Assembly (NCBI GenBank): GCA_027315345.1
Contig: DAHUYE010000054.1
Location: 1 to 50,932 of the forward strand
Direction: 5' to 3'
From: Actinomycetota bacterium
Lineage (GTDB): Bacteria; Actinomycetota; Acidimicrobiia; Acidimicrobiales; JAJPHE01
Length of the DNA stretch: 50,932 nt
Numbering within the stretch: the first letter of the stretch is position 1; each line of letters begins with the position of its first letter. This document shows positions 1 to 50,932 of this stretch, in pieces. A model generated the notes under the pieces. That model did no database searches. It saw nothing but the letters and a program-made list of their open reading frames with translations, and had not been told where the DNA came from. The translations under genes were made by a program, and so were the position numbers.

Positions 1-220
1 CGAGCCGGTAGCGGTACTTCAAGAACATGAGCCGCAGGTAGGTCTCGATCGGGACCGACGGGCGACCCAACACAGCGTGGAAGTGGGCCCGGAAGGGCTC
101 GAAGAAGCCCGGGTCGTCCAGGAGCCGGTCGACCGCCTCCAACTCAGCGGGCAGGCCCAGACAGGCGGCCGGGAGGATCGTTTCCCACAAGGTGGGCTGA
201 GCGTTTAGCGTTCTTGACAA
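1..220 (-). CDS. Transposase, N-terminal part (runs off left edge)
   Basis: The reverse strand encodes the beginning of a DDE-type insertion sequence transposase. Readable blocks are an LPAELE/VDRLLDD stretch, then FFEPFRAHF, GRPS and ETYLRLMFLKYRYR. This run is typical of the N-terminal domain of ISNCY/IS1182-like transposases, which cut and join IS ends. The catalytic part lies outside the window. No ATG is in frame: the frame is closed by TGA just upstream and the first usable start is a TTG at 220. An ATG at 260 lies in another frame, so the 5' end may already be damaged. CCACCTTGT occurs twice near the start. The family assignment is from memory of conserved blocks. Confidence 0.7.
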   Translation of the reverse strand, partial: MSRTLNAQPTLWETILPAACLGLPAELEAVDRLLDDPGFFEPFRAHFHAVLGRPSVPIETYLRLMFLKYRYRL

Positions 221-444
221 GGTGGCCCCGATCCGTACTAGTCCTACGGTTCGGGGCCATCATCGTTTGTCCAGGCTTGGACCAGGGGGATCCACGCCTG
301 ACTTTTTCAGGGGCAAGTAACTAGCGCATGGTGGACGGAATCCAGCTGCTACTGCCACCAGGTCAAAAGTCACCAAGTATCCATGAGCCGGCGTTCTGGG
401 CGCTCTCGACGCCGGAAGGTGCCCGCGGATAGGGGGCAGGTGCG

Positions 445-800
445 CTACTGGTGCAGGACGAGTCCAGGAGTGTCGTCGAAAACGCCGTTTGTGGTCAGCA
501 ATCGGGCACCAGTGTGGGTAGCTGACGCGGCGATCCACAAGTCGCTGGAGTGGGGTTGCGCGTGCAGAGGGCCGGTGTCGACGAGGACTCTCACCGAGTG
601 AGAGCAGCGGCGAACCCGTCATCCTCGGCCCCGGAAAGCTCCTCGATGAGAAGGGAGTCGATGGACACGAGCACAGGCGCGGTGCGGAGTTGCTCCTCGC
701 TGAGGTCACTCGCCAGCGACGCGGTGCCCTGGGGGCCCTCGTCCTGGCGGTGGATGGCGTCGCTCACATCTTCCAGTCTACGCAACCCCGCGAAGAGCAA
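445..800 (-). pseudogene. PIN-domain (VapC-like) toxin remnant, frameshifted
   Basis: Two adjoining reverse-strand frames together resemble the C-terminal two thirds of a PIN-domain ribonuclease, the toxin class of VapBC systems. The upstream frame (800 to 591) ends with a VLVSIDSLLIEEL helix. The downstream frame (594 to 445) carries SSDLWIAAS, ARLLTTNG and FDDTPGLVL, the usual C-terminal acid-containing helix and final strands. The frames meet at a TGA/GTG overlap, and the N-terminal metal-binding Asp region is not found upstream. No antitoxin is visible. A decayed toxin fits the nearby transposase. It could instead be an unrelated short open frame, but the C-terminal pattern is characteristic. 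Confidence 0.55.
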
Positions 801-1091
801 AAAGGGGCATCCTGGCCGAAGCTCACTTGGTGACAGGTCTTGTAGAGCATCCCGGCCGCCTTCTGGACCTCGTACAGCTCACGACCGTCCAGAGCCAGCC
901 AGGCACGCCGAGGTGGTCTCCTCATCGCCCAGGGCTTAAATCAAAGAACCGAGACCGATTTGGGAGGCGAAAAGGGGGTCTTCTGACGTTTCCGGGGGTC
1001 GTGTTCGCCGTTTGATGGCGTTCATCTCGCGCAAAAGACCCTCTACCAGGGAGAATCCCTTGGTCTCGGGCCTTTTCGGCCCCAGTCGTCG
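801..1091. other. Non-coding or degraded stretch
   Basis: No convincing gene is visible. On the reverse strand an ATG near 925 opens a short frame (WLALDG, LYEVQKAAG) that runs into a five-T run near 803. A one-base shift there would join it to the PIN remnant, so it may be the damaged 5' part of that gene. The rest shows no codon pattern I can defend. Confidence 0.35.
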
Positions 1092-1122
1092 CTGGCAGAG
1101 CCGACGCTCCGGCGTCTGCCAG
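1092..1122. repeat. Imperfect hairpin
   Basis: CTGGCAGA (1092-1099) pairs with TCTGCCAG (1115-1122), and inside it GCCG pairs with CGGC with one bulged base. That gives a stem of about 12 pairs. No T-run follows, so a classical terminator is unlikely. It could be an IS end or a structured RNA. Confidence 0.5.
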
Positions 1123-1134
1123 ACGCCGGGCCAG

Positions 1135-1172
1135 CATCCCCTCGACATCCCCTCGACAGGCATCCCCTCGAC
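1135..1172. repeat. Triplicated 12-mer CATCCCCTCGAC
   Basis: CATCCCCTCGAC occurs at 1135-1146, 1146-1157 and 1161-1172. The first two share one base and the third follows after three bases. It lies just upstream of the small zinc-ribbon gene. The function is unknown: it may be a slippage product or binding sites. Confidence 0.6.
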
Positions 1173-1201
1173 GCCGCTGCCCGGCCGGTACCGTCGCCGG
1201 G

Positions 1202-1336
1202 ATGGAGAACACTGGGTCCCCCTACTCCCCGCTCGCTCCCCTTACCGACTGCCCGATGTGCGGATCGTCGCTCCGGCCCGAGCACGCTCACCAGCGCTGC
1301 CCAGAGTGCGGCTGGCGAGACTCCTGCTGCGACTGA
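1202..1336 (+). CDS. Small zinc-ribbon protein, 44 residues
   Basis: A 44-codon frame from ATG to TGA contains two zinc knuckles, CPMCG at residues 17-21 and CPECG at 33-37, followed by WRDSCCD at the C terminus. Paired CPxCG knuckles form a zinc ribbon that usually binds nucleic acid or protein. The two closing cysteines are a recurrent feature of small actinobacterial zinc-ribbon proteins known to me only as hypothetical. No strong ribosome binding site is seen. The target is unknown. The regular cysteine spacing makes a chance frame unlikely. Confidence 0.65.
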   Translation: MENTGSPYSPLAPLTDCPMCGSSLRPEHAHQRCPECGWRDSCCD

Positions 1337-1400
1337 CATTCGCGAACCATCCGACCCGGTGACGGAAGAGACCTGCCGGTCCGTGAAGCAGAGGCGGACA

Positions 1401-2144
1401 TCAGAGCACCGCAAATGTCGAGCCCACGAAACGTAGCCCTAGGCGATCGGTCACCCGCTGTGAGGACCGGTTCTCCCGGCCCGTGCTGTAGAAGAGTGTC
1501 AGCCCTTTGAGATCGTCGTGACTCGACCATCCCATAGTCGTCGCGGCGGCAAGCCCACGGCCTCGGAAGTCCTTGGCGGTGTCCACCCCCACTTCGGCCC
1601 CGCCGGGGCCCCTTCGCACCGTCTCGGCGATGGACGCGATCTGGTCACCGATGAGGGCGACGCACCACGGCTCCCAGAGGTCACTGGACTGCCGGAAGCC
1701 GATGTCCACGAGGGAAGCTGGCATGGCATCGCCGAACCGGTCGAGGAGGCTCTTTCCTTCGCTGGTGCCGGACCAGACGAGCTGGAACTCCTCGATTAGC
1801 GGGAGAGGCTCAGCGAAGGTCCACAGAAGACCGAGACGGTGATCAGGTGGTGATCCGGTAGCTCGGAGCGCGCCGAGATAATCCTCAATGTGCCAAGGCA
1901 ACGCGTGAGGCGAGAAGAAGGGCGGCTCCTCGCTGACGAGCCGCTCCAGTCTCCGAGCGGCGCGAGCCGTCACGTCGTTTCGTATCACCGCCACGTTCCC
2001 CTCCCGACTGCCAGTGAATGAGAACCTCCTGCCTCGTGAGCGGTCGGGGGCGCTTTCGTGTGTCATGCGGCCACGCCGGTCGAACACGAAGGCCGTCTGG
2101 CGGTGCAGTCGCAGGAGCTCCAGGTCGCTGGTCGCAGGTGCCAC
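1401..2144 (-). CDS. GNAT-family N-acetyltransferase
   Basis: This 247-residue protein carries an acetyl-CoA binding core in its C-terminal third: AEVGVDT, then DFRGRGLAAA (motif A, the pyrophosphate loop with R-G-R-G), and a final ENRSSQRVTDRLGLRFVG segment like the closing part of GNAT folds. The N-terminal half, about 130 residues, has no motif I recognise and may hold substrate specificity. The substrate is unknown; aminoglycosides, small amines or protein N termini are all possible. The start is a GTG. It stands alone, with no operon partner, between the degraded left edge and a small membrane-protein gene. Confidence 0.75.
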   Translation of the reverse strand: MAPATSDLELLRLHRQTAFVFDRRGRMTHESAPDRSRGRRFSFTGSREGNVAVIRNDVTARAARRLERLVSEEPPFFSPHALPWHIEDYLGALRATGSPPDHRLGLLWTFAEPLPLIEEFQLVWSGTSEGKSLLDRFGDAMPASLVDIGFRQSSDLWEPWCVALIGDQIASIAETVRRGPGGAEVGVDTAKDFRGRGLAAATTMGWSSHDDLKGLTLFYSTGRENRSSQRVTDRLGLRFVGSTFAVL

Positions 2145-2262
2145 GGGCCTGCCAGTGTCTCACACCAGCTGGGAGGCCCTCCCTGTAGCGATAAGGGATA
2201 GCCGTTCTCCAGAACTCCGTGGCGGCCGCCCGGTCTCTCTATCCGCCGCGAGGGCGGCCGCG

Positions 2263-2292
2263 CTGGCACTGGCACTGGCACTGGCACTGGCC
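2263..2292. repeat. Hexanucleotide repeat (CTGGCA)4 plus CTGGCC
   Basis: Four perfect CTGGCA units (2263-2286) and one variant (2287-2292) lie 20 bases upstream of the start codon at 2313. A change in copy number would alter promoter or leader spacing without changing any reading frame. Confidence 0.85.
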
Positions 2293-2312
2293 AGAACAGT
2301 CAGACTTGGACC

Positions 2313-2552
2313 ATGCTCACAGCTTTCGGAGTCGCGTCCTTGGTCTTCATGATGGCGATGTATGCCCTTGAGGCGAGAGGTCCGGGGTTCACCTTGGGCT
2401 TCGTCGCTGGCTGTGCCCTGGCGAGCAGCTACGGGTTCCTCTCTGGCGCTTGGCCCTTTGGCACCGTCGAGGCTGTCTGGTCGGTGGTGGCCCTAAATCG
2501 ATATCGAAGCGGACGTGTGGGATTCGATTCGGAGTTTGATTCTCCCCTGTAA
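2313..2552 (+). CDS. Small two-helix membrane protein
   Basis: This 79-residue protein starts with a hydrophobic helix (LTAFGVASLVFMMAMYALE), then FTLGFVAGCALASSYGFLSG forms a second, followed by WPFGTVEAVWSVVAL and a short polar tail. I recall similar small proteins of unknown function in many actinobacteria, and the WPFG-VEAVW segment seems conserved. Residues after about 62 look less typical, and the true end could be altered. It is monocistronic. The hexanucleotide repeat just upstream may lie in its promoter. No reaction can be assigned. Confidence 0.65.
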   Translation: MLTAFGVASLVFMMAMYALEARGPGFTLGFVAGCALASSYGFLSGAWPFGTVEAVWSVVALNRYRSGRVGFDSEFDSPL

Positions 2553-2780
2553 CGTCGAGCACCCCGGGCAACAACCTCGGCCTGTTGGCCCATCCGGCCA
2601 GGCCGTCACCTTCCTGGGGGCGCTGAGCAGAATAAGCCACCACGGGTCCAACCTGGTCGGGACCATCCTGGATCCCTATGACATCGAGGAACCCCTGCAC
2701 CTCGCCTACCACGAGGCCAACGGCCGGGCCGGCCGGCTGGCCGGCGAGGTCCGTATCCGGGTCTCGATGAGGCCCCGCCA

Positions 2781-3578
2781 TCACCGGGTCGGCCCGGATG
2801 CAGGGTCCTTCAGCTTGGCGGCAGCTTCGACGGCCAGCCAGAACAGGTCCGTCCTGATGGAGGAGCTGGTCCAGCCCCGGTGGTCCCAGGCCTCCCCGCT
2901 GACGTCATCGCCGGCATATAGGTACTGGGCGAAGCTCACGGATCGGAATCGGGCCACCGCCGCCAGGGCTGCGGTCTCCATCTCGACGGTGAGGCAACCT
3001 TCCGCCCGCCGCCTGGCTATGCGCTCGACAGTCTCCCGGTAGGGGGCGTCGGTGCTCCAGGTCTTACCGGTCAGATGCGGAACATCGTGGCCGGCCAGAA
3101 CGTCGGTCAGCGTCCCGACCGCCCCGGGCTCCAGTTCGATCTCACGGCCGGGAGCCAGATAGTGATACGAGGTTCCCTCGTCCCGGATGGCGGAGGTGGG
3201 GACCACCACGTGGCCCAGGGCCAAGCCGGGAATCACCGCTCCGGCTCCACCACAGGCCACGAAGCGGCGGCCCCCGGCGGCTACGGCCTCCTCCAGCATG
3301 CCGGCGGCCATAGGTGCGCCGACCCCGGGGTGATAGACCCCGACCGTCCCCCACTCGGTCTCCAGGGCGTAGAGGGAGTGGGTCCCGTGCTCCCAGGAAA
3401 AGGCCGTCACCTCCTCGGCCCGGTCCTCTCCACAGACGGCTTCGATGACCTCGAGGAAGAAGCAGAGGACCACGGCCTCGGGAGCCAGCTTCCGACCCCG
3501 GCGCCGCCGAGGCTCGATGATGGCGGTCCGGGAGGGGTCGAACTCCAGGATCGGGAACTCGGCGTCGCTATATGGCAC
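2781..3578 (-). CDS. Nucleoside phosphorylase (PNP/UDP phosphorylase family)
   Basis: This 265-residue cytosolic enzyme would split a nucleoside with phosphate into a free base and (deoxy)ribose 1-phosphate in nucleoside salvage. The family glycine-rich region is seen as GVGAPMAAGMLEE followed by CGGAG. The nucleoside-binding loop VEMETAALAAVA near residue 200 carries the E-M-E triad that contacts the ribose. AGDDVSGEAWDHRGW holds the expected catalytic Asp. Length matches uridine-phosphorylase-like members. Base preference cannot be told from sequence. It is divergent from the response regulator gene, but the 11-base repeat in between is oriented toward the regulator rather than this gene. 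Confidence 0.85.
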   Translation of the reverse strand: MPYSDAEFPILEFDPSRTAIIEPRRRRGRKLAPEAVVLCFFLEVIEAVCGEDRAEEVTAFSWEHGTHSLYALETEWGTVGVYHPGVGAPMAAGMLEEAVAAGGRRFVACGGAGAVIPGLALGHVVVPTSAIRDEGTSYHYLAPGREIELEPGAVGTLTDVLAGHDVPHLTGKTWSTDAPYRETVERIARRRAEGCLTVEMETAALAAVARFRSVSFAQYLYAGDDVSGEAWDHRGWTSSSIRTDLFWLAVEAAAKLKDPASGPTR

Positions 3579-3621
3579 CGGCAGATGATCGCACCGGCAG
3601 GGCGACAGGCCTGGAACTGCC

Positions 3622-3654
3622 CTTAATGTCCCCGTAAGGTGGGCCTCCTACGGT
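3622..3654 (+). promoter_or_regulatory. 11-base direct repeat and -10 box of the two-component operon
   Basis: CTTAAT (3622-3627) and CGTAAG (3633-3638) form a direct repeat with an 11-base period. Nine bases after the following G comes TACGGT (3649-3654), a -10 candidate. The leader to the GTG at 3721 is about 60 bases. The same layout precedes five other genes here, so autoregulation is inferred. Confidence 0.65.
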
Positions 3655-3720
3655 ACCTCGTAGCCGAGACCGGCGGCCTTGACGTTCGACGTCTCCCCGG
3701 CCAGATAGCAGGATCGGGCC

Positions 3721-4389
3721 GTGAGGATTCTGATAGCCGAAGACGACGCCGGCCTGCGCTCGGTCCTTGAACGCGGCCTCCGGGAGAACGGTTATGCGGT
3801 GGACGCGGTGGCGGACGGGAATATGGCCCTGGCCCACCTGCGCACTTACGACTACGGCGCGGTGGTGCTCGACTGGCGCATGCCTGGGGCATCTGGACTG
3901 GAGGTGGTTCAACAGGCGCGGGCCCGGGGCCTGGCCACGCCCATCCTTATGCTCACAGCCCGGGACACGACCTCGGATCGGGTATCAGGTTTGGATACGG
4001 GAGCGGACGACTACCTGATCAAGCCGTTCGACTTCTCCGAACTCCTGGCCCGCTTGCGGGCCCTCCTCCGCCGGCCGACCGAGACGCGGGGGCCGGTGCT
4101 GACTTGCGGAGATGTGAGCCTCGATCCGGCCACCCACGAGGCCCGGATCGGATCCGACCTGGTCGTTCTGACCTCCACGGAGTTCGCCATCCTCGAGCTG
4201 CTCCTGCGGCGAGCTCCGGCCGTGGCCGACCGGAGGATGATAGCCGTGCAGGTCTGGGACGAGGAGGCGGCGGCGGTGGGATCCAACACCATCGACGTGC
4301 ACCTGGCCCGGCTGCGTTCCAAGCTGTCCGGTGGCGGCACCCGGATCGAAACGGTCAGAGGCGTTGGGTATCGGATCGTCCCGGCATGA
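3721..4389 (+). CDS. OmpR/PhoB-family response regulator
   Basis: This 222-residue protein has a receiver domain (1-115) and a winged-helix DNA-binding domain (about 125-220). Acidic residues E7, D8 and D9, phosphoacceptor D51 (VVLDWRMPG), T79 and K101 (LIKPF) are all present. The output domain has STEFAILELLL and the recognition-helix region SNTIDVHLARLRSKL, ending in the usual ETVRGVGYRI. The start is GTG; a TAG in frame at 3706 excludes longer versions. Its stop overlaps the kinase start (ATGA), so the two are translationally coupled. OmpR-class proteins bind direct repeats of about 11 bases, and such repeats occur here and at five nearby promoters. The signal is unknown. Confidence 0.93.
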   Translation: MRILIAEDDAGLRSVLERGLRENGYAVDAVADGNMALAHLRTYDYGAVVLDWRMPGASGLEVVQQARARGLATPILMLTARDTTSDRVSGLDTGADDYLIKPFDFSELLARLRALLRRPTETRGPVLTCGDVSLDPATHEARIGSDLVVLTSTEFAILELLLRRAPAVADRRMIAVQVWDEEAAAVGSNTIDVHLARLRSKLSGGGTRIETVRGVGYRIVPA

Positions 4390-5705
4390 GGACCTCGGCC
4401 GGTAACAACCTCGCTCACTCCGCCCGGGTGGCCGCCATCGCCACCGTGGTGATAGCTGCGGTATACCTCCTGGCCGTCAGCGCCCTGGATGTCGTGGTCA
4501 ACGAGAGGCTGTCGGCTCAGGTCCGGACCCGGGTGGCCGCGGCCCTGGACCCCGACGTCTCCGTGGCCTCGGTCATTTCCCACGCCCAGAGCCTGCACCG
4601 GAGCGAGGACCCCGACGACGTTCCGGTGCTTCTCTGGGAGGTGGACTCCCAGGGTCGGTCTCGGGCGGTTACGGCCGGAGCGCCCGCCCTGCCGAGGCGG
4701 ACTTGGTCCACCGGTGCCATCACCCTGGGGATGGGTCCGAGCCCCTTCCACCTTCAGGCTCGTAAAGCTCCGGGAGGGGGCTGGCTGGTGGCCGGAGAAA
4801 GCCTGGCCGACGTCGGCCATGTCCGGTCGATCCTCCTCAGTTTCGAGGCGGTGGTTGGACCGATCATGCTGCTGGCGATCTTTCTCGGCTCCTGGGTCAT
4901 AGGGCTGAGCGCCTCCGCTCCGGTCGAACGGACTCGGCGACGCCAGCTCGAGTTTGCCGCTGACGCCTCTCACGAATTGCGCACCCCGCTCAGCGTGATC
5001 GAGGCCGAGGTTGGGCTGTCTCTCTCCATGCCTCGTCCCGCTCCTGACTACCGGGCTTCTCTCGAGCGGGTCTCGGCGGAAGGCCGGCGGTTGCGCAGGA
5101 TCGTGGAGGACCTGCTGTGGCTGGCCCGCTTCGATTCGGAGCCTCCCCCCCCGGGTGAGGAGCCGGTGGATGTTGCGGTCATCGCGTCCAGCTGCTCCGA
5201 ACGCTTCGCCCCGGTGGCCGAGGCCCGCCTGATCCACCTGGCGGTCGACTGCGCCGCGGATCCGCCCCCCCTGATCAAGGCCCCCCCCGAGTGGATCGAC
5301 CGCCTGACCGGTGTCCTGGTCGACAACGCCTGCCGCTACACCCCCAAAGGCGGGTCGGTGAAGGTGTCGGTGGCCTCGGGCGCCAGCCGGGTCGGCCTGA
5401 TCGTGGAGGACAGTGGTCCGGGTATCCCACCCGCCGAACGCGGCCAGCTGTTCGACCGATTCCACCGGCTCAGCGACGAGCCCGGGGGGGCCGGGCTCGG
5501 TCTGGCCATCGCTGACTCGGTCGTCAGGTCCACCGGGGGCCATTGGCGGGTTGGGGATTCAGCACTCGGGGGGGCCCGGATGGAGATCAACTGGCATAGA
5601 GCCGGGCCTTCGGAATGGACACCCCACCGGCGGAACCGCCATGGCTCGGGCCGGGCCGACACAAACATTGAGTCGCCCGCGCCGGCCCACGGGGTCTCCC
5701 GCTAG
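4386..5705 (+). CDS. Membrane sensor histidine kinase
   Basis: This 439-residue protein has transmembrane helices at about 15-36 and 154-175 around an extracytoplasmic sensor segment of about 115 residues with no recognised fold. Next comes the dimerisation H-box ASHELRTPLSVIE with phosphoacceptor H196. The ATPase domain has the N-box (LVDNACRYTPKG), G1 (VEDSGPGIPP), the F-box (LFDRFHR) and G2 (GGAGLGLAIADSVV). No clear HAMP domain is visible between TM2 and the H-box; the linker is short. It partners the response regulator upstream with a 4-base overlap. Its 3' end is 20 bases from the convergent DoxX-Rieske gene. Confidence 0.92.
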   Translation: MRTSAGNNLAHSARVAAIATVVIAAVYLLAVSALDVVVNERLSAQVRTRVAAALDPDVSVASVISHAQSLHRSEDPDDVPVLLWEVDSQGRSRAVTAGAPALPRRTWSTGAITLGMGPSPFHLQARKAPGGGWLVAGESLADVGHVRSILLSFEAVVGPIMLLAIFLGSWVIGLSASAPVERTRRRQLEFAADASHELRTPLSVIEAEVGLSLSMPRPAPDYRASLERVSAEGRRLRRIVEDLLWLARFDSEPPPPGEEPVDVAVIASSCSERFAPVAEARLIHLAVDCAADPPPLIKAPPEWIDRLTGVLVDNACRYTPKGGSVKVSVASGASRVGLIVEDSGPGIPPAERGQLFDRFHRLSDEPGGAGLGLAIADSVVRSTGGHWRVGDSALGGARMEINWHRAGPSEWTPHRRNRHGSGRADTNIESPAPAHGVSR

Positions 5706-5725
5706 CAGCTAGCTACCCCCGTTAG

Positions 5726-7003
5726 TCATTGGGCGTACAGGTCCCCGTCCGAGCCCTCGGCGATGGCGATGCGGGTCAGGCCGCTCGAAGCGGGCCCAAC
5801 GATCACCTCACCGGTCCGGGCGTCGAACTCCGATCCGTGGCAGGGGCATATGAACATCCGGTTGGACGAGGAGTACTCCACCGTGCAACCGGCGTGGGGA
5901 CAGACGGCGTCGAAGGCCAGAAAGGTTCCGCTGCTGGGCTGGATGACCAGGGCCGGGTCCCCGGTGCCGGGGTCCTGGAACGAGGCCGCACCTCCCACAG
6001 GGACGTTGGCGGCCGGTCCCAGCTTATGCCCGGCGGGATGACTGGGGGCAGAGGTACTGGCGGTGGTCCCGGCCGGGCCGGCGGGGGAAGTGGTGGTGGA
6101 GGTGCTACCGGTCCCGCCCGCCTCGAGGCTGGAGGATGACGCCACCGGGGTGGAGGCGCCGATCAGGCGGGCCAGCCCGGCAATGAGCCCGGACCCGACC
6201 AAGCCCGCCGCGCCCAGACCGGCGGCGGTCGTCCCCTTGAGGACCAGGGTGCGACGATCCAGGAAGGCACCCGCCCGCCGGCTCGGAACCGGAGGGGTGC
6301 GGCTGGCCAGGTAGGGGCAGGGTCCGGGTTCGCACGGAGCCCGGCGCCGGGCCGCGCACTCCCCCCCCTCGTAGGAACCGCATACGCGCTGGATATCCGA
6401 GAACAGGACAGGCACGGTCTGCTCGCCACCCAAGCCCTCCGACTGGCGAACCGCGTTGGCCAAAACGGCATCCATCGACAGCGCTCCTGGTTCGGCCACC
6501 AGGAAGGGGAGCCAGGCGAAGACGAAGACGATGTCAGAACCGGTGTAGTAGGGATTGGTGTGGAAGCTGACAGCCAGGAACAGACTGAGAGAGATCAGAG
6601 CCCCGCCGGCCGCGGCCAGCCGGCTGAACAGACCGGCCAGGGTGCCGAGGCCGACGGCCAGCTCCCCGAGCGCAATGAGGATGCCGAGAGGTACGGCCAG
6701 ATGGACCAGCGGATGGATGAAGGCGTGGATGGGGCTGCGATGGCTGGCCGCCAGCAGCTGGGCCTGGATCGAGGCTGGATTGCTCGAGTGGAAGAAGGCG
6801 GGATTGGCCAGCTTCTGAAGTCCGGCGAAGCAGAAGGTCAGGCCCAGGAAGACCCGGAGGGGTAGGAGGGCCCACGAGGCCAGGTGCCGAGATCGGGGCG
6901 GAGGAGCCAGCCAGAGCCAGGACGTTCCATCGGCGCCAGCGACGGACCGAGTGGGCCGGGGCTGAGGGCCCGGGCGAGGAGGGGCGATGCGGCGCTGGTT
7001 CAT
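5726..7003 (-). CDS. DoxX-like membrane domain fused to a Rieske [2Fe-2S] domain
   Basis: This 425-residue fusion starts at ATG 7003, preceded by GGAG at good spacing. Residues 42-185 form a four-helix DoxX/DoxD-like domain. A loop with C208, C216, C224 and C229 follows, then a Tat-like RRTLVLKG and a hydrophobic helix (about 248-282). A Ser/Thr/Pro linker leads to the Rieske domain, with ligands C368/H370 (CPH) and C386/H389 (CPCH) and the disulfide pair C373/C388, as in respiratory Rieske proteins. The likely role is electron transfer at the outer face of the membrane. The cytochrome b-like gene ends 19 bases upstream, so the pair probably forms one redox unit. Donor and acceptor are unknown. 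Confidence 0.85.
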   Translation of the reverse strand: MNQRRIAPPRPGPQPRPTRSVAGADGTSWLWLAPPPRSRHLASWALLPLRVFLGLTFCFAGLQKLANPAFFHSSNPASIQAQLLAASHRSPIHAFIHPLVHLAVPLGILIALGELAVGLGTLAGLFSRLAAAGGALISLSLFLAVSFHTNPYYTGSDIVFVFAWLPFLVAEPGALSMDAVLANAVRQSEGLGGEQTVPVLFSDIQRVCGSYEGGECAARRRAPCEPGPCPYLASRTPPVPSRRAGAFLDRRTLVLKGTTAAGLGAAGLVGSGLIAGLARLIGASTPVASSSSLEAGGTGSTSTTTSPAGPAGTTASTSAPSHPAGHKLGPAANVPVGGAASFQDPGTGDPALVIQPSSGTFLAFDAVCPHAGCTVEYSSSNRMFICPCHGSEFDARTGEVIVGPASSGLTRIAIAEGSDGDLYAQ

Positions 7004-7022
7004 TCGGGCTCCGTTTTCGGGC

Positions 7023-7649
7023 TCAGTGAAAGAAGTGCGGAGATCCCGCCAGATAATGGTTGGCCCGCCCGACCAGGATGAGTCCCAGACCAAGACCACC
7101 ACCCAGGCTGAGCAACTGGAGAAGACCGCGGCCCCCGCGGCCGGAGAGCCGCTGGCGGGTCGGGCCGGCCCAATCCCGGATGGCGAGCCGGGCCGTCTCG
7201 CTCAGATGGCCGAGGACGTGGATGGTCATGGCGCCGAACCAGAGGACGAAACTGGCCTTATGAACAAACAGCACGTTCGAGCGCAGCGACCCGCTCACGA
7301 AGAGAAGGAGCACGCCACTGGCCAGGAGTAGAACGGTCAGACCGACCACGACCGGGCCCAGAAACCGCAGTACCCAAGGCGGAGGGCCCTTCAATCGGTA
7401 GGCGGGGTCCCCCAGGTAATAACGGACGAAGCGCCAGCCCGTACTGCCCATCTTGAGCAGCACCGGTGGGATCAGCAGCGCCCCGATGAAGACATGAGCG
7501 CTGAGCAACGATCTCACCCTCAGGACGGTGACCCCCTCGGCGGCCAGAAGGAAGAGCAGCACCGCGGCGGTGGTGGCGGTTAGGCTGGCGTTGCGTTCCA
7601 CTCCTCCACGCCTGGGGGCGCGGCGCGTCTGCGATGTCGACACTCCCAT
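7023..7649 (-). CDS. Cytochrome b-like multi-helix membrane protein
   Basis: This 208-residue protein has four to five hydrophobic helices (about 24-46, 48-66, 96-118, 126-150, 176-194). H52, H130, H144 and H148 lie in or at the ends of helices and are candidates for binding b-type heme, as in small cytochrome b561- or ferric-reductase-like proteins. The family is not certain. I prefer ATG 7649 over GTG 7670 because TACGCT lies 8 bases upstream of the ATG, which fits a leaderless transcript. It shares its promoter with the downstream DoxX-Rieske gene, so it probably passes electrons to or from that protein. Confidence 0.7.
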   Translation of the reverse strand: MGVSTSQTRRAPRRGGVERNASLTATTAAVLLFLLAAEGVTVLRVRSLLSAHVFIGALLIPPVLLKMGSTGWRFVRYYLGDPAYRLKGPPPWVLRFLGPVVVGLTVLLLASGVLLLFVSGSLRSNVLFVHKASFVLWFGAMTIHVLGHLSETARLAIRDWAGPTRQRLSGRGGRGLLQLLSLGGGLGLGLILVGRANHYLAGSPHFFH

Positions 7650-7657
7650 CGCCCCCC

Positions 7658-7690
7658 AGCGTAGAGTCACATCCTTAAGGTCCGATGAAG
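7658..7690 (-). promoter_or_regulatory. 11-base direct repeat and -10 box of the cytochrome b/DoxX-Rieske operon
   Basis: On the reverse strand CTTCAT (7690-7685) and CTTAAG (7679-7674) repeat at 11 bases. Nine bases after the following G is TACGCT (7663-7658), and 8 bases later the ATG at 7649. Layout and spacing equal those at the response regulator promoter. Confidence 0.6.
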
Positions 7691-7699
7691 GCCGGTTTT

Positions 7700-7732
7700 C
7701 TTCATCCTGGCTTCAGGCGGGTCCTTTACCTT
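7700..7732 (+). promoter_or_regulatory. 11-base direct repeat and -10 box of the glycosidase-like operon
   Basis: CTTCAT (7700-7705) and CTTCAG (7711-7716) repeat at 11 bases. Nine bases after the following G is TACCTT (7727-7732), and 7 bases later ATG 7740. It is back to back with the site at 7658-7690, so both divergent genes carry their own copy. Confidence 0.6.
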
Positions 7733-7739
7733 TCATCCC

Positions 7740-8969
7740 ATGGTTGCCATCCACCGGCCCCCGCCGGCCCCTCCCACCGATGGGCCCCGCCGGTCGTCTC
7801 CGCTCCCGGTACGACGCCGACGCCGTCGGATCCGGCGGACCCTGGCCGGCCTGATGGCGGTGGTGCTGGTAGTCGTGGGAACTTCCTTCGTCACCTCGGT
7901 CTATGGCCAGCCCGGGTCTCTCGGAGCTCGAGCGGCGGAGTGGGTCCGCGATCACGGGGGGTCCCAGCTGGTGGCGGCAGCCGAGAACCTCTGGTACTCC
8001 CATCACCAGCCCCCGGTCGGAGGCACGCCCAAAGCCGGGCTCATCCCGAATCCGTCGTCAGCGGCGGCGTCATCCTCGACCCGAACGGGTCCGGCCCACC
8101 TCCCGGAGCCGGCCCCGATAGTCCCAATCGCCTCCCCGCCACTGCCCGGTGAGGGCCTGTGGCACCCGGCCGGCCGGACGGTGGGTGGGATTCCCACCAT
8201 GTATGAGGCCTTCCTGCGGCCCGATCCGGTCCACACCAGTCTGGTGGCCGGGGTGGCCTGGATGGACACCAAGCTGCTGCGGGCCTCGCTCTATTCCGGC
8301 AGTTACATTCCCGGTGGCGGGCCTTGGGCTCTGTCGGCGCCGATCGGCGCCGGAGCGGCTACCACGGTCACGGCCGCATTCAACTCCGGCTTCCGTCTGA
8401 AGGACTCCCAAGGGGGCTACTACACCCAGGGACGGGTGGTGGCGCCCCTGCGGACTGGGGGTGCTTCGGTGGTCGTCTACAGGAACGGCTCCATTACGGT
8501 GGGACAGTGGGGACGAGATGTCTCCATGACGCCGGAGGTGGTAGCCGTTCGCCAGAACCTGCGCCTCATCGTGGACGGGGGTGCTCCGGCTCCGGGGCTC
8601 TCGTACAACGGCGCCTGGGGCGGCACGATCGGTAATCAGGTCTACGTGTGGCGCTCGGGCCTGGGCGTCACCGCCGATGGGGCCCTGGTCTACGTCGGAG
8701 GCCCGGGACTCGACGTCCCCTCACTGGCGGGCCTGCTGGTCCGGGCCGGAGCGGTGCGAGCCATGGAACTGGACATCAACACGGACTGGGTAAACTTCAC
8801 CGCCTACTCCCCCGCCACCCCCGGGACAGCCGCCAGCCCGAACAACGGGACGGAACTGTTGTCCGCCATGTCGGGCGGGCCGGGGCGATACTTCCTGCCC
8901 AATTGGAACCGTGACTTCTTCACCATGTCCGTGGCCCCGTCCACAAGCACTGCGCGCCGGCCGTCCTGA
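7740..8969 (+). CDS. Phosphodiester-glycosidase-like (NAGPA domain) membrane-anchored protein
   Basis: This 409-residue protein has a basic N terminus, one signal anchor (about 37-55), a proline-rich linker and a C-terminal domain of about 270 residues. The latter resembles the NAGPA/DUF2233 family, which hydrolyses sugar phosphodiesters. Matching landmarks are AFNSGFRL (near 213), LIVDGGAPAPG, and the MELDINTDW block near 341 where the family has its conserved Asp. It would act outside the membrane, perhaps on wall polymers or exopolysaccharide; the substrate is inference. ATG 7740 lies 7 bases after a -10 box. The next gene begins 59 bases before this one ends, so they are co-transcribed. 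Confidence 0.78.
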   Translation: MVAIHRPPPAPPTDGPRRSSPLPVRRRRRRIRRTLAGLMAVVLVVVGTSFVTSVYGQPGSLGARAAEWVRDHGGSQLVAAAENLWYSHHQPPVGGTPKAGLIPNPSSAAASSSTRTGPAHLPEPAPIVPIASPPLPGEGLWHPAGRTVGGIPTMYEAFLRPDPVHTSLVAGVAWMDTKLLRASLYSGSYIPGGGPWALSAPIGAGAATTVTAAFNSGFRLKDSQGGYYTQGRVVAPLRTGGASVVVYRNGSITVGQWGRDVSMTPEVVAVRQNLRLIVDGGAPAPGLSYNGAWGGTIGNQVYVWRSGLGVTADGALVYVGGPGLDVPSLAGLLVRAGAVRAMELDINTDWVNFTAYSPATPGTAASPNNGTELLSAMSGGPGRYFLPNWNRDFFTMSVAPSTSTARRPS

Positions 8970-9951
8970 CCGACCCGGCCGGGCCTGGCTGGGCCTCGTC
9001 GCGCTTCTGGCGACACTGGCCGCCTGCGCGGCCCCGGCCCGAATCTCTAAGCCGGGAGCTGCTTCGGCTCCCTCGACGAGGGATCCGACCACGTCAACCT
9101 CGGCCGGGCCGCCCCGCATCAACCAGGTTCAGCTGGACCTGGTTGAGCCGGTTACGGGGTCAAGTCCCCGGAACATACCGGTGTACGTCTTCTACCCAGA
9201 CCCGGCTACGGCCGGCGCCGCCAAGCCGATGCCCCTGGTCGTCTTCTCCCCCGGCTACGACATCGACCCTCTCAGGTACAGCCCGTTGCTGGTGGCCTGG
9301 GCCCAGGCCGGTTACGCGGTGGCCGAGCCGGAGTATCCCCACACCTCGCCCGGGACTCCTGACGGCCTGGACGAGTCGGACATCCTGAACCACCCCAAGG
9401 ATCTGGCCTTCGTCATTTCCCAACTGACGGCTCCCCGCCCGTCCCTGCTACCGCCCGGACTGAGGCTGATCGGGCCCGGAGACGTGGCCGTAGCCGGCCA
9501 CTCGGACGGAGGCGACGTGGCTCTGGCTCTGGCCGCCAACCCGTGCTGTCGCTTCTTCACACCTCGCGCCGCCGTGATCCTGTCCGGAGCCGAGCTGGCC
9601 AGTTTCGGGCCCGGCTATTTCACTGACAGTCCTGTCCCGATGCTGGTGGTGCAGGGAACGACGGACAGCATCAACCCGCCCGGGTGCAGCACGGAACTGT
9701 ACGATCAGGATCAAGGGCCCAGGTACTACCTCAGCCTGGCCGGTGAAGACCACCTCGGGCCCTATACCGCCGGCGGGCCGGTCGACTCGGCGGTGGACAT
9801 GGTGACCATCGCTTTCTTCGATCGCTACCTGCGTGGTCAGTCCTCGGCCCTGGCCCGGGCTCCAGCCGGGGTGGCGGGCGTAGGCACCCTGGTGGCGGGA
9901 GGAACCGTTCCTCAAGCGCCCGGGGGCTGCCCCGGAGCGCCGGCGCCCTAA
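8911..9951 (+). CDS. Secreted lipoprotein alpha/beta hydrolase
   Basis: This 346-residue protein begins at a GTG inside the preceding gene. A signal peptide ends in a lipobox with C39 (LAAC), so it should be attached to the outer face of the membrane. The hydrolase core has FSPGYD (oxyanion strand region), nucleophile motif GHSDGG near 196, an Asp candidate in QGTTDSINP near 250 and a His candidate in GEDHLGPY near 280. That is the order of a dienelactone-hydrolase or PAF-acetylhydrolase-like esterase. The substrate is unknown. The 59-base overlap with the glycosidase-like gene implies coupled expression. Its stop overlaps the convergent SGNH hydrolase gene by 4 bases. Confidence 0.85.
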   Translation: MTSSPCPWPRPQALRAGRPDRPGRAWLGLVALLATLAACAAPARISKPGAASAPSTRDPTTSTSAGPPRINQVQLDLVEPVTGSSPRNIPVYVFYPDPATAGAAKPMPLVVFSPGYDIDPLRYSPLLVAWAQAGYAVAEPEYPHTSPGTPDGLDESDILNHPKDLAFVISQLTAPRPSLLPPGLRLIGPGDVAVAGHSDGGDVALALAANPCCRFFTPRAAVILSGAELASFGPGYFTDSPVPMLVVQGTTDSINPPGCSTELYDQDQGPRYYLSLAGEDHLGPYTAGGPVDSAVDMVTIAFFDRYLRGQSSALARAPAGVAGVGTLVAGGTVPQAPGGCPGAPAP

Positions 9952-11345
9952 GGGTTGGGAGGGGGGTACCCGGGGCCGGGCGTGAGACAGCCGGGGGTCG
10001 GGGTGATCGGCAGGTGGGGCAACTGGGGCGCAGCCGGGAGGCCCAGGAGGGTCGTGGGGACCGAGTCAGCCAGGACGGTGTCCCCCGCCGCGTTGGGATG
10101 GAGGTGGTCTCCAGAGTCAAAGTCGGGGTACAGCGCATCCGGCTGACAGGCTCCGTTATAGACATCGGCCACGCTGGCGGCCAGGTCCATCACTCCGTCA
10201 AAGCCGCCCGCTTCCAGTATCCACTGGTCAACCTGGGTCAGAGCGGCCTGCTGAGCCGGAGTCCAGAGCTCCTCTCCGGTGCGCCGGGGCAGCAGGGTGG
10301 CCAAGATGATCCGCTTACCGGCGGCATGGACGGCCGAAGCCAGTTGGTTGTAGCCGGCTATCAGCTGGGAGGCGGGTGCACCGAACCACAGGTCGTTGGT
10401 GCCCAACAGCACGATTACGTCAGAGATGCCCGCCAAGTCGATGACATCCGGCCCCAACCGGGTCACGCCGGGGGCGCCACCGCCGGTCGTCTCGTAGTCC
10501 CGCGGAACAGCAGTGAGTGTGTTGGCCGTGATCGCCTCGTTCACCACCGCCACCCGATCGGCAGGTGGGAGGAGATCGATGCGCTGCTGGAGCAGCTCCG
10601 GCCAGCGTGCCGTGCTGTTGTAGCCGTCGCTGATGGAGTCGCCCAGGACCACCACCCCTGGCGGGGCAAAACTGAGGACGTCGACAGCATCGACCAGACG
10701 GGACCAGGGACTGGCATAAGGCAGCGCCGCGGAAGAAGCGTCGCTGGTCAGGTCCCCGGCGCCGTTTCCGGCGAAGTACGACACCGGAGCCAAGCAACAG
10801 GGATGGACCGTCATCAGGTCAGGACCCCGAACGAAGACGCTGACCGCCAGTATCTGGCCGGCCGTCAGCGGCATGGCCAGGGGGTCGGAGTACAGCTCTG
10901 CCCCGACCGGAATCACCACCGATGGCGATCCGGCGAAGGCCAGGGGCTGGGCCGGGCCGGCCAGCGAGCCGTGCAACCCGGCCGGGGCCACCGTGACGGC
11001 CCCTACCATAAGAGGCCGGTTGCCATACAGGTTGGACAGCCTGACCCTGAGGGCCGATCCACTCACCGACACGGTGAGCACCTGACGGACGGTCGTGTCC
11101 ACCGCCTCCCCGTAGCCCCAGGCCATGGCGGAACCCCAGGCGGTGCGCCACTGGGGGGCGGGGGCGGTGGTGGGGGGGCTGGTGGTGCTGGCGTGGGCGG
11201 CAGACCCGGCCGGGGTGCCGCGCCGGGCGGCGGGGTCGACGGTACCGCAGGCGGCCAGAACAGCCGCCATGCCGACCACGGCCAAGAGCGGAGCGACCCG
11301 AAAACGTACCCTCCGTGCCCATGGGCCCGGAGGGGGGCGGCCCAT
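9948..11345 (-). CDS. SGNH/GDSL-family lipoprotein hydrolase
   Basis: This 465-residue lipoprotein has a signal peptide with lipobox C33 (LAAC) and a Thr/Pro linker. A beta-rich domain follows (TVRQVLTVSVSG, LRVRLSNLYG), as seen ahead of many SGNH esterases. The SGNH core has block I VVLGDSISDG with the nucleophile Ser, the Asn block LLGTNDL, and a final D-x-x-H type block (SGDHLHPNAAGD). It probably deacylates a cell-surface or environmental ester, perhaps a polysaccharide O-acetyl group. ATG 11345 shares its last base with the methyltransferase TGA (TGATG), a re-initiation arrangement. A longer frame upstream is discounted because it would bury the signal peptide. Confidence 0.85.
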   Translation of the reverse strand: MGRPPPGPWARRVRFRVAPLLAVVGMAAVLAACGTVDPAARRGTPAGSAAHASTTSPPTTAPAPQWRTAWGSAMAWGYGEAVDTTVRQVLTVSVSGSALRVRLSNLYGNRPLMVGAVTVAPAGLHGSLAGPAQPLAFAGSPSVVIPVGAELYSDPLAMPLTAGQILAVSVFVRGPDLMTVHPCCLAPVSYFAGNGAGDLTSDASSAALPYASPWSRLVDAVDVLSFAPPGVVVLGDSISDGYNSTARWPELLQQRIDLLPPADRVAVVNEAITANTLTAVPRDYETTGGGAPGVTRLGPDVIDLAGISDVIVLLGTNDLWFGAPASQLIAGYNQLASAVHAAGKRIILATLLPRRTGEELWTPAQQAALTQVDQWILEAGGFDGVMDLAASVADVYNGACQPDALYPDFDSGDHLHPNAAGDTVLADSVPTTLLGLPAAPQLPHLPITPTPGCLTPGPGYPPPNP

Positions 11346-12181
11346 CAATCCCGGGCTACCCCCGAGTTGACCGCCCAGCCGCCCGGCCGGACCCCGCGGA
11401 CAATGGATGCTTCGGCCAATACCGGAGCCGCGGTCACCTCGACCAGGCCGGCCTCCTCCAGCAGCCGGACCCAGCGAGCCGCCGGAAGAGGCATCTCCTG
11501 CACCCGCAGGAGGAACCGGGCAGCGTTCTTGGCGATCCGCCACCAACCCCCGGGGCCTTTGCGGGCCAGGGCTCTCACCTTGTCGGCGATGATTCGTCGG
11601 TCCTGTTGGGTTGCGCCTCGTCCGAACATCATGTCTCCCACCAGCAGCACACCGCCCGGCTTAAGCCATCGGGCTGCCGACCGGATCAGCTCCTGCTTGT
11701 CACTGTCGCGCAGGTGGTGAAGAGCGTAGTTGGAGATGACGGCATCGAGGCTCTGGTCCGGGAAGCGCATCAGCTCCGCCGATGCCGTCACCACCGTAAG
11801 GTTGTTGAGCCCCGCCTCCTCGGCCAGGGCCCGGACACCCCGGGTCATGGCCGGGCTGACGTCGACGGCTGTCACCGTAGTGCCCTGCAGGGCCAGGGGA
11901 AGAGCCAGGGTCCCCGTACCGCACCCGATATCCAGGACATGGGCCCCTGGGCCGCGGGGCGTCTGGCGCAGGATCTCGTCGACCACGGGCTGGACGGAAA
12001 CCCCCCCGTGATGGCCCCAGGAGGAAGCCCGGCGGGTCCATACCAGCCGCTGGACAGCCGCGGCGGCCCGGCTCAGCACTGACCGCCCGGAGCGGCCAGA
12101 AGGGGCCAGCAACCCGGGCGGGGCGTCACCTATGTGGGCGGTTCCAACGACAGGATTCTTACCAACTGCATCCGACGGCAC
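11345..12181 (-). CDS. Class I SAM-dependent methyltransferase
   Basis: This 278-residue protein has motif I VLDIGCGTGTLALPLA near residue 84, the acidic strand VTAVDVS, then NLTVVTASAELMRFPD and the motif IV-like LDAVISNYALHHL, followed by LKPGGVLLVGD. This is the UbiE/type 11 methyltransferase pattern. The acceptor is unknown. I choose GTG 12181 because it lies 8 bases after CATTGT in the -10 position of a leaderless promoter; a TTG at 12193 is the alternative. It is coupled to the downstream SGNH hydrolase lipoprotein, so the two may act on the same envelope or lipid product. Confidence 0.85.
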   Translation of the reverse strand: MPSDAVGKNPVVGTAHIGDAPPGLLAPSGRSGRSVLSRAAAAVQRLVWTRRASSWGHHGGVSVQPVVDEILRQTPRGPGAHVLDIGCGTGTLALPLALQGTTVTAVDVSPAMTRGVRALAEEAGLNNLTVVTASAELMRFPDQSLDAVISNYALHHLRDSDKQELIRSAARWLKPGGVLLVGDMMFGRGATQQDRRIIADKVRALARKGPGGWWRIAKNAARFLLRVQEMPLPAARWVRLLEEAGLVEVTAAPVLAEASIVRGVRPGGWAVNSGVARD

Positions 12182-12189
12182 ACCTGCAC

Positions 12190-12222
12190 ACAATGACGCC
12201 CCAGGCTTACGGGAGCATTACG
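12190..12222 (-). promoter_or_regulatory. 11-base direct repeat and -10 box of the methyltransferase/SGNH operon
   Basis: On the reverse strand CGTAAT (12222-12217) and CGTAAG (12211-12206) form the clearest 11-base repeat in the window. Nine bases after the next base is CATTGT (12195-12190), then 8 bases to GTG 12181. Confidence 0.65.
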
Positions 12223-12247
12223 ACCGATATCAACCCGTCAGTGCGCC

Positions 12248-12253
12248 TACCGT
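12248..12253 (+). promoter_or_regulatory. Leaderless -10 box of the GNAT gene
   Basis: TACCGT (12248-12253) lies 6 bases before ATG 12260, where a leaderless transcript would begin. No properly spaced ribosome binding site is present; GAGG is only 2 bases from the ATG. Confidence 0.45.
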
Positions 12254-12259
12254 GAGGTC

Positions 12260-12949
12260 ATGGACGGCCAAGTTAGGGTGGCGAAGATGCTGCCGCCCGA
12301 TGCGACCCGGGCCGCAGCCATTCACCACGATGTGCTGGGGGCCGAGTTCATAACCCGGGCCGGACCCCGATTCCTGCGGCGCTACTACCTGGCCTGGATG
12401 CGCAGCGACGGGGGGATGGCCCTGGCGGCCCGAGTCGACGGCCAGGTCGTCGGCGCCCTGCTCGGCTCCATCCGCCCGGCCCAGCACTACCGGAGCATGC
12501 TCCGGCGGGACGGTTGGCGCCTGGGGGCCTTGATGCTGGGCCGGAGCCTGGCCCATCCTGGCTTCGGCGCCGAACTCTTCCTCACCCGGGGTATGCGCTA
12601 CAGCCGGGCCCTGCTCCGGATGGCGCGCACCCGCCTGTCGACCCACCCGCCCACGGGCGGGCCAGTAGTTCCTCCGGTCCCCGCCCTAAACCGTTCCGCC
12701 ATCGGGGAGGTGACCCACGTACTGGTGGATGCCGCCTACCAGGGCCGGGGAGTGGCCCGGGCCCTTCTGGCCGAAGCCGAGGAACAGGCCGGCCGGGCCG
12801 GCCTCCATCGCCTGGTCCTGGTGACCACGCCGGAACTGGCCCGCAGCGGTCTCTACGAGCGGCTGGGTTGGACGCCCCAGGGTCAATTGGCCAGTGGCAG
12901 CGGGGAAGAGTTCTGGCGCTACGAGCGGGACGTTTCCGGCCGGACCTGA
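12260..12949 (+). CDS. GNAT-family N-acetyltransferase
   Basis: This 229-residue cytosolic enzyme transfers an acetyl group from acetyl-CoA to an unknown amine. The acetyl-CoA site is in the C-terminal half: THVLVDAAYQGRGVARALL gives motif A (Q-G-R-G-V-A), with HRLVLVTTPE and the closing SGLYERLGW typical of the fold. The N-terminal part contains FLRRYYLAWM and repeated Arg/Gly-rich stretches. It is divergent from the methyltransferase gene and convergent with the kelch lipoprotein gene. Its own -10 box is at 12248-12253. The 11-base repeat lies on its upstream side but points the other way. Confidence 0.82.
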   Translation: MDGQVRVAKMLPPDATRAAAIHHDVLGAEFITRAGPRFLRRYYLAWMRSDGGMALAARVDGQVVGALLGSIRPAQHYRSMLRRDGWRLGALMLGRSLAHPGFGAELFLTRGMRYSRALLRMARTRLSTHPPTGGPVVPPVPALNRSAIGEVTHVLVDAAYQGRGVARALLAEAEEQAGRAGLHRLVLVTTPELARSGLYERLGWTPQGQLASGSGEEFWRYERDVSGRT

Positions 12950-12964
12950 ACCTTTCCCTGCGGC

Positions 12965-14887
12965 TCAGCCGGTCTGGGGGTGGGTCGGGGTAGAGCCATT
13001 CGGCCAGAGGAGATCGAAACCATCCGGGGTGTTGAGTTGGTCGGGACCGGTGCCGGCCAGTCCCGTCTGGCCGTACTGCCAGACGATGCGGTCGTTGACC
13101 GGGTCGATGAGCAGCACGCGGTCCCGGTAATCGTCATTGACGCCGATCAGCCCGTTCGGCAGGCGTTCGGCCAGACTGGGGTGATCCAGCATCCCATCCC
13201 CGCTGATGACGTGATAGCTCCAGAGGATGTCGCCTGCCCGGTTGAACTCGTAGATACCCCCTGGGTTGGAATAGTCCGCGATCAAGTAGAGGTCCGGACC
13301 GATCTGCTGGGGGTCAGAGGGATAACCGATGGGAAGTTGGACGGTCCAGACCAGATTCCCTGTCCGGGTGTACTCGGACACCCAAGAGCCGTGGATCTCC
13401 GAGATCAGAAAGTCTCCGTTGGCCAGTGGGGTGTCACCGTTGGGATATCCCAAGCTGGCCGGGGGGTTGTGGACACAGTTACCGGTCGCACCGATCTGGC
13501 CCGACGGAACCCCCGAGGGGTCGATGAAGAGGATCCGGCAGTTCAAGGCATCGGCCACAGTGATGGTGCCGTCCTTGAGCAGATAGGCGTCATCGGGTTG
13601 GTCCAGGTAGCCGGCGGCAGAGCCGGGTAGACGGGGGTGTCCGTAGCTCCAGAGGATCTTTCCGGACGGATAGGCGATCTGGACGATGGTGTTGTTTTCC
13701 TCTTCGTTGGAGATGATCTCCGTCCCCTTGCGGGCGAAGAAGGCGTCGTCAGGGAAGTAGAAGCCGCCGGGCGGGGCCGGGGCCGAGGCCGAGGGATACG
13801 TCCAGAGAATGGCTTTGGCTGGGTTGACCAGGATGAGGCGGTTGTTGCCTCGATCGGCAATCAGCAAGTGCCCGGTAAAGGGAGCGCCCTGGGCGGCCGA
13901 GGAGGACACCTGGGCGGCACCACCCGCCGGACGAACCGAGGTCACGCCCGTGACCGGATTGCCAGAGAGTTCGCCACCCACCAGAAAAGTGGCCTCTCCG
14001 ACCTGGGTCACCGAGGCATCGGAAACCGGATAAGGCAAGACGTCAGGGGTCAGGGTGGCCCGGTTAGCTCCCGGTGCGTAGCGCCAGATCGAAGTCAAGG
14101 TGGTGGTGCCACTGACACCGCCGAGCAGGTAGATCTGACCACCGACAGTGGCAGCCATACCGTGAGCCCACGGCTCAGGCAGATGGCCGACGATCCGGGT
14201 CCGCCCCGAGCGAGGATCGAATTCCTGGATCAGGGTCGTCTGGCTCGATCCGGAGGGGGTTGTCCCCCCGAACAGATAGATGAGACCCCCCGCTGCCGCC
14301 ACGGCGGCATAGCGGACAGGCTGGGCCAGCTGGCCGACCGTGGCGAAGGATCGTCCATCTGAAGTGGCCAGGATGCTGGGATCGCCCGTGCTGCCGTCGT
14401 AGCCGCCCAGTATGTAGGCCCGGCCCCCCAGGACCACGGCCGAGAGGTCGGAGCGTGGCTTGGGCAGAGTCCCGATGACCTGGCCGCCGGCCGTTCCGAA
14501 GCTCTGGGCGGTCGCTACCGTGTTCGGGGAGCCTCCGCCGAACACCAGAGCGGAGCCGCCCAGGGACACGGCGGCGGCGTCATGGACGCCCACGGCCAGC
14601 TGGCCGGCCGGGCTGAGGTGCCCGGTCCTCGGGTCCAGATCGAACACCCCCGATACGGTCGATTGGCCCGCCGTGAGGCCGCCCATGATGCGAATGGCGC
14701 CGCCGGCGGAAACGGCCACGGCCCGGGACAGGGGAGCCGGCAGTTGGTAGGGCTCCGAGAAGGCGACTATGCGCGGCGGGGAGGCCGGGCGGCGGGGCGC
14801 CGACACCGGTCGGGAACTCGAGCAGGCCGCCACCAGGGCCAGAAGAACGATGAGGGCCGGCCCCGCCCTCCGACCGCTCATGGACAT
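12965..14887 (-). CDS. Two-propeller lipoprotein: kelch domain plus NHL-like domain
   Basis: This 640-residue lipoprotein (lipobox C22, VAAC) has two halves. Residues about 45-330 form a kelch-type propeller with repeats built on GG-x-IYLLGG or RAYILGGYDG. Residues about 345-635 form a second propeller of NHL/PQQ-like blades: LLIADRGNNRLILVNP, ILWTYP, PDDAFF, LNCRILFIDP, NGDFLISEI, DRVLLIDPVNDRIVWQYG. The second half is closely similar to the divergent gene at 15025-16164, so one arose by duplication with domain gain or loss. No catalytic motif is seen; binding of surface ligands or a scaffold is likely. The leader is about 54 bases from the -10 box. Confidence 0.82.
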   Translation of the reverse strand: MSMSGRRAGPALIVLLALVAACSSSRPVSAPRRPASPPRIVAFSEPYQLPAPLSRAVAVSAGGAIRIMGGLTAGQSTVSGVFDLDPRTGHLSPAGQLAVGVHDAAAVSLGGSALVFGGGSPNTVATAQSFGTAGGQVIGTLPKPRSDLSAVVLGGRAYILGGYDGSTGDPSILATSDGRSFATVGQLAQPVRYAAVAAAGGLIYLFGGTTPSGSSQTTLIQEFDPRSGRTRIVGHLPEPWAHGMAATVGGQIYLLGGVSGTTTLTSIWRYAPGANRATLTPDVLPYPVSDASVTQVGEATFLVGGELSGNPVTGVTSVRPAGGAAQVSSSAAQGAPFTGHLLIADRGNNRLILVNPAKAILWTYPSASAPAPPGGFYFPDDAFFARKGTEIISNEEENNTIVQIAYPSGKILWSYGHPRLPGSAAGYLDQPDDAYLLKDGTITVADALNCRILFIDPSGVPSGQIGATGNCVHNPPASLGYPNGDTPLANGDFLISEIHGSWVSEYTRTGNLVWTVQLPIGYPSDPQQIGPDLYLIADYSNPGGIYEFNRAGDILWSYHVISGDGMLDHPSLAERLPNGLIGVNDDYRDRVLLIDPVNDRIVWQYGQTGLAGTGPDQLNTPDGFDLLWPNGSTPTHPQTG

Positions 14888-14941
14888 CCCTCCGACGCGC
14901 TCACGGACGTCGACGGCCGGGCCCCATGAACATGACGCCCG

Positions 14942-14975
14942 AGGATAGGCCGCCGCACCTTACGGGCTGATTACG
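14942..14975 (-). promoter_or_regulatory. 11-base direct repeat and -10 box of the kelch lipoprotein gene
   Basis: On the reverse strand CGTAAT (14975-14970) and CGTAAG (14964-14959) repeat at 11 bases. Ten bases after the following G is TATCCT (14947-14942), the best -10 box of the set. Confidence 0.65.
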
Positions 14976-14993
14976 AGACATGGTTGTGGGTTC

Positions 14994-15026
14994 CTTCATG
15001 CTCGCGTAAGGTTCGGAGGAAAAGAT
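14994..15026 (+). promoter_or_regulatory. 11-base direct repeat upstream of the NHL-like lipoprotein gene
   Basis: CTTCAT (14994-14999) and CGTAAG (15005-15010) repeat at 11 bases. At the usual 9-base distance is AAAGAT (15021-15026), a poorer -10 box that overlaps ATG 15025. If it works as a promoter, the transcript would begin near a second in-frame ATG at 15037. Confidence 0.5.
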
Positions 15027-16164
15027 GCAGGCGGTCATGGTGTACGGGCGAGGGCGGACGTGGGTGGCGGCCCTCTTACTGGTTGTCGTGGTGAGCGCAT
15101 GCGGCACCGCCTCCCACCCGCCCCCGCCGCATGCGTCTGCCGCCGTTCGGCCCACCGCTCCTTCTGTTCCAGACGCTTTCGCCCACCCACTGAGCGCAGC
15201 CGAGCTCCAGCCCGGCTCGGACCCCTCCGTTCTGCCCGGGCCGGTTCTCATAGCCGACCGCTCGAACAACCGGCTGATCGTGGTTGATCCGAAGGGCCAG
15301 GTCACCTGGACCTTTCCGCGACCCGGAGATCTTGCTCCGGGCCAAACTTTCCTGATCCCCGACGACGCCTTCTTCACGCCGGATGGCAAGGAGATCGTGG
15401 TGACCGAAGAGGATGACTTCGTCATCAGTGTCATCGATGTGGCCACCCATCGGATTGTCTACCGGTACGGAACGCCTGGGTCCGAGGGCATGGGACCCAA
15501 TCAGCTCTGGAACCCCGACGACGCCATGATGCTGCCCGACGGGTACATCATCAGCCCCGACATAAAGAATTGCCGGATCCTGCTCATCGCTCCGGGTTCA
15601 CACGCTCCCGCATCGGTCATCGGCACCTCGACCAACTACTGCTATCACGCCCCGCCGGTTCGTTGGGGAAGTCCGAATGGAGCCTTCCCGATGACCAATG
15701 GTCATTACCTCGTAACCGAGATCAACGGGGACTGGGTCGACGAAATCGACTTGAGTGGCCATGTCTACAGTTCCTTCCACCCACCGGGCGTGACCTATCC
15801 CTCCGATAGCAACGAAGTCAGCCCCGGGGTCTACGTGACGGTCAGTTACACCGATCCGGGCGTCTTGGAGACGTTCAACTCCAGCGGCCAGCTGTTATGG
15901 CGTTACGCCCCCTTGGCGGGACAACCCCAGCTGAATCAACCGTCCCTGGCCGAGCCCCTGCCCAACGGTGATTTCCTCCTGAACGATGACAAGAACAATC
16001 GTGTGATCGTCATCGACCCCCGGACGGACCAGGTCGTTTGGCAGTACGGGGTCACCGGCCAGCCTGGCTCATCCCCGGGCTACCTGGACCAGCCCGACGG
16101 CGTCGACCTGGTGCCCCCGTATTCGCTGGACATGCGCCACGCCTCCACCATGGGACAGCCCTAG
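15025..16164 (+). CDS. NHL/PQQ-like propeller lipoprotein
   Basis: This 379-residue lipoprotein (lipobox C26, VSAC) carries one propeller made of repeated blades: VLIADRSNNRLIVVDP, VTWTFP, PDDAFF, IKNCRILLIAP, NGHYLVTEI, NGDFLLNDDKNNRVIVIDP and TDQVVWQYG. It matches the second half of the neighbouring kelch fusion blade by blade. It should sit on the outer face of the membrane, probably in binding rather than catalysis. GGAGGA lies 4 bases before ATG 15025 and supports that start; an ATG at 15037 would fit a leaderless message. The P450 gene follows after 49 bases on the same strand. Confidence 0.83.
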   Translation: MQAVMVYGRGRTWVAALLLVVVVSACGTASHPPPPHASAAVRPTAPSVPDAFAHPLSAAELQPGSDPSVLPGPVLIADRSNNRLIVVDPKGQVTWTFPRPGDLAPGQTFLIPDDAFFTPDGKEIVVTEEDDFVISVIDVATHRIVYRYGTPGSEGMGPNQLWNPDDAMMLPDGYIISPDIKNCRILLIAPGSHAPASVIGTSTNYCYHAPPVRWGSPNGAFPMTNGHYLVTEINGDWVDEIDLSGHVYSSFHPPGVTYPSDSNEVSPGVYVTVSYTDPGVLETFNSSGQLLWRYAPLAGQPQLNQPSLAEPLPNGDFLLNDDKNNRVIVIDPRTDQVVWQYGVTGQPGSSPGYLDQPDGVDLVPPYSLDMRHASTMGQP

Positions 16165-16213
16165 CCTCGACCGGCGGAGACAGGCTCGACAAGCTTGCGG
16201 AGGGCCAGAGTCG

Positions 16214-17449
16214 GTGCTACCAACCAGGCTCGTGGCTACACCTCCGGTCATCGATCTTCTCTCCCCGGTCTCCTTCGCCGACGGCCAACCCCATGAACAG
16301 TTCCGCTGGCTGAGGGAGAACGACCCCGTCCACTGGCATGAGGAACCAGGCGGCGGACCGGGCTTCTGGGCCGTCACCCGCCACGAGGACGTCCGTCGGG
16401 TCGGCCGCGACCCGGTCAGCTTCTCCTCGGAGCCGACCATCTTGATCCCCGATGACAGCGGCATCGACATGGGCGGCCACCGGATGATGCTGATGATGGA
16501 TCCACCGACCCACACCGGCTACCGCCACCTGGTCATCCCCGACTTCCTACCCCGGGCGGTCAAAGAGATGATTCCCAGGATCGACGCCCTGGCCACGGCC
16601 ATCATCGACGACGTCATCACCAGAGGAGAGTGCGACCTGGTCGAGGAGGTGGCCGGCCTGATGCCCTCCTACGTGATAGCCGAGATGCTCGGCATCCCCC
16701 GCTCCGACGGGGTGGAGCTCTACCGGCTGACCGAGACCATCCACGCCGCACCGGAGAGCCAGCCCCCCGGAGCGGGCATTCAGGCCGTGGCCTCCATGTT
16801 CAGTTACGCCCACCAGGTCTGGGAGGAGAAGCGCAGCCGGCCCGCTGATGATCTGGCCTCGCGCCTCGCCCACGGAGAGGTCGAGGGGCGCCCCTTGGAC
16901 GAGATCGACTTCAACCTCTTCTTCCTGCTCCTGGTCGACGCCGGGGGCGACACGACCCGGAACCTGGTGGCGGCCGGGACGCTTGCTCTCCTGGAACATC
17001 CGGCCCAGTTGGAGTCCCTGCGTTCCGATCTGGACGGCTCGCTCGACTCGGCCGTCGAGGAGCTGCTTCGTTGGGTGAGCCCGGTGATCTACATGCGCCG
17101 GACGGCCACCGCCGACCTCACCATCGGCCACACCGAGGTGTCGGCCGGGGACAAGGTCGTCATGTACTACGGCTCGGCCAACCGGGACGAGTCTGCCTTC
17201 ACCAATCCGGACCGCCTGGATATCCACCGACGCCCCAACGACCACGTGGCCTTCGGCGGGGGCGGGCCCCATTTCTGCCTCGGGGCCCGGATCGGGCGGG
17301 CCGAGATCCGATCGGTGATGACCGAGGTGCTGACCCGTCTGGTCGACCTGGAGCCGGCTGGGCCGGTGGAGTGGCTCCCGTCCAATTTCATCTCCGGACC
17401 CAAGCACCTTCCGGTCCGGTTCCGGCCCGGCGCGCCGTCCCTGGGCTGA
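16214..17449 (+). CDS. Cytochrome P450 monooxygenase
   Basis: This 411-residue soluble bacterial P450 would insert one oxygen atom from O2 into an organic substrate using electrons from a separate ferredoxin and reductase, none of which is adjacent. The I-helix oxygen-binding motif AGGDTT is at 243-248, the ExxR pair is in EELLRW, and the heme-thiolate loop FGGGGPHFCLG places the iron ligand at C355. Length and N terminus (SPVSFADG, FRWLRENDPVHW) fit the CYP1xx actinobacterial families; the subfamily and substrate are not predictable. The start is a GTG. It may share a transcript with the NHL-like gene upstream and is convergent with the S9 peptidase. Confidence 0.93.
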   Translation: MLPTRLVATPPVIDLLSPVSFADGQPHEQFRWLRENDPVHWHEEPGGGPGFWAVTRHEDVRRVGRDPVSFSSEPTILIPDDSGIDMGGHRMMLMMDPPTHTGYRHLVIPDFLPRAVKEMIPRIDALATAIIDDVITRGECDLVEEVAGLMPSYVIAEMLGIPRSDGVELYRLTETIHAAPESQPPGAGIQAVASMFSYAHQVWEEKRSRPADDLASRLAHGEVEGRPLDEIDFNLFFLLLVDAGGDTTRNLVAAGTLALLEHPAQLESLRSDLDGSLDSAVEELLRWVSPVIYMRRTATADLTIGHTEVSAGDKVVMYYGSANRDESAFTNPDRLDIHRRPNDHVAFGGGGPHFCLGARIGRAEIRSVMTEVLTRLVDLEPAGPVEWLPSNFISGPKHLPVRFRPGAPSLG

Positions 17450-17456
17450 CGGTCTA

Positions 17457-17489
17457 CGGTCGGGTCGCTTGGGCAATCGCCCCCGACCG
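17457..17489. terminator. Hairpin between convergent genes
   Basis: CGGTCGGG (17457-17464) pairs with CCCGACCG (17482-17489), with a smaller GGGC/GCCC helix inside the loop. It lies in the 54-base gap between the convergent P450 and S9 peptidase genes. No T-run follows on either strand, so termination is inferred from position and stem only. Confidence 0.45.
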
Positions 17490-17503
17490 GGCCGCCGGGC
17501 TGG

Positions 17504-19381
17504 TCAACTCGAGGACCGCCCGCCCAGGTGGCGAGCCAGGAAAGTCTCCATCGCCCGGTAGAGGTCAAGACGGTTCTCCGGGTTCTGGAAGCCGTGGCCC
17601 TCATCGTCCTTGCAGATGTAGTCGACTTCGACGCCCCGCTCCCTAAGAGCGGCCACGATGTTGTCCGACTCCAGCTTGGTGACCCGGGGATCGTTGGCTC
17701 CCTGGACCACCAGGAGAGGGGTCCGGATACGGTCAACCAGGGAAATGGGCGAACGGGCCAGCAGGTCGGCCACCACGTCCTCGTTGGGCTCCTCCTCGGT
17801 ACCCGGATCCCCGCAGTAGCGGAACCAGGAGCCGGCCAGCATCGGTCGCCAGTAGTCGGGGAAGGAGCGGATCAGGGTCACCAGGCTGGACGGACCGACA
17901 TAGTCGACGGCGGCGGCAAAGACATCCGGGGTGAAGGTGACCCCCACCAAGGTGGCGTAGCCCCCGTAGGAGCCACCGTAGATCCCCACCCGGCTGCGAT
18001 CGGCATAGCCCTGCCCGATGGCCCATTCCACCGCATCGATCAGATCATCGTGCATGCGTCCGGAGAACTCATGCTCGGCGGCGTGCTCAAACGCCTTGCC
18101 GAATCCGTGGGATCCCCGGTAGTTCACCTGCAGGACGGCGTAGCCCCGGTTGGCCAGGAACTGCGCTTCCGGGTCATAACCCCACTGGTCGCGAGCCCAG
18201 GGCCCGCCGTGGACCAGGAGGACCATGGGCAGCCCGACCGGCTCGATGCCGATGGGCAAGGTGAGGTAGGACCACAGGCGTAGGCCGTCACGGGAGGTGA
18301 CGGTGACAGGGGTCATCGGGGCCAACTGGGCCGGATCGAGCTTGGGGCGGGGCCGGAACAGGAACTGGCTCTCCCCGGTGGCGTGGTCGATGAAGTAGGT
18401 GACGCCCGGCTCCCGGTCATCATCGAAGGTGACCACCCATCGTTCTTCGGACAGATCCATGGAGACCGAGGCCAGATCCCCGGAATGGAGAGCCTCGGCC
18501 CGCTTCCACCGCTGTTCAAGCTCGGGGTCGAAAAAGTGCATGACCCGGCGGTCCCGCAGGTAGGCGGCGGCCTGGAGCTCACCGGTGCGGTCACTGGCGA
18601 CCAGATCGGCCAGATCGGCCAGCTCATCGTGGTCGACCAGCGTCTGGTCCCCCGAGTCGACGTCAACCGTCACCACGCCCATGGTGTCCAGGCCTTCGGC
18701 CGTGCCCACCCACACCGAGGCTCCGTCCGGTGTGAAGCCCACCACCACCCCGCTGTCCTCGTTGCTGTATACCCGCAGGGTCCGGAAGGGACCTTCGGCG
18801 GTGTCGCGGACCAGGATCTCGGAGTCGCCCTCCGGGGTCTGGGCGGTGGCGGCCCGGACGGCACCGTGAAAGTCGGCCGTCCAGCCGGCCACGTTGCCCG
18901 GGTTCTTGGCCACCAGCTCGAGTTCGCCCGAGTCCAGGTCCAGCCGGTACGCATCGAAGAGCTGAGGATTCTCCCGGTTGAGGGCGATGGTGGCCTGGCC
19001 CGGCTCAGAGCGGGGCAGGTCGACCATCATCACCCGGACGTTTTCGAACGGAGTCAGATCCCGGGACGGGGCTGTCGGGTCGGCCACCTCGGCCGCCCAC
19101 AGGTGGAAGTTCTCGTCTCCGCCGTTGTCCTGCAGGTAGAGAATCCACCTCGAGTCCCGGCTCCACCAGTACTGGAGGATGCCCCGGGTGTGGTCGTGGG
19201 TGACACAGACGTCGTCATCCCGGCCCAGGGTCCTGACCCAGACGTTGAGGCGATTCGACTCTGGAGCCAGGTAGGAGATCCGGGTGCCGTCGGGGGAGAT
19301 CTGAGCCCCGGCCCGCTCCGGGTTCTCGAAGAAGTCCTCGACCGGGATGAGGGGGGGCAGAGCTCTGTTGATATCGGTCAT
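17504..19381 (-). CDS. S9 family (prolyl oligopeptidase-type) serine peptidase
   Basis: This 625-residue protein has an N-terminal propeller region (about 25-360, with GTRISYLAP and SRDSRWILY blades) and a C-terminal alpha/beta hydrolase domain. The nucleophile motif GGSYGGY lies near 470, the Asp is in QGANDPRV near 564 and the His in DEGHGF near 594. HGGPWARDQWG and NYRGSHGFG are the usual S9 oxyanion and strand landmarks. It resembles acylaminoacyl-peptidase-like S9C enzymes, which cut short peptides. No signal peptide is seen, so it is probably cytosolic. It starts 5 bases after the last lipoprotein gene, as the final gene of the ten-gene minus-strand operon. Confidence 0.92.
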   Translation of the reverse strand: MTDINRALPPLIPVEDFFENPERAGAQISPDGTRISYLAPESNRLNVWVRTLGRDDDVCVTHDHTRGILQYWWSRDSRWILYLQDNGGDENFHLWAAEVADPTAPSRDLTPFENVRVMMVDLPRSEPGQATIALNRENPQLFDAYRLDLDSGELELVAKNPGNVAGWTADFHGAVRAATAQTPEGDSEILVRDTAEGPFRTLRVYSNEDSGVVVGFTPDGASVWVGTAEGLDTMGVVTVDVDSGDQTLVDHDELADLADLVASDRTGELQAAAYLRDRRVMHFFDPELEQRWKRAEALHSGDLASVSMDLSEERWVVTFDDDREPGVTYFIDHATGESQFLFRPRPKLDPAQLAPMTPVTVTSRDGLRLWSYLTLPIGIEPVGLPMVLLVHGGPWARDQWGYDPEAQFLANRGYAVLQVNYRGSHGFGKAFEHAAEHEFSGRMHDDLIDAVEWAIGQGYADRSRVGIYGGSYGGYATLVGVTFTPDVFAAAVDYVGPSSLVTLIRSFPDYWRPMLAGSWFRYCGDPGTEEEPNEDVVADLLARSPISLVDRIRTPLLVVQGANDPRVTKLESDNIVAALRERGVEVDYICKDDEGHGFQNPENRLDLYRAMETFLARHLGGRSSS

Positions 19382-19386
19382 TTCAC

Positions 19387-20427
19387 TCAGCTCGGATGAA
19401 GAAACGAGAGCTTGGCGGGAACAGCCCCGGAAGGAATCGCGATCGAGGTGCCGCGGGGCAACGGCTCGACCACCAACGTCTCCTGTCTGACCAGGAAGGG
19501 CAAGGTGCCCGTCTGAATGCTCAGGCGTTGAATGGCTGTTTGGGCGAATGCCTCTTGTCCCTCCCGAGAGAGGTTCTTGGGAAGGGATAGGTGGTAATTG
19601 TTCACCAACTGTTGCAGCTGATCGATGGGGTCCGTGGTTAGCCGTATCTCGACAACCATCCCGTTCTTCACGTAGATGGCGATTTTGGTGAAGTTGGATA
19701 TGGTTGGCGGAGCCGGAACGGCGCCGGGGCTGGCCGTCTGCACCACGGGCAGGGGTTGTTCGTATACGTCGTAGCGGGTGATCCCCGATCCCTTGAGCGG
19801 CGCTGGAAAGGGGTCGTCAGTAGGCTTGTAAACAGGAGTGACATCGTCGGCCCGGTATTGGCGGACCTCGGGGGGAGGGGCCAGGCTGATCAGATTGTTG
19901 ACGTCCGAGAGGAACAGCAGGGCCTGATCGAACGGGTCGTCCTTGTACTCCTGGACCTCCTGGCCGACGGTCGGAACACTGGGCGCCCCCGTCGTATCCA
20001 CCACCCAGTGATGCGCCAGGAGGGCGGCCCCGGCCAGTTGGGCGGAAGGGATAGTCACGTTTGCGCGCTGAGTCGACCAATAGCGCGCCACCGCAGCTGG
20101 ATCGAGAATCCGGTCGGCAACGGCATCGTCCTTGACTACCTCCTCCCACGCCGGCACGCCGTTAGCGACATAGAGAAGGTGGTAGCGGTAAGCGTCGGCA
20201 TACTGTCCGCTTACCGTCTGAGTAAGGCTCAGTTCCTGATCCGTCCAGACAAACTGCATGGACGTAGCCATGGTCCGGGTTATATCTGCATGCAACTCCG
20301 TCGCCAGCGTATCCGGGGATTGGCATGATGAGATGAAGACGGCAGCCAGGACGAGGGCAACGAACTGGTGGAGCCGGGACCGGCGCAGGGCATCGGACCA
20401 GGGGCCGAGAACGGTGAACATCCTCAC
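19387..20427 (-). CDS. Predicted lipoprotein of unknown function (346 residues)
   Basis: A signal peptide ends in a lipobox at C35 (ISSC), so it should be a membrane-attached extracytoplasmic protein. I recognise no family. The mature part has a segment around residues 45-110 rich in alternating hydrophobic and polar residues (SLTQTVSGQYADAYRYHLLY) that could be a LolA/LppX-like beta sheet, and later ISNFTKIAIYVKNGMVVEIRL, which also looks like strands. LppX/LprG-type lipid carriers have such folds, but this is only a suggestion. It follows the 168-residue lipoprotein with a 4-base overlap and precedes the S9 peptidase. Confidence 0.75.
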   Translation of the reverse strand: MRMFTVLGPWSDALRRSRLHQFVALVLAAVFISSCQSPDTLATELHADITRTMATSMQFVWTDQELSLTQTVSGQYADAYRYHLLYVANGVPAWEEVVKDDAVADRILDPAAVARYWSTQRANVTIPSAQLAGAALLAHHWVVDTTGAPSVPTVGQEVQEYKDDPFDQALLFLSDVNNLISLAPPPEVRQYRADDVTPVYKPTDDPFPAPLKGSGITRYDVYEQPLPVVQTASPGAVPAPPTISNFTKIAIYVKNGMVVEIRLTTDPIDQLQQLVNNYHLSLPKNLSREGQEAFAQTAIQRLSIQTGTLPFLVRQETLVVEPLPRGTSIAIPSGAVPAKLSFLHPS

Positions 20428-20930
20428 GATAGATGCACCCCGAGCGTCGCCTCCAAGAGAGCTCTGGGGGTCGAGTATTGCGACCGCGTCGTCAGAATGA
20501 ACAGAACTCGACCGTCAAACCAGGTCGACGTGGCCGAGCCGATGCCACTGGCGAGGTAGACAGAGTGACCGGACAATCTGACCTCGCTGGGAATGCCACC
20601 CGTGACCTGGTTGACAAGACTTAACCGGAACCCAGCCGTGTTAGGTGTAGATGGCACAAGCTCAATCACTTCCAGCGTCGCCTCCACCAGCTGCGACTGG
20701 CGAAGGCTGTAGAACCCCACGGCCCGGGCGTAGCTACCATCGGCGTGGGAAACGGCTGCTTTGTCGCTCTCCGGCTGGACGCGCAATCCGTTCAAGGTGG
20801 CTGGCAGCGCCGAGGCCGGGATGTCCCCGATGCGGACCGCGGCCGTCGTCTTGATGGGCACAGAGGTATGTCCGCACGAGGCGATCGCCAGACCCCCGAG
20901 TCCCACTAGGACCGCCCTGAAGCACTTCAA
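20424..20930 (-). CDS. Predicted lipoprotein of unknown function (168 residues)
   Basis: A short signal peptide ends in a lipobox at C19 (IASC). The mature domain of about 150 residues has no motif I know. It looks beta-rich (VRLSGHSVYLASG, TSTWFDGRVLFILTTRS) and contains no cysteines after the lipobox. It starts in a 4-base overlap with the cupredoxin-like gene and ends in a 4-base overlap with the next lipoprotein gene, so all three are made together and probably act together at the outer face of the membrane. Confidence 0.75.
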   Translation of the reverse strand: MKCFRAVLVGLGGLAIASCGHTSVPIKTTAAVRIGDIPASALPATLNGLRVQPESDKAAVSHADGSYARAVGFYSLRQSQLVEATLEVIELVPSTPNTAGFRLSLVNQVTGGIPSEVRLSGHSVYLASGIGSATSTWFDGRVLFILTTRSQYSTPRALLEATLGVHLS

Positions 20931-21466
20931 CGGGCAGCTACTTCCAAAGTTCCGGTCGCATAAGGCCGAGTCCCGTCGGCATAATCGTGCCGTCCCGCAG
21001 TGTTAGCCACCCAGGTCCAGCTTCCACCGGGTGGAATGGAGGGCGACGTGAAGGCGCCATCGGTGGCCACTACCGAATGCGGCTTCGAATCCGAGTTGAT
21101 CCACTCCACACTCGTTCCCTGGTAAACGGCGACGTCGGTGGGAGCAAAGGCTGGCTGACCGGAGGTGTCACCGTTGATGTGGATCACATAAACGCTGGCG
21201 ACAGTGGTAACAGTGCGCGCTGCCGTGGTGGGGGGTGATGTTGTAGTGACGGCTCGAGCTGGGGAGGTCGTGGTGGGAGGCGCTGAGGTTGGCGTGATGG
21301 CCGTAGTGCTGGTGGTCGAGCCCAGGCTCAAATTCCCCGCCCCACCGCTACCATGGAGGTTCACTCCCGATCCGACGGAGTTCGAACCTCCGCATGCGGC
21401 TAAGCCGATGGCCAGTAGGACCGTGGTCAGGACTTTGATAGCAGCTCTGCCCTTAGTTGTGATCAC
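20927..21466 (-). CDS. Cupredoxin-like lipoprotein with degenerate copper site
   Basis: This 179-residue protein has a lipobox at C25 (LAAC), a long Ser/Thr/Pro linker (about 48-88) and a plastocyanin/azurin-like domain (about 90-178). The domain has FAPTDVAVYQGTSVEW, the first copper-ligand position H130 (SKPHS) and the closing strand TGTLEV. In copper-binding relatives the last loop reads Y-x-C-x-x-H-P; here it reads Y162-A-D-G-T-R-P168, so the Cys is D164 and the His is R167. Type 1 copper binding and electron transfer are therefore unlikely. A ligand-binding or structural role beside the transporter is inferred. It overlaps both neighbours by 4 bases. Confidence 0.75.
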   Translation of the reverse strand: MITTKGRAAIKVLTTVLLAIGLAACGGSNSVGSGVNLHGSGGAGNLSLGSTTSTTAITPTSAPPTTTSPARAVTTTSPPTTAARTVTTVASVYVIHINGDTSGQPAFAPTDVAVYQGTSVEWINSDSKPHSVVATDGAFTSPSIPPGGSWTWVANTAGRHDYADGTRPYATGTLEVAAR

Positions 21467-24432
21467 ACGAGACTCCCAGAACGACGGGTGGCGGCGGTTG
21501 AAGTACCCAAATAGGCGGCCACGACGCGACTATCGGCCAGCACCACATCGGGTCGGTCCTGAAGCAGGATCCGTCCCTGATCCATAGCTATCAGTTGATC
21601 AGACACCGCTGATATCAGAGGCATGTCGTGCTCAATGATCATCATCGAACAGCCCGTGTCCCGGCGCACCTGCAGGAGAACCGGCCCCAGGGCTTCCGCT
21701 TCAGCCTGGGCGATTCCAGCCGACGGCTCGTCCAGTAACACGACATGGGGCTCAGCGGCCATCACGCAGCCGAGGTCAAGAATCCGCCGGAGGCCCGTCG
21801 ACAGCTCACCGACCAGCTTGTACTGATGACGGCCCAGGCCAAGGCTCTCCAGAAGCGTCGCGGCCCTCTGGCGAGCCCGAGTCTCGCTGCGCCGGGCGCT
21901 GGGCCACGACAGCCCATGCAGAACGGCGGATTTGACCGCCACCTGCTGCTCCAGCGCCACCAGCAACGTCTCCTCGACCGTCAGCGACGGATAGAGGCGG
22001 GCATCTTGGAACCGACGCAGCAGGCCGAGACGAGCCCGGGCATCGGCGGGCAGTTCGGTGACGTCCGTTCCCTCCAGCCAGACCTGACCGGAATCGGCTG
22101 AAACGAGACCGGACAGGAGGTCGAAGAGTGTTGTCTTCCCGGAACCGTTCGGACCGATAATACCCAGGACGGCTCCGTCTCGGAGCTCGAAGCTGACATC
22201 CTCCAGCGCTCGCACACCTCCGAATGCCTTAGCGATCCCCCGCGCCTCCAGGACCACACGAGCCTCAGCCATCGCCGCCGTCCGCCGGGCCTCCTCGGTT
22301 GCCACCAGAGCGCCGACGGCTGCTTTCGGCGCCGTCGCGGGCCTGCCCCGGCCCCCCGCTCCCTGGACGAACACCGAGCGTAGGACGTCCGGACGATTGA
22401 GCAAATCGGTAGACGGTCCCTCAAACTGAACTTCGCCCTTCTCCAGGAATACCGCGCGGTGAGCCAACTGAAGGGCCACGTTGATGGACTGTTCCACGAC
22501 GATGATGGTTACTCCCTGAGCGCGGATGGCCTCGATGGCCTCGATGAGCATCCCGACCACGGCCGGAGCCAGACCCAGTGAGAGCTCGTCGATCAGGAGC
22601 AGCTTGGGCCGTAGCACCATGGCCTGGGCCAGCGAAAGCATTTGCTGCTCACCTCCGGACAGGGTACCGGCGGCCACATCGACTCGATCTCTCAGCACAG
22701 GAAAGAGATCCAGCGAGCGATTCATTACCTCTAGGGCCTCGTCCGGAGGGAGCAGCCAAGTTGACAGCCTCAGATTGTCCCGAACTGACATGGCTGGAAA
22801 CACGCCTCGACCACCTGGCATGTGGACGACTCCTCGAGCGGCGATCTCGTGGGGTGGCATATGGGTTATGTCCCGGCCTTCGAAGACGATCGACCCGCCC
22901 GAGGCTTCCGTAATTCCACTGATCGCCCTCAGGAGAGTCGACTTGCCTGCCCCGTTCGTGCCCAGGAGTGCGACCACTTCCCCCTGCTCGACATCGAAGT
23001 CGAGGTTGAAGATCACCTGGTTGGACTCGTAGCCCACGTCGACACCCCGGCAGACGAGCATCTTGGCCCGCCCGGAGTCCCGAGCCTGTCGGTACTCCTC
23101 CGCCGCCACACCGCCAGCCATAATGGTCCGGCGGTCCAACTCGAAGAGAGAACCAGAGCTCGCGTAGAGGATGCCTCCGATTATCGCCGCGGCCGCCGCC
23201 GGCCAGAACGCGCCCGGATATCCGAACTTGAAGAACAGAACTGTGGAGAACCCGAAGCCAACCACGCTGGCCGGCACGTCGGATAGGCCCAGTACCTGCA
23301 GGCCCTGGGTGCGGTTGGCGGAAGGGATGACCTGAGTGGCAATGGCGTTGACCCCCGGGCCGGTCAAGCCGGAGCCGAACCCGAACACGAAGAGCAGCAC
23401 TCCGATAACCCAGAGGGGCGGGGAGAGGGCGTAGGCGGCCCAGGAGAGGGACGTAAGGGCCAGGAAGGCCCCATACACGTACATGACTCGGCCCGGCTCG
23501 CGGGCACTGAGCCGGTCGACCAGCCCGCCTCCGTAGAGGGAGCCGAGAACCGTGCCCAGCCCGGCGATAGAGAAGTAACCCCCCTCGGCCAGGATGCTGA
23601 TCCCGTAGTGATCGGGAAGGAACAACAGCAGGTACAGGCCGGCGGCGGGCGCCACCAGCCCTCCTGCCACTCGGGCCACAAAGATGCGGCGCAGGGTCCG
23701 CACCGCGAAAAAGGTTCTGAAGGCCTCACCGAAGGACTGCGGTGCATCCGGGATCTTGGCCGACTCGTCATCGGCACCGGCATACTTGCGATCAAAGTAG
23801 CCCCGGATCGGTTCCCGAAGCAGGGCTAGTACCAGGGCTCCAGAAAGGGAGATGGCGACCCCGTCGGCCAGGAACGAACGAAACAGCCCCACATACTTGA
23901 ACAGCGCCCCAGCAACCAGTGGGGCAAACACGATGCCGCCCGAGTCCAGGGCGTTGAGGGCGGCAAACGCGCGGCCCCGGTCCAGAACGGGGTAATAGTC
24001 CGCCACCAGGGAGTAGAGCGGCACCCCTCCGAATCCGGCCGAAGCCGTCTGCGCCCCCGCCCGAGGCGCACCCACGGTGGCCGAGGTGCGGCCACGCCCG
24101 GTGATCGACCCGATTGCGCCCCCGAGGATGGTTCCCCATCCGACCATGGGGACACGCCGCACCCGGTCTGCCGCCCAGCCCACCCCCAGGTTGGTGAAGA
24201 TGAGCAGAAGGCGGAGCCCGACCAGAACGGAGATGATGGATGACAGGTTGATGTTGCCTCGGCGGAGGAACTCCGGGCCGGCCAGGTTGAACATCCCCGC
24301 ATCGAACGAGCCGATGAGGATAAGGACGCCCAGCACGAGGACGGGCCGCACCCCATAGGGTGTGCTACGCAACTCACCCATCGCTCGAAGATCCTGAAGA
24401 AGGCGGACTCGGTACCGCCCCGCCTCACTCAC
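21463..24432 (-). CDS. MFS permease fused to LivF- and LivG-type ABC ATPases (copy 1)
   Basis: This 989-residue single frame joins three modules. Residues about 28-430 form a 12-helix major-facilitator-like domain (NLGVGWAADRVRRVPMVGWG is the loop 2-3 region). Residues about 455-700 form a LivF-type ATPase: Walker A GTNGAGKST near 490, signature LSGGEQQ, Walker B LLLIDELSLGLAP. Residues about 730-980 form a LivG-type ATPase: GPNGSGKTT near 760, unusual signature LSTGLRR, Walker B VVLLDEPSAG. LivF and LivG normally form a heterodimer under LivH/LivM, and the fused LivH-LivM gene lies directly upstream with a 4-base overlap. What an MFS domain adds is unknown. The frame is intact throughout, and a second copy exists at 42975-46016. 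Confidence 0.9.
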   Translation of the reverse strand: MSEAGRYRVRLLQDLRAMGELRSTPYGVRPVLVLGVLILIGSFDAGMFNLAGPEFLRRGNINLSSIISVLVGLRLLLIFTNLGVGWAADRVRRVPMVGWGTILGGAIGSITGRGRTSATVGAPRAGAQTASAGFGGVPLYSLVADYYPVLDRGRAFAALNALDSGGIVFAPLVAGALFKYVGLFRSFLADGVAISLSGALVLALLREPIRGYFDRKYAGADDESAKIPDAPQSFGEAFRTFFAVRTLRRIFVARVAGGLVAPAAGLYLLLFLPDHYGISILAEGGYFSIAGLGTVLGSLYGGGLVDRLSAREPGRVMYVYGAFLALTSLSWAAYALSPPLWVIGVLLFVFGFGSGLTGPGVNAIATQVIPSANRTQGLQVLGLSDVPASVVGFGFSTVLFFKFGYPGAFWPAAAAAIIGGILYASSGSLFELDRRTIMAGGVAAEEYRQARDSGRAKMLVCRGVDVGYESNQVIFNLDFDVEQGEVVALLGTNGAGKSTLLRAISGITEASGGSIVFEGRDITHMPPHEIAARGVVHMPGGRGVFPAMSVRDNLRLSTWLLPPDEALEVMNRSLDLFPVLRDRVDVAAGTLSGGEQQMLSLAQAMVLRPKLLLIDELSLGLAPAVVGMLIEAIEAIRAQGVTIIVVEQSINVALQLAHRAVFLEKGEVQFEGPSTDLLNRPDVLRSVFVQGAGGRGRPATAPKAAVGALVATEEARRTAAMAEARVVLEARGIAKAFGGVRALEDVSFELRDGAVLGIIGPNGSGKTTLFDLLSGLVSADSGQVWLEGTDVTELPADARARLGLLRRFQDARLYPSLTVEETLLVALEQQVAVKSAVLHGLSWPSARRSETRARQRAATLLESLGLGRHQYKLVGELSTGLRRILDLGCVMAAEPHVVLLDEPSAGIAQAEAEALGPVLLQVRRDTGCSMMIIEHDMPLISAVSDQLIAMDQGRILLQDRPDVVLADSRVVAAYLGTSTAATRRSGSLV

Positions 24433-26594
24433 GCTTGGCCTCCGCCGGGCAGGAGGCGCGAACGTAACCGGAATCGCTGGTCAGGAGGAACGGCTCCCAG
24501 GCCACCTGACGTGAACGGCTCGGAAAGGGGGATCCGGTCGGTGTGATCCTCCTCCAGGAGAGACTCGATTCCGGAACGTACGGCGACGATGTGCAGGAGA
24601 GAGTCCCGGACACTGGAAAGAGTCGACATCAGTCCACTGGGCAGGAGGTAGACCAGGGTCAGTGTGCCAACTCCGGATATGTACTGAAGGATGGGACTTC
24701 CGGTCAAGAAGTAAGTGAACAACTCGTACAGGCCGGCGCCGAGCAGTCCACCCGAGACCGAGGTGACACCACCGAAGAGGGTGTAGATCAGAATAGGAAA
24801 ACTGGCGTCGATAGAGAAGGCGCTCCCCGGGACCGCCCGCAACTGGAAGGCTTCCAAAGCGCCGGCCAGACCGGCGACTGTCCCGGAAAGAGCGAATCCA
24901 GCCAGCTTCAACCGGGTGGCATTGACCCCCACAGCCCTGACGTCGGCTTCATTGTCCCGGGTCGCCACCAGCAGTCTCCCGAAGCGGCTTCGCCGTAGGT
25001 TGACGACCACGGCAATGACTGCCGCCAGCACGATAAGGCAGAGGAAATACATGCTTCGTTCGTCATCGAAGTTCAGCAAGAAGAGGGTCGGACGAGGTAT
25101 TGACTCCGGAAGGAGCCAGCCGAACAGCTTCGGATCGAACAGCGCCTGAGCCGCCGCAGCCCCGAAGGCGAATGTGATGGCTGCCAGATAGAGACCCGGG
25201 ACGCGCAGGGCCGGGAAGCCGATAATGACTGCGAGGAGGCCCGACACCAGCGCCGCAATCGGCACGGAGAACCAGAAGGGGATGCCGGCGTGCACAGTCA
25301 GACCGCCGGACAGCACGGCGCCAATAGCTACGAAGGCGCCCTGGCCCAGGCTGACCTGGCCGGCCCATCCGGTCAGCACTACCAAGGAAAGCGCCACCAG
25401 TCCGAACACGGCGATGTCCGTGCCTATGGCGATCAGCCTGACATTTACCACGATCGGGTACAGAACGGCGGCGCCGAGGATTAACAGGGACAGCGCCCAC
25501 CGGGTGGTACGAACCACGGGCAGCCGAGCCAGAACGGGAGGCACCGGACGAGGCTCGCCTACCAGCCGCCAGGAGACAGTAGATCGCTCCACCCTCAAGT
25601 TGTCAGCCCTGAGGCTGGCCAGACCCACTACGGCTAGGACCAACAAGCCGATGGCCACGATGGTGGTGGAGTCATTGAAGGCATAACCGACCGCGTCGCT
25701 CAGGACGCCAATACCAAGAGCGAAAGCGATGGCGAGAGGCAGGCTGCGGAACCGAGCCAAGACAGCCGCCACCAGGGCAGGCAGGAGAGATAGGGGGGCA
25801 TAGGCATACGCGGCCTCGGGGCTGCCGGTTATCCCCTGGGACAGAGATGCCACCCCGCCGAGTACTCCGGCCACGGCCCAGACGACCGTGGCCACTCCAG
25901 CCACCGAAATTCCGAGTAGAGCGGCCCGCTCCGGGTTCGATGCCATGGCTCGAATGGCGGCTCCGAAACGGGTGAAGCGCAAGAATCCCCCAACCAGAAC
26001 CAGGGCGAGAAGGCAGAGCTCCAGCGCCGCCAACTGGGCAAACCCGAAGGTCACCGGCAGGCTCCCGACGTGATACCTCAGGCCGGAGTAGGGCAGGTAT
26101 GGGGCCAGGCTATTGATACCGAAGATCTGCGAAAGCGGCCTCTCCCCGGCGGGGGGGAGGAAGGGCAGGTTGAACAGAGCTGGTGTGAGCACACCGCTGA
26201 TGGTCGAGGCCACCACAATCGTAAACACCGTGGCCAGAAGACGGGGAGCGCGGCTGAAGCGCCGGAGCAGCAGATCGGTGCCTGCCCCCATGGCTCCGGA
26301 GAGAACGAGGGTCAGCATCAGGGATACCGCGAAAGGGATCGCTCGCTCGTAGCGGATGAGCTGGAAGGCAACCTGGGCTCCCACTCCTCCTATCGCCAGC
26401 TGGGCAAAGTTGATGATCCGGCTGGCTTGATAGACAAGCACGAGAGCCACTGCGGTTAGCGCCGTCCCGAGTCCGTCAATCAGGCCCGAGTAGAGGATGG
26501 CGGTTGGAGTGCCATGAGGCAGTGCAAACTGGGTCACCAGTAACACTGCTCCTAGCCCAGCCGGGATGGAGGCTAGGCGAAGGGCCCTCTTCAC
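24429..26594 (-). CDS. Fused LivH-LivM branched-chain amino acid-type ABC permease (copy 1)
   Basis: This 721-residue membrane protein carries both permease halves of a Liv-type (HAAT) importer. Residues about 1-330 are LivH-like (SGLIDGLGTALTAVALVLVY, then NFAQLAIGGVGA, the coupling region SRAPRLLATVFT). Residues about 350-670 are LivM-like (ALSLVVLTGWAGQVSLGQGAF, ALRVPGLYLAAITFA, then the AVGVNATRLKLAGFALSGTVAGLAG coupling segment). A polar tail of about 40 residues follows. The fusion has about twice the usual length and implies a fixed 1:1 ratio. The ATPases are in the next gene (4-base overlap); the likely binding protein is divergent at 32410. The substrate may be an amino acid, amide or other small solute. 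Confidence 0.9.
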   Translation of the reverse strand: MKRALRLASIPAGLGAVLLVTQFALPHGTPTAILYSGLIDGLGTALTAVALVLVYQASRIINFAQLAIGGVGAQVAFQLIRYERAIPFAVSLMLTLVLSGAMGAGTDLLLRRFSRAPRLLATVFTIVVASTISGVLTPALFNLPFLPPAGERPLSQIFGINSLAPYLPYSGLRYHVGSLPVTFGFAQLAALELCLLALVLVGGFLRFTRFGAAIRAMASNPERAALLGISVAGVATVVWAVAGVLGGVASLSQGITGSPEAAYAYAPLSLLPALVAAVLARFRSLPLAIAFALGIGVLSDAVGYAFNDSTTIVAIGLLVLAVVGLASLRADNLRVERSTVSWRLVGEPRPVPPVLARLPVVRTTRWALSLLILGAAVLYPIVVNVRLIAIGTDIAVFGLVALSLVVLTGWAGQVSLGQGAFVAIGAVLSGGLTVHAGIPFWFSVPIAALVSGLLAVIIGFPALRVPGLYLAAITFAFGAAAAQALFDPKLFGWLLPESIPRPTLFLLNFDDERSMYFLCLIVLAAVIAVVVNLRRSRFGRLLVATRDNEADVRAVGVNATRLKLAGFALSGTVAGLAGALEAFQLRAVPGSAFSIDASFPILIYTLFGGVTSVSGGLLGAGLYELFTYFLTGSPILQYISGVGTLTLVYLLPSGLMSTLSSVRDSLLHIVAVRSGIESLLEEDHTDRIPLSEPFTSGGLGAVPPDQRFRLRSRLLPGGGQA

Positions 26595-27655
26595 GGTCGT
26601 CCCGGAGGTAGAGGTCCAGGCTTGAGCTGGCCGATCTCATCGGTCTCGGTCTGACTCGAGCCGGTCGGGGTGGAAGCCGAGGAGATAATGATGCCTCCAT
26701 ACTGGGTGGCTACGGCGTAGTCGACTGTGCTGGTGTCAGTACTGCCGTTCTGGGAGAAGCTCTGGGTGGAGGTGACGGACCAGCCGTCCACCAGCTGGCC
26801 GCACGCGTTCACCCGGGTGGTCTGGCCCGAGGCGGTGGCCTGGTTGGTGAAGCTAGCCCCGTTGCTCGGATCGACTCCTGCGGCATTGAAGGACTGCGGA
26901 CTGGCCACATCGAGAGGAAACAGGAGTACAGGCGTGGAAGGGTGGAACGAGGCTGTCATCGCCCCAGAACCGTTCCGATCCACAACCGAAACCAAGGACA
27001 AGCCCCGGTCGGGGCTACCAACATGCTGGGTCTGGCCCACGTTACCGGCACTGCCGGAGACTTCAGGGGCGTTCTGCTTCACCTCATAGGTGGTGGTGAC
27101 GGTTCCTCCCTCACTACCAGGGGTGATGACGTCGTAGTCGAATACCGTGGTAGCCGAATCGCCTGGAACCGGATTAGGCGTCGTAGTGGTTTTGGTCACG
27201 TTGTCAATCACGTAGGTGACGTAGTGATAGGTCTTGAGAGTGAAGTTCGTCCCCGAGACGGGCTGGGAATCAATGATCTGCCATTTGTAGCTCCCCTGGG
27301 TCGGCGGTTGGGCGACGCTGAGCGCCACCGATCGGTCGGGCGACGCTCCATAAGGCGGTTCGGGGCACTGTCCCTGGTCGGCGGTGGAAGTGACGGAGGT
27401 CGACCCGTAGGCAGGAGAACTGAAGTTGTAGGTGGTCGTAGTGGCAAAGTCGAAGGCAGGTACCTGACCGGGCAACGTGAGGTTGGCCGGTGCGACACTC
27501 TGCGGAGCGGCCGCCCCAAGAGGACTGGAGGTGGTGGTGGTCGAAACGCCAAACTCGATATTGGAACTGATCCGGCGTACGGCCACGCCAGGAGCCCCAG
27601 TTCCACACCCGGCCAGAGCTAAAGCAGAGACGACTACCACCAGCCGCTGGTTCAT
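26591..27655 (-). CDS. Predicted lipoprotein of unknown function (354 residues)
   Basis: The signal peptide ends in a lipobox at C17 (LAGC). The mature protein is rich in Thr, Ser and Val, with alternating-residue strands (TTTYNFSSPAYGSTSVTS, TVTTTYEVKQ, STDTSTVDYAVATQYGG), so an all-beta extracytoplasmic fold is likely. No family is recognised. Two free cysteines occur in the mature part. It sits between the TgpA-like gene and the LivH-LivM fusion with 4-base overlaps on both sides. That position suggests an accessory subunit of the transporter or a partner of the pseudo-transglutaminase. Confidence 0.75.
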   Translation of the reverse strand: MNQRLVVVVSALALAGCGTGAPGVAVRRISSNIEFGVSTTTTSSPLGAAAPQSVAPANLTLPGQVPAFDFATTTTYNFSSPAYGSTSVTSTADQGQCPEPPYGASPDRSVALSVAQPPTQGSYKWQIIDSQPVSGTNFTLKTYHYVTYVIDNVTKTTTTPNPVPGDSATTVFDYDVITPGSEGGTVTTTYEVKQNAPEVSGSAGNVGQTQHVGSPDRGLSLVSVVDRNGSGAMTASFHPSTPVLLFPLDVASPQSFNAAGVDPSNGASFTNQATASGQTTRVNACGQLVDGWSVTSTQSFSQNGSTDTSTVDYAVATQYGGIIISSASTPTGSSQTETDEIGQLKPGPLPPGRP

Positions 27656-29910
27656 GGACGTGACTCCGCCAACTTTGCCAGAAGGTCAGGGGCCCAAGGT
27701 TGTCTCTCAGAGCGTCGCGATAGAGCCGCCAACAGTCGGGTGCTAATGGGCTGTGCTCCCGACAACCGCCTTCGCAGGGCACGGGACAGTTCCTCGGCCA
27801 CCGCAGCAGTGTCCTCGGTAACTTCCCCGCGCATATCTCCCCATACGACTCTGGTTACCAACCAGGCCAGCTCGCTGTGCTCTTCGTCAGGCACTACCAG
27901 CTCAAGGTAGGCGAGGGGTGTCTCGGACGGGTAGGAGTGGCCGTAGTCCGTGGCCAGATCACGCCACTCGGCGTAGGCCAGAGCCACTCGCGCCGCCGGT
28001 CCCGCCGCTGCCGCGGCCCGCCGTCGGCGCCCGCGAGCCCGCGCCTTCCGGAATCCGGGCCAGAGGAACCAGATCAGCAGCGCCATCAGAAAGGCACCGA
28101 GTGCCAAACCGGCACCGGCCGCGATCTGCTCAGGCAGCCGACTGGGGGGCGCCGTCGCGAACGGCATATACAGGTTCGCTCCGAAGGTATTGGCGGCCTG
28201 AGCGCTGCTCGGCTGTTGGAGACTGGAGCGTGATTCGGTGGCCTTGGCATGCACCGGCGTGCCGATGACAGGGAGCCACTCGAAGCCGGAAAAGTAGACC
28301 TCAACGAAGGAGGCCGCATCCGCAGGGGTGACCTGGCGAGTCCCGTTCACCTGGCGACCCCCGTCAAACCCATAGCCGATGCGGCTGGGCACGCCGACCC
28401 AACGGGCGAGCATGGCTTGAGCAGCCACAATCTCGAAGGGTGAGCCCTGTCGAGACCCGCTGATCATGTCCACCACCTCCGACGGCGGGACAGCTGTGGG
28501 GACTCCCTGACCGGCTACGGTCACATGCTGAAGGATCCACTGTCGTAAGGCATCAAAGGTCTGCCAGCGACTTGCGCCTCGCAACTCATTGATCAGCGAT
28601 CGGACGGCCGGGGGTGCGGGCGGGATACTGAGGAACTGTTTGATACCGGCGGGGAGAGGCCGGGTGTCTGACTCCAGCTGGGTCACCTTGGGCAAGGGGG
28701 CCGCCGCCACCGTATAGGTGAAGCCCTTGTTGACTTCGCCTTGGATGAGCCGGATATTTCCACTGCGGGAGTCGTAAGCCAGCTCGGGGCCGGAGGCAAC
28801 GATCCCCACGGTGTCGGGCAGAGTTGGCAGCACAGCGCCGGAGAGTCCCTGGACAATGAAGGTGGCTGTCTCTCCGGTCGGTCGGGAGGTGTCCACCACG
28901 CCGTTCTTGGGAACGGCTCGGATCTTCGCCTCAGCGTAGGGGGGCAGCCGCCAATATCGACCGTCGTATACATCCAGGCTGCCGATCCGCCACGGCCCAG
29001 AGACTGATGAGCGAACATCGAACAGGACCCGGTTCACGGCTGTGGTCAGTGGCTCCGTCTTGGGAAGCTGAGCCTGCTCCACCGGATTGATGGTCGGTGC
29101 CGGAAACAGGATGTGGGTACGCGACAGACCGACCAACGCCCCACTGATCACAGCCAGGAGGACCAGAGATCGGACCGCTCTCCTGAGCTCGAAGCCGGCC
29201 GACGGGCGGTCATCCGGGCCATCCCCGGAGGGTGCAAACAACAAGCCCAGCCCAGCGCAGAACAAGACCACGACCACGATTCCGCTCGCGACCTGAGCGT
29301 CCTTGGGCACGGAGATGCCCGCGATGGCCGCCAGGGGCAGCGGCACCAGCAGGCCGAGCGGCGGACGGTCAAGCACCAGAGCGGTCCACACGGCCACCAG
29401 ACCGGTAGTCGCCAGCAACCAGCCAACGATGGCGTGCCATCCCGGGAGAAAGTCGACAGGCGGCCGCAACAGACTGCCCTCGTGACTGGCCAGAGCCACC
29501 GCCTGCCGGAGGTGGATCAAGTTGTGGAAGCCGGACGGGAGGATGGCCAGGAGGCCGGCGGCGAAGACTCCGATGAGCACCACTGCCAACGTGGACCCCG
29601 CCCTCCGGAGACGGGAGGCTCCCCAACCCACCCCAACGCCGAAGGCGGCGAAGACGCATGCGTAGATGCGACCCCCTGCGCCTTGGAAGATCCCGCCTAC
29701 CATGACGGCGGCGCCCAGACTAGAAAGCAGGCAGGCCAATGCCGCTCGACCGGGCCTCAGACCTGACCCACCGTCGTCTTCGACGGGATCGTCGGCCGGC
29801 CGGCTCGGCAGCGATCCGGAACCGGTTACGCCCTCGGGGCTTCCTCCATCCGGGGTTGGAGTGTCCTCCGGGACCTTCTCGACCTCTGAAGACGCGTCGG
29901 TGATGCTCAA
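27652..29910 (-). CDS. TgpA-like membrane protein with transglutaminase fold lacking the catalytic triad
   Basis: This 752-residue protein has an N-terminal block of about six helices (50-265), an extracytoplasmic region with a transglutaminase-like domain (about 440-560), one more helix (near 595-620) and a cytoplasmic DUF4129-like tail (WRDLATDYGHSY, LAWLVTRVVWGD). In active relatives the domain reads G-Y-C-E near the start, H-A-W on the next strand and D-P-T-P after it. Here these are GSPF (near 488), A-S-F before VEVYF (near 537), and IGTP, so Cys, His and Asp are all missing. Binding or scaffolding is more likely than catalysis. It follows DUF58 with a 4-base overlap, as in MoxR-DUF58-TgpA sets elsewhere. 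Confidence 0.82.
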   Translation of the reverse strand: MSITDASSEVEKVPEDTPTPDGGSPEGVTGSGSLPSRPADDPVEDDGGSGLRPGRAALACLLSSLGAAVMVGGIFQGAGGRIYACVFAAFGVGVGWGASRLRRAGSTLAVVLIGVFAAGLLAILPSGFHNLIHLRQAVALASHEGSLLRPPVDFLPGWHAIVGWLLATTGLVAVWTALVLDRPPLGLLVPLPLAAIAGISVPKDAQVASGIVVVVLFCAGLGLLFAPSGDGPDDRPSAGFELRRAVRSLVLLAVISGALVGLSRTHILFPAPTINPVEQAQLPKTEPLTTAVNRVLFDVRSSVSGPWRIGSLDVYDGRYWRLPPYAEAKIRAVPKNGVVDTSRPTGETATFIVQGLSGAVLPTLPDTVGIVASGPELAYDSRSGNIRLIQGEVNKGFTYTVAAAPLPKVTQLESDTRPLPAGIKQFLSIPPAPPAVRSLINELRGASRWQTFDALRQWILQHVTVAGQGVPTAVPPSEVVDMISGSRQGSPFEIVAAQAMLARWVGVPSRIGYGFDGGRQVNGTRQVTPADAASFVEVYFSGFEWLPVIGTPVHAKATESRSSLQQPSSAQAANTFGANLYMPFATAPPSRLPEQIAAGAGLALGAFLMALLIWFLWPGFRKARARGRRRRAAAAAGPAARVALAYAEWRDLATDYGHSYPSETPLAYLELVVPDEEHSELAWLVTRVVWGDMRGEVTEDTAAVAEELSRALRRRLSGAQPISTRLLAALSRRSERQPWAPDLLAKLAESRP

Positions 29911-31205
29911 AGCCTGTTCCCAGCCCCGATGTCATGGGCCATGGCTGTGGCCAGGTCGTCCCCTGGCCGTATGCCTGTTACTTGGCAACCGAGGGCGGCG
30001 GCGGTGGCGAGGACATTGGACGAGTCCTCGTGCCACAGGAGAGCCACCACCAAAACCGAGACCCCCGTGTCCAGCAGAAGGCGCAGCCGGGCGGCCTCGT
30101 TGGGACCCAGGTGCGGCGTGACCAGGATGTTGTGGGCGTCACGCTGGCCGTTGGCCAGCACCCGCATGAGGAGTTTGGCCAAGGGCTCCCGGTCAGGTTC
30201 CACCCGGGCCAGCGCATCAAGGAGCAGGGTCTGGGTACCTTGCCCGCGGAGGGTCCGGGTCAGAGGTCCTGCATTGCACTCTGTGCGAACTTCGTAGCCC
30301 TCCCGCAGGTGGCGGACTCCGAGCGAAGCGATCGTTCTGACACCCATCTCAAAGCTGTCCGAATGCTCACCCTCCCACGAGTGATTGCTTCGGTCCGTAT
30401 CCAGCATCAGGGTGATCCGATCGGTTATCCCCTGCTCCGCCTCCCGGACCATTACCCTTCCCACCCGTGCCGATGCCCGCCAGACGACCCGGCGGAGATC
30501 ATCACCCGGCACGTATTCGCGCATCCCGTAGAACTCAAGGCCCGAGGGCCACGGCTTGGAGACGGGCGGCCGGATCGGAGGATCCTCGAATTGCCTGGTC
30601 AACGGACGATCCGATACCAGGTCTACCCGGGGGTGGACCAGAAGTTCGAAGGGTTGGGCCACGAGCGTTTCCCGCTGGGCCAGGCCCAGAGGATCGCTGG
30701 CCACCGCCACCAGAGGACCCACCTGGTACACGCCGCGACGGGAGCAGCGCAGTCCGTATCGGTGGGTGACGTCTGTGCCCGAAGAGAGCTTCTCCACCGG
30801 GACCCGAACCGGCTGTCCCAGCCTCTCGGGGACCCGCTCTTCGAGGACGAACGTGGCCACCCGACGGCGGGCTGAGAGCCTTACCTCCACATCCAGTCGG
30901 TCCCCCTCCCTGGCCCGAGGGAATAGACCGGATCGATCACCTTGGAGCGGAAGCTTGCGAGGCGCCAGCAACAGGGCGGCTACGACCGTCAGGAACGCCC
31001 CGTAGGCGAACAGGTAGACGGCCGTTCCGGCCACGATCCTGGCCAGGATCCACATCCCGATGGCCGCAACCAGAGCAGCCGCTCCCGTGGCCGTCAGGCC
31101 GGATCGCCTCGAGGCGGCCAGAACAGCAGAACGAAGAGCGCCTCGCGACACCGCGTCCCGGACTGAGTCCAGACGCGCCAGGATGTGGCGGCCCAGGCGG
31201 CGCAT
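29907..31205 (-). CDS. DUF58 domain membrane protein
   Basis: This 432-residue protein has two N-terminal helices (about 35-80) followed by a long soluble part. The defining DUF58 block is GLEFYGMREYVPGDDLRRVVW near residue 225, followed by VMVREAE and LMLDTD, the start of a von Willebrand A-like region. DUF58 proteins almost always accompany MoxR ATPases and are thought to be their membrane-bound partners in protein maturation. Here the MoxR gene ends 6 bases upstream and the TgpA-like gene overlaps by 4 bases. The exact client is not known; candidates are the transporter and lipoproteins encoded downstream. Confidence 0.88.
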   Translation of the reverse strand: MRRLGRHILARLDSVRDAVSRGALRSAVLAASRRSGLTATGAAALVAAIGMWILARIVAGTAVYLFAYGAFLTVVAALLLAPRKLPLQGDRSGLFPRAREGDRLDVEVRLSARRRVATFVLEERVPERLGQPVRVPVEKLSSGTDVTHRYGLRCSRRGVYQVGPLVAVASDPLGLAQRETLVAQPFELLVHPRVDLVSDRPLTRQFEDPPIRPPVSKPWPSGLEFYGMREYVPGDDLRRVVWRASARVGRVMVREAEQGITDRITLMLDTDRSNHSWEGEHSDSFEMGVRTIASLGVRHLREGYEVRTECNAGPLTRTLRGQGTQTLLLDALARVEPDREPLAKLLMRVLANGQRDAHNILVTPHLGPNEAARLRLLLDTGVSVLVVALLWHEDSSNVLATAAALGCQVTGIRPGDDLATAMAHDIGAGNRL

Positions 31206-31211
31206 CGGCCT

Positions 31212-32258
31212 CTAGCGCCGGGCCGTGACAGGTGCTTTGACCGTGTTCACGACCCGCTCGAGCACGGCCGAGGTGCTCTCCCCCCGCAGGAGCGCGTCCG
31301 GATGAAGAACCACCCGGTGGGCGAGCACCGGTCCCACCACGGAACGAACGTCATCGGGATATACCTGAGATCTTCCGTCGGAGGCGGCCACCACCCTGCT
31401 CGCCTTGAGCAGGGCGATACAGGCCCGGGGCGAACCTCCCATGACAATGGAGGGATCGGTCCGGGTGGCCTGAACCAGGTCCACGATGTAAAGACCCACC
31501 TCATCGCTCAACTCGATGGAGGTAGCCGCCCAGCGGATCATCCGCTGAACTGACTCGGTGTCGATCACCGGCCCCAGGTCATCAATCGCCAGCGATAGGG
31601 AGTTATCGAGCATGACCTCCAACTCGTGCTGGCGGGACAGATAACCCATGGAGAGTTTGAACAGAAACCGGTCCAGCTGGGCCTCGGGGAGAGGAAAGGT
31701 CCCGGCCGTCTCGACCGGATTCTGGGTGGCAAGTACCAGGAATGGCCGGGGTAGCGAGTGGGTCACCCCATCCGATGAGACCTGACGCTCGGCCATGGCC
31801 TCCAGGAGGGCGGACTGGGTCTTGGGCGTGGCCCGGTTCACCTCGTCGGCCAGGAGCACGTTGGCGAAGACGGGGCCTGGCCTGAACTCCAGGGTGCCCG
31901 TTCGCTGGTCGAGCATGGCCGACCCGGTGATGTCCCCGGGGAGCATGTCCGGGGTGCATTGGACCCGCTGCGATATGGCCTGCATGGATTGGGCCAGGGC
32001 ACGAGCCAGCATCGACTTGCCCGTCCCGGGCAGATCCTCGAAGAGGACATGGCCCTCACACAGAACGGCAGTCAGAGCCAACCGGACTATCTCGGTCTTT
32101 CCCTTGATGACCTTCTCGACGTTGTCCACGACCCCGTCGAAGGCGGCCTGGAACTTGGCTGCGTCGATGTCGCCTGTCCCGGGTTTGGAGCTGGTGCCCC
32201 GTGACGCCGGGCGCGTCGGGGTCCGGGTCCGGCCGGGTGAAGGGGTGGCTCTTGGCAT
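31212..32258 (-). CDS. moxR: MoxR-family AAA+ ATPase
   Basis: This 348-residue cytosolic ATPase is the first gene of the ten-gene operon. It has Walker A GLPGTGKSM near 79, Walker B LLADEVNRATPKTQSALLEA near 136, an ATQNPVE sensor region, and the C-terminal helical lid with DPRACIALLKASR-like spacing (SPRACIALLKASRVVA). The N-terminal 30 residues are Pro/Thr/Arg-rich and probably disordered. MoxR ATPases act as chaperones that remodel or mature membrane or periplasmic-facing complexes together with DUF58 and VWA proteins. The start has GGAG at good spacing. The substrate is inferred to be a product of the same operon. Confidence 0.92.
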   Translation of the reverse strand: MPRATPSPGRTRTPTRPASRGTSSKPGTGDIDAAKFQAAFDGVVDNVEKVIKGKTEIVRLALTAVLCEGHVLFEDLPGTGKSMLARALAQSMQAISQRVQCTPDMLPGDITGSAMLDQRTGTLEFRPGPVFANVLLADEVNRATPKTQSALLEAMAERQVSSDGVTHSLPRPFLVLATQNPVETAGTFPLPEAQLDRFLFKLSMGYLSRQHELEVMLDNSLSLAIDDLGPVIDTESVQRMIRWAATSIELSDEVGLYIVDLVQATRTDPSIVMGGSPRACIALLKASRVVAASDGRSQVYPDDVRSVVGPVLAHRVVLHPDALLRGESTSAVLERVVNTVKAPVTARR

Positions 32259-32395
32259 CAGCTTCTCCTGTTCGAAGCGGGCACGGTAGCGCGAGGAGGT
32301 CCCGCATATGTTTCCAGTCTGTTATCTCTCGGTCCATTCGCCCGAAAGAGGCCCCTCAGGGCGTTCCGCGATGGAATGAGACGTCGGGACCCGCT

Positions 32396-32401
32396 TATCA
32401 T
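32396..32401 (+). promoter_or_regulatory. Leaderless -10 box of the substrate-binding protein gene
   Basis: TATCAT (32396-32401) is followed by 8 bases and then ATG 32410, with no ribosome binding site. This fits a leaderless promoter. It lies in the 151-base divergent gap with the MoxR operon. I see no 11-base repeat in this gap. Confidence 0.5.
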
Positions 32402-32409
32402 CCGGTCGC

Positions 32410-34260
32410 ATGGAGGTCACCGCTGCCAGACTTTCCCAACGCCGGACGGGAGGATCCTCCCTCCGCCGTTTCGGGCCACTGGTAGGGCTCCTCCCAGTTG
32501 TTCTCATTGCCGTCCTGGTACTGCCCTCCTCGCTCAGCCTGCCGCAAGCCAACCCCGACACCACCCCCGAGCTAGCCCCGATACCTCCGAGTAGCCACGC
32601 AGAGCTCAACGCCCCTTCTAACTTTTCCTCCCTCTCCTTGGCAGGGTCTTCCACCTTGGGAGCCGGGAGCGGAACCGCTCCCGGGGCAGGAACAGCCGGC
32701 GGCCTCCCCCCACTTCCGACCTTGGGCGTTCCCTCCGGCCAGGGCGGCAGCCCCCCGGAGCTGTACCAGTGTGTCGGAGGCCGGCAGACCTTCGACACCC
32801 TGTCACCGCCCTGCTCGGCCTATCAGTACCAGGGCAGCAATGGCGGCTCGACCTACCAGGGGGTGAGCGGCGGACTGGTCAAGATCCTCATCTACTACGA
32901 CGGTAATCCCACTCTCAATACCCCACGAGGGGAGGATGCCCCCGATCCGAACACCATCATCAACATGGATGACCCGCCCAAGCAGAACGAGATCGGCCAG
33001 ACTTTCGTGAACCGGGCCTGGGAGCATTACTTCGACCTGCACTACCAGACCTACAACCGCCACGTTCAGTTTTGGGTCCAGTATGGCTCGGAGTCCAGCC
33101 AGGGTACGGCCGACGCCAGCACCAGAGAGGCCGATGCCGCCTTCGGTTACCAGACCGTTCATCCTTTCGCCGTCATCGACTATGGGGATCTGGGTGGGTT
33201 CCAGGATGTCTACAACAACTACATGGTCAGTCACGGGGTCCTTCTGTTCGGCTCCGCTTTCGGCCGTACGAGCGCCTTCTACGACAAGTACCCCGGGCTG
33301 CAATGGGGATACGATCCAACCACGGAGGAAGACGCCCAGTACTACGCCAAGCTGGTCTGCACCAAATTGAACGGTCTGCCCACCGATGACGCCGGAGGGT
33401 CCCTCAATGGCCATCCGCGAAAGTTCGGGTTTATCGAGGACGGAGACCCTTCTGCCACCAACTACGCGGCTGAAGACAGTTTGGTCCTACAGGACCTTAA
33501 GTCGGAGTGCGGGCTAGTCCCTTCCGTGACCGTCAGCTTCCCTCACGATGGCTACGCCGTGGACACCCAGACCGTTCCAAGTTATGCGGTCGAGAATATG
33601 ACCAAGTTCGATCAAGCCGGGGTAACCACCGTGCTCTGGCCGGCGGGCTATGAGGTGAAACAGACCCAGGAGGCCGATCAACTCAATTACGTGCCCGAGT
33701 GGATCCTTGGCGATGATCCGGTTCAGTTCTCCAGCTTCGGTGCGGACTTCCAAGACACCAAGGAATGGGCTCACGCCTGGATCGAGTCCAGCGTTACCTA
33801 CACCCCGGCGGCTCACCAGGAAATCTGTTACCTGGCTTACCGTTCCGTGGACGAATCGGCTGCCGACGCTGACGTTTCTGACATAGCCTGCGCGGAGTAC
33901 AACGACCTGCGGCAGCTCTTTGACGGCATTCAGGTGGCCGGACCCAAGCTGACTCCTCACTCCATCGATGAGGGATTCCATGCCATCCCAGCCGTACCCA
34001 GCACTAATCCTCAGGTTCCGGCCTGCTTCTATAACGCGGGCGACTACACCTGCGTCAAGGACGCAGTGTTGGAGTGGTGGGACGGATCCGGAACGGACCC
34101 AAACAACAGCCAACCTGGCTGTTGGCGCATGATTGAGAATGGAACGCGGTTCCTCAACAACTTCCCGACGGGAAACTTGACGGCTCAGCAGGCGGCGTCA
34201 GACGTCTGCAATGGATACGACACCACTGTCGGCCTCGACTACAACCCCCCCTCGCCATGA
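32410..34260 (+). CDS. Membrane-anchored Liv-type substrate-binding protein (copy 1)
   Basis: This 616-residue protein has a basic N terminus and one hydrophobic helix (about 22-44) without lipobox. A Ser/Gly/Pro/Thr-rich linker runs to about 120, and then comes a type 1 periplasmic-binding-protein fold. Landmarks are VSGGLVKILIYYDG, FVNRAWEHYFDL, the domain-crossing segment FGFIEDGDPSATN and VLWPAGYEV. Several paired cysteines suggest disulfides. Such proteins capture solutes and deliver them to Liv-type permeases; the matching fused permease and ATPases are in the divergent operon. The ligand is not predictable. It overlaps the next gene by 4 bases. It is longer than ordinary LivJ-type proteins (about 370-400 residues) because of the linker and insertions. 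Confidence 0.83.
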   Translation: MEVTAARLSQRRTGGSSLRRFGPLVGLLPVVLIAVLVLPSSLSLPQANPDTTPELAPIPPSSHAELNAPSNFSSLSLAGSSTLGAGSGTAPGAGTAGGLPPLPTLGVPSGQGGSPPELYQCVGGRQTFDTLSPPCSAYQYQGSNGGSTYQGVSGGLVKILIYYDGNPTLNTPRGEDAPDPNTIINMDDPPKQNEIGQTFVNRAWEHYFDLHYQTYNRHVQFWVQYGSESSQGTADASTREADAAFGYQTVHPFAVIDYGDLGGFQDVYNNYMVSHGVLLFGSAFGRTSAFYDKYPGLQWGYDPTTEEDAQYYAKLVCTKLNGLPTDDAGGSLNGHPRKFGFIEDGDPSATNYAAEDSLVLQDLKSECGLVPSVTVSFPHDGYAVDTQTVPSYAVENMTKFDQAGVTTVLWPAGYEVKQTQEADQLNYVPEWILGDDPVQFSSFGADFQDTKEWAHAWIESSVTYTPAAHQEICYLAYRSVDESAADADVSDIACAEYNDLRQLFDGIQVAGPKLTPHSIDEGFHAIPAVPSTNPQVPACFYNAGDYTCVKDAVLEWWDGSGTDPNNSQPGCWRMIENGTRFLNNFPTGNLTAQQAASDVCNGYDTTVGLDYNPPSP

Positions 34261-35321
34261 CCGCTGCGGGCGTGCGCCGAATTACGGTCCCGTTGCTGGC
34301 CTGCGTCTTGGGTCTGGGCTTTCTCTTGACGCTGGCCCGGCCGGCCGGGGCGAACACGGAAGCGACCGTGACCGTAAAGGTCGGCCAGACAGTCAAGCTG
34401 ACCCTGAACGACCTGAGCGGGGACGATGCCACCGGCACGGCCGAAAACGAGGCCGGGTCAGATACCTCCGGTGTCACCCCTCCCGGCCAGGATGCGGCCG
34501 GCTGCGAGGGACCCCCGCCCAATCCGAGTTGCGACGACGTGCCCATCACTTTGGCCGTACCGCAGAGTGAGTTGAAGCCCAATAACGAACTCTTCCTTCA
34601 GACCGTTATCAGCTACAACCCTGGATCGAGGACCAGCACCCCGACGGGCGTCTACCAGAATCAGAATCAGATAACCGGTTGGCTGTGGGAGAACCCCGTG
34701 CCCTCCACGGGTCCAAACGCCGGCACCTACGACGCTACCTGCGCCAACGAGCCGTGTGAGGAAGGAGCCGCCAGCCCCCAGGTGGCGCACTTCGATCTGG
34801 TCATCGACCAGGAGGTCGGATCAACTGACCCCGTATCGGTGGTGATTTCCCTCTTGGATGTGGCCTCCGGCGCCAGTAGCTCGGGCAGCGGGAGCTCCGG
34901 AGGGACATCGGCCGGCGGCGGATCATTCCCCGGCGGGGGGTCAGGAGGTGGCGCCAACGCCTCCGCGGGATCCGGCTCAGGTGCGTCAAGTGGCAGCTCG
35001 GGAGCACCTACCGGGTCCGGTCCGGCACCAGCAGCCGAGCCGAGCGCGCCTATCCCGTCCGCGACTCCCTCAACTCTGCCGACGTTCTCCAGCGATAGCC
35101 AAGGTCCGAGTTCGGTCTTGGCTTCTCTCGCCAATACCGACTTCGGCAGCGAGTTAGGTATTGGCGGTGCCCAATCACTTCGGACGGGACAATTCTTCGG
35201 GACCCCGCCGGCCCGCCCCGCCAGCGGGGTTGCGGTCGCCCTCTCCCTCTTAGTTGGTCCCTTGATGCTGGTCGCCCTCTTGGCCAGCTTGGCCTACCGA
35301 AGGCGCGGGCAGCTGGTCTGA
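34257..35321 (+). CDS. Secreted single-pass protein of unknown function
   Basis: This 354-residue protein has a signal peptide (cleavage likely after ARPAGA, near 31), a beta-rich domain of about 170 residues with five cysteines (AAGCEGPPPNPSCDDVP, DATCANEPCEEG), and a Gly/Ser/Pro-rich stretch (about 203-290). It ends in a C-terminal transmembrane helix followed by RRRGQLV. The topology is therefore outside-in with a short cytoplasmic tail. No LPXTG-type sorting motif is present. It overlaps the binding-protein gene by 4 bases (ATGA) and is almost certainly co-expressed with it, so it may present or stabilise the binding protein. No family is recognised. Confidence 0.75.
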   Translation: MTAAGVRRITVPLLACVLGLGFLLTLARPAGANTEATVTVKVGQTVKLTLNDLSGDDATGTAENEAGSDTSGVTPPGQDAAGCEGPPPNPSCDDVPITLAVPQSELKPNNELFLQTVISYNPGSRTSTPTGVYQNQNQITGWLWENPVPSTGPNAGTYDATCANEPCEEGAASPQVAHFDLVIDQEVGSTDPVSVVISLLDVASGASSSGSGSSGGTSAGGGSFPGGGSGGGANASAGSGSGASSGSSGAPTGSGPAPAAEPSAPIPSATPSTLPTFSSDSQGPSSVLASLANTDFGSELGIGGAQSLRTGQFFGTPPARPASGVAVALSLLVGPLMLVALLASLAYRRRGQLV

Positions 35322-35355
35322 CCTACGGTCCAGGGCGAGCCGAGGGGCCGGAGCG

Positions 35356-36819
35356 ATGGGGGAACTAAGTTTAGGCAAACGGCTTCGGGCATCAAGGCTT
35401 GGCCCGGCGGCTGCCCTGGTCGCCCAGCTGCCGGGAGCCAGTCCCGCCCTGACGGGCCTCTGGGTCGCAGCCCTGCTGATCAGCATGCTGGTGCCGCTCG
35501 GCTTCGCCCTGGCCAGCGGGGCCCTGGTGGGAAGCGTTCCCCCCGCCTTGCGTTCGGGCATGGACTCCGCCGCCGGTCACCGTCTCCTGTGGGCGCTGGG
35601 CGCCACCGCCCTGCTCTTCGCCCTCCTCCAGTCCACCTCCCCGCTGCTCGGGGCCCTGGGCGAGGTTCTGGGCCGCCGGCTCAACGGCTCACTGCGCCGG
35701 CGGGTCATGGCGGCCGCCCTCACCCCGGCCGGGATCGGTCATCTCGAGGACCCGGCACTGCTCGACCTGGTGTCCCAGGCTCAGGGCGTCGGCACCGGCC
35801 AGTTCACCCCCGGACAGGCCACCACCGCCCTGACCGGGATGCTCAGCAACCGCCTGGGCGGAGCGCTGGCGGGCTGCCTGCTCTTCACCTACCGGTGGTG
35901 GCTGGCCGTATTAGTCATCGGAGCCGACCTGGCCATCGTCCGGATCCAGAGCTGGGAGCTCAAGCGGAGTCTGGCCGGGCTCACCGATGAAGCCGAGACC
36001 TTCCGCCGAGCCGGATACATCCGGGATCTCGCCCTGACCCCGGAGGCGGCCAAGGAGAGCCGGATCTTCGGCCTGGATGCCTGGCTGGTGAAGCGATTCG
36101 GAGAGGAGTGGACCTCTGCCATGACGGCGGTGTGGCAGGCCCGCCAGCGCGGCCGCTGGGCCGTCTTCGCCTCCATAGGCGCCGCTGGCCTGGTCGAGGG
36201 CGTCGCCTACTGGTTGGTCGGTGACGCCGCCGTGCGCCACCAAATCACCCTCGGCCACCTGACCGTCCTGATCGGCGCCGTCCAGGGCGCCTCGGGCATT
36301 CTGGCCATCAACTCCAACTGGCTACAGATCAACTACGGAGCCTCCGCCGTTCCCCGGGCCCTGGAACTCGAGAAGCGGGCCGCCGCCATCACGACCTCCG
36401 GCCGGTTACCGGCCTCGGGCCTGCCCGCCCGCTCGGTCCGATTCGAGCAGGTCCGGTTCGCCTATCCGGGCTCGGCTCACGAGGTCTACACCGGCCTCGA
36501 CCTGGAGATCGAAGCCGGCACTTCCCTGGCCATCGTGGGCCAGAACGGCGCCGGAAAGACCAGGCTAATGAAGTTGCTGGCCCGGCTCTACGACCCCACC
36601 GGCGGCACCATCACCGTGGACGGCATCCCCCTGACCGAGATCGACCCTGGCCAGTGGCAGCGGCGCATAGCCGCCATCTTCCAGGACTTCGTCCGCTTCG
36701 ACCTCGAGGCCGGGGACAACATCGTCTTCTCGGACAGTCCCGGACAACGAGACGCGCAGCTCCTCGACCACGCCGCTGGCCGGGCCGGTGCGGCCGAGTT
36801 GGTGGCTGGCCTGCCCTGA
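35356..36819 (+). CDS. ABC exporter truncated within its ATPase domain
   Basis: This 487-residue protein begins like a fused ABC exporter, with a six-helix transmembrane domain (about 30-320) and then an ATPase domain with SVRFEQVRFAYPG (A-loop region), Walker A GQNGAGKT near 394 and a Q-loop in AAIFQDFVRF. The frame stops right after ELVAGLP, just before the point where family members have the LSGGQ signature, Walker B and H-loop. About 110 residues are missing. ATP hydrolysis is not expected, so it is probably a decaying gene. The next gene begins within 70 bases and no missing part is seen in other frames. A sequencing or assembly artefact would have to be a deletion. Confidence 0.8.
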   Translation: MGELSLGKRLRASRLGPAAALVAQLPGASPALTGLWVAALLISMLVPLGFALASGALVGSVPPALRSGMDSAAGHRLLWALGATALLFALLQSTSPLLGALGEVLGRRLNGSLRRRVMAAALTPAGIGHLEDPALLDLVSQAQGVGTGQFTPGQATTALTGMLSNRLGGALAGCLLFTYRWWLAVLVIGADLAIVRIQSWELKRSLAGLTDEAETFRRAGYIRDLALTPEAAKESRIFGLDAWLVKRFGEEWTSAMTAVWQARQRGRWAVFASIGAAGLVEGVAYWLVGDAAVRHQITLGHLTVLIGAVQGASGILAINSNWLQINYGASAVPRALELEKRAAAITTSGRLPASGLPARSVRFEQVRFAYPGSAHEVYTGLDLEIEAGTSLAIVGQNGAGKTRLMKLLARLYDPTGGTITVDGIPLTEIDPGQWQRRIAAIFQDFVRFDLEAGDNIVFSDSPGQRDAQLLDHAAGRAGAAELVAGLP

Positions 36820-36885
36820 GTGAATTTCTGGCGTCGCCACCCTGGCGGCTGCCCGCAGGCCGGGCCGGTGAGCCAGGATGGCACC

Positions 36886-38589
36886 GTGAAGCCCTCCACC
36901 CCGGTCAGGCCGAACCTGAGCCGGCGATCGTTCCTGACCGGCGGGGCCGCCATGGCGGCGGCCGCTCTAGGCGAGCCGGTCATCCAGAGCGTCTTCAGCG
37001 GCCCGGCCCGGGCCGCCCCACCCGCCGCCCTGCGGGCCCCGGGCAGCCTCCGCTATCCCAACCTGGCGGCGGGGACCGACACCATGCCCGGGGTCGAACA
37101 GATCGTCATCCTCATGATGGAGAACCACTCCTACGACAACTTCTTCGGCATGCTGGGCCGGGGACCCGGCCAGTCCCCCCGGGGCGATGGCTTCACCATC
37201 GGGGCTGACGGGCTGCCCACCGCCACCAACCCGTATCCCGATGGCCGGATCCAGAGGGCCTTCAGGATGCCGACCACCTGCCAGCTCCCCAGCCGACCCA
37301 GTCAGGAGTGGAGCGCCTCCCACAACGCCTACAACGGCGGGCGCAACGACGGCTTTGTCAGCACCCCCATCAGCCCGGCCAGCACCGAGACCGTCGGCGG
37401 GGTGGCCATGGGTTACTGGACGGGCGAGGATCTGCCCTTCACCTACGGCTTGGCCGGCACCTTTCCCATCGGGGACCGCTGGTTCTGCTCGGTGCTCGGC
37501 CAGACCGACCCCAACCGGCGCTACCTCATTGCCGCCACCTCGGCCGGAATGGTGGACGACATCGGGACCTCCCCCGGCAACGCCGAACAGGACTCCCTAC
37601 TCACCATTCCGGCGCCGGCCGGGACCATCTTCAACCAGCTCGACCGCCACGGCATCAGCTGGGCCGACTACGTGTACTCCTACCCGACCGGGGCCACCCC
37701 GGAGCTGTTCGTCACCAACGACGCCGCCACCGAGGCCAACAACCACAAGCCCTTCGACCAGTTCTTCATCGACGCCGCGGCCGGAAAACTCCCCTCGGTT
37801 GCGCTGCTGGACGAGAACTTCTCCACCCAGTCCCAGGAGAACCCCCAGAACATCGTGGAGGGCGAGGCGATGATGGCCCAGGTGGTCCGGGCCATCGGTG
37901 CCTCTCCCCAGTGGGCGACCACCCTCCTGGTCATCATCTGGGACGAACACGGCGGCTACTACGACCACGTCCCTCCCCCGGTGGCCGTCGCTCCCGATGC
38001 CATCCCGCCCGTGGTCGAGCCCACCGAGTCGCTCTATGACGGTTTTGCCCGTTACGGCTTCCGGGTTCCGTCGGTGGTGGTCTCTCCTTACGCCAAGACG
38101 GACTACGTCAGTCACCTCGTCTACGACCACACGTCGATCCTGGCCATGATCGAGCGCAAATGGAACCTGCCGGCTCTGACTTACCGGGACGCCAACGCCA
38201 ACGACCTGACCGACTTCCTGGACATGGCCGCCCTGGCCCGCCGCCGGCCGACCTTCCCCACCCTGCCCGAGCTGCCCGCGGCCGGTGACACCCCCGCCGC
38301 CCTCCTCTGCTCCAAGGACGGTCCGGGGGTCATACCTCCGGCGGACTCCATCCTGGCCGCACCCGGCCCCGTTGCCACCGGCCCGGCCGCGGGGCCCAAC
38401 GCCGGGCCGGCGGCCACCGGCCATCCGACGGGTCCCTCGCTGCCGAAGACGGGGGGCTCGGACGGTCCCGCCGAGGTGGTGGCGGCCGGGTTGGTCGGAG
38501 CCGGAGCCGCCCTGGGGTGGTGGTCGAGACGACGGCGGGCCGGCCATCAGCCCGGAGCCGGGATTGCCCCGACTCCGGCGGGGGAATGA
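36886..38589 (+). CDS. Tat-exported phospholipase C/acid phosphatase-type phosphoesterase with LPKTG tail
   Basis: This 567-residue enzyme starts at GTG 36886, which has AGGA 7 bases upstream and places the Tat motif SRRSFLTGG close to the N terminus. The phosphoesterase domain (PF04185 type) has the metal-binding block MMENHSYDNFFG, later FDQFFIDAAAGKLPSVALLDE, and IIWDEHGGYYDHVPPP. It would hydrolyse phosphate monoesters or phospholipid head groups outside the cell. The C terminus has LPKTG, then a hydrophobic helix, then RRRR, the layout of a sortase sorting signal. No sortase gene is in the window. Wall anchoring is inferred. An upstream GTG at 36820 would lengthen it by 22 residues. Confidence 0.87.
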   Translation: MKPSTPVRPNLSRRSFLTGGAAMAAAALGEPVIQSVFSGPARAAPPAALRAPGSLRYPNLAAGTDTMPGVEQIVILMMENHSYDNFFGMLGRGPGQSPRGDGFTIGADGLPTATNPYPDGRIQRAFRMPTTCQLPSRPSQEWSASHNAYNGGRNDGFVSTPISPASTETVGGVAMGYWTGEDLPFTYGLAGTFPIGDRWFCSVLGQTDPNRRYLIAATSAGMVDDIGTSPGNAEQDSLLTIPAPAGTIFNQLDRHGISWADYVYSYPTGATPELFVTNDAATEANNHKPFDQFFIDAAAGKLPSVALLDENFSTQSQENPQNIVEGEAMMAQVVRAIGASPQWATTLLVIIWDEHGGYYDHVPPPVAVAPDAIPPVVEPTESLYDGFARYGFRVPSVVVSPYAKTDYVSHLVYDHTSILAMIERKWNLPALTYRDANANDLTDFLDMAALARRRPTFPTLPELPAAGDTPAALLCSKDGPGVIPPADSILAAPGPVATGPAAGPNAGPAATGHPTGPSLPKTGGSDGPAEVVAAGLVGAGAALGWWSRRRRAGHQPGAGIAPTPAGE

Positions 38590-38590
38590 G

Positions 38591-38713
38591 ATGGCCATGC
38601 TCACACTCATCATCCTGATTGCCCTGATCGTTGTTCTGGCCGGAGGCTTCGGCGGGCGTCGCTACTACGCCGGTCGCCGCACCGTGGTGGTACGCGATCG
38701 GGAGATCCTCTGA
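38591..38713 (+). CDS. Small single-pass membrane protein, 40 residues
   Basis: ATG 38591 opens one base after the phosphoesterase stop (TGAGATG) and reads 40 codons to TGA 38711. The protein has one hydrophobic helix (LTLIILIALIVVLAGG), then GGRRYYAGRR and VVVRDREIL. Its tight placement, clean helix and positive flank suggest a genuine small membrane protein, perhaps a regulator or anchor partner of the preceding enzyme. No family is recognised. Confidence 0.5.
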   Translation: MAMLTLIILIALIVVLAGGFGGRRYYAGRRTVVVRDREIL

Positions 38714-38729
38714 TCCAGCCCGGCTCCCG

Positions 38730-39395
38730 GTGAGCTTTCCGCCCGGGTTCTTTGATCGCAGCGATCCGGAACCGGACGAGGAGTTCTACGCCTCGCCCCG
38801 CTTCGTCACCCATATAGACGACCGGGCCATAGCCGCCGTGAGCAGCCTTTATGAGGAACTGGGCGTGCCGGAGGGGGACGTTCTGGATCTCATGAGTTCC
38901 TGGGTGTCGCATCTTCCCCGGCCGCCTCGCAGCCTCTGTGCGCTGGGCATGAACGCCGAAGAGCTGGCGGCCAACCCCATGGCCACGTCCCGGGTCCGCC
39001 AGGACCTGAACCAGACCCAGCATCTCCCCTTCCCCGATGGCAGCTTCGATGCCGTGCTCTGCTGCGTCTCGGTCGACTACCTCACGGCCCCGGTCGAGGT
39101 CTTCGGGGAGGCCCGGCGGGTCCTACGCGCCTCTGGAGTGATGGTCTGCACCTTCTCCAACCGTCTCTTCCCGACCAAGGCCATCCGGGGTTGGCTTTAC
39201 GCCACCGATGCCGAGCGGGTGCGGATCGTGGAGGATTACTTCCGCCACAGCGGTCCATGGGAAGGACCGGCCAGCCGGACGTGTCTCCGTCCCGACGGGC
39301 TGGGCGATCCTCTCTACGCCGTCTGGGCCCGCCGTCCCGGACGCGGCCTGGTCGACCCGGCCCTGGCTCCTCTGACCCGGTCCGTGCCGACCTAA
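38730..39395 (+). CDS. Methyltransferase-like protein (type 11 core)
   Basis: This 221-residue protein starts at GTG 38730; the frame is open further upstream, but that part overlaps the small membrane-protein gene and lacks a typical sequence. The core matches the second half of a class I SAM-dependent methyltransferase: GDVLDLMSSWVSHL in place of the usual glycine-rich motif I, LGMNAEELAANP, then LPFPDGSFDAVLCCVSVDYL (motif IV region) and ARRVLRASGVMVCTFSN. The glycine-rich SAM loop is weak (LDLMSSWVS), so binding of SAM may differ. I recall similar small proteins in actinobacteria and cyanobacteria annotated only as methyltransferase-like. The function is unknown. Confidence 0.75.
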   Translation: MSFPPGFFDRSDPEPDEEFYASPRFVTHIDDRAIAAVSSLYEELGVPEGDVLDLMSSWVSHLPRPPRSLCALGMNAEELAANPMATSRVRQDLNQTQHLPFPDGSFDAVLCCVSVDYLTAPVEVFGEARRVLRASGVMVCTFSNRLFPTKAIRGWLYATDAERVRIVEDYFRHSGPWEGPASRTCLRPDGLGDPLYAVWARRPGRGLVDPALAPLTRSVPT

Positions 39396-39408
39396 TGGCC
39401 ACCCCGGA

Positions 39409-40311
39409 TCAGCGCAGGGCGGTCTTGACCGCCGCCGCGATCACCCCGGCCATCCGGGTGTAACCGAACGGGGTGGGGTGGACTCCGTCCGGACCGATCA
39501 GATCCGGCTGGTCGGAGGGCTGAGCCAGGAAGGACGCCTCCACGTCGGCCAGGGTGATCCGCATGCCGACCATCCGTCCCTCCGGCACCACCCGGGTCCG
39601 GATGGAGTCGTCATAGGCGTGGGCGGTGGGATCGCGGGATGTCAGGCCGATGGGAGGGATGGTGCACAGAACAATGCTCTGGCCGGGGTCCAACCAATCC
39701 AACTCCCCCAGGAGGTGCCACAGGCGAGCCGTCATGTCGCTGACGAACTGCGTCCGCTCGCCCGGCTCGGCGGAGTTGTAGCCCCCGGGGAAGTCGTGCT
39801 GGGGGTCGAAGGACTGGGTGACGTCATTGGTCCCGATAAGGAGCACGGTCACCTGCGGTCGGAAGGGTGAATGCTGGGCGTTACCGGTCATCCAGTCCCC
39901 GCCGTCGGCCCCCGAGCTGGAGTCGGCGTGGTCCAGATCGGTGCTCACCTGGTCGATCCGGTACCCGGGGTGCCCGTCGTGGCGGTAGGCAAAAGGATCC
40001 GCGCCCACCGGTGGGTTGGCGGTGGAGGTGCCGGCGTAGACAACCCCGATGCCCTCGGCTTTGAGGTCCCCGATCAAGGGGCCACGGTAGCCACCCGGGG
40101 TTGCGGCGTCGGGCCCGGACTCCCCGAAGGTGATGGAGTCACCCAGGGGATAGAGCATCACCGCGGTGCCAGAAGCGGCCGCCGCCGGGCGGTCCGAAGG
40201 ACCCTGGGTCGTCCCCTGCGCTGAGGCCCCGGGCGCCAATAGCAGCGCCAGCAGCGCCAGCGATGTCCCGATCGGTCCAGCCGACCACCAGGGGGCCACT
40301 CCCGCTCCCAC
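39409..40311 (-). CDS. Secreted SGNH/GDSL-family hydrolase
   Basis: This 300-residue protein has a signal peptide with likely cleavage after APGASA near residue 31. The SGNH core shows block I YPLGDSITFGE with the nucleophile Ser, GTSTANPP and GHPGYRID in block II, the Asn block VLLIGTNDV, and DGVHPTPFGY with the Asp-His pair. It is an esterase or lipase acting outside the cell; the substrate is not predictable. It starts at a GTG, 54 bases after the aldo/keto reductase stop on the same strand, and ends near the methyltransferase-like gene (convergent). It is a different subfamily from the SGNH lipoprotein at 9948-11345, lacking the N-terminal beta domain and lipobox. Confidence 0.87.
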   Translation of the reverse strand: MGAGVAPWWSAGPIGTSLALLALLLAPGASAQGTTQGPSDRPAAAASGTAVMLYPLGDSITFGESGPDAATPGGYRGPLIGDLKAEGIGVVYAGTSTANPPVGADPFAYRHDGHPGYRIDQVSTDLDHADSSSGADGGDWMTGNAQHSPFRPQVTVLLIGTNDVTQSFDPQHDFPGGYNSAEPGERTQFVSDMTARLWHLLGELDWLDPGQSIVLCTIPPIGLTSRDPTAHAYDDSIRTRVVPEGRMVGMRITLADVEASFLAQPSDQPDLIGPDGVHPTPFGYTRMAGVIAAAVKTALR

Positions 40312-40365
40312 GTTCTGACATTCGACCTCCGCGCCGCCCTATCCTCCTGGAGCGGGTGGAGGGCC

Positions 40366-41316
40366 TCAGCCTTCGGCCACCGCCTCTTCCAGGATCTGAT
40401 CGATCCGGTCCAGGTCGGCCTGACTGAGGCTCCAACCGGCGGCGGAGGAGTTGGCCTCGACCTGTTCCACCCTGGTGGCTCCGGCAATGACCGAGGTCAT
40501 CCCGGGCAGGGCCAGCAGCCAGGCGAAGGCCAGGTCCAGGAGGCTGTGGCCACTTTCCCGGGCAAAGCTCGTCAGGGCCTCCAGCCGGGAGAAGTTGCGG
40601 TCGGTCAGGACCTGGGAACGGCGCTCCTCGGGCATGGAGGCCAGACGGGTGCCTTCGGGCGTGCCCTCGCCCCTCACGTACTTACCGGTCAACAGGCCGC
40701 TGGCCAGGGGGAAGAAGGGCAGGAAGCCCAGACCGTCCTCGACACAGGCCGGCAGGACCTCGTCCCGAGCCCGGCGCCGGAGGAGGTTGAGCTCGTTCTG
40801 GGCCGAGACGAACCGGGCCCAGCCCTTCTGACGCGAAATCGCTTCGCTCTGGTGAATCTGTTCGGCGGAGAAGTTGGAGTTACCGATCTCGAGCACCTTG
40901 CCCGCCTGCACCAGCTTGTCCAGCGCCTCCAGAGTCTCCTCCAGCGGCACGTCGGGATCAGGCCGATGCTGCTGGTAGAGGTCGATCCGGTCGGTACCGA
41001 GCCGGCGCAGGCTGTCCTCGACCGCCTGGGCGATCCAGCGGGCGCTCGCACCCCGGTGCTCGGGATCGCTGTCCACCGGGCTGGCGAACTTGGAGGCGAT
41101 GACGACCTCGTCCCGCCGGCCCTCCAGGGCCTTGCCCAGGAAGACCTCGGACTGGGTGGCGCCGTAGACGTCGGCAGTGTCAAAGAAGTTGATGCCGGCC
41201 TCCAGAGCGGCGTTCACGACCCGGGAGGACTGCTCCTGGTCACAGCGCATGCCGAAGTTGTTGCACCCCAGGCCGATGACGCTCACGTCCAGGCTTCCCA
41301 GCTTCCGGGTCTCCAC
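40366..41316 (-). CDS. Aldo/keto reductase
   Basis: This 316-residue NADPH-dependent oxidoreductase has the TIM-barrel pattern METRKLGSLDVSVIGLGCNNFG, the catalytic Asp and Tyr in FFDTADVYG, Lys in VIASKF and His in YQQHRPDP. Cofactor-binding landmarks are FFPLASGLLTGKY and VIAGATRVEQVEAN near the C terminus. It reduces aldehydes or ketones in the cytosol; the closest group is the YghZ/Tas-like family. It is followed after 54 bases by the secreted SGNH hydrolase and is divergent from the anchored protein at 41426. Confidence 0.93.
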   Translation of the reverse strand: METRKLGSLDVSVIGLGCNNFGMRCDQEQSSRVVNAALEAGINFFDTADVYGATQSEVFLGKALEGRRDEVVIASKFASPVDSDPEHRGASARWIAQAVEDSLRRLGTDRIDLYQQHRPDPDVPLEETLEALDKLVQAGKVLEIGNSNFSAEQIHQSEAISRQKGWARFVSAQNELNLLRRRARDEVLPACVEDGLGFLPFFPLASGLLTGKYVRGEGTPEGTRLASMPEERRSQVLTDRNFSRLEALTSFARESGHSLLDLAFAWLLALPGMTSVIAGATRVEQVEANSSAAGWSLSQADLDRIDQILEEAVAEG

Positions 41317-41405
41317 TCGACTCCCCCTTAGACGGCCCGCCCGCCCACCGGATGGGACCGCTCGGCCAGGTTATCGGCCGGGGTGAACAGGCCGGGCGGC
41401 CGGCA

Positions 41406-41422
41406 CCGGTGATAATCACCGG
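41406..41422. promoter_or_regulatory. Perfect 17-base palindrome over a -10 box
   Basis: CCGGTGAT-A-ATCACCGG is a perfect inverted repeat ending 3 bases before ATG 41426. It contains GATAAT (41411-41416), a good -10 box 9 bases before that ATG, so the message would be leaderless and a protein on the palindrome would block it. The regulator is unknown. Confidence 0.6.
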
Positions 41423-41425
41423 GCC

Positions 41426-42502
41426 ATGCATCGACACCAGCGGCTGATCCTCGGCATTGTGGCGGCGGTGCTGATCGGCGCCGGCATCGGCGTCCCCCTG
41501 GGCCGGTCTCTGGCCCGAACGCCCATAGACGGGGGCCCGGCCCGGCCCTTCGCGTATCAGATTCTCTACCGGACATCGGCTTCCCCCACCGGCTCCAATC
41601 CGACGGCGGGCTGGGAGCTGTTGACGGTCCAGCGGCCCTTTGTGGCCAGTGATCTGGACTACTCGGCCCGGCCGTCACCCGGGTCGAAGCCGGACGGAGG
41701 CTCGGCTTTCACCAAGGATCGCTTGTACGCCTTCGCTTCGGGAGGATTCCGGCTGATATCCGATCGCCAACCCGGGCCTCCGGGCTACGACCAGGACCTG
41801 CTGACCCAGATGCCTGAGCTTCTGTCGCGCCACCTGGCCTCGGACCTCGGCCGCTCCGATGCCGTGGCCGGCCGGACCTGCCGTGTGTACCGGTTCCTGG
41901 AGCCTCCGACCGGAGCGGTGGCGCCTCTCTCCCCCTCTCAACACGATGACATCTGCCTTGACAGCCAGGGTCTGGAGCTGGCCGAGACCTGGTATCTCAA
42001 GGGGAGAGTCGTGGAGACGCGTCGCGCCGTCTCCGTCCGGGTGGGGTCGGTGAAGCCGCCCTTGGCTCCGGCGGCTTCAGCCAGCCTCCCCGGCAACGCC
42101 GTGGCCGACGCCCGGCTGGATCCGAACCCGCACAGCTTCCTCCCCTCCCCGGTGGCTCCGACGGGCTTCCGGTCGGGCGAACCCGAGGAGGTCCTGGAGG
42201 CCAATCCCCAACAGGCCGGCCAGCTCGAGGCCGCCGAGGTGGTCTGGTACTTCGTCAAGGGTCCCGACGTCATAACCGTCGAGGCGGGAGAGAACGCTCC
42301 CGGCCGGCTTCCGTGGGACGCCGAGCCAACCGTGACACGGTCGGTCCGGCTCACCCGCCTGGGCGCCGCCACCTCGGCCATCCGCTCCGATGGGGCCGAA
42401 CTGCGGATAGACCTGGGGGACGGCCAGTGGGTCCGCATCCGGGGGACCGTGCCCCTGGCCGGGCTGATCGTCTACGCCGACTCCCTGGCCCCACCGGCCT
42501 GA
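41426..42502 (+). CDS. Membrane-anchored extracytoplasmic protein of unknown function
   Basis: This 358-residue protein has an N-terminal signal anchor (about 7-28) and a soluble domain of about 320 residues. The domain has strands such as PFAYQILYRT, WELLTVQRPF, CRVYRFLEPP and ELRIDLGDGQWVRI. Two cysteines (in GRTCRVY and DDICLD) could form one disulfide. The fold may resemble extracytoplasmic anti-sigma or LolA-like domains, but no family is recognised. It is monocistronic and convergent with the small gene at 42532. The palindrome directly at its start codon suggests repression by an unidentified dimeric regulator. Confidence 0.72.
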   Translation: MHRHQRLILGIVAAVLIGAGIGVPLGRSLARTPIDGGPARPFAYQILYRTSASPTGSNPTAGWELLTVQRPFVASDLDYSARPSPGSKPDGGSAFTKDRLYAFASGGFRLISDRQPGPPGYDQDLLTQMPELLSRHLASDLGRSDAVAGRTCRVYRFLEPPTGAVAPLSPSQHDDICLDSQGLELAETWYLKGRVVETRRAVSVRVGSVKPPLAPAASASLPGNAVADARLDPNPHSFLPSPVAPTGFRSGEPEEVLEANPQQAGQLEAAEVVWYFVKGPDVITVEAGENAPGRLPWDAEPTVTRSVRLTRLGAATSAIRSDGAELRIDLGDGQWVRIRGTVPLAGLIVYADSLAPPA

Positions 42503-42531
42503 ACGGCCGGGTCCCGCCGGGCCGACCGGAG

Positions 42532-42978
42532 TCAGCCCCGGGGTCCGCTCCGGGAGCGAACCGCCCGGCTGGAGAGCGAGCGGATCCTCCCGCCCAGGAC
42601 TCCGAATCCCTCGGAGTACAGGACCAGGGCGATCAGCAGGGCGGCCAGCCCGAAGATCCGGGCCCAGGGGCTGTGGTGGGCGACCGGGACGGCGGAGGCG
42701 GTGACGGGCGCAGAAGGGGCCGAGCTGATCACCGTCGTCGTGGTCGTGGCCGGAGACGATGTGGTGGTGGTCGTGGCCCGGGGGGCCGCCGTGGTGGCCG
42801 TGGCGGAAGGGTACGAAGCGGCCGCCGCCGGCCGGGGGGGAAGTGCCATCACCCCGGCTGTCGCCCCGAAACTCACCGCGGCCGTCACGGCCAGAACGGC
42901 CGCTCGGGGTCGACCCTGGACTCGGCGTCCGATCCATGGCCCGAGGCGTCTCATCGGCCGTTCACGGCGGCCGGTCAT
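42532..42978 (-). CDS. Small secreted protein with C-terminal membrane helix
   Basis: This 148-residue protein has an N-terminal signal sequence (about 27-50, AVLAVTAAVSFGATAGVMAL), a low-complexity Ala/Ser/Thr stretch (about 52-95) and a C-terminal helix (ARIFGLAALLIALVLYSEGFGVL), then an Arg/Ser-rich tail. No domain is recognised. It overlaps the MFS-ABC fusion gene by 4 bases (ATGA) and is the last gene of the second transporter operon. Its signal/linker/helix/basic-tail layout resembles the larger protein at 34257-35321 beside the first transporter, which hints at an equivalent accessory subunit. Confidence 0.7.
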   Translation of the reverse strand: MTGRRERPMRRLGPWIGRRVQGRPRAAVLAVTAAVSFGATAGVMALPPRPAAAASYPSATATTAAPRATTTTTSSPATTTTTVISSAPSAPVTASAVPVAHHSPWARIFGLAALLIALVLYSEGFGVLGGRIRSLSSRAVRSRSGPRG

Positions 42979-45900
42979 GACCGCGCTCCGGCCGACGCCG
43001 TCCGGCGGCCCGTGGCCGGCGCCGGACCGGCGCCTTCCCCGCCTAGGTGCAGCTTGTCAGCGGCCGTTCCCAGGTAGGACTCGACCACGTGGGGGTCGTT
43101 CAGAACATCGTGAGGGGTGCCGAAGGCCACCACCGTGCCCAGATCGAGACCGACCATGTGGTCGGCCAGGTCGTTGATCAGAGGGATGTCGTGTTCGATG
43201 ATGAGCACGCTGCAGGACAGCTGTTCCCGGATTCGGCGGATGAGCGGTCCCAGGGCCTCGGTCTCCCGCTGGGCGATCCCCGAGGACGGCTCGTCCAGCA
43301 GGAGCACGCTCGGGCGGTGAGCCAGCATGCAGGCCAGCTCCACGATGCGGCGAGAGCCGGTGGACAACTCGGCGATGAACTTGTTGCGGAAGGCCACCAA
43401 CCCCATGAGTTCCACCAGATCATCGACCTTCTCGGCCAGCGCGTCCTCGGATTCCGCCACCCGAGGCAGGCCCATCAGGGCCGGAATGGCGGATTCGATC
43501 TCCGCCTCCTGATGCAGAGCCACCGCAATGGACTCGGCCACCGTCAACGACGGCCACAGCCGGGCGTCCTGGAAGGACCGGCCCATTCCATGCGCAGCCC
43601 GCTCGTGGGCGCTCAACCCGGTGACGTCCTGCCCGTGGAGGATGACCCGGCCTCCGTTGGACGCGGTGAAGCCACTGATCAGGTCGAACAGCGTGGTCTT
43701 ACCGGCGCCGTTGGGCCCGATCAACCCGAGGATCTGTCCCTGGCGGAGCTGGAGATCGACTCCGTTCACCGCCGTGACACCCCCGTACCGTTTGGTCAGA
43801 CCATGGGTCTCCAGCACCACCGGCGCCCGCAGGAGGCCAGCCCGCTCCGCTTCCCGGGTGCGCAGGGCGGCGGCCAGAGAGCGGGCCGAGGGCGGGGCGC
43901 CGTTGGCACCGTTGGTGCCGTTGGTGCCGCTGGTGCCGATCCCGGCCAGCTCCTGGCCCACCGCCGCCCCCTGGAGGTAGACGGCCCGGAGAATGTCGGG
44001 ACGCTCGAGCAACTCGGCGGTGGGACCCGAGAAGCGGACCTCACCCTTCTCCATGAAGATGGCCCGCTCGGCCAGCTCCAGGGCGGTGTTGACGGACTGT
44101 TCAACCAGGATAATGGTGGTTCCCTTGGCGTGAATCTCGCGCACGATCTCCAACAGACGACCGACCACCGCCGGGGCCAGGCCCAGGGAGAGCTCATCGA
44201 TGAGCAGCAGCTCGGGCTCGGCTATGAAGGCCTGGGCGAGGCTCAGCATCTGCTGTTCGCCTCCGGAGAGATCACCGGCCAGGGCCGAGGACCGCTCCTG
44301 CAGGATGGGGAAGTAGCCGATGACTTTTTTGGTCTGCTCGGCCACGTAGCGGCGGTCCTTGCGGAACATCCAACCCGCCACTCTGAGGTTGTCGGCCACC
44401 GACAGAGTGGGAAATACCCCCCGGCCGCCGGGGACCTGCATGATTCCCAGCTTGGCGGTGGCCATCGGATCGGCGTGGGTGATATCGGTGCCGTTCATGT
44501 ACATAACGCCGCCGACCGGGTCCAGCAGCCCGCTGATCGCTTTGAGGAAGGTGGACTTACCGGCCCCGTTCGTTCCCAGCAGCGCCACCATCTCACCCTT
44601 GTGGAGCTCGAAGTCCACTCCGAAGAGCACCTGAACTCCGCCATAGGCGACATCGACGCCGGAGCAGGTGAGAAGGGCGTCGGACTGGCTGGCCACCTCC
44701 TGGCGGCGCGCCTGGTCGATGTCGCCCTCCACGAAGCGGGCTGAAGATGCCCCGAACAGGCCGCCCAGCGCCACCAGGCAGGCCAGCACCAGCATGGCCA
44801 CGCGCTGGCCGTCTGAGTTGACGATGGGGCTGATGACGAAGGCCTGGATGACGATGGCGCCGAGCCCGTAGAACAGCAGGGTCCAGCCGTAGGTCTGGGT
44901 CCGCAGCGTGGGCGGAGCGATGATGGCCACCAGCGTGGTGTAGATGGGCAGGAAGCCGATGGCGCCGATGGACAGCACGAAGGCGCCGAAGATGGCCACG
45001 ATCACGTTGTGGACGCTGACCATGATCAGGATCCCGAAGGCGAACTCCAGGATGAAGGCGGCGTTGGCCAGGGCCATGCGCCGGAACTCGAAGCGGTTGA
45101 GCAGCCGCTGGGTGACCCATCCGCCCAGGGCGACCCCGGCCAGGCCCCCCAGTCCGTAGAGCAGCCCGATGTCCCCCCGGGCGGTATCACCGTAGTGGTA
45201 GACGTTCTTGAAGTAGGTGGACAGCAGGGTGGCGAAGGGGAGGGTGCCGCCACCGAAGAGGAAGGCGGCCAACCAGGTCCGCCTGGCGGTGCGGATGGCC
45301 CGGACGCGCCTGTATCCCTCCGCCACCGTCAGCTTGGTCGGGCTCTGGGGCATCAGCCCGAGCGATACGCCGCGCTCGGGCTCCTTGAGCAGTCGCAGCA
45401 GGGCGACGAAAACGAAGGTGGGCAGGGCCAGCACCACGAAGGCGAAACGCCAGCCGAAGACGGACCCGAGGATCCCGGCCAGCGGCCCGGCGGCAATGCC
45501 CAGGCCCTGGCCCCAGAACCGGTAGGAGCCGAAGATGACCCCGAGGCCCTCCGGCGGATAGAAGTCGGCCAGCAGGCTGAGATTGACCGTCTCCCCGGTC
45601 AGCAGGCCCACCCCGCCTACCAGGCGGGCGAAGATGAGGATCAGCAGCGTCGGCGCCAGGCCGGTGAAGATGGCCGTGATTCCCCAGAGAATGCCGGCAA
45701 TGGTGACCAGCCACAGCCGGTTCATCCGGTCGCCCAGGTAGCCCAGGTAGACCGAGAACATGATGGGGACCGCACCGGTCAGCGAGGCGATGGTGAGCAC
45801 TGCGCCGGTGCTGATGTGGAAGGTGTTGCGGATGTCCGGGGCCAGGATCCCGAAGGCGGTGGAGTCGAACCCGGTGACGCTGGCCAGCCCGACCAGGAGG

Positions 45901-46016
45901 GCGATGGGCAGGAGGCCGGTCGCCCCCGCCGCCCCGGTCAGCCGGGCCATCCTCCGGGTCAGCCTGCCCTGGGGACCGGGGACCGTCGGGACCGGGGCGG
46001 TGTCGGTGCTGCTCAT
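42975..46016 (-). CDS. MFS permease fused to LivF- and LivG-type ABC ATPases (copy 2)
   Basis: This 1013-residue protein has the same order as copy 1: a 12-helix MFS-like domain (about 35-440, with YLGDRMNRLWLVTIAG at loop 2-3 and RLVGGVGLLTGETVN), a LivF-type ATPase (about 455-700: GTNGAGKST near 480, LSGGEQQ, LLLIDELSLGLAP) and a LivG-type ATPase (about 740-985: GPNGAGKTT near 767, signature LSTGSRR, VLLLDEPSSG). The linker between the ATPases contains a short Gly/Thr/Asn repeat (GTSGTNGTNG). All nucleotide-binding motifs are intact. It overlaps the fused permease gene upstream and the small secreted gene downstream by 4 bases each. The function of the MFS part is unknown. Confidence 0.9.
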   Translation of the reverse strand: MSSTDTAPVPTVPGPQGRLTRRMARLTGAAGATGLLPIALLVGLASVTGFDSTAFGILAPDIRNTFHISTGAVLTIASLTGAVPIMFSVYLGYLGDRMNRLWLVTIAGILWGITAIFTGLAPTLLILIFARLVGGVGLLTGETVNLSLLADFYPPEGLGVIFGSYRFWGQGLGIAAGPLAGILGSVFGWRFAFVVLALPTFVFVALLRLLKEPERGVSLGLMPQSPTKLTVAEGYRRVRAIRTARRTWLAAFLFGGGTLPFATLLSTYFKNVYHYGDTARGDIGLLYGLGGLAGVALGGWVTQRLLNRFEFRRMALANAAFILEFAFGILIMVSVHNVIVAIFGAFVLSIGAIGFLPIYTTLVAIIAPPTLRTQTYGWTLLFYGLGAIVIQAFVISPIVNSDGQRVAMLVLACLVALGGLFGASSARFVEGDIDQARRQEVASQSDALLTCSGVDVAYGGVQVLFGVDFELHKGEMVALLGTNGAGKSTFLKAISGLLDPVGGVMYMNGTDITHADPMATAKLGIMQVPGGRGVFPTLSVADNLRVAGWMFRKDRRYVAEQTKKVIGYFPILQERSSALAGDLSGGEQQMLSLAQAFIAEPELLLIDELSLGLAPAVVGRLLEIVREIHAKGTTIILVEQSVNTALELAERAIFMEKGEVRFSGPTAELLERPDILRAVYLQGAAVGQELAGIGTSGTNGTNGANGAPPSARSLAAALRTREAERAGLLRAPVVLETHGLTKRYGGVTAVNGVDLQLRQGQILGLIGPNGAGKTTLFDLISGFTASNGGRVILHGQDVTGLSAHERAAHGMGRSFQDARLWPSLTVAESIAVALHQEAEIESAIPALMGLPRVAESEDALAEKVDDLVELMGLVAFRNKFIAELSTGSRRIVELACMLAHRPSVLLLDEPSSGIAQRETEALGPLIRRIREQLSCSVLIIEHDIPLINDLADHMVGLDLGTVVAFGTPHDVLNDPHVVESYLGTAADKLHLGGEGAGPAPATGRRTASAGARS

Positions 46017-48250
46017 CGCTGCTGGCCCGCCCCCACCACCGACCGGGTGTCCACGGCCAGGATGGTCTCCCCGCTGACCGAGATGCCGGCCAGGGCGGCG
46101 TCCTCCGCCTCGTCCTCGTTGTCCTCCGCCGCCGTCGGCCGGGCCGGTGGGGGGGCCTGGGCGACGCGGACGTCGGCCACCAGGCTGGGGACGTAGAGGT
46201 TGTTCCGGGCGGCGTAGGCACGCAGCAGGTAGTCACGGATGTTGAAGAACACCTCGCCCAGCCCGCCGGGGATGAACATGAGGATGAACACCACACCGCC
46301 GCCGGTCACGAGGGTTCCATAACCGCTAGGCAGCAGGTATTGCGCTCCGTACACGAATACGGCCCCCAGCACCGCTCCGGGCAGCGACCCGAGGCCGCCG
46401 ATGACCACCATCAGGAAGAAGTAGATGCCGTTCTCGGGGCCGTAGTCACCCGAGTTGAACCCCTGTTCCAGGATTACGTACAGGCCACCGGCCAGACCGG
46501 CCAGGGCGCCCGAGACCGCAAAGGCCATGAGCTGAACCCTGGTGGTGCTGATGGCGAAAGACTGGGTGGCCTGACGGTTGTCGTTGCTGGAGATCATGGC
46601 CCGACCGGCGTGGCTGTTGCGCAGGCCCCGCACCGCCACCAGGGTCAGGACCAGCACGATCAGGCAGAAGTAGTACATCTCCGAGTCGTTGGCGATGGAC
46701 AGCCGGCCGAACAACGGATTCTTCGGGACTTCATTCGCCGGGATGAGCCAGGGGAAGTACTGAGGCAGGAAGAAGTACCCGTTGGCCACCACGGCCAGGC
46801 CCAGGGTCACCACGGCCAGGTAGGGCCCGCTGCCGAAGCGAAGGGCGGGTATGCCGAGCAGCAGGGCCAGCACGGCAGTCACGGCCATCCCGGTGGCCAG
46901 GGCCAGGAAGACGTTCAGGCCGTGATTGGCCACCAATATTCCGGTCACGGCCGAGCCGAAGCCCATGAAGGCGATGTGTCCCAGGGAGATGTGCCCGGCC
47001 CAGGCCGTGAGGATGACCAGCGAGGCGGCCACGATCGAGTAGAGGAGGATGATCGACGCCAGCTGGGTGTGCGCCGGGGTTTCGAACAGGGGGATACACA
47101 GAGCGAAAGCCAGAAGGGCCAGGCGAAGGCCGGAGCTCGCCAGGCGCACCGGACGCCGGCTGGCCAGCTCGGGCGGGATCGGGCGGACCTGGCGAATGGC
47201 CTGCCAAGTGGTGATGCCGGCGTCCACCGCCCGGGTCAGGCGCTCCCGGCGGAGGAGAAGAGCCACCAGTACCACCACCAGCTGGGTCAGGTAGACATAA
47301 GCGGAGTTCTGGAAGGTCCAGGCCCCGAGCTGGTCGACGATGCCGAGGCCGATGGCGGCGGCCACCGCCGTCGGCATGGACGTCAGGCCGGCTATGACTG
47401 CCGCGGTCAGGGTCTCGAAGAGCAACGGGGCGCTGTTGCCCGAGACACTGCCGAAGGAGACGAAGCCCAGAATGGGCACCCGAAGCAGGGCGGCCAAGGC
47501 TGACATCACCCCGGCCAGAATCCACACGACGGTCGAGAGGCGCTTGACCGGGACCCCCAGCAGGCGGGCCCGATCACCGTTGTCGGCCGCGGCGCGGATG
47601 GCCACGCCGTAGTTGGTGTAGCGCAGGAACCAGGTGAGGCCGACCATGACCAGCGGCACGACGACCAGGGCGGCTATGTAATTCCCATTGAAGAGCACGG
47701 GGAAGACCCGGAATGTCATGGTGAAAGGCGTGTTGAAGGTCCCCGAGTTGGAGCCTTTGCTCCAGACGACGGGGATGATGATGCTGAGGGCGTTGAGGAT
47801 CTGGCCCACGCCCAGGGTGATCACGGCCACGATCAGGCGGGGGGCGTTGGAGAACCTACGCAGAACCAGGGTCTCGACCAGGCCGCCGATCAGGGCGGCA
47901 GCCACCAGGCCGGCGCCGACGGCCAGGAAGTAGTTGAGGTGGTACTTGATGTGCAGCTCGATGGCCAGGATGGCCGCCACCGCTCCGAGGTCGGCGGCGG
48001 CGAAGTTGAGCACCCGGTTGGCCCGGTAGACCAGGACGATGGACAGGGCGATGAGGGCGTTGATGGCCCCGAGCACCACCCCGGAGAGCATGATCCCGGT
48101 GGGCGCCCCGTGCTTGAGCACCGCGGCCAACCCGGCCCAGACCGCCAGGGCGGCCACCACCCAGACCGCAGCCCGACCGGCGGGCCGGCGGCCCAGCGCC
48201 GCCCGGGCGCCCCGCAGCCGTTGGGCCGCCTCCGAGACGGGCGAGGTCAT
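46013..48250 (-). CDS. Fused LivH-LivM branched-chain amino acid-type ABC permease (copy 2)
   Basis: This 745-residue fusion starts at ATG 48250; longer starts would run into the binding-protein gene, which ends 28 bases upstream. The LivH-like half has GVVLGAINALIALSIVLVY, NFAAADLGAVAAILAIE and SNAPRLIVAVITLGVGQ. The LivM-like half has VILTAWAGHISLGHIAFMGFG, ALRFGSGPYLAVVTLGLA and the coupling segment FAISTTRVQLMAFAVSGALAGLAGG. A polar C-terminal tail of about 70 residues ends in an acidic cluster (EDNEDEAED). It should form the membrane pore of a Liv-type importer driven by the two ATPase domains of the next gene. The substrate is unknown. Confidence 0.9.
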   Translation of the reverse strand: MTSPVSEAAQRLRGARAALGRRPAGRAAVWVVAALAVWAGLAAVLKHGAPTGIMLSGVVLGAINALIALSIVLVYRANRVLNFAAADLGAVAAILAIELHIKYHLNYFLAVGAGLVAAALIGGLVETLVLRRFSNAPRLIVAVITLGVGQILNALSIIIPVVWSKGSNSGTFNTPFTMTFRVFPVLFNGNYIAALVVVPLVMVGLTWFLRYTNYGVAIRAAADNGDRARLLGVPVKRLSTVVWILAGVMSALAALLRVPILGFVSFGSVSGNSAPLLFETLTAAVIAGLTSMPTAVAAAIGLGIVDQLGAWTFQNSAYVYLTQLVVVLVALLLRRERLTRAVDAGITTWQAIRQVRPIPPELASRRPVRLASSGLRLALLAFALCIPLFETPAHTQLASIILLYSIVAASLVILTAWAGHISLGHIAFMGFGSAVTGILVANHGLNVFLALATGMAVTAVLALLLGIPALRFGSGPYLAVVTLGLAVVANGYFFLPQYFPWLIPANEVPKNPLFGRLSIANDSEMYYFCLIVLVLTLVAVRGLRNSHAGRAMISSNDNRQATQSFAISTTRVQLMAFAVSGALAGLAGGLYVILEQGFNSGDYGPENGIYFFLMVVIGGLGSLPGAVLGAVFVYGAQYLLPSGYGTLVTGGGVVFILMFIPGGLGEVFFNIRDYLLRAYAARNNLYVPSLVADVRVAQAPPPARPTAAEDNEDEAEDAALAGISVSGETILAVDTRSVVGAGQQR

Positions 48251-48278
48251 GGCCGGCCCCCAGCCGATCGGCGCCGCC

Positions 48279-50135
48279 TCACGGGTAGTAGGGCGGTTCG
48301 CTGGTGGGGAACTGCCCCAGCTCGAAGCGCTGCCCGTTGTAGATCTGGACGTAGGTACCCGTTTTCCCATCCGCCGGGGACTGGGCCGAAGCGTCCCAGT
48401 AGATCTCCCGGGAGTCGACGATGGCCGTGTGGGTGTTGCCGTCGAAGCCGAACTGCCACGTCCCGAACTCGCCCGTGCCCGGCGGGATGTGAGGGGTGCC
48501 CGCGGCGATGTTGGCCGCCGTCAGGTCGGGCCCGGCCGCCTGGAGCTGGTTGAACATCGAGAGCAGCTCGAAGTAGTCGGTGGCCGAGGAGATGTTGAGC
48601 GGCACCCCGGCCGCCTTGAGGGCCGTGCCCGCCTCACCGTTCGGGTTCAGGATGGCCGAAGTGGCGGCCAGCTGGGACAGGCCGAAGAGGTGCCCGGTGA
48701 TGGCCTTCGAGTCCCAGAGCTGGCCGTAGCTGTCGGTATCGGTCTCGGCCACGCCGATGAGCGCCCACTCCGGGTAGTAGTTCTGCTGCACGGCGTCCTG
48801 GGTCAGGAAGATGGGCGAGATGGGGTCGCAGGCCAGGACCACCGTGGTGTCATCGTTGGCGGCAAACTGGATGATCGCCTTCTGGGCGTCCTGGGGGAAG
48901 GTGGCGATGTCCAGGGCGTAGTTGTATTGGTCCTCCCGGGCCTTGGAGATGTGGTACTGGTTCTCCTCGACGTTGAGGGAGGCTTGGACGCATTCCTGGT
49001 AACCCTGGTTGTTGGGCACGTAGACGGCGAATTTGCGCTGCTTGCCATTGAGCGGCACCACGCCGTCAGACGCCGCCCACTTGGTCGGGTACGGCGCCAG
49101 CTGCTTGCCCACCCACTCGCCCACCTCATCGGAGATGAGGGTGCAGTTCATGGTGATGCCCCACACGTAGGGGTTCCACTGCTGGTAGAAGGACTCCGGG
49201 TAGTAGGCCGCCCCTTCGGGGACGTAGAGCTGGTACCGAGCCGCGCAGGCGGAGAAGGGCTCGGACTCGAAGATGCCGGACCAGTTGAAGCCCCCGAAGA
49301 CATGAAGGCTGTTGGCCTCGGTGTCGGCATCGGCGCAGGCCTGGGCCTGGCCCTGCCCCAGGGCCTCGTTGGTGCTGTTGCCTTGTCCCTGGAAGAGATC
49401 GAGCTTGACCTGGCGGCCGTAGAGCTCGAAATGGGAGTTCATCCACTTGACGATCGACTGGATGTAGCCGTAGCTGGTGGAGTAGCTCACGCCGCCGGCC
49501 GCCTCGATCTCGGCCTGGGTGGCCAGCGAGTTGGCCCCGGTGGCGTCGGTGTACTGACGCACGGCGATGTTGATGGTGCTGGCCGTCACGCCCCGGGCCG
49601 TGGCCCCGCCGTTGTTGCCCGAGAACTTGGCCACGCAGTTGTCGGCGTAGGCCGAGAAGGTGATCTGGCGCACCCCGGGCCCACACGTGGAGCCGCCCCG
49701 GGTGATGCCCGTGCCGGCCTGCACGACTCCGACCGGACCTGAACCGGTCGATCCCCCGGCCCCGCCGCCACCCGATCCGCCCCCGCCTACGGACGGGCCC
49801 CCGCCAGAGGCCGCCGACCCGTTCGAGACCCCACCGGCGGATGCCCCCACCGATGCGCCACCCGAAGACAGCGTGGAACCACCCGGACCAGCCGAGCCCG
49901 TCGAGCCGGACCCCGACCCGGCCGCCACCGAGCTACTGCCGGGCAGACCGGGGACGCCACTGCCCCCACTTCCGTTCACGGCCGGGAAGATGCCCAGGGC
50001 CAGGGCCCCGAGGACCCCGCACACATACAACAGGGCGTACTTGCGGAAGTGGTACGCCGTCCGCAGCGAGGCCCGCGCGTACGGATCGCTCAGCGCACTG
50101 ATCTGTTCCTTCTGCTCACGAGCAGAGGTGGGCAC
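48279..50135 (-). CDS. Membrane-anchored Liv-type substrate-binding protein (copy 2)
   Basis: This 618-residue protein begins with about 35 cytoplasmic residues, one membrane helix (near 33-50, ALLYVCGVLGALALGIF) and a Gly/Ser-rich linker of about 110 residues. A type 1 periplasmic-binding fold follows: ITFSAYADNCVAKFSG, WMNSHFELYGRQVKLDLFQG, GGFNWSGIFES, FAVYVPNNQGYQECV, VVLACDPISPIF. There is no lipobox, so it is tethered by its helix, unlike most Gram-positive binding proteins. I prefer GTG 50135, which has AGGGGGAG 8 bases upstream; GTG 50144 is possible. It is the first gene of the second transporter operon. Confidence 0.85.
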   Translation of the reverse strand: MPTSAREQKEQISALSDPYARASLRTAYHFRKYALLYVCGVLGALALGIFPAVNGSGGSGVPGLPGSSSVAAGSGSGSTGSAGPGGSTLSSGGASVGASAGGVSNGSAASGGGPSVGGGGSGGGGAGGSTGSGPVGVVQAGTGITRGGSTCGPGVRQITFSAYADNCVAKFSGNNGGATARGVTASTINIAVRQYTDATGANSLATQAEIEAAGGVSYSTSYGYIQSIVKWMNSHFELYGRQVKLDLFQGQGNSTNEALGQGQAQACADADTEANSLHVFGGFNWSGIFESEPFSACAARYQLYVPEGAAYYPESFYQQWNPYVWGITMNCTLISDEVGEWVGKQLAPYPTKWAASDGVVPLNGKQRKFAVYVPNNQGYQECVQASLNVEENQYHISKAREDQYNYALDIATFPQDAQKAIIQFAANDDTTVVLACDPISPIFLTQDAVQQNYYPEWALIGVAETDTDSYGQLWDSKAITGHLFGLSQLAATSAILNPNGEAGTALKAAGVPLNISSATDYFELLSMFNQLQAAGPDLTAANIAAGTPHIPPGTGEFGTWQFGFDGNTHTAIVDSREIYWDASAQSPADGKTGTYVQIYNGQRFELGQFPTSEPPYYP

Positions 50136-50318
50136 GAAAAACACTCCCCCTTCAGAAGCCGGGCCCCGGACCGGGCTTACCGGTCCGGTCCTGGCCAGGA
50201 CGTCATGTGACCTTCGACACGCCCGGGCCCCGGTCCTGCCTGGGGCCCGCACTTCATTCACCTTCACCACGCCCGGCCCGGGAGCCCGGCCACCCCACTG
50301 CTGGATAACGTCCTCCCG

Positions 50319-50932
50319 GTGGACGAGCAGGAACGTACCCCGCTCCAGCGCCTGGCGGTAATCGCCTCCCAGGAGGTGGAGGTGGCCCCGGGGCTCGCCC
50401 ACATCGAGGCCTACACCCGTCACGGGCTTCTGACCATCCTCTGGCACGGTCCGGCCGAGGCGGAGACGGCGGTGGTGGCCGGAGGCGGAGCCATGGGCGG
50501 CCTCCTCGGTCCGGCCGACGGCTTCTACCACTGGCTGGGCTGCCATCTGGCCGAGCAGGGGATCGCCACCCTCCGGGTGGGCTGGCGGGTCCCCAACGAC
50601 CTGGACGCCTGCACCCTCGACCTGGCCGCCGCCACCGAGATGGTCTGCCGCCGGGGCGCCCAGCGGGTCGTGACGCTGGGCCACTCCTTCGGGGGGGCCA
50701 TAGCCGTCCGGGTAGGAGTGGCCATCCCCGCCGTGGTGGCCGGGGTGGTCACCTTCGCCACTCAATCGGCGGGTTGCGAGATGGCCGAGGGCCTGGAGGG
50801 AAGGCCGTTCCTGCTCTTCCACGGGGACGCCGATGAGCTCCTGCCCCCCGCCTCCAGCGAGATGGTCCGCTACCTGGCCGGGTCGGGCGATCTGGTCATC
50901 CTGCCCGGCACGGGACACCTGCTCAGCCAGGC
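50319..50932 (+). CDS. Alpha/beta hydrolase, partial at right edge
   Basis: An open frame runs from GTG 50319 to the window end without a stop. It encodes a serine hydrolase core: VVAGGGAMGG (strand and oxyanion loop), the nucleophile motif GHSFGG, the Asp in FHGDADELLPP and the His in PGTGHLL, so the catalytic triad is complete within the visible 204 residues. It is divergent from the second binding-protein gene. The frame is closed by TGA at 50208, and no ATG precedes the GTG. The substrate is unknown. Confidence 0.78.
   Translation, partial: MDEQERTPLQRLAVIASQEVEVAPGLAHIEAYTRHGLLTILWHGPAEAETAVVAGGGAMGGLLGPADGFYHWLGCHLAEQGIATLRVGWRVPNDLDACTLDLAAATEMVCRRGAQRVVTLGHSFGGAIAVRVGVAIPAVVAGVVTFATQSAGCEMAEGLEGRPFLLFHGDADELLPPASSEMVRYLAGSGDLVILPGTGHLLSQ

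Follow-up and report, generated by a model that had tools for sequence, protein, structure and literature searches.

Within the OmpR/PhoB family of response regulators, the PhoB operators have an 11-bp period and a set distance to the -10 box. PhoB itself binds its direct repeats as a head-to-tail dimer over the -35 region and contacts the sigma factor from there (PMC3348028). In parallel, the operators of PmrA, also named BasR, were described as direct repeats of YTTAAK with a 5-bp gap in Salmonella, as CTTAAT/CCTAAG in K. pneumoniae and as TTTAAG-N5-TTTAAG in A. baumannii (PMC10927774), and the base or groove contacts of PmrA were assigned to Asn188, Asn196 and Arg210, in addition to the hydrophobic residues Thr187, Val192 and His195 (PMC4660055). 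Regarding promoters, most primary start sites of M. tuberculosis were found to have a TANNNT hexamer centred 7–12 bp upstream (PMC3898074). Finally, MsrQ-like flavinylation clusters of Actinobacteria, with ApbE, PF01794 MsrQ-like, NuoF-like and VIT1 partners, are presented in the sections considered here of Meheust et al. 2021 (PMC8238504), and these sections mention no regulator of the clusters.

In the window, which is the whole stretch of 50,932 nucleotides that was analysed, the pattern CKTMAT-N5-CKTMAG occurs six times, as compared with a mean of 0.04 (maximum 1) in 100 dinucleotide shuffles, and allowing one mismatch adds no further match. These are the six direct repeats that a preliminary description had placed upstream of six genes or operons, and all of them are indeed found at those positions and on those strands, in intergenic DNA and oriented toward the gene named in each case (Table 1). 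The same description gave the gap between the repeat and a TANNNT-like -10 box as 9 or 10 nucleotides at every site; we measured 10 nt everywhere except at 14975, where it is 11 nt, and a true TANNNT stands at four of the sites (TACGGT, TACGCT, TACCTT and TATCCT), whereas the hexamer is CATTGT at 12222 and AAAGAT at 14994. Because AAAGAT overlaps the GGAGG-ATG that forms the Shine-Dalgarno sequence and start of the 14994 gene, the promoter of this gene is not confidently placed. By the position of the boxes, the regulon in the window would comprise the regulator with its kinase, the cytochrome-b-like and DoxX-Rieske proteins, the NAGPA-like protein with the hydrolase that follows it, the methyltransferase with the SGNH hydrolase, and the kelch and NHL/PQQ-like lipoproteins. 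We consider it very probable, from the sequence comparisons described below, that the six elements are the operators of the OmpR/PhoB-family regulator encoded at 3721–4389, which would work by PhoB-like class II activation at mostly leaderless promoters to govern a redox-type regulon.

Table 1. Direct-repeat boxes and genes of the locus, in window coordinates. Scores were obtained with the matrix built without the window sites.
Feature	Position	Strand	Promoter, start or domain details	Bits
Direct-repeat box CTTAAT-GTCCC-CGTAAG, upstream of the response regulator	3622..3638	+	-10 TACGGT 3649-3654	31.3
OmpR/PhoB-family response regulator (proposed DNA-binding protein)	3721..4389	+	Response_reg and Trans_reg_C	
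Sensor histidine kinase	4386..5705	+	HisKA and HATPase_c; 4-nt overlap with the regulator	
DoxX-Rieske fusion protein, second gene of its operon	5726..7012	-	homologues with their own box in L092, L099, L101	
Multi-span membrane protein, b-type-cytochrome-like	7023..7649	-	no Pfam hit; homologues in other genomes have the box (e.g. L141)	
Direct-repeat box, cytochrome b/DoxX-Rieske operon	7674..7690	-	-10 TACGCT 7658-7663; ATG 7649 8 nt after the -10	30.5
Direct-repeat box, phosphodiester-glycosidase-like gene	7700..7716	+	-10 TACCTT 7727-7732; ATG 7740 7 nt after the -10 (predicted leaderless)	24.6
NAGPA-domain (phosphodiester glycosidase-like) protein, secreted/anchored	7740..8969	+	PF09992	
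Alpha/beta-hydrolase-like protein, downstream of the NAGPA gene	8911..9951	+	weak Chlorophyllase match below cut-off	
SAM methyltransferase	11345..12181	-	followed by GDSL/SGNH hydrolase 9948-11546	
Direct-repeat box, methyltransferase/SGNH operon	12206..12222	-	-10-like CATTGT 12190-12195; in-frame GTG 12181 8 nt after	
Kelch/NHL-repeat lipoprotein	12965..14887	-		
Direct-repeat box, kelch lipoprotein	14959..14975	-	-10 TATCCT 14942-14947, 11-nt gap	15.9
Direct-repeat box before the NHL/PQQ-like lipoprotein	14994..15010	+	no TANNNT; box 26.1 bits (best of the six)	19.3 (full matrix)
NHL/PQQ-like beta-propeller lipoprotein	15025..16164 (start 15025 or 15037)	+	weak PF13360; predicted lipobox VSAC	

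A leave-out matrix, trained on 28 sites from other genomes and on none from the window, recovered all but one of the six sites, gave no further match above 9 bits in the window and left the reversed window empty. The site at 12222 is the weakest of the six, with 10.6 bits for the box, -3.6 bits for the -10 hexamer and a total below 9 bits. In 0.65 Mb of reversed control DNA the matrix gave 0 matches at 12 bits or more, and it therefore does not hit random sequence. The genome scans were carried out with a curated 34-site model that includes the window sites and that replaced a first matrix iteration, which had drifted in AT-rich genomes; the independent evidence consists of the leave-out tests together with the sites found outside the training set.

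The window's own genome (3.84 Mb) was scanned by pattern and by profile, giving 11 pattern matches, six of which fall within these 11.4 kb. The regulon is mostly local, as had been supposed, but not entirely so, given that the only other strong site of this genome, which is absent from the training set, lies on contig C96 before a paralogue of the NAGPA phosphodiester glycosidase gene. The other exact matches (contigs C16, C30 and C48) are without promoter-like context and look like chance occurrences. Likewise dismissed as not regulatory were three near-identical 17-mers (L324-L326) in genome G052, which has no regulator orthologue among the matches; they are copies of a coding repeat within a long repetitive protein. 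A weaker box of the own genome, CGTCATCTGACCGTCAG, with TACGGT 10 nt further on, lies below the genome-wide threshold at L127:9269-9285 (contig C63), in the gap ahead of a gene resembling penicillin-binding protein 2.

The orthologues of the regulator, found in Acidimicrobiales-type MAGs, show 53–76% identity with E values from 1e-105 to 2e-73, and a gap separates them from all weaker matches; regions of up to 20 kb around them were taken for comparison. When half-site pairs were counted in the 33 orthologue loci at periods 6 to 20, there were 41 pairs at period 11 and at most five at any other period. For the spacing counts, 43 boxes were picked by their half-sites alone, with no -10 required, and in 26 of these 43 boxes TANNNT follows the 17-mer at a distance of exactly 10 nt, in two at 11 nt, and at any other offset in one at most. 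No -35-like element stands at canonical spacing, the gaps of the two half-sites to the -10 being 21 and 10 nt, and the sequence between and around the half-sites varies freely among sites. The spacing is therefore kept upstream of the orthologues, and the PhoB-class geometry that had been claimed for the window, with an 11-base period, about 10 nt to the -10 and the -35 element replaced, is borne out by the relatives: these are two direct half-sites at an 11-bp period and a fixed distance of about 10 nt to the -10, as in class II operators.

An ATG or GTG follows the -10 hexamer by 6–8 nt in 22 of the 43 boxes, and the starts of the NAGPA-like, cytochrome-b-like and methyltransferase genes of the window (7, 8 and 8 nt, respectively) fit the same distance. 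Given where TANNNT lies relative to most primary start sites in M. tuberculosis, the box promoters are most simply read as leaderless, and this suggests that most of them are both leaderless and activator-dependent. A kelch homologue in locus L094 also has the site, followed by a GTG that is predicted to be leaderless. In the window, leaders of about 60 nt for the regulator (3721) and of about 50 nt for the kelch gene (14887) are predicted. In the latter leader, a short frame on the reverse strand (14901-14933; ATG TTC ATG ... TGA, MFMGPGRRRP) begins 8 nt after the kelch -10 and ends just before the kelch gene, and it is possibly a leaderless leader peptide or a product of chance.

Four lines of evidence connect the boxes with this regulator: their joint occurrence, the box ahead of the regulator gene itself, the distribution of the box among NAGPA homologues (see below) and the similarity to PmrA. 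The full motif with its -10 gave 27 matches in 32 regulator-positive genomes (17 genomes hit). In 38 genomes of this order that lack the regulator it gave two, as many as the backward control; the corresponding Fisher p = 7e-6 is optimistic because the compared genomes are related and many of them are incomplete. The matches thus gather around the regulator orthologues, and genomes of the order that lack the regulator have hardly any. In addition, when each locus was left out of the training, the box within 300 bp upstream of the regulator itself scored among the top 5% of windows at 24 of the 33 loci; nine of the 33 loci have no convincing box before the regulator, several of these nine having none at all. 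The recognition helix is almost invariant among the orthologues. Assignment of the boxes to this particular regulator, which the preliminary description offered as an inference, is strengthened by its own upstream box, by the near-invariant helix and by the similarity to PmrA.

This similarity is partial. The regulator has both domains of the OmpR/PhoB family above cut-off (PF00072, 97 bits; PF00486, 71 bits), the closest solved chains are those of BasR/PmrA (8jo2 and 4s04), and the 6-bp direct half-sites with a 5-bp gap are of the kind found in the enterobacterial and Acinetobacter systems. The regulator group keeps Asn188, Val192 and Arg210 of PmrA, but His195 and Asn196 are mostly replaced by Ala and Arg, or otherwise by Gly and His, and because of these changes we regard the specificity as related to that of PmrA without being the same. 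The operator is likewise different, being based on KTMA, with half-sites that mostly read TTCA (first) and GTMA (second), instead of YTTAAK; the promoters are mostly leaderless by prediction and carry TANNNT; and the targets are redox, membrane and secreted proteins, whereas those of PmrA serve lipid A modification, for which no genes adjoin the sites in the window or among the targets of the relatives. The group therefore departs from PmrA (BasR) orthologues in its operator, at the Asn196 contact (Arg, in a few cases His) and in its lack of lipid A targets. We infer that Arg at position 196 of PmrA may be tied to the drift of the operator from TTAA to TTCA. With respect to the Pho box of PhoB, the half-site sequence is another one, and no phosphate genes were recognised among the local targets. 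In the next-closest regulators, with 52% identity (L122 and L123), CTTCAT-N5-CTTCAT repeats lie at about -134 and -40 from the start of their own regulator gene, which suggests a related operator in a sister system and possible cross-talk. As for the partner kinase, its extracytoplasmic region (approximately residues 35–150) has no Cys in the window sequence, and conserved Asp, Pro and Trp positions are seen in this part in an alignment of 33 orthologues.

Sites were also located in the relatives. Of 28 NAGPA homologues in regulator-positive genomes, 13 have the site, as compared with 0 of 15 in regulator-negative ones. Sites precede NAGPA genes in G047 (contig 17), L095, L098, L100 and L102. 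Other sites stand before cytochrome b (G105, L091, L092, L100), DoxX-Rieske (L092, L101), kelch (L094), VIT1 (L101) and UbiA-type prenyltransferase genes (L106), and, in G197, before a ferric reductase with a FAD domain; those before NAGPA in G047, cytochrome b in G105, the ferric reductase in G197 and the NAGPA paralogue of the own genome lie outside the training set. In L120 and L186 the box heads operons in which a small membrane protein is encoded along with ApbE and with MsrQ-like (PF01794) and NuoF-like (PF10589) proteins, and in L189 it heads ApbE and PF01794 genes. These box-headed operons share ApbE, PF01794 and NuoF-like genes with the MsrQ-like flavinylation clusters, at least as those are presented in the sections of PMC8238504 considered here, and VIT1 is another target in common. 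The target set matches these clusters, and the likely role of the regulon would therefore be the control of extracytosolic electron transfer. The window differs from them in having cytochrome b and DoxX-Rieske genes in place of ApbE: there is no apbE in its regulated locus, and the three ApbE loci of the own genome are on other contigs and without a site, so that the redox reading rests mainly on the relatives.

As for the mechanism, the partner kinase would phosphorylate the regulator, two molecules of which would then bind the half-sites head to tail, on one face of the double helix and one turn (11 bp) from each other. From this position, the tandem DNA-binding domains over the -35 region would contact sigma and RNA polymerase, thereby recruiting the polymerase to a promoter that lacks a -35 element and has TANNNT as its -10 at a distance of 10 nt. 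Most of these promoters would initiate transcription on the start codon or right beside it, yielding leaderless mRNAs, and the genes thus controlled would be the regulator itself together with the membrane and secreted genes. The comparisons establish the motif and its geometry, their conservation, the joint occurrence with the regulator and what the targets are. It is from these that we conclude that this regulator probably binds the boxes, that it would activate its targets and not repress them, that the transcripts would mostly begin leaderless and that the regulon would have a redox role.

It could be argued that another OmpR/PhoB-family regulator encoded in this genome binds the boxes and that the nearby regulator is merely one of its targets, given that the genome has many OmpR-family proteins (42 first-look candidates) and that the paralogue loci L122 and L123 have similar repeats near their own regulators. 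We find this quite unlikely, since the motif tracks this particular orthologue across the order, being found in its upstream region in most loci, while the almost invariant recognition helix and the PmrA type of the operators fit this protein. OmpR-family regulators can both activate and repress, and the regulator might thus repress its targets, or activate some and repress others, instead of standing in for a -35 element. The 14994 box, lying directly 5' of the ribosome-binding site, would suit a transcription-blocking operator, but the strict 10-nt gap to the -10, with the box always upstream and in one orientation, is the geometry of a PhoB class II activator, and the promoters are devoid of a -35-like element at canonical spacing, all of which makes repression, whether of all or of some targets, unlikely.

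Activation by the regulator must also be weighed against explanations in which no response regulator takes part. A fixed spacing to a -10-like hexamer is equally demanded by sigma factors, and the element could in principle be the -35/-10 signature of an alternative one; however, it consists of two similar half-sites at period 11, whose gaps to the -10 are unusable as those of a -35 element, and it follows a response regulator across genomes, so that a sigma-factor promoter was rejected on spacing and is very improbable. That six sites lie so close together might even suggest chance similarity or a spread-out repeat element. To this we attach practically no weight, because the shuffled windows contain next to no matches, because the flanking and inter-half-site sequences differ freely while the spacing is kept in many genomes, and because the leave-out matrix refutes it for at least five of the six sites.

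Activation of these genes by the regulator of the locus would therefore define an OmpR/PhoB-type regulon with PmrA-like operators and a coherent set of targets, apparently undescribed so far; our literature search found no described regulon for this widespread and poorly cultured Actinomycetota group. It offers a complete and testable regulon, with its regulator, operator, promoter geometry and targets, and a predicted instance of leaderless promoters under class II activation, besides a matrix that can be used to annotate the regulon in dozens of genomes. It also links a two-component system to extracytosolic electron transfer of the ApbE/MsrQ type, the regulation of which is not discussed in the considered sections of PMC8238504. 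A more far-reaching proposal, to which we give about even chances, is that this undescribed Acidimicrobiales two-component system is devoted to controlling extracytosolic electron transfer by flavin and heme (ApbE, MsrQ-like, NuoF-like, cytochrome b and DoxX-Rieske) working via activator-dependent leaderless promoters and sensing an extracytoplasmic redox or metal signal, with an operator that drifted from the PmrA type (TTAA to TTCA) as Asn gave way to Arg in the recognition helix.

Some minor observations were made along with these results. The first gene of the ApbE/MsrQ-like operons (L186:10026-10346, L190:10014-10385, L120:10426-10797 and L118:10506-10865) codes for a small protein that seems to cross the membrane once and has a low-complexity linker, and in several of these operons it overlaps the start of apbE. 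This protein has no Pfam hit, an FMN-binding domain included, and many copies end in SGAT, SGAS or SGST(MP); judging from its sequence, it may be a minimal flavin acceptor that is borne on a flexible arm and has no FMN-binding domain. In L102 and L186, NAGPA-like genes adjoin ApbE or share an operon with ApbE, MsrQ-like and NuoF-like genes, which suggests that the role of the NAGPA-like family may be tied to flavinylation or to envelope redox. Finally, a short tandem repeat of CACTGG, in about four copies, is found upstream of the locus at 2265-2290.

Follow-up and report, generated by a model that had tools for sequence, protein, structure and literature searches.

Spinster-like MFS domains fused to LivF and LivG ATPases recur beside Liv-type permeases in Acidimicrobiia

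RESULTS

Gene content of the locus

The window, that is, the whole stretch of DNA analyzed here (50,932 nucleotides, contig DAHUYE010000054.1 of an Actinomycetota bacterium), carries two systems in which an MFS domain is joined to LivF and LivG ATPases in a single polypeptide (Table 1). The fusion gene under study belongs to a nine-gene minus-strand chain (19387 to 32258) with 4-base overlaps at most junctions, in the order MoxR, DUF58, TgpA-like, lipoprotein-like, LivHM, fusion, cupredoxin-like lipoprotein, and two lipoprotein-like genes. Parts of this chain lie beside the fusion at loci L028, L036, L131, L132, L133, L135, L136, L137, and L138, from several actinobacterial classes. Among them, homologues of the 354-residue lipoprotein-like protein were found at L036, L131, L132, L137, and L138, and those of the cupredoxin-like lipoprotein at L036, L132, L133, L135, and L138.

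TABLE 1 Features of the window and LivH-LivM-LivF-LivG chains at other loci
Feature	Coordinates	Strand	Remarks
Lipoprotein-like protein	19387..20427	-	Same operon as the fusion
Small lipoprotein-like protein	20424..20930	-	Same operon
Cupredoxin-like lipoprotein	20927..21466	-	Downstream of the fusion, 4-base overlap; weak Cupredoxin_1 match below cutoff
MFS-LivF-LivG fusion gene	21463..24432	-	989 aa, GTG start
LivG ATPase domain	21502..22263	-	Residues ~724-977; fold match, motifs
LivF ATPase domain	22357..23091	-	Residues ~448-692; fold match, motifs
Spinster-like 12-helix MFS domain	23104..24360	-	Residues ~25-443; Pfam, profile, fold match
LivH-LivM single-chain permease	24429..26594	-	721 aa; BPD_transp_2, two stretches; 4-base overlap with the fusion gene
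Lipoprotein-like protein	26591..27655	-	354 aa, no Pfam match; same operon, 4-base overlaps
TgpA-like membrane protein with transglutaminase-like domain	27652..29910	-	No catalytic triad
DUF58 protein	29907..31205	-	Same operon
MoxR AAA ATPase	31212..32258	-	Operon head
Membrane-anchored LivK-fold binding protein	32410..34260	+	~600 aa; divergent from the fusion operon; profile E 9.7e-123
ABC exporter-like protein	35356..36819	+	ATPase domain ends after 78 of 137 profile positions
Phosphoesterase (PF04185)	36820..38589	+	Tat-exported; phospholipase C/acid phosphatase family
Second MFS-LivF-LivG fusion	42975..46016	-	Paralogue, 38% identical
LivH-LivM permease of second system	46013..48370	-	
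Frame with binding protein of second system	48279..50918	-	E 1.4e-92 to the binding-protein profile
LivH-LivM-LivF-LivG chains	L033:4374-8207; L034:7465-11709; L164:4642-8607; L165:5413-9363		~1280-1410 aa, no MFS domain

Several neighbors deserve mention in their own right. The Cys-His-Asp triad of the transglutaminase-like domain is absent from the TgpA-like protein of the window and from 8/8 homologues examined, with triad-less homologues at L028, L036, L131, L133, L135, L136, and L137; judged by these residues, the protein is a conserved pseudo-enzyme whose operon also encodes MoxR and DUF58. The ABC exporter-like protein is, from the early end of its predicted ATPase domain, truncated or broken. 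The phosphoesterase encoded near the binding-protein gene is a possible hint of a phosphorylated or lipid substrate. In the second system, the real start of the binding protein is probably near 50100.

Architecture of the fusion protein

The initial annotation had described one intact frame of 989 residues at positions 21463 to 24432 without giving its strand. The coordinates are right and the strand is minus: the frame runs uninterrupted across the whole interval, and the plus strand read over the same positions contains 13 stops. A GGCGGAGG ribosome-binding site precedes the GTG start, which shares a 4-base overlap with the stop of the LivH-LivM gene upstream.

Pfam recognized MFS_1 (E value of 1.8e-26) and two ABC_tran stretches (whole-protein E value of 1.3e-59) in the product. 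The LivF domain (residues 448 to 692) matched the fold of the Thermotoga ABC ATPase 1ji0 (Z score of 31.4, 39% identity), and the LivG domain (residues 724 to 977) that of MJ1267 (1g6h; Z score of 27.8, 33% identity). Both domains have complete motifs for ATP binding and hydrolysis, namely, Walker A at residues 491 and 760, the ABC signatures LSGG at 591 and LSTG at 877, and Walker B at 611 and 897. The H-loop position reads IEHD in the LivG domain and VEQS in the LivF domain, a Gln at this place being usual in LivF. The AlphaFold2 model (mean pLDDT of 80.9) predicts 12 helices in the membrane domain followed by two ATPase domains, both complete, with one continuous helix (residues 385 to 452, pLDDT of ~80 to 90) joining TM12 to LivF. 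OppD/DppD-type double ATPase chains were the top Foldseek matches.

Thus, the assignment of the polypeptide as MFS, LivF, and LivG modules with a LivH-LivM partner proved right by Pfam, fold matches, and motifs, and a domain search of the N-terminal part returned MFS, in agreement with its fold match to SPNS2 (see below). No NCBIfam model above its cutoff names the MFS domain, and a defense-system library gave only generic ATPase matches. As for annotation in general, domain searches label such a gene either MFS transporter or Liv ATPase, depending on the higher-scoring domain.

Permease and binding protein partners

In nearly every locus with a complete flank, LivH-LivM lies directly upstream of the fusion, and the occurrence of this LivH/LivM-type permease (BPD_transp_2) together with LivF and LivG ATPases is that of a Liv/HAAT importer. 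Beside 74 fusion loci, on the same strand, there is also a gene of ~600 codons for a binding protein, whose profile finds one member for each of the two systems of the window. Pfam mostly misses this family (Peripla_BP_6 in 5 of 25 members), and a PDB sequence search with the binding protein gave no match. Its model (pLDDT of only 58.6) matches LivK, LIVBP, and related folds, so that the profile, the few Pfam hits, and this low-confidence model together point to a type I periplasmic fold. By sequence, the N terminus is a membrane helix and has no lipoprotein signal. Given that LivHM and a binding protein are both present, the systems are complete importers in which the MFS carrier does not replace a missing part.

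Recurrence and distribution

The genome of the window encodes seven MFS-LivF-LivG proteins, two of them within the window, together with LivF-LivG and LivH-LivM-LivF-LivG proteins that have no MFS domain. A survey of taxa, as the initial annotation had proposed, found the fusion to be recurrent: the MFS family occurs in 31 of 100 sampled genomes of the class and is fused to the ATPases in ~28 of them (counting rows with a frame of at least 700 aa), and the fusion also occurs in a few genomes from other classes of actinobacteria. It is present in single-contig genomes as well, which makes it clonable and testable. One of these is the complete genome CP011489.1 of the cultured relative IMCC26256, where the gene lies near position 1,413,000. 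A pattern scan of 84,980 species, with a pattern built from the main subfamily and as the sole coverage of other phyla, gave >80 further fusion loci, with record titles that nearly always read Acidimicrobiia or unclassified Actinomycetota; “Candidatus Microthrix” was among them. A few MAGs with an acidimicrobial cassette are titled Bifidobacterium breve or Acidobacteria (L080, L095, L100, L112, L118, and L079), titles that are probably mislabels. In plasmid records there was no fusion, and only the ATPase part was matched. Frames of 1,382 to 1,913 aa that seemed to include the permease were rejected as overlapping high-GC frames, with LivHM in another frame. The fusion is not a one-off but forms a family that recurs together with a binding protein of its own.

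The subfamily of the window copy (10 members, support of 99) spans several actinobacterial classes. In a sister form, an MFS-LivF chain accompanies a separate LivH-LivM-LivG chain; MFS-LivF is the most widespread pairing, found also where LivG belongs to the permease chain. The LivH-LivM-LivF-LivG single chains (Table 1) unite in one polypeptide every membrane and ATPase component of a Liv importer. The existence of such relatives indicates that the MFS domain is not essential to the ABC part, and the tree shows several independent losses of it.

Spinster likeness of the MFS domain

The profile of the MFS family matched HnSpns first (6e8j; E value of 7.6e-41), followed by SPNS1 (6e-23) and DgoT (4e-21). 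The best fold match of residues 25 to 443 was human SPNS2 (8ex5; Z score of 42.8 over 392 residues, root mean square deviation of 2.5 Å), in a table that re-ranks only Foldseek's best chains, so that the absence of HnSpns from it says nothing against HnSpns.

The initial annotation had suggested checking whether the charged residues needed for proton coupling are kept, and the answer is divided. Window residues were mapped through the profile alignment onto the HnSpns positions described previously (PMC9440201). The TM1 Asp (HnSpns D41) is kept as D44 (Asp in 102 of 112 family sequences) and the TM4 Arg (R122) as R124 (Arg in 99 of 112). The motif A charge relay (D87, R91, and D142) is likewise kept as D89, R93, and D145, the motif A residues proper being D89, R90, and R93. 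Across the 112 sequences, R93 and D433 are invariant and D89, D145, P208, R210, and R374 near-invariant. On the other hand, the TM4 Glu that acts as the main proton switch of HnSpns (E129) (PMC9440201) is absent: the window protein has Ser131, 78 of 112 family sequences have Lys or Arg, and only close sisters of the window copy have Asp or Glu at this position. HnSpns R42 corresponds to A45, and neither residue of the periplasmic salt bridge D60-R289 is conserved in the family alignment. With the Glu replaced and the bridge not conserved, Spinster-type proton coupling cannot be assumed. Since E129, R42, and the D60-R289 pair are missing, the domain is, from its sequence, labeled Spinster-like and not filed as a Spinster member.

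Free-standing kin of the fused carrier exist in the Acidimicrobiia as unfused MFS proteins of ~500 aa. None of these Spinster-like carriers of the class adjoins liv genes, and their neighborhoods gave no substrate clue.

Selective constraint and covariation

Among 22 close pairs of relatives, dN/dS was 0.118 for MFS, 0.110 for LivF, and 0.131 for LivG, values that reach the window copy, itself with no close pair, by descent only, as do the other family-level tests. The MFS domain is thus constrained like the ATPases, which makes a mere anchor unlikely. In the window copy, it is the most divergent part, with a mean identity to the family of 24%, versus 56% for LivF. Distances between MFS domains correlate with those between LivF domains (r = 0.83; maximum after shuffling, 0.28), indicating that the MFS domain was inherited together with the ATPases.

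When the subunits of 76 systems were compared by rank partial correlations that controlled for the four remaining subunits, a distance-based and not tree-aware measure, the strongest of the 15 pairs was the MFS domain with the binding protein (0.67; shuffled maximum, 0.22). This pair ranked first in 480 of 500 half-samples and reached 0.61 in the main clade. LivF-LivG (0.53) and LivH-LivM (0.46) had lower values; together with LivG-LivM, these known contacts rank next and serve as a positive control. Although the MFS domain and the binding protein belong to separate genes and LivF and LivG lie between them, they form the most strongly associated pair. Shuffles within groups of close LivF sequences reached the observed value at cuts of 0.20 and 0.25 and did not at 0.30 and 0.35, so that the signal lies between subfamilies and not among near relatives. 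This pattern suggests that the MFS domain and the binding protein may adapt to the same ligand.

DISCUSSION

A probable Liv-type importer with a carrier-like domain

Sequence and predicted structure show a complete, Spinster-like MFS domain and complete LivF and LivG domains, with LivH-LivM encoded in an adjoining, translationally coupled gene and the gene for a LivK-fold binding protein close by; the same comparisons and models indicate an old and recurrent arrangement in which carrier and ATPases alike are subject to purifying selection. On balance, and with moderate confidence, we favor a Liv-type (HAAT) ABC importer whose ATPase chain has an N-terminal Spinster-like domain acting as carrier or sensor of the same substrate. 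The binding protein would hand its ligand to LivHM, and LivF-LivG would power LivHM, as they do in Liv importers of the ordinary kind. The MFS domain, tied to LivF by the continuous helix, would recognize the same ligand and either move it, or its product, by a second, gradient-driven path or report its presence to the ATPases. Of the roles proposed initially for this domain, the second path and the helper or sensor both remain compatible with the data, while an anchor alone is disfavored by the dN/dS values of relatives and by the kept motif A and TM1 Asp/TM4 Arg. The likeliest role appears to be that of a substrate-specific working domain, a carrier probably more so than a pure sensor. In a bolder version, which we consider rather unlikely, one binding protein would serve both the ATP-driven Liv permease and the gradient-driven Spinster-like carrier, and uptake would switch its energy source. 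If true, this would be, to our knowledge, the first case of an MFS carrier linked to a binding protein of the periplasmic type.

Alternative explanations

It is possible, albeit rather unlikely, that the domain has lost transport and senses a ligand or the membrane, gating the ATPases through the rigid TM12-LivF helix, by analogy with accessory regulatory domains of other ABC importers and MFS-type receptors such as UhpC. The confident prediction of that helix and the loss of the Glu switch would suit such a sensor, which constraint and ligand covariation fit equally well. However, the protein retains motif A and the TM1 Asp/TM4 Arg pair, both of which take part in alternating access, and the unfused relatives of the class resemble ordinary carriers.

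We regard as improbable an MFS pump driven by ATP, whether importing or exporting, in which the ATPases would energize the carrier itself in the manner of ArsA-ArsB. We know of no coupling site for ABC ATPases in MFS folds, and LivH-LivM, the natural partner of LivF/LivG, is found in nearly every system with a complete flank. The case for a pump comes from the covalent linkage, from the wide spread of the MFS-LivF pairing even with LivG on the permease chain, and from the precedent of ArsB, which runs on proton motive force or, with ArsA, on ATP (PMC2963123).

That the MFS domain does no more than anchor the protein in the membrane, or is a passenger in decay, seems similarly improbable. Its repeated loss on the tree and its strong divergence in the window copy would fit such a fate; however, its dN/dS is as low as that of the ATPases, its invariant and near-invariant residues persist across the family, and LivF/LivG dock on LivHM anyway, so that no anchor is required.

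Lastly, an assembly join, which the initial annotation had named as a refuting outcome, or read-through of separate genes can be dismissed with near certainty: nothing was found in its favor, and recurrence at seven loci of the genome, across the class in many genomes, and in single-contig genomes excludes chance and misassembly.

Comparison with known systems

MFS carriers and ABC transporters are assigned to separate classes, each with its own energy source, and the early remark that their combination falls outside the standard transporter classes holds. No description of MFS-ABC fusions was found in the literature that could be searched, weak evidence of absence given that subscription journals were mostly outside its coverage; this is a real transporter layout, undescribed in the searchable literature. 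A stable covalent union of the two under selection offers a natural setting for studying whether a single machine can draw on both energy sources or how a carrier fold can control ABC ATPases. ABC and MFS transporters serving one pathway are known from the cholate transporters CamABCD and CamM.

Compared with Liv/HAAT importers (LivKHMGF, TC 3.A.1.4), the systems described here have in common LivH and LivM, LivF and LivG with all motifs, and a LivK-fold binding protein. They differ in that LivH and LivM are fused together, LivF and LivG are fused together and to an MFS carrier, and the binding protein, ~600 aa long, has an N-terminal helix as its anchor and mostly escapes Pfam. OppD/DppD-type chains also have two importer ATPase domains, but they have no carrier domain and serve peptide permeases. 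As for Spinster proteins (HnSpns, SPNS1, and SPNS2), they are the closest solved sequences and the best fold match of the MFS domain and share with it the TM1 Asp, the TM4 Arg, motif A, the TM4-5 Asp, and the EPxRG motif, whereas here the TM4 Glu is replaced by Lys/Arg (Ser in the window), the D60-R289 pair is missing, and the domain is fused to ABC ATPases. The ArsA-ArsB system differs in that ArsA does not belong to the ABC ATPases or ArsB to the MFS, and it has no ABC permease or binding protein in addition. What it shares with the fusion is a carrier and an ATPase acting as one transporter, with ArsB able to use either energy source (PMC2963123).
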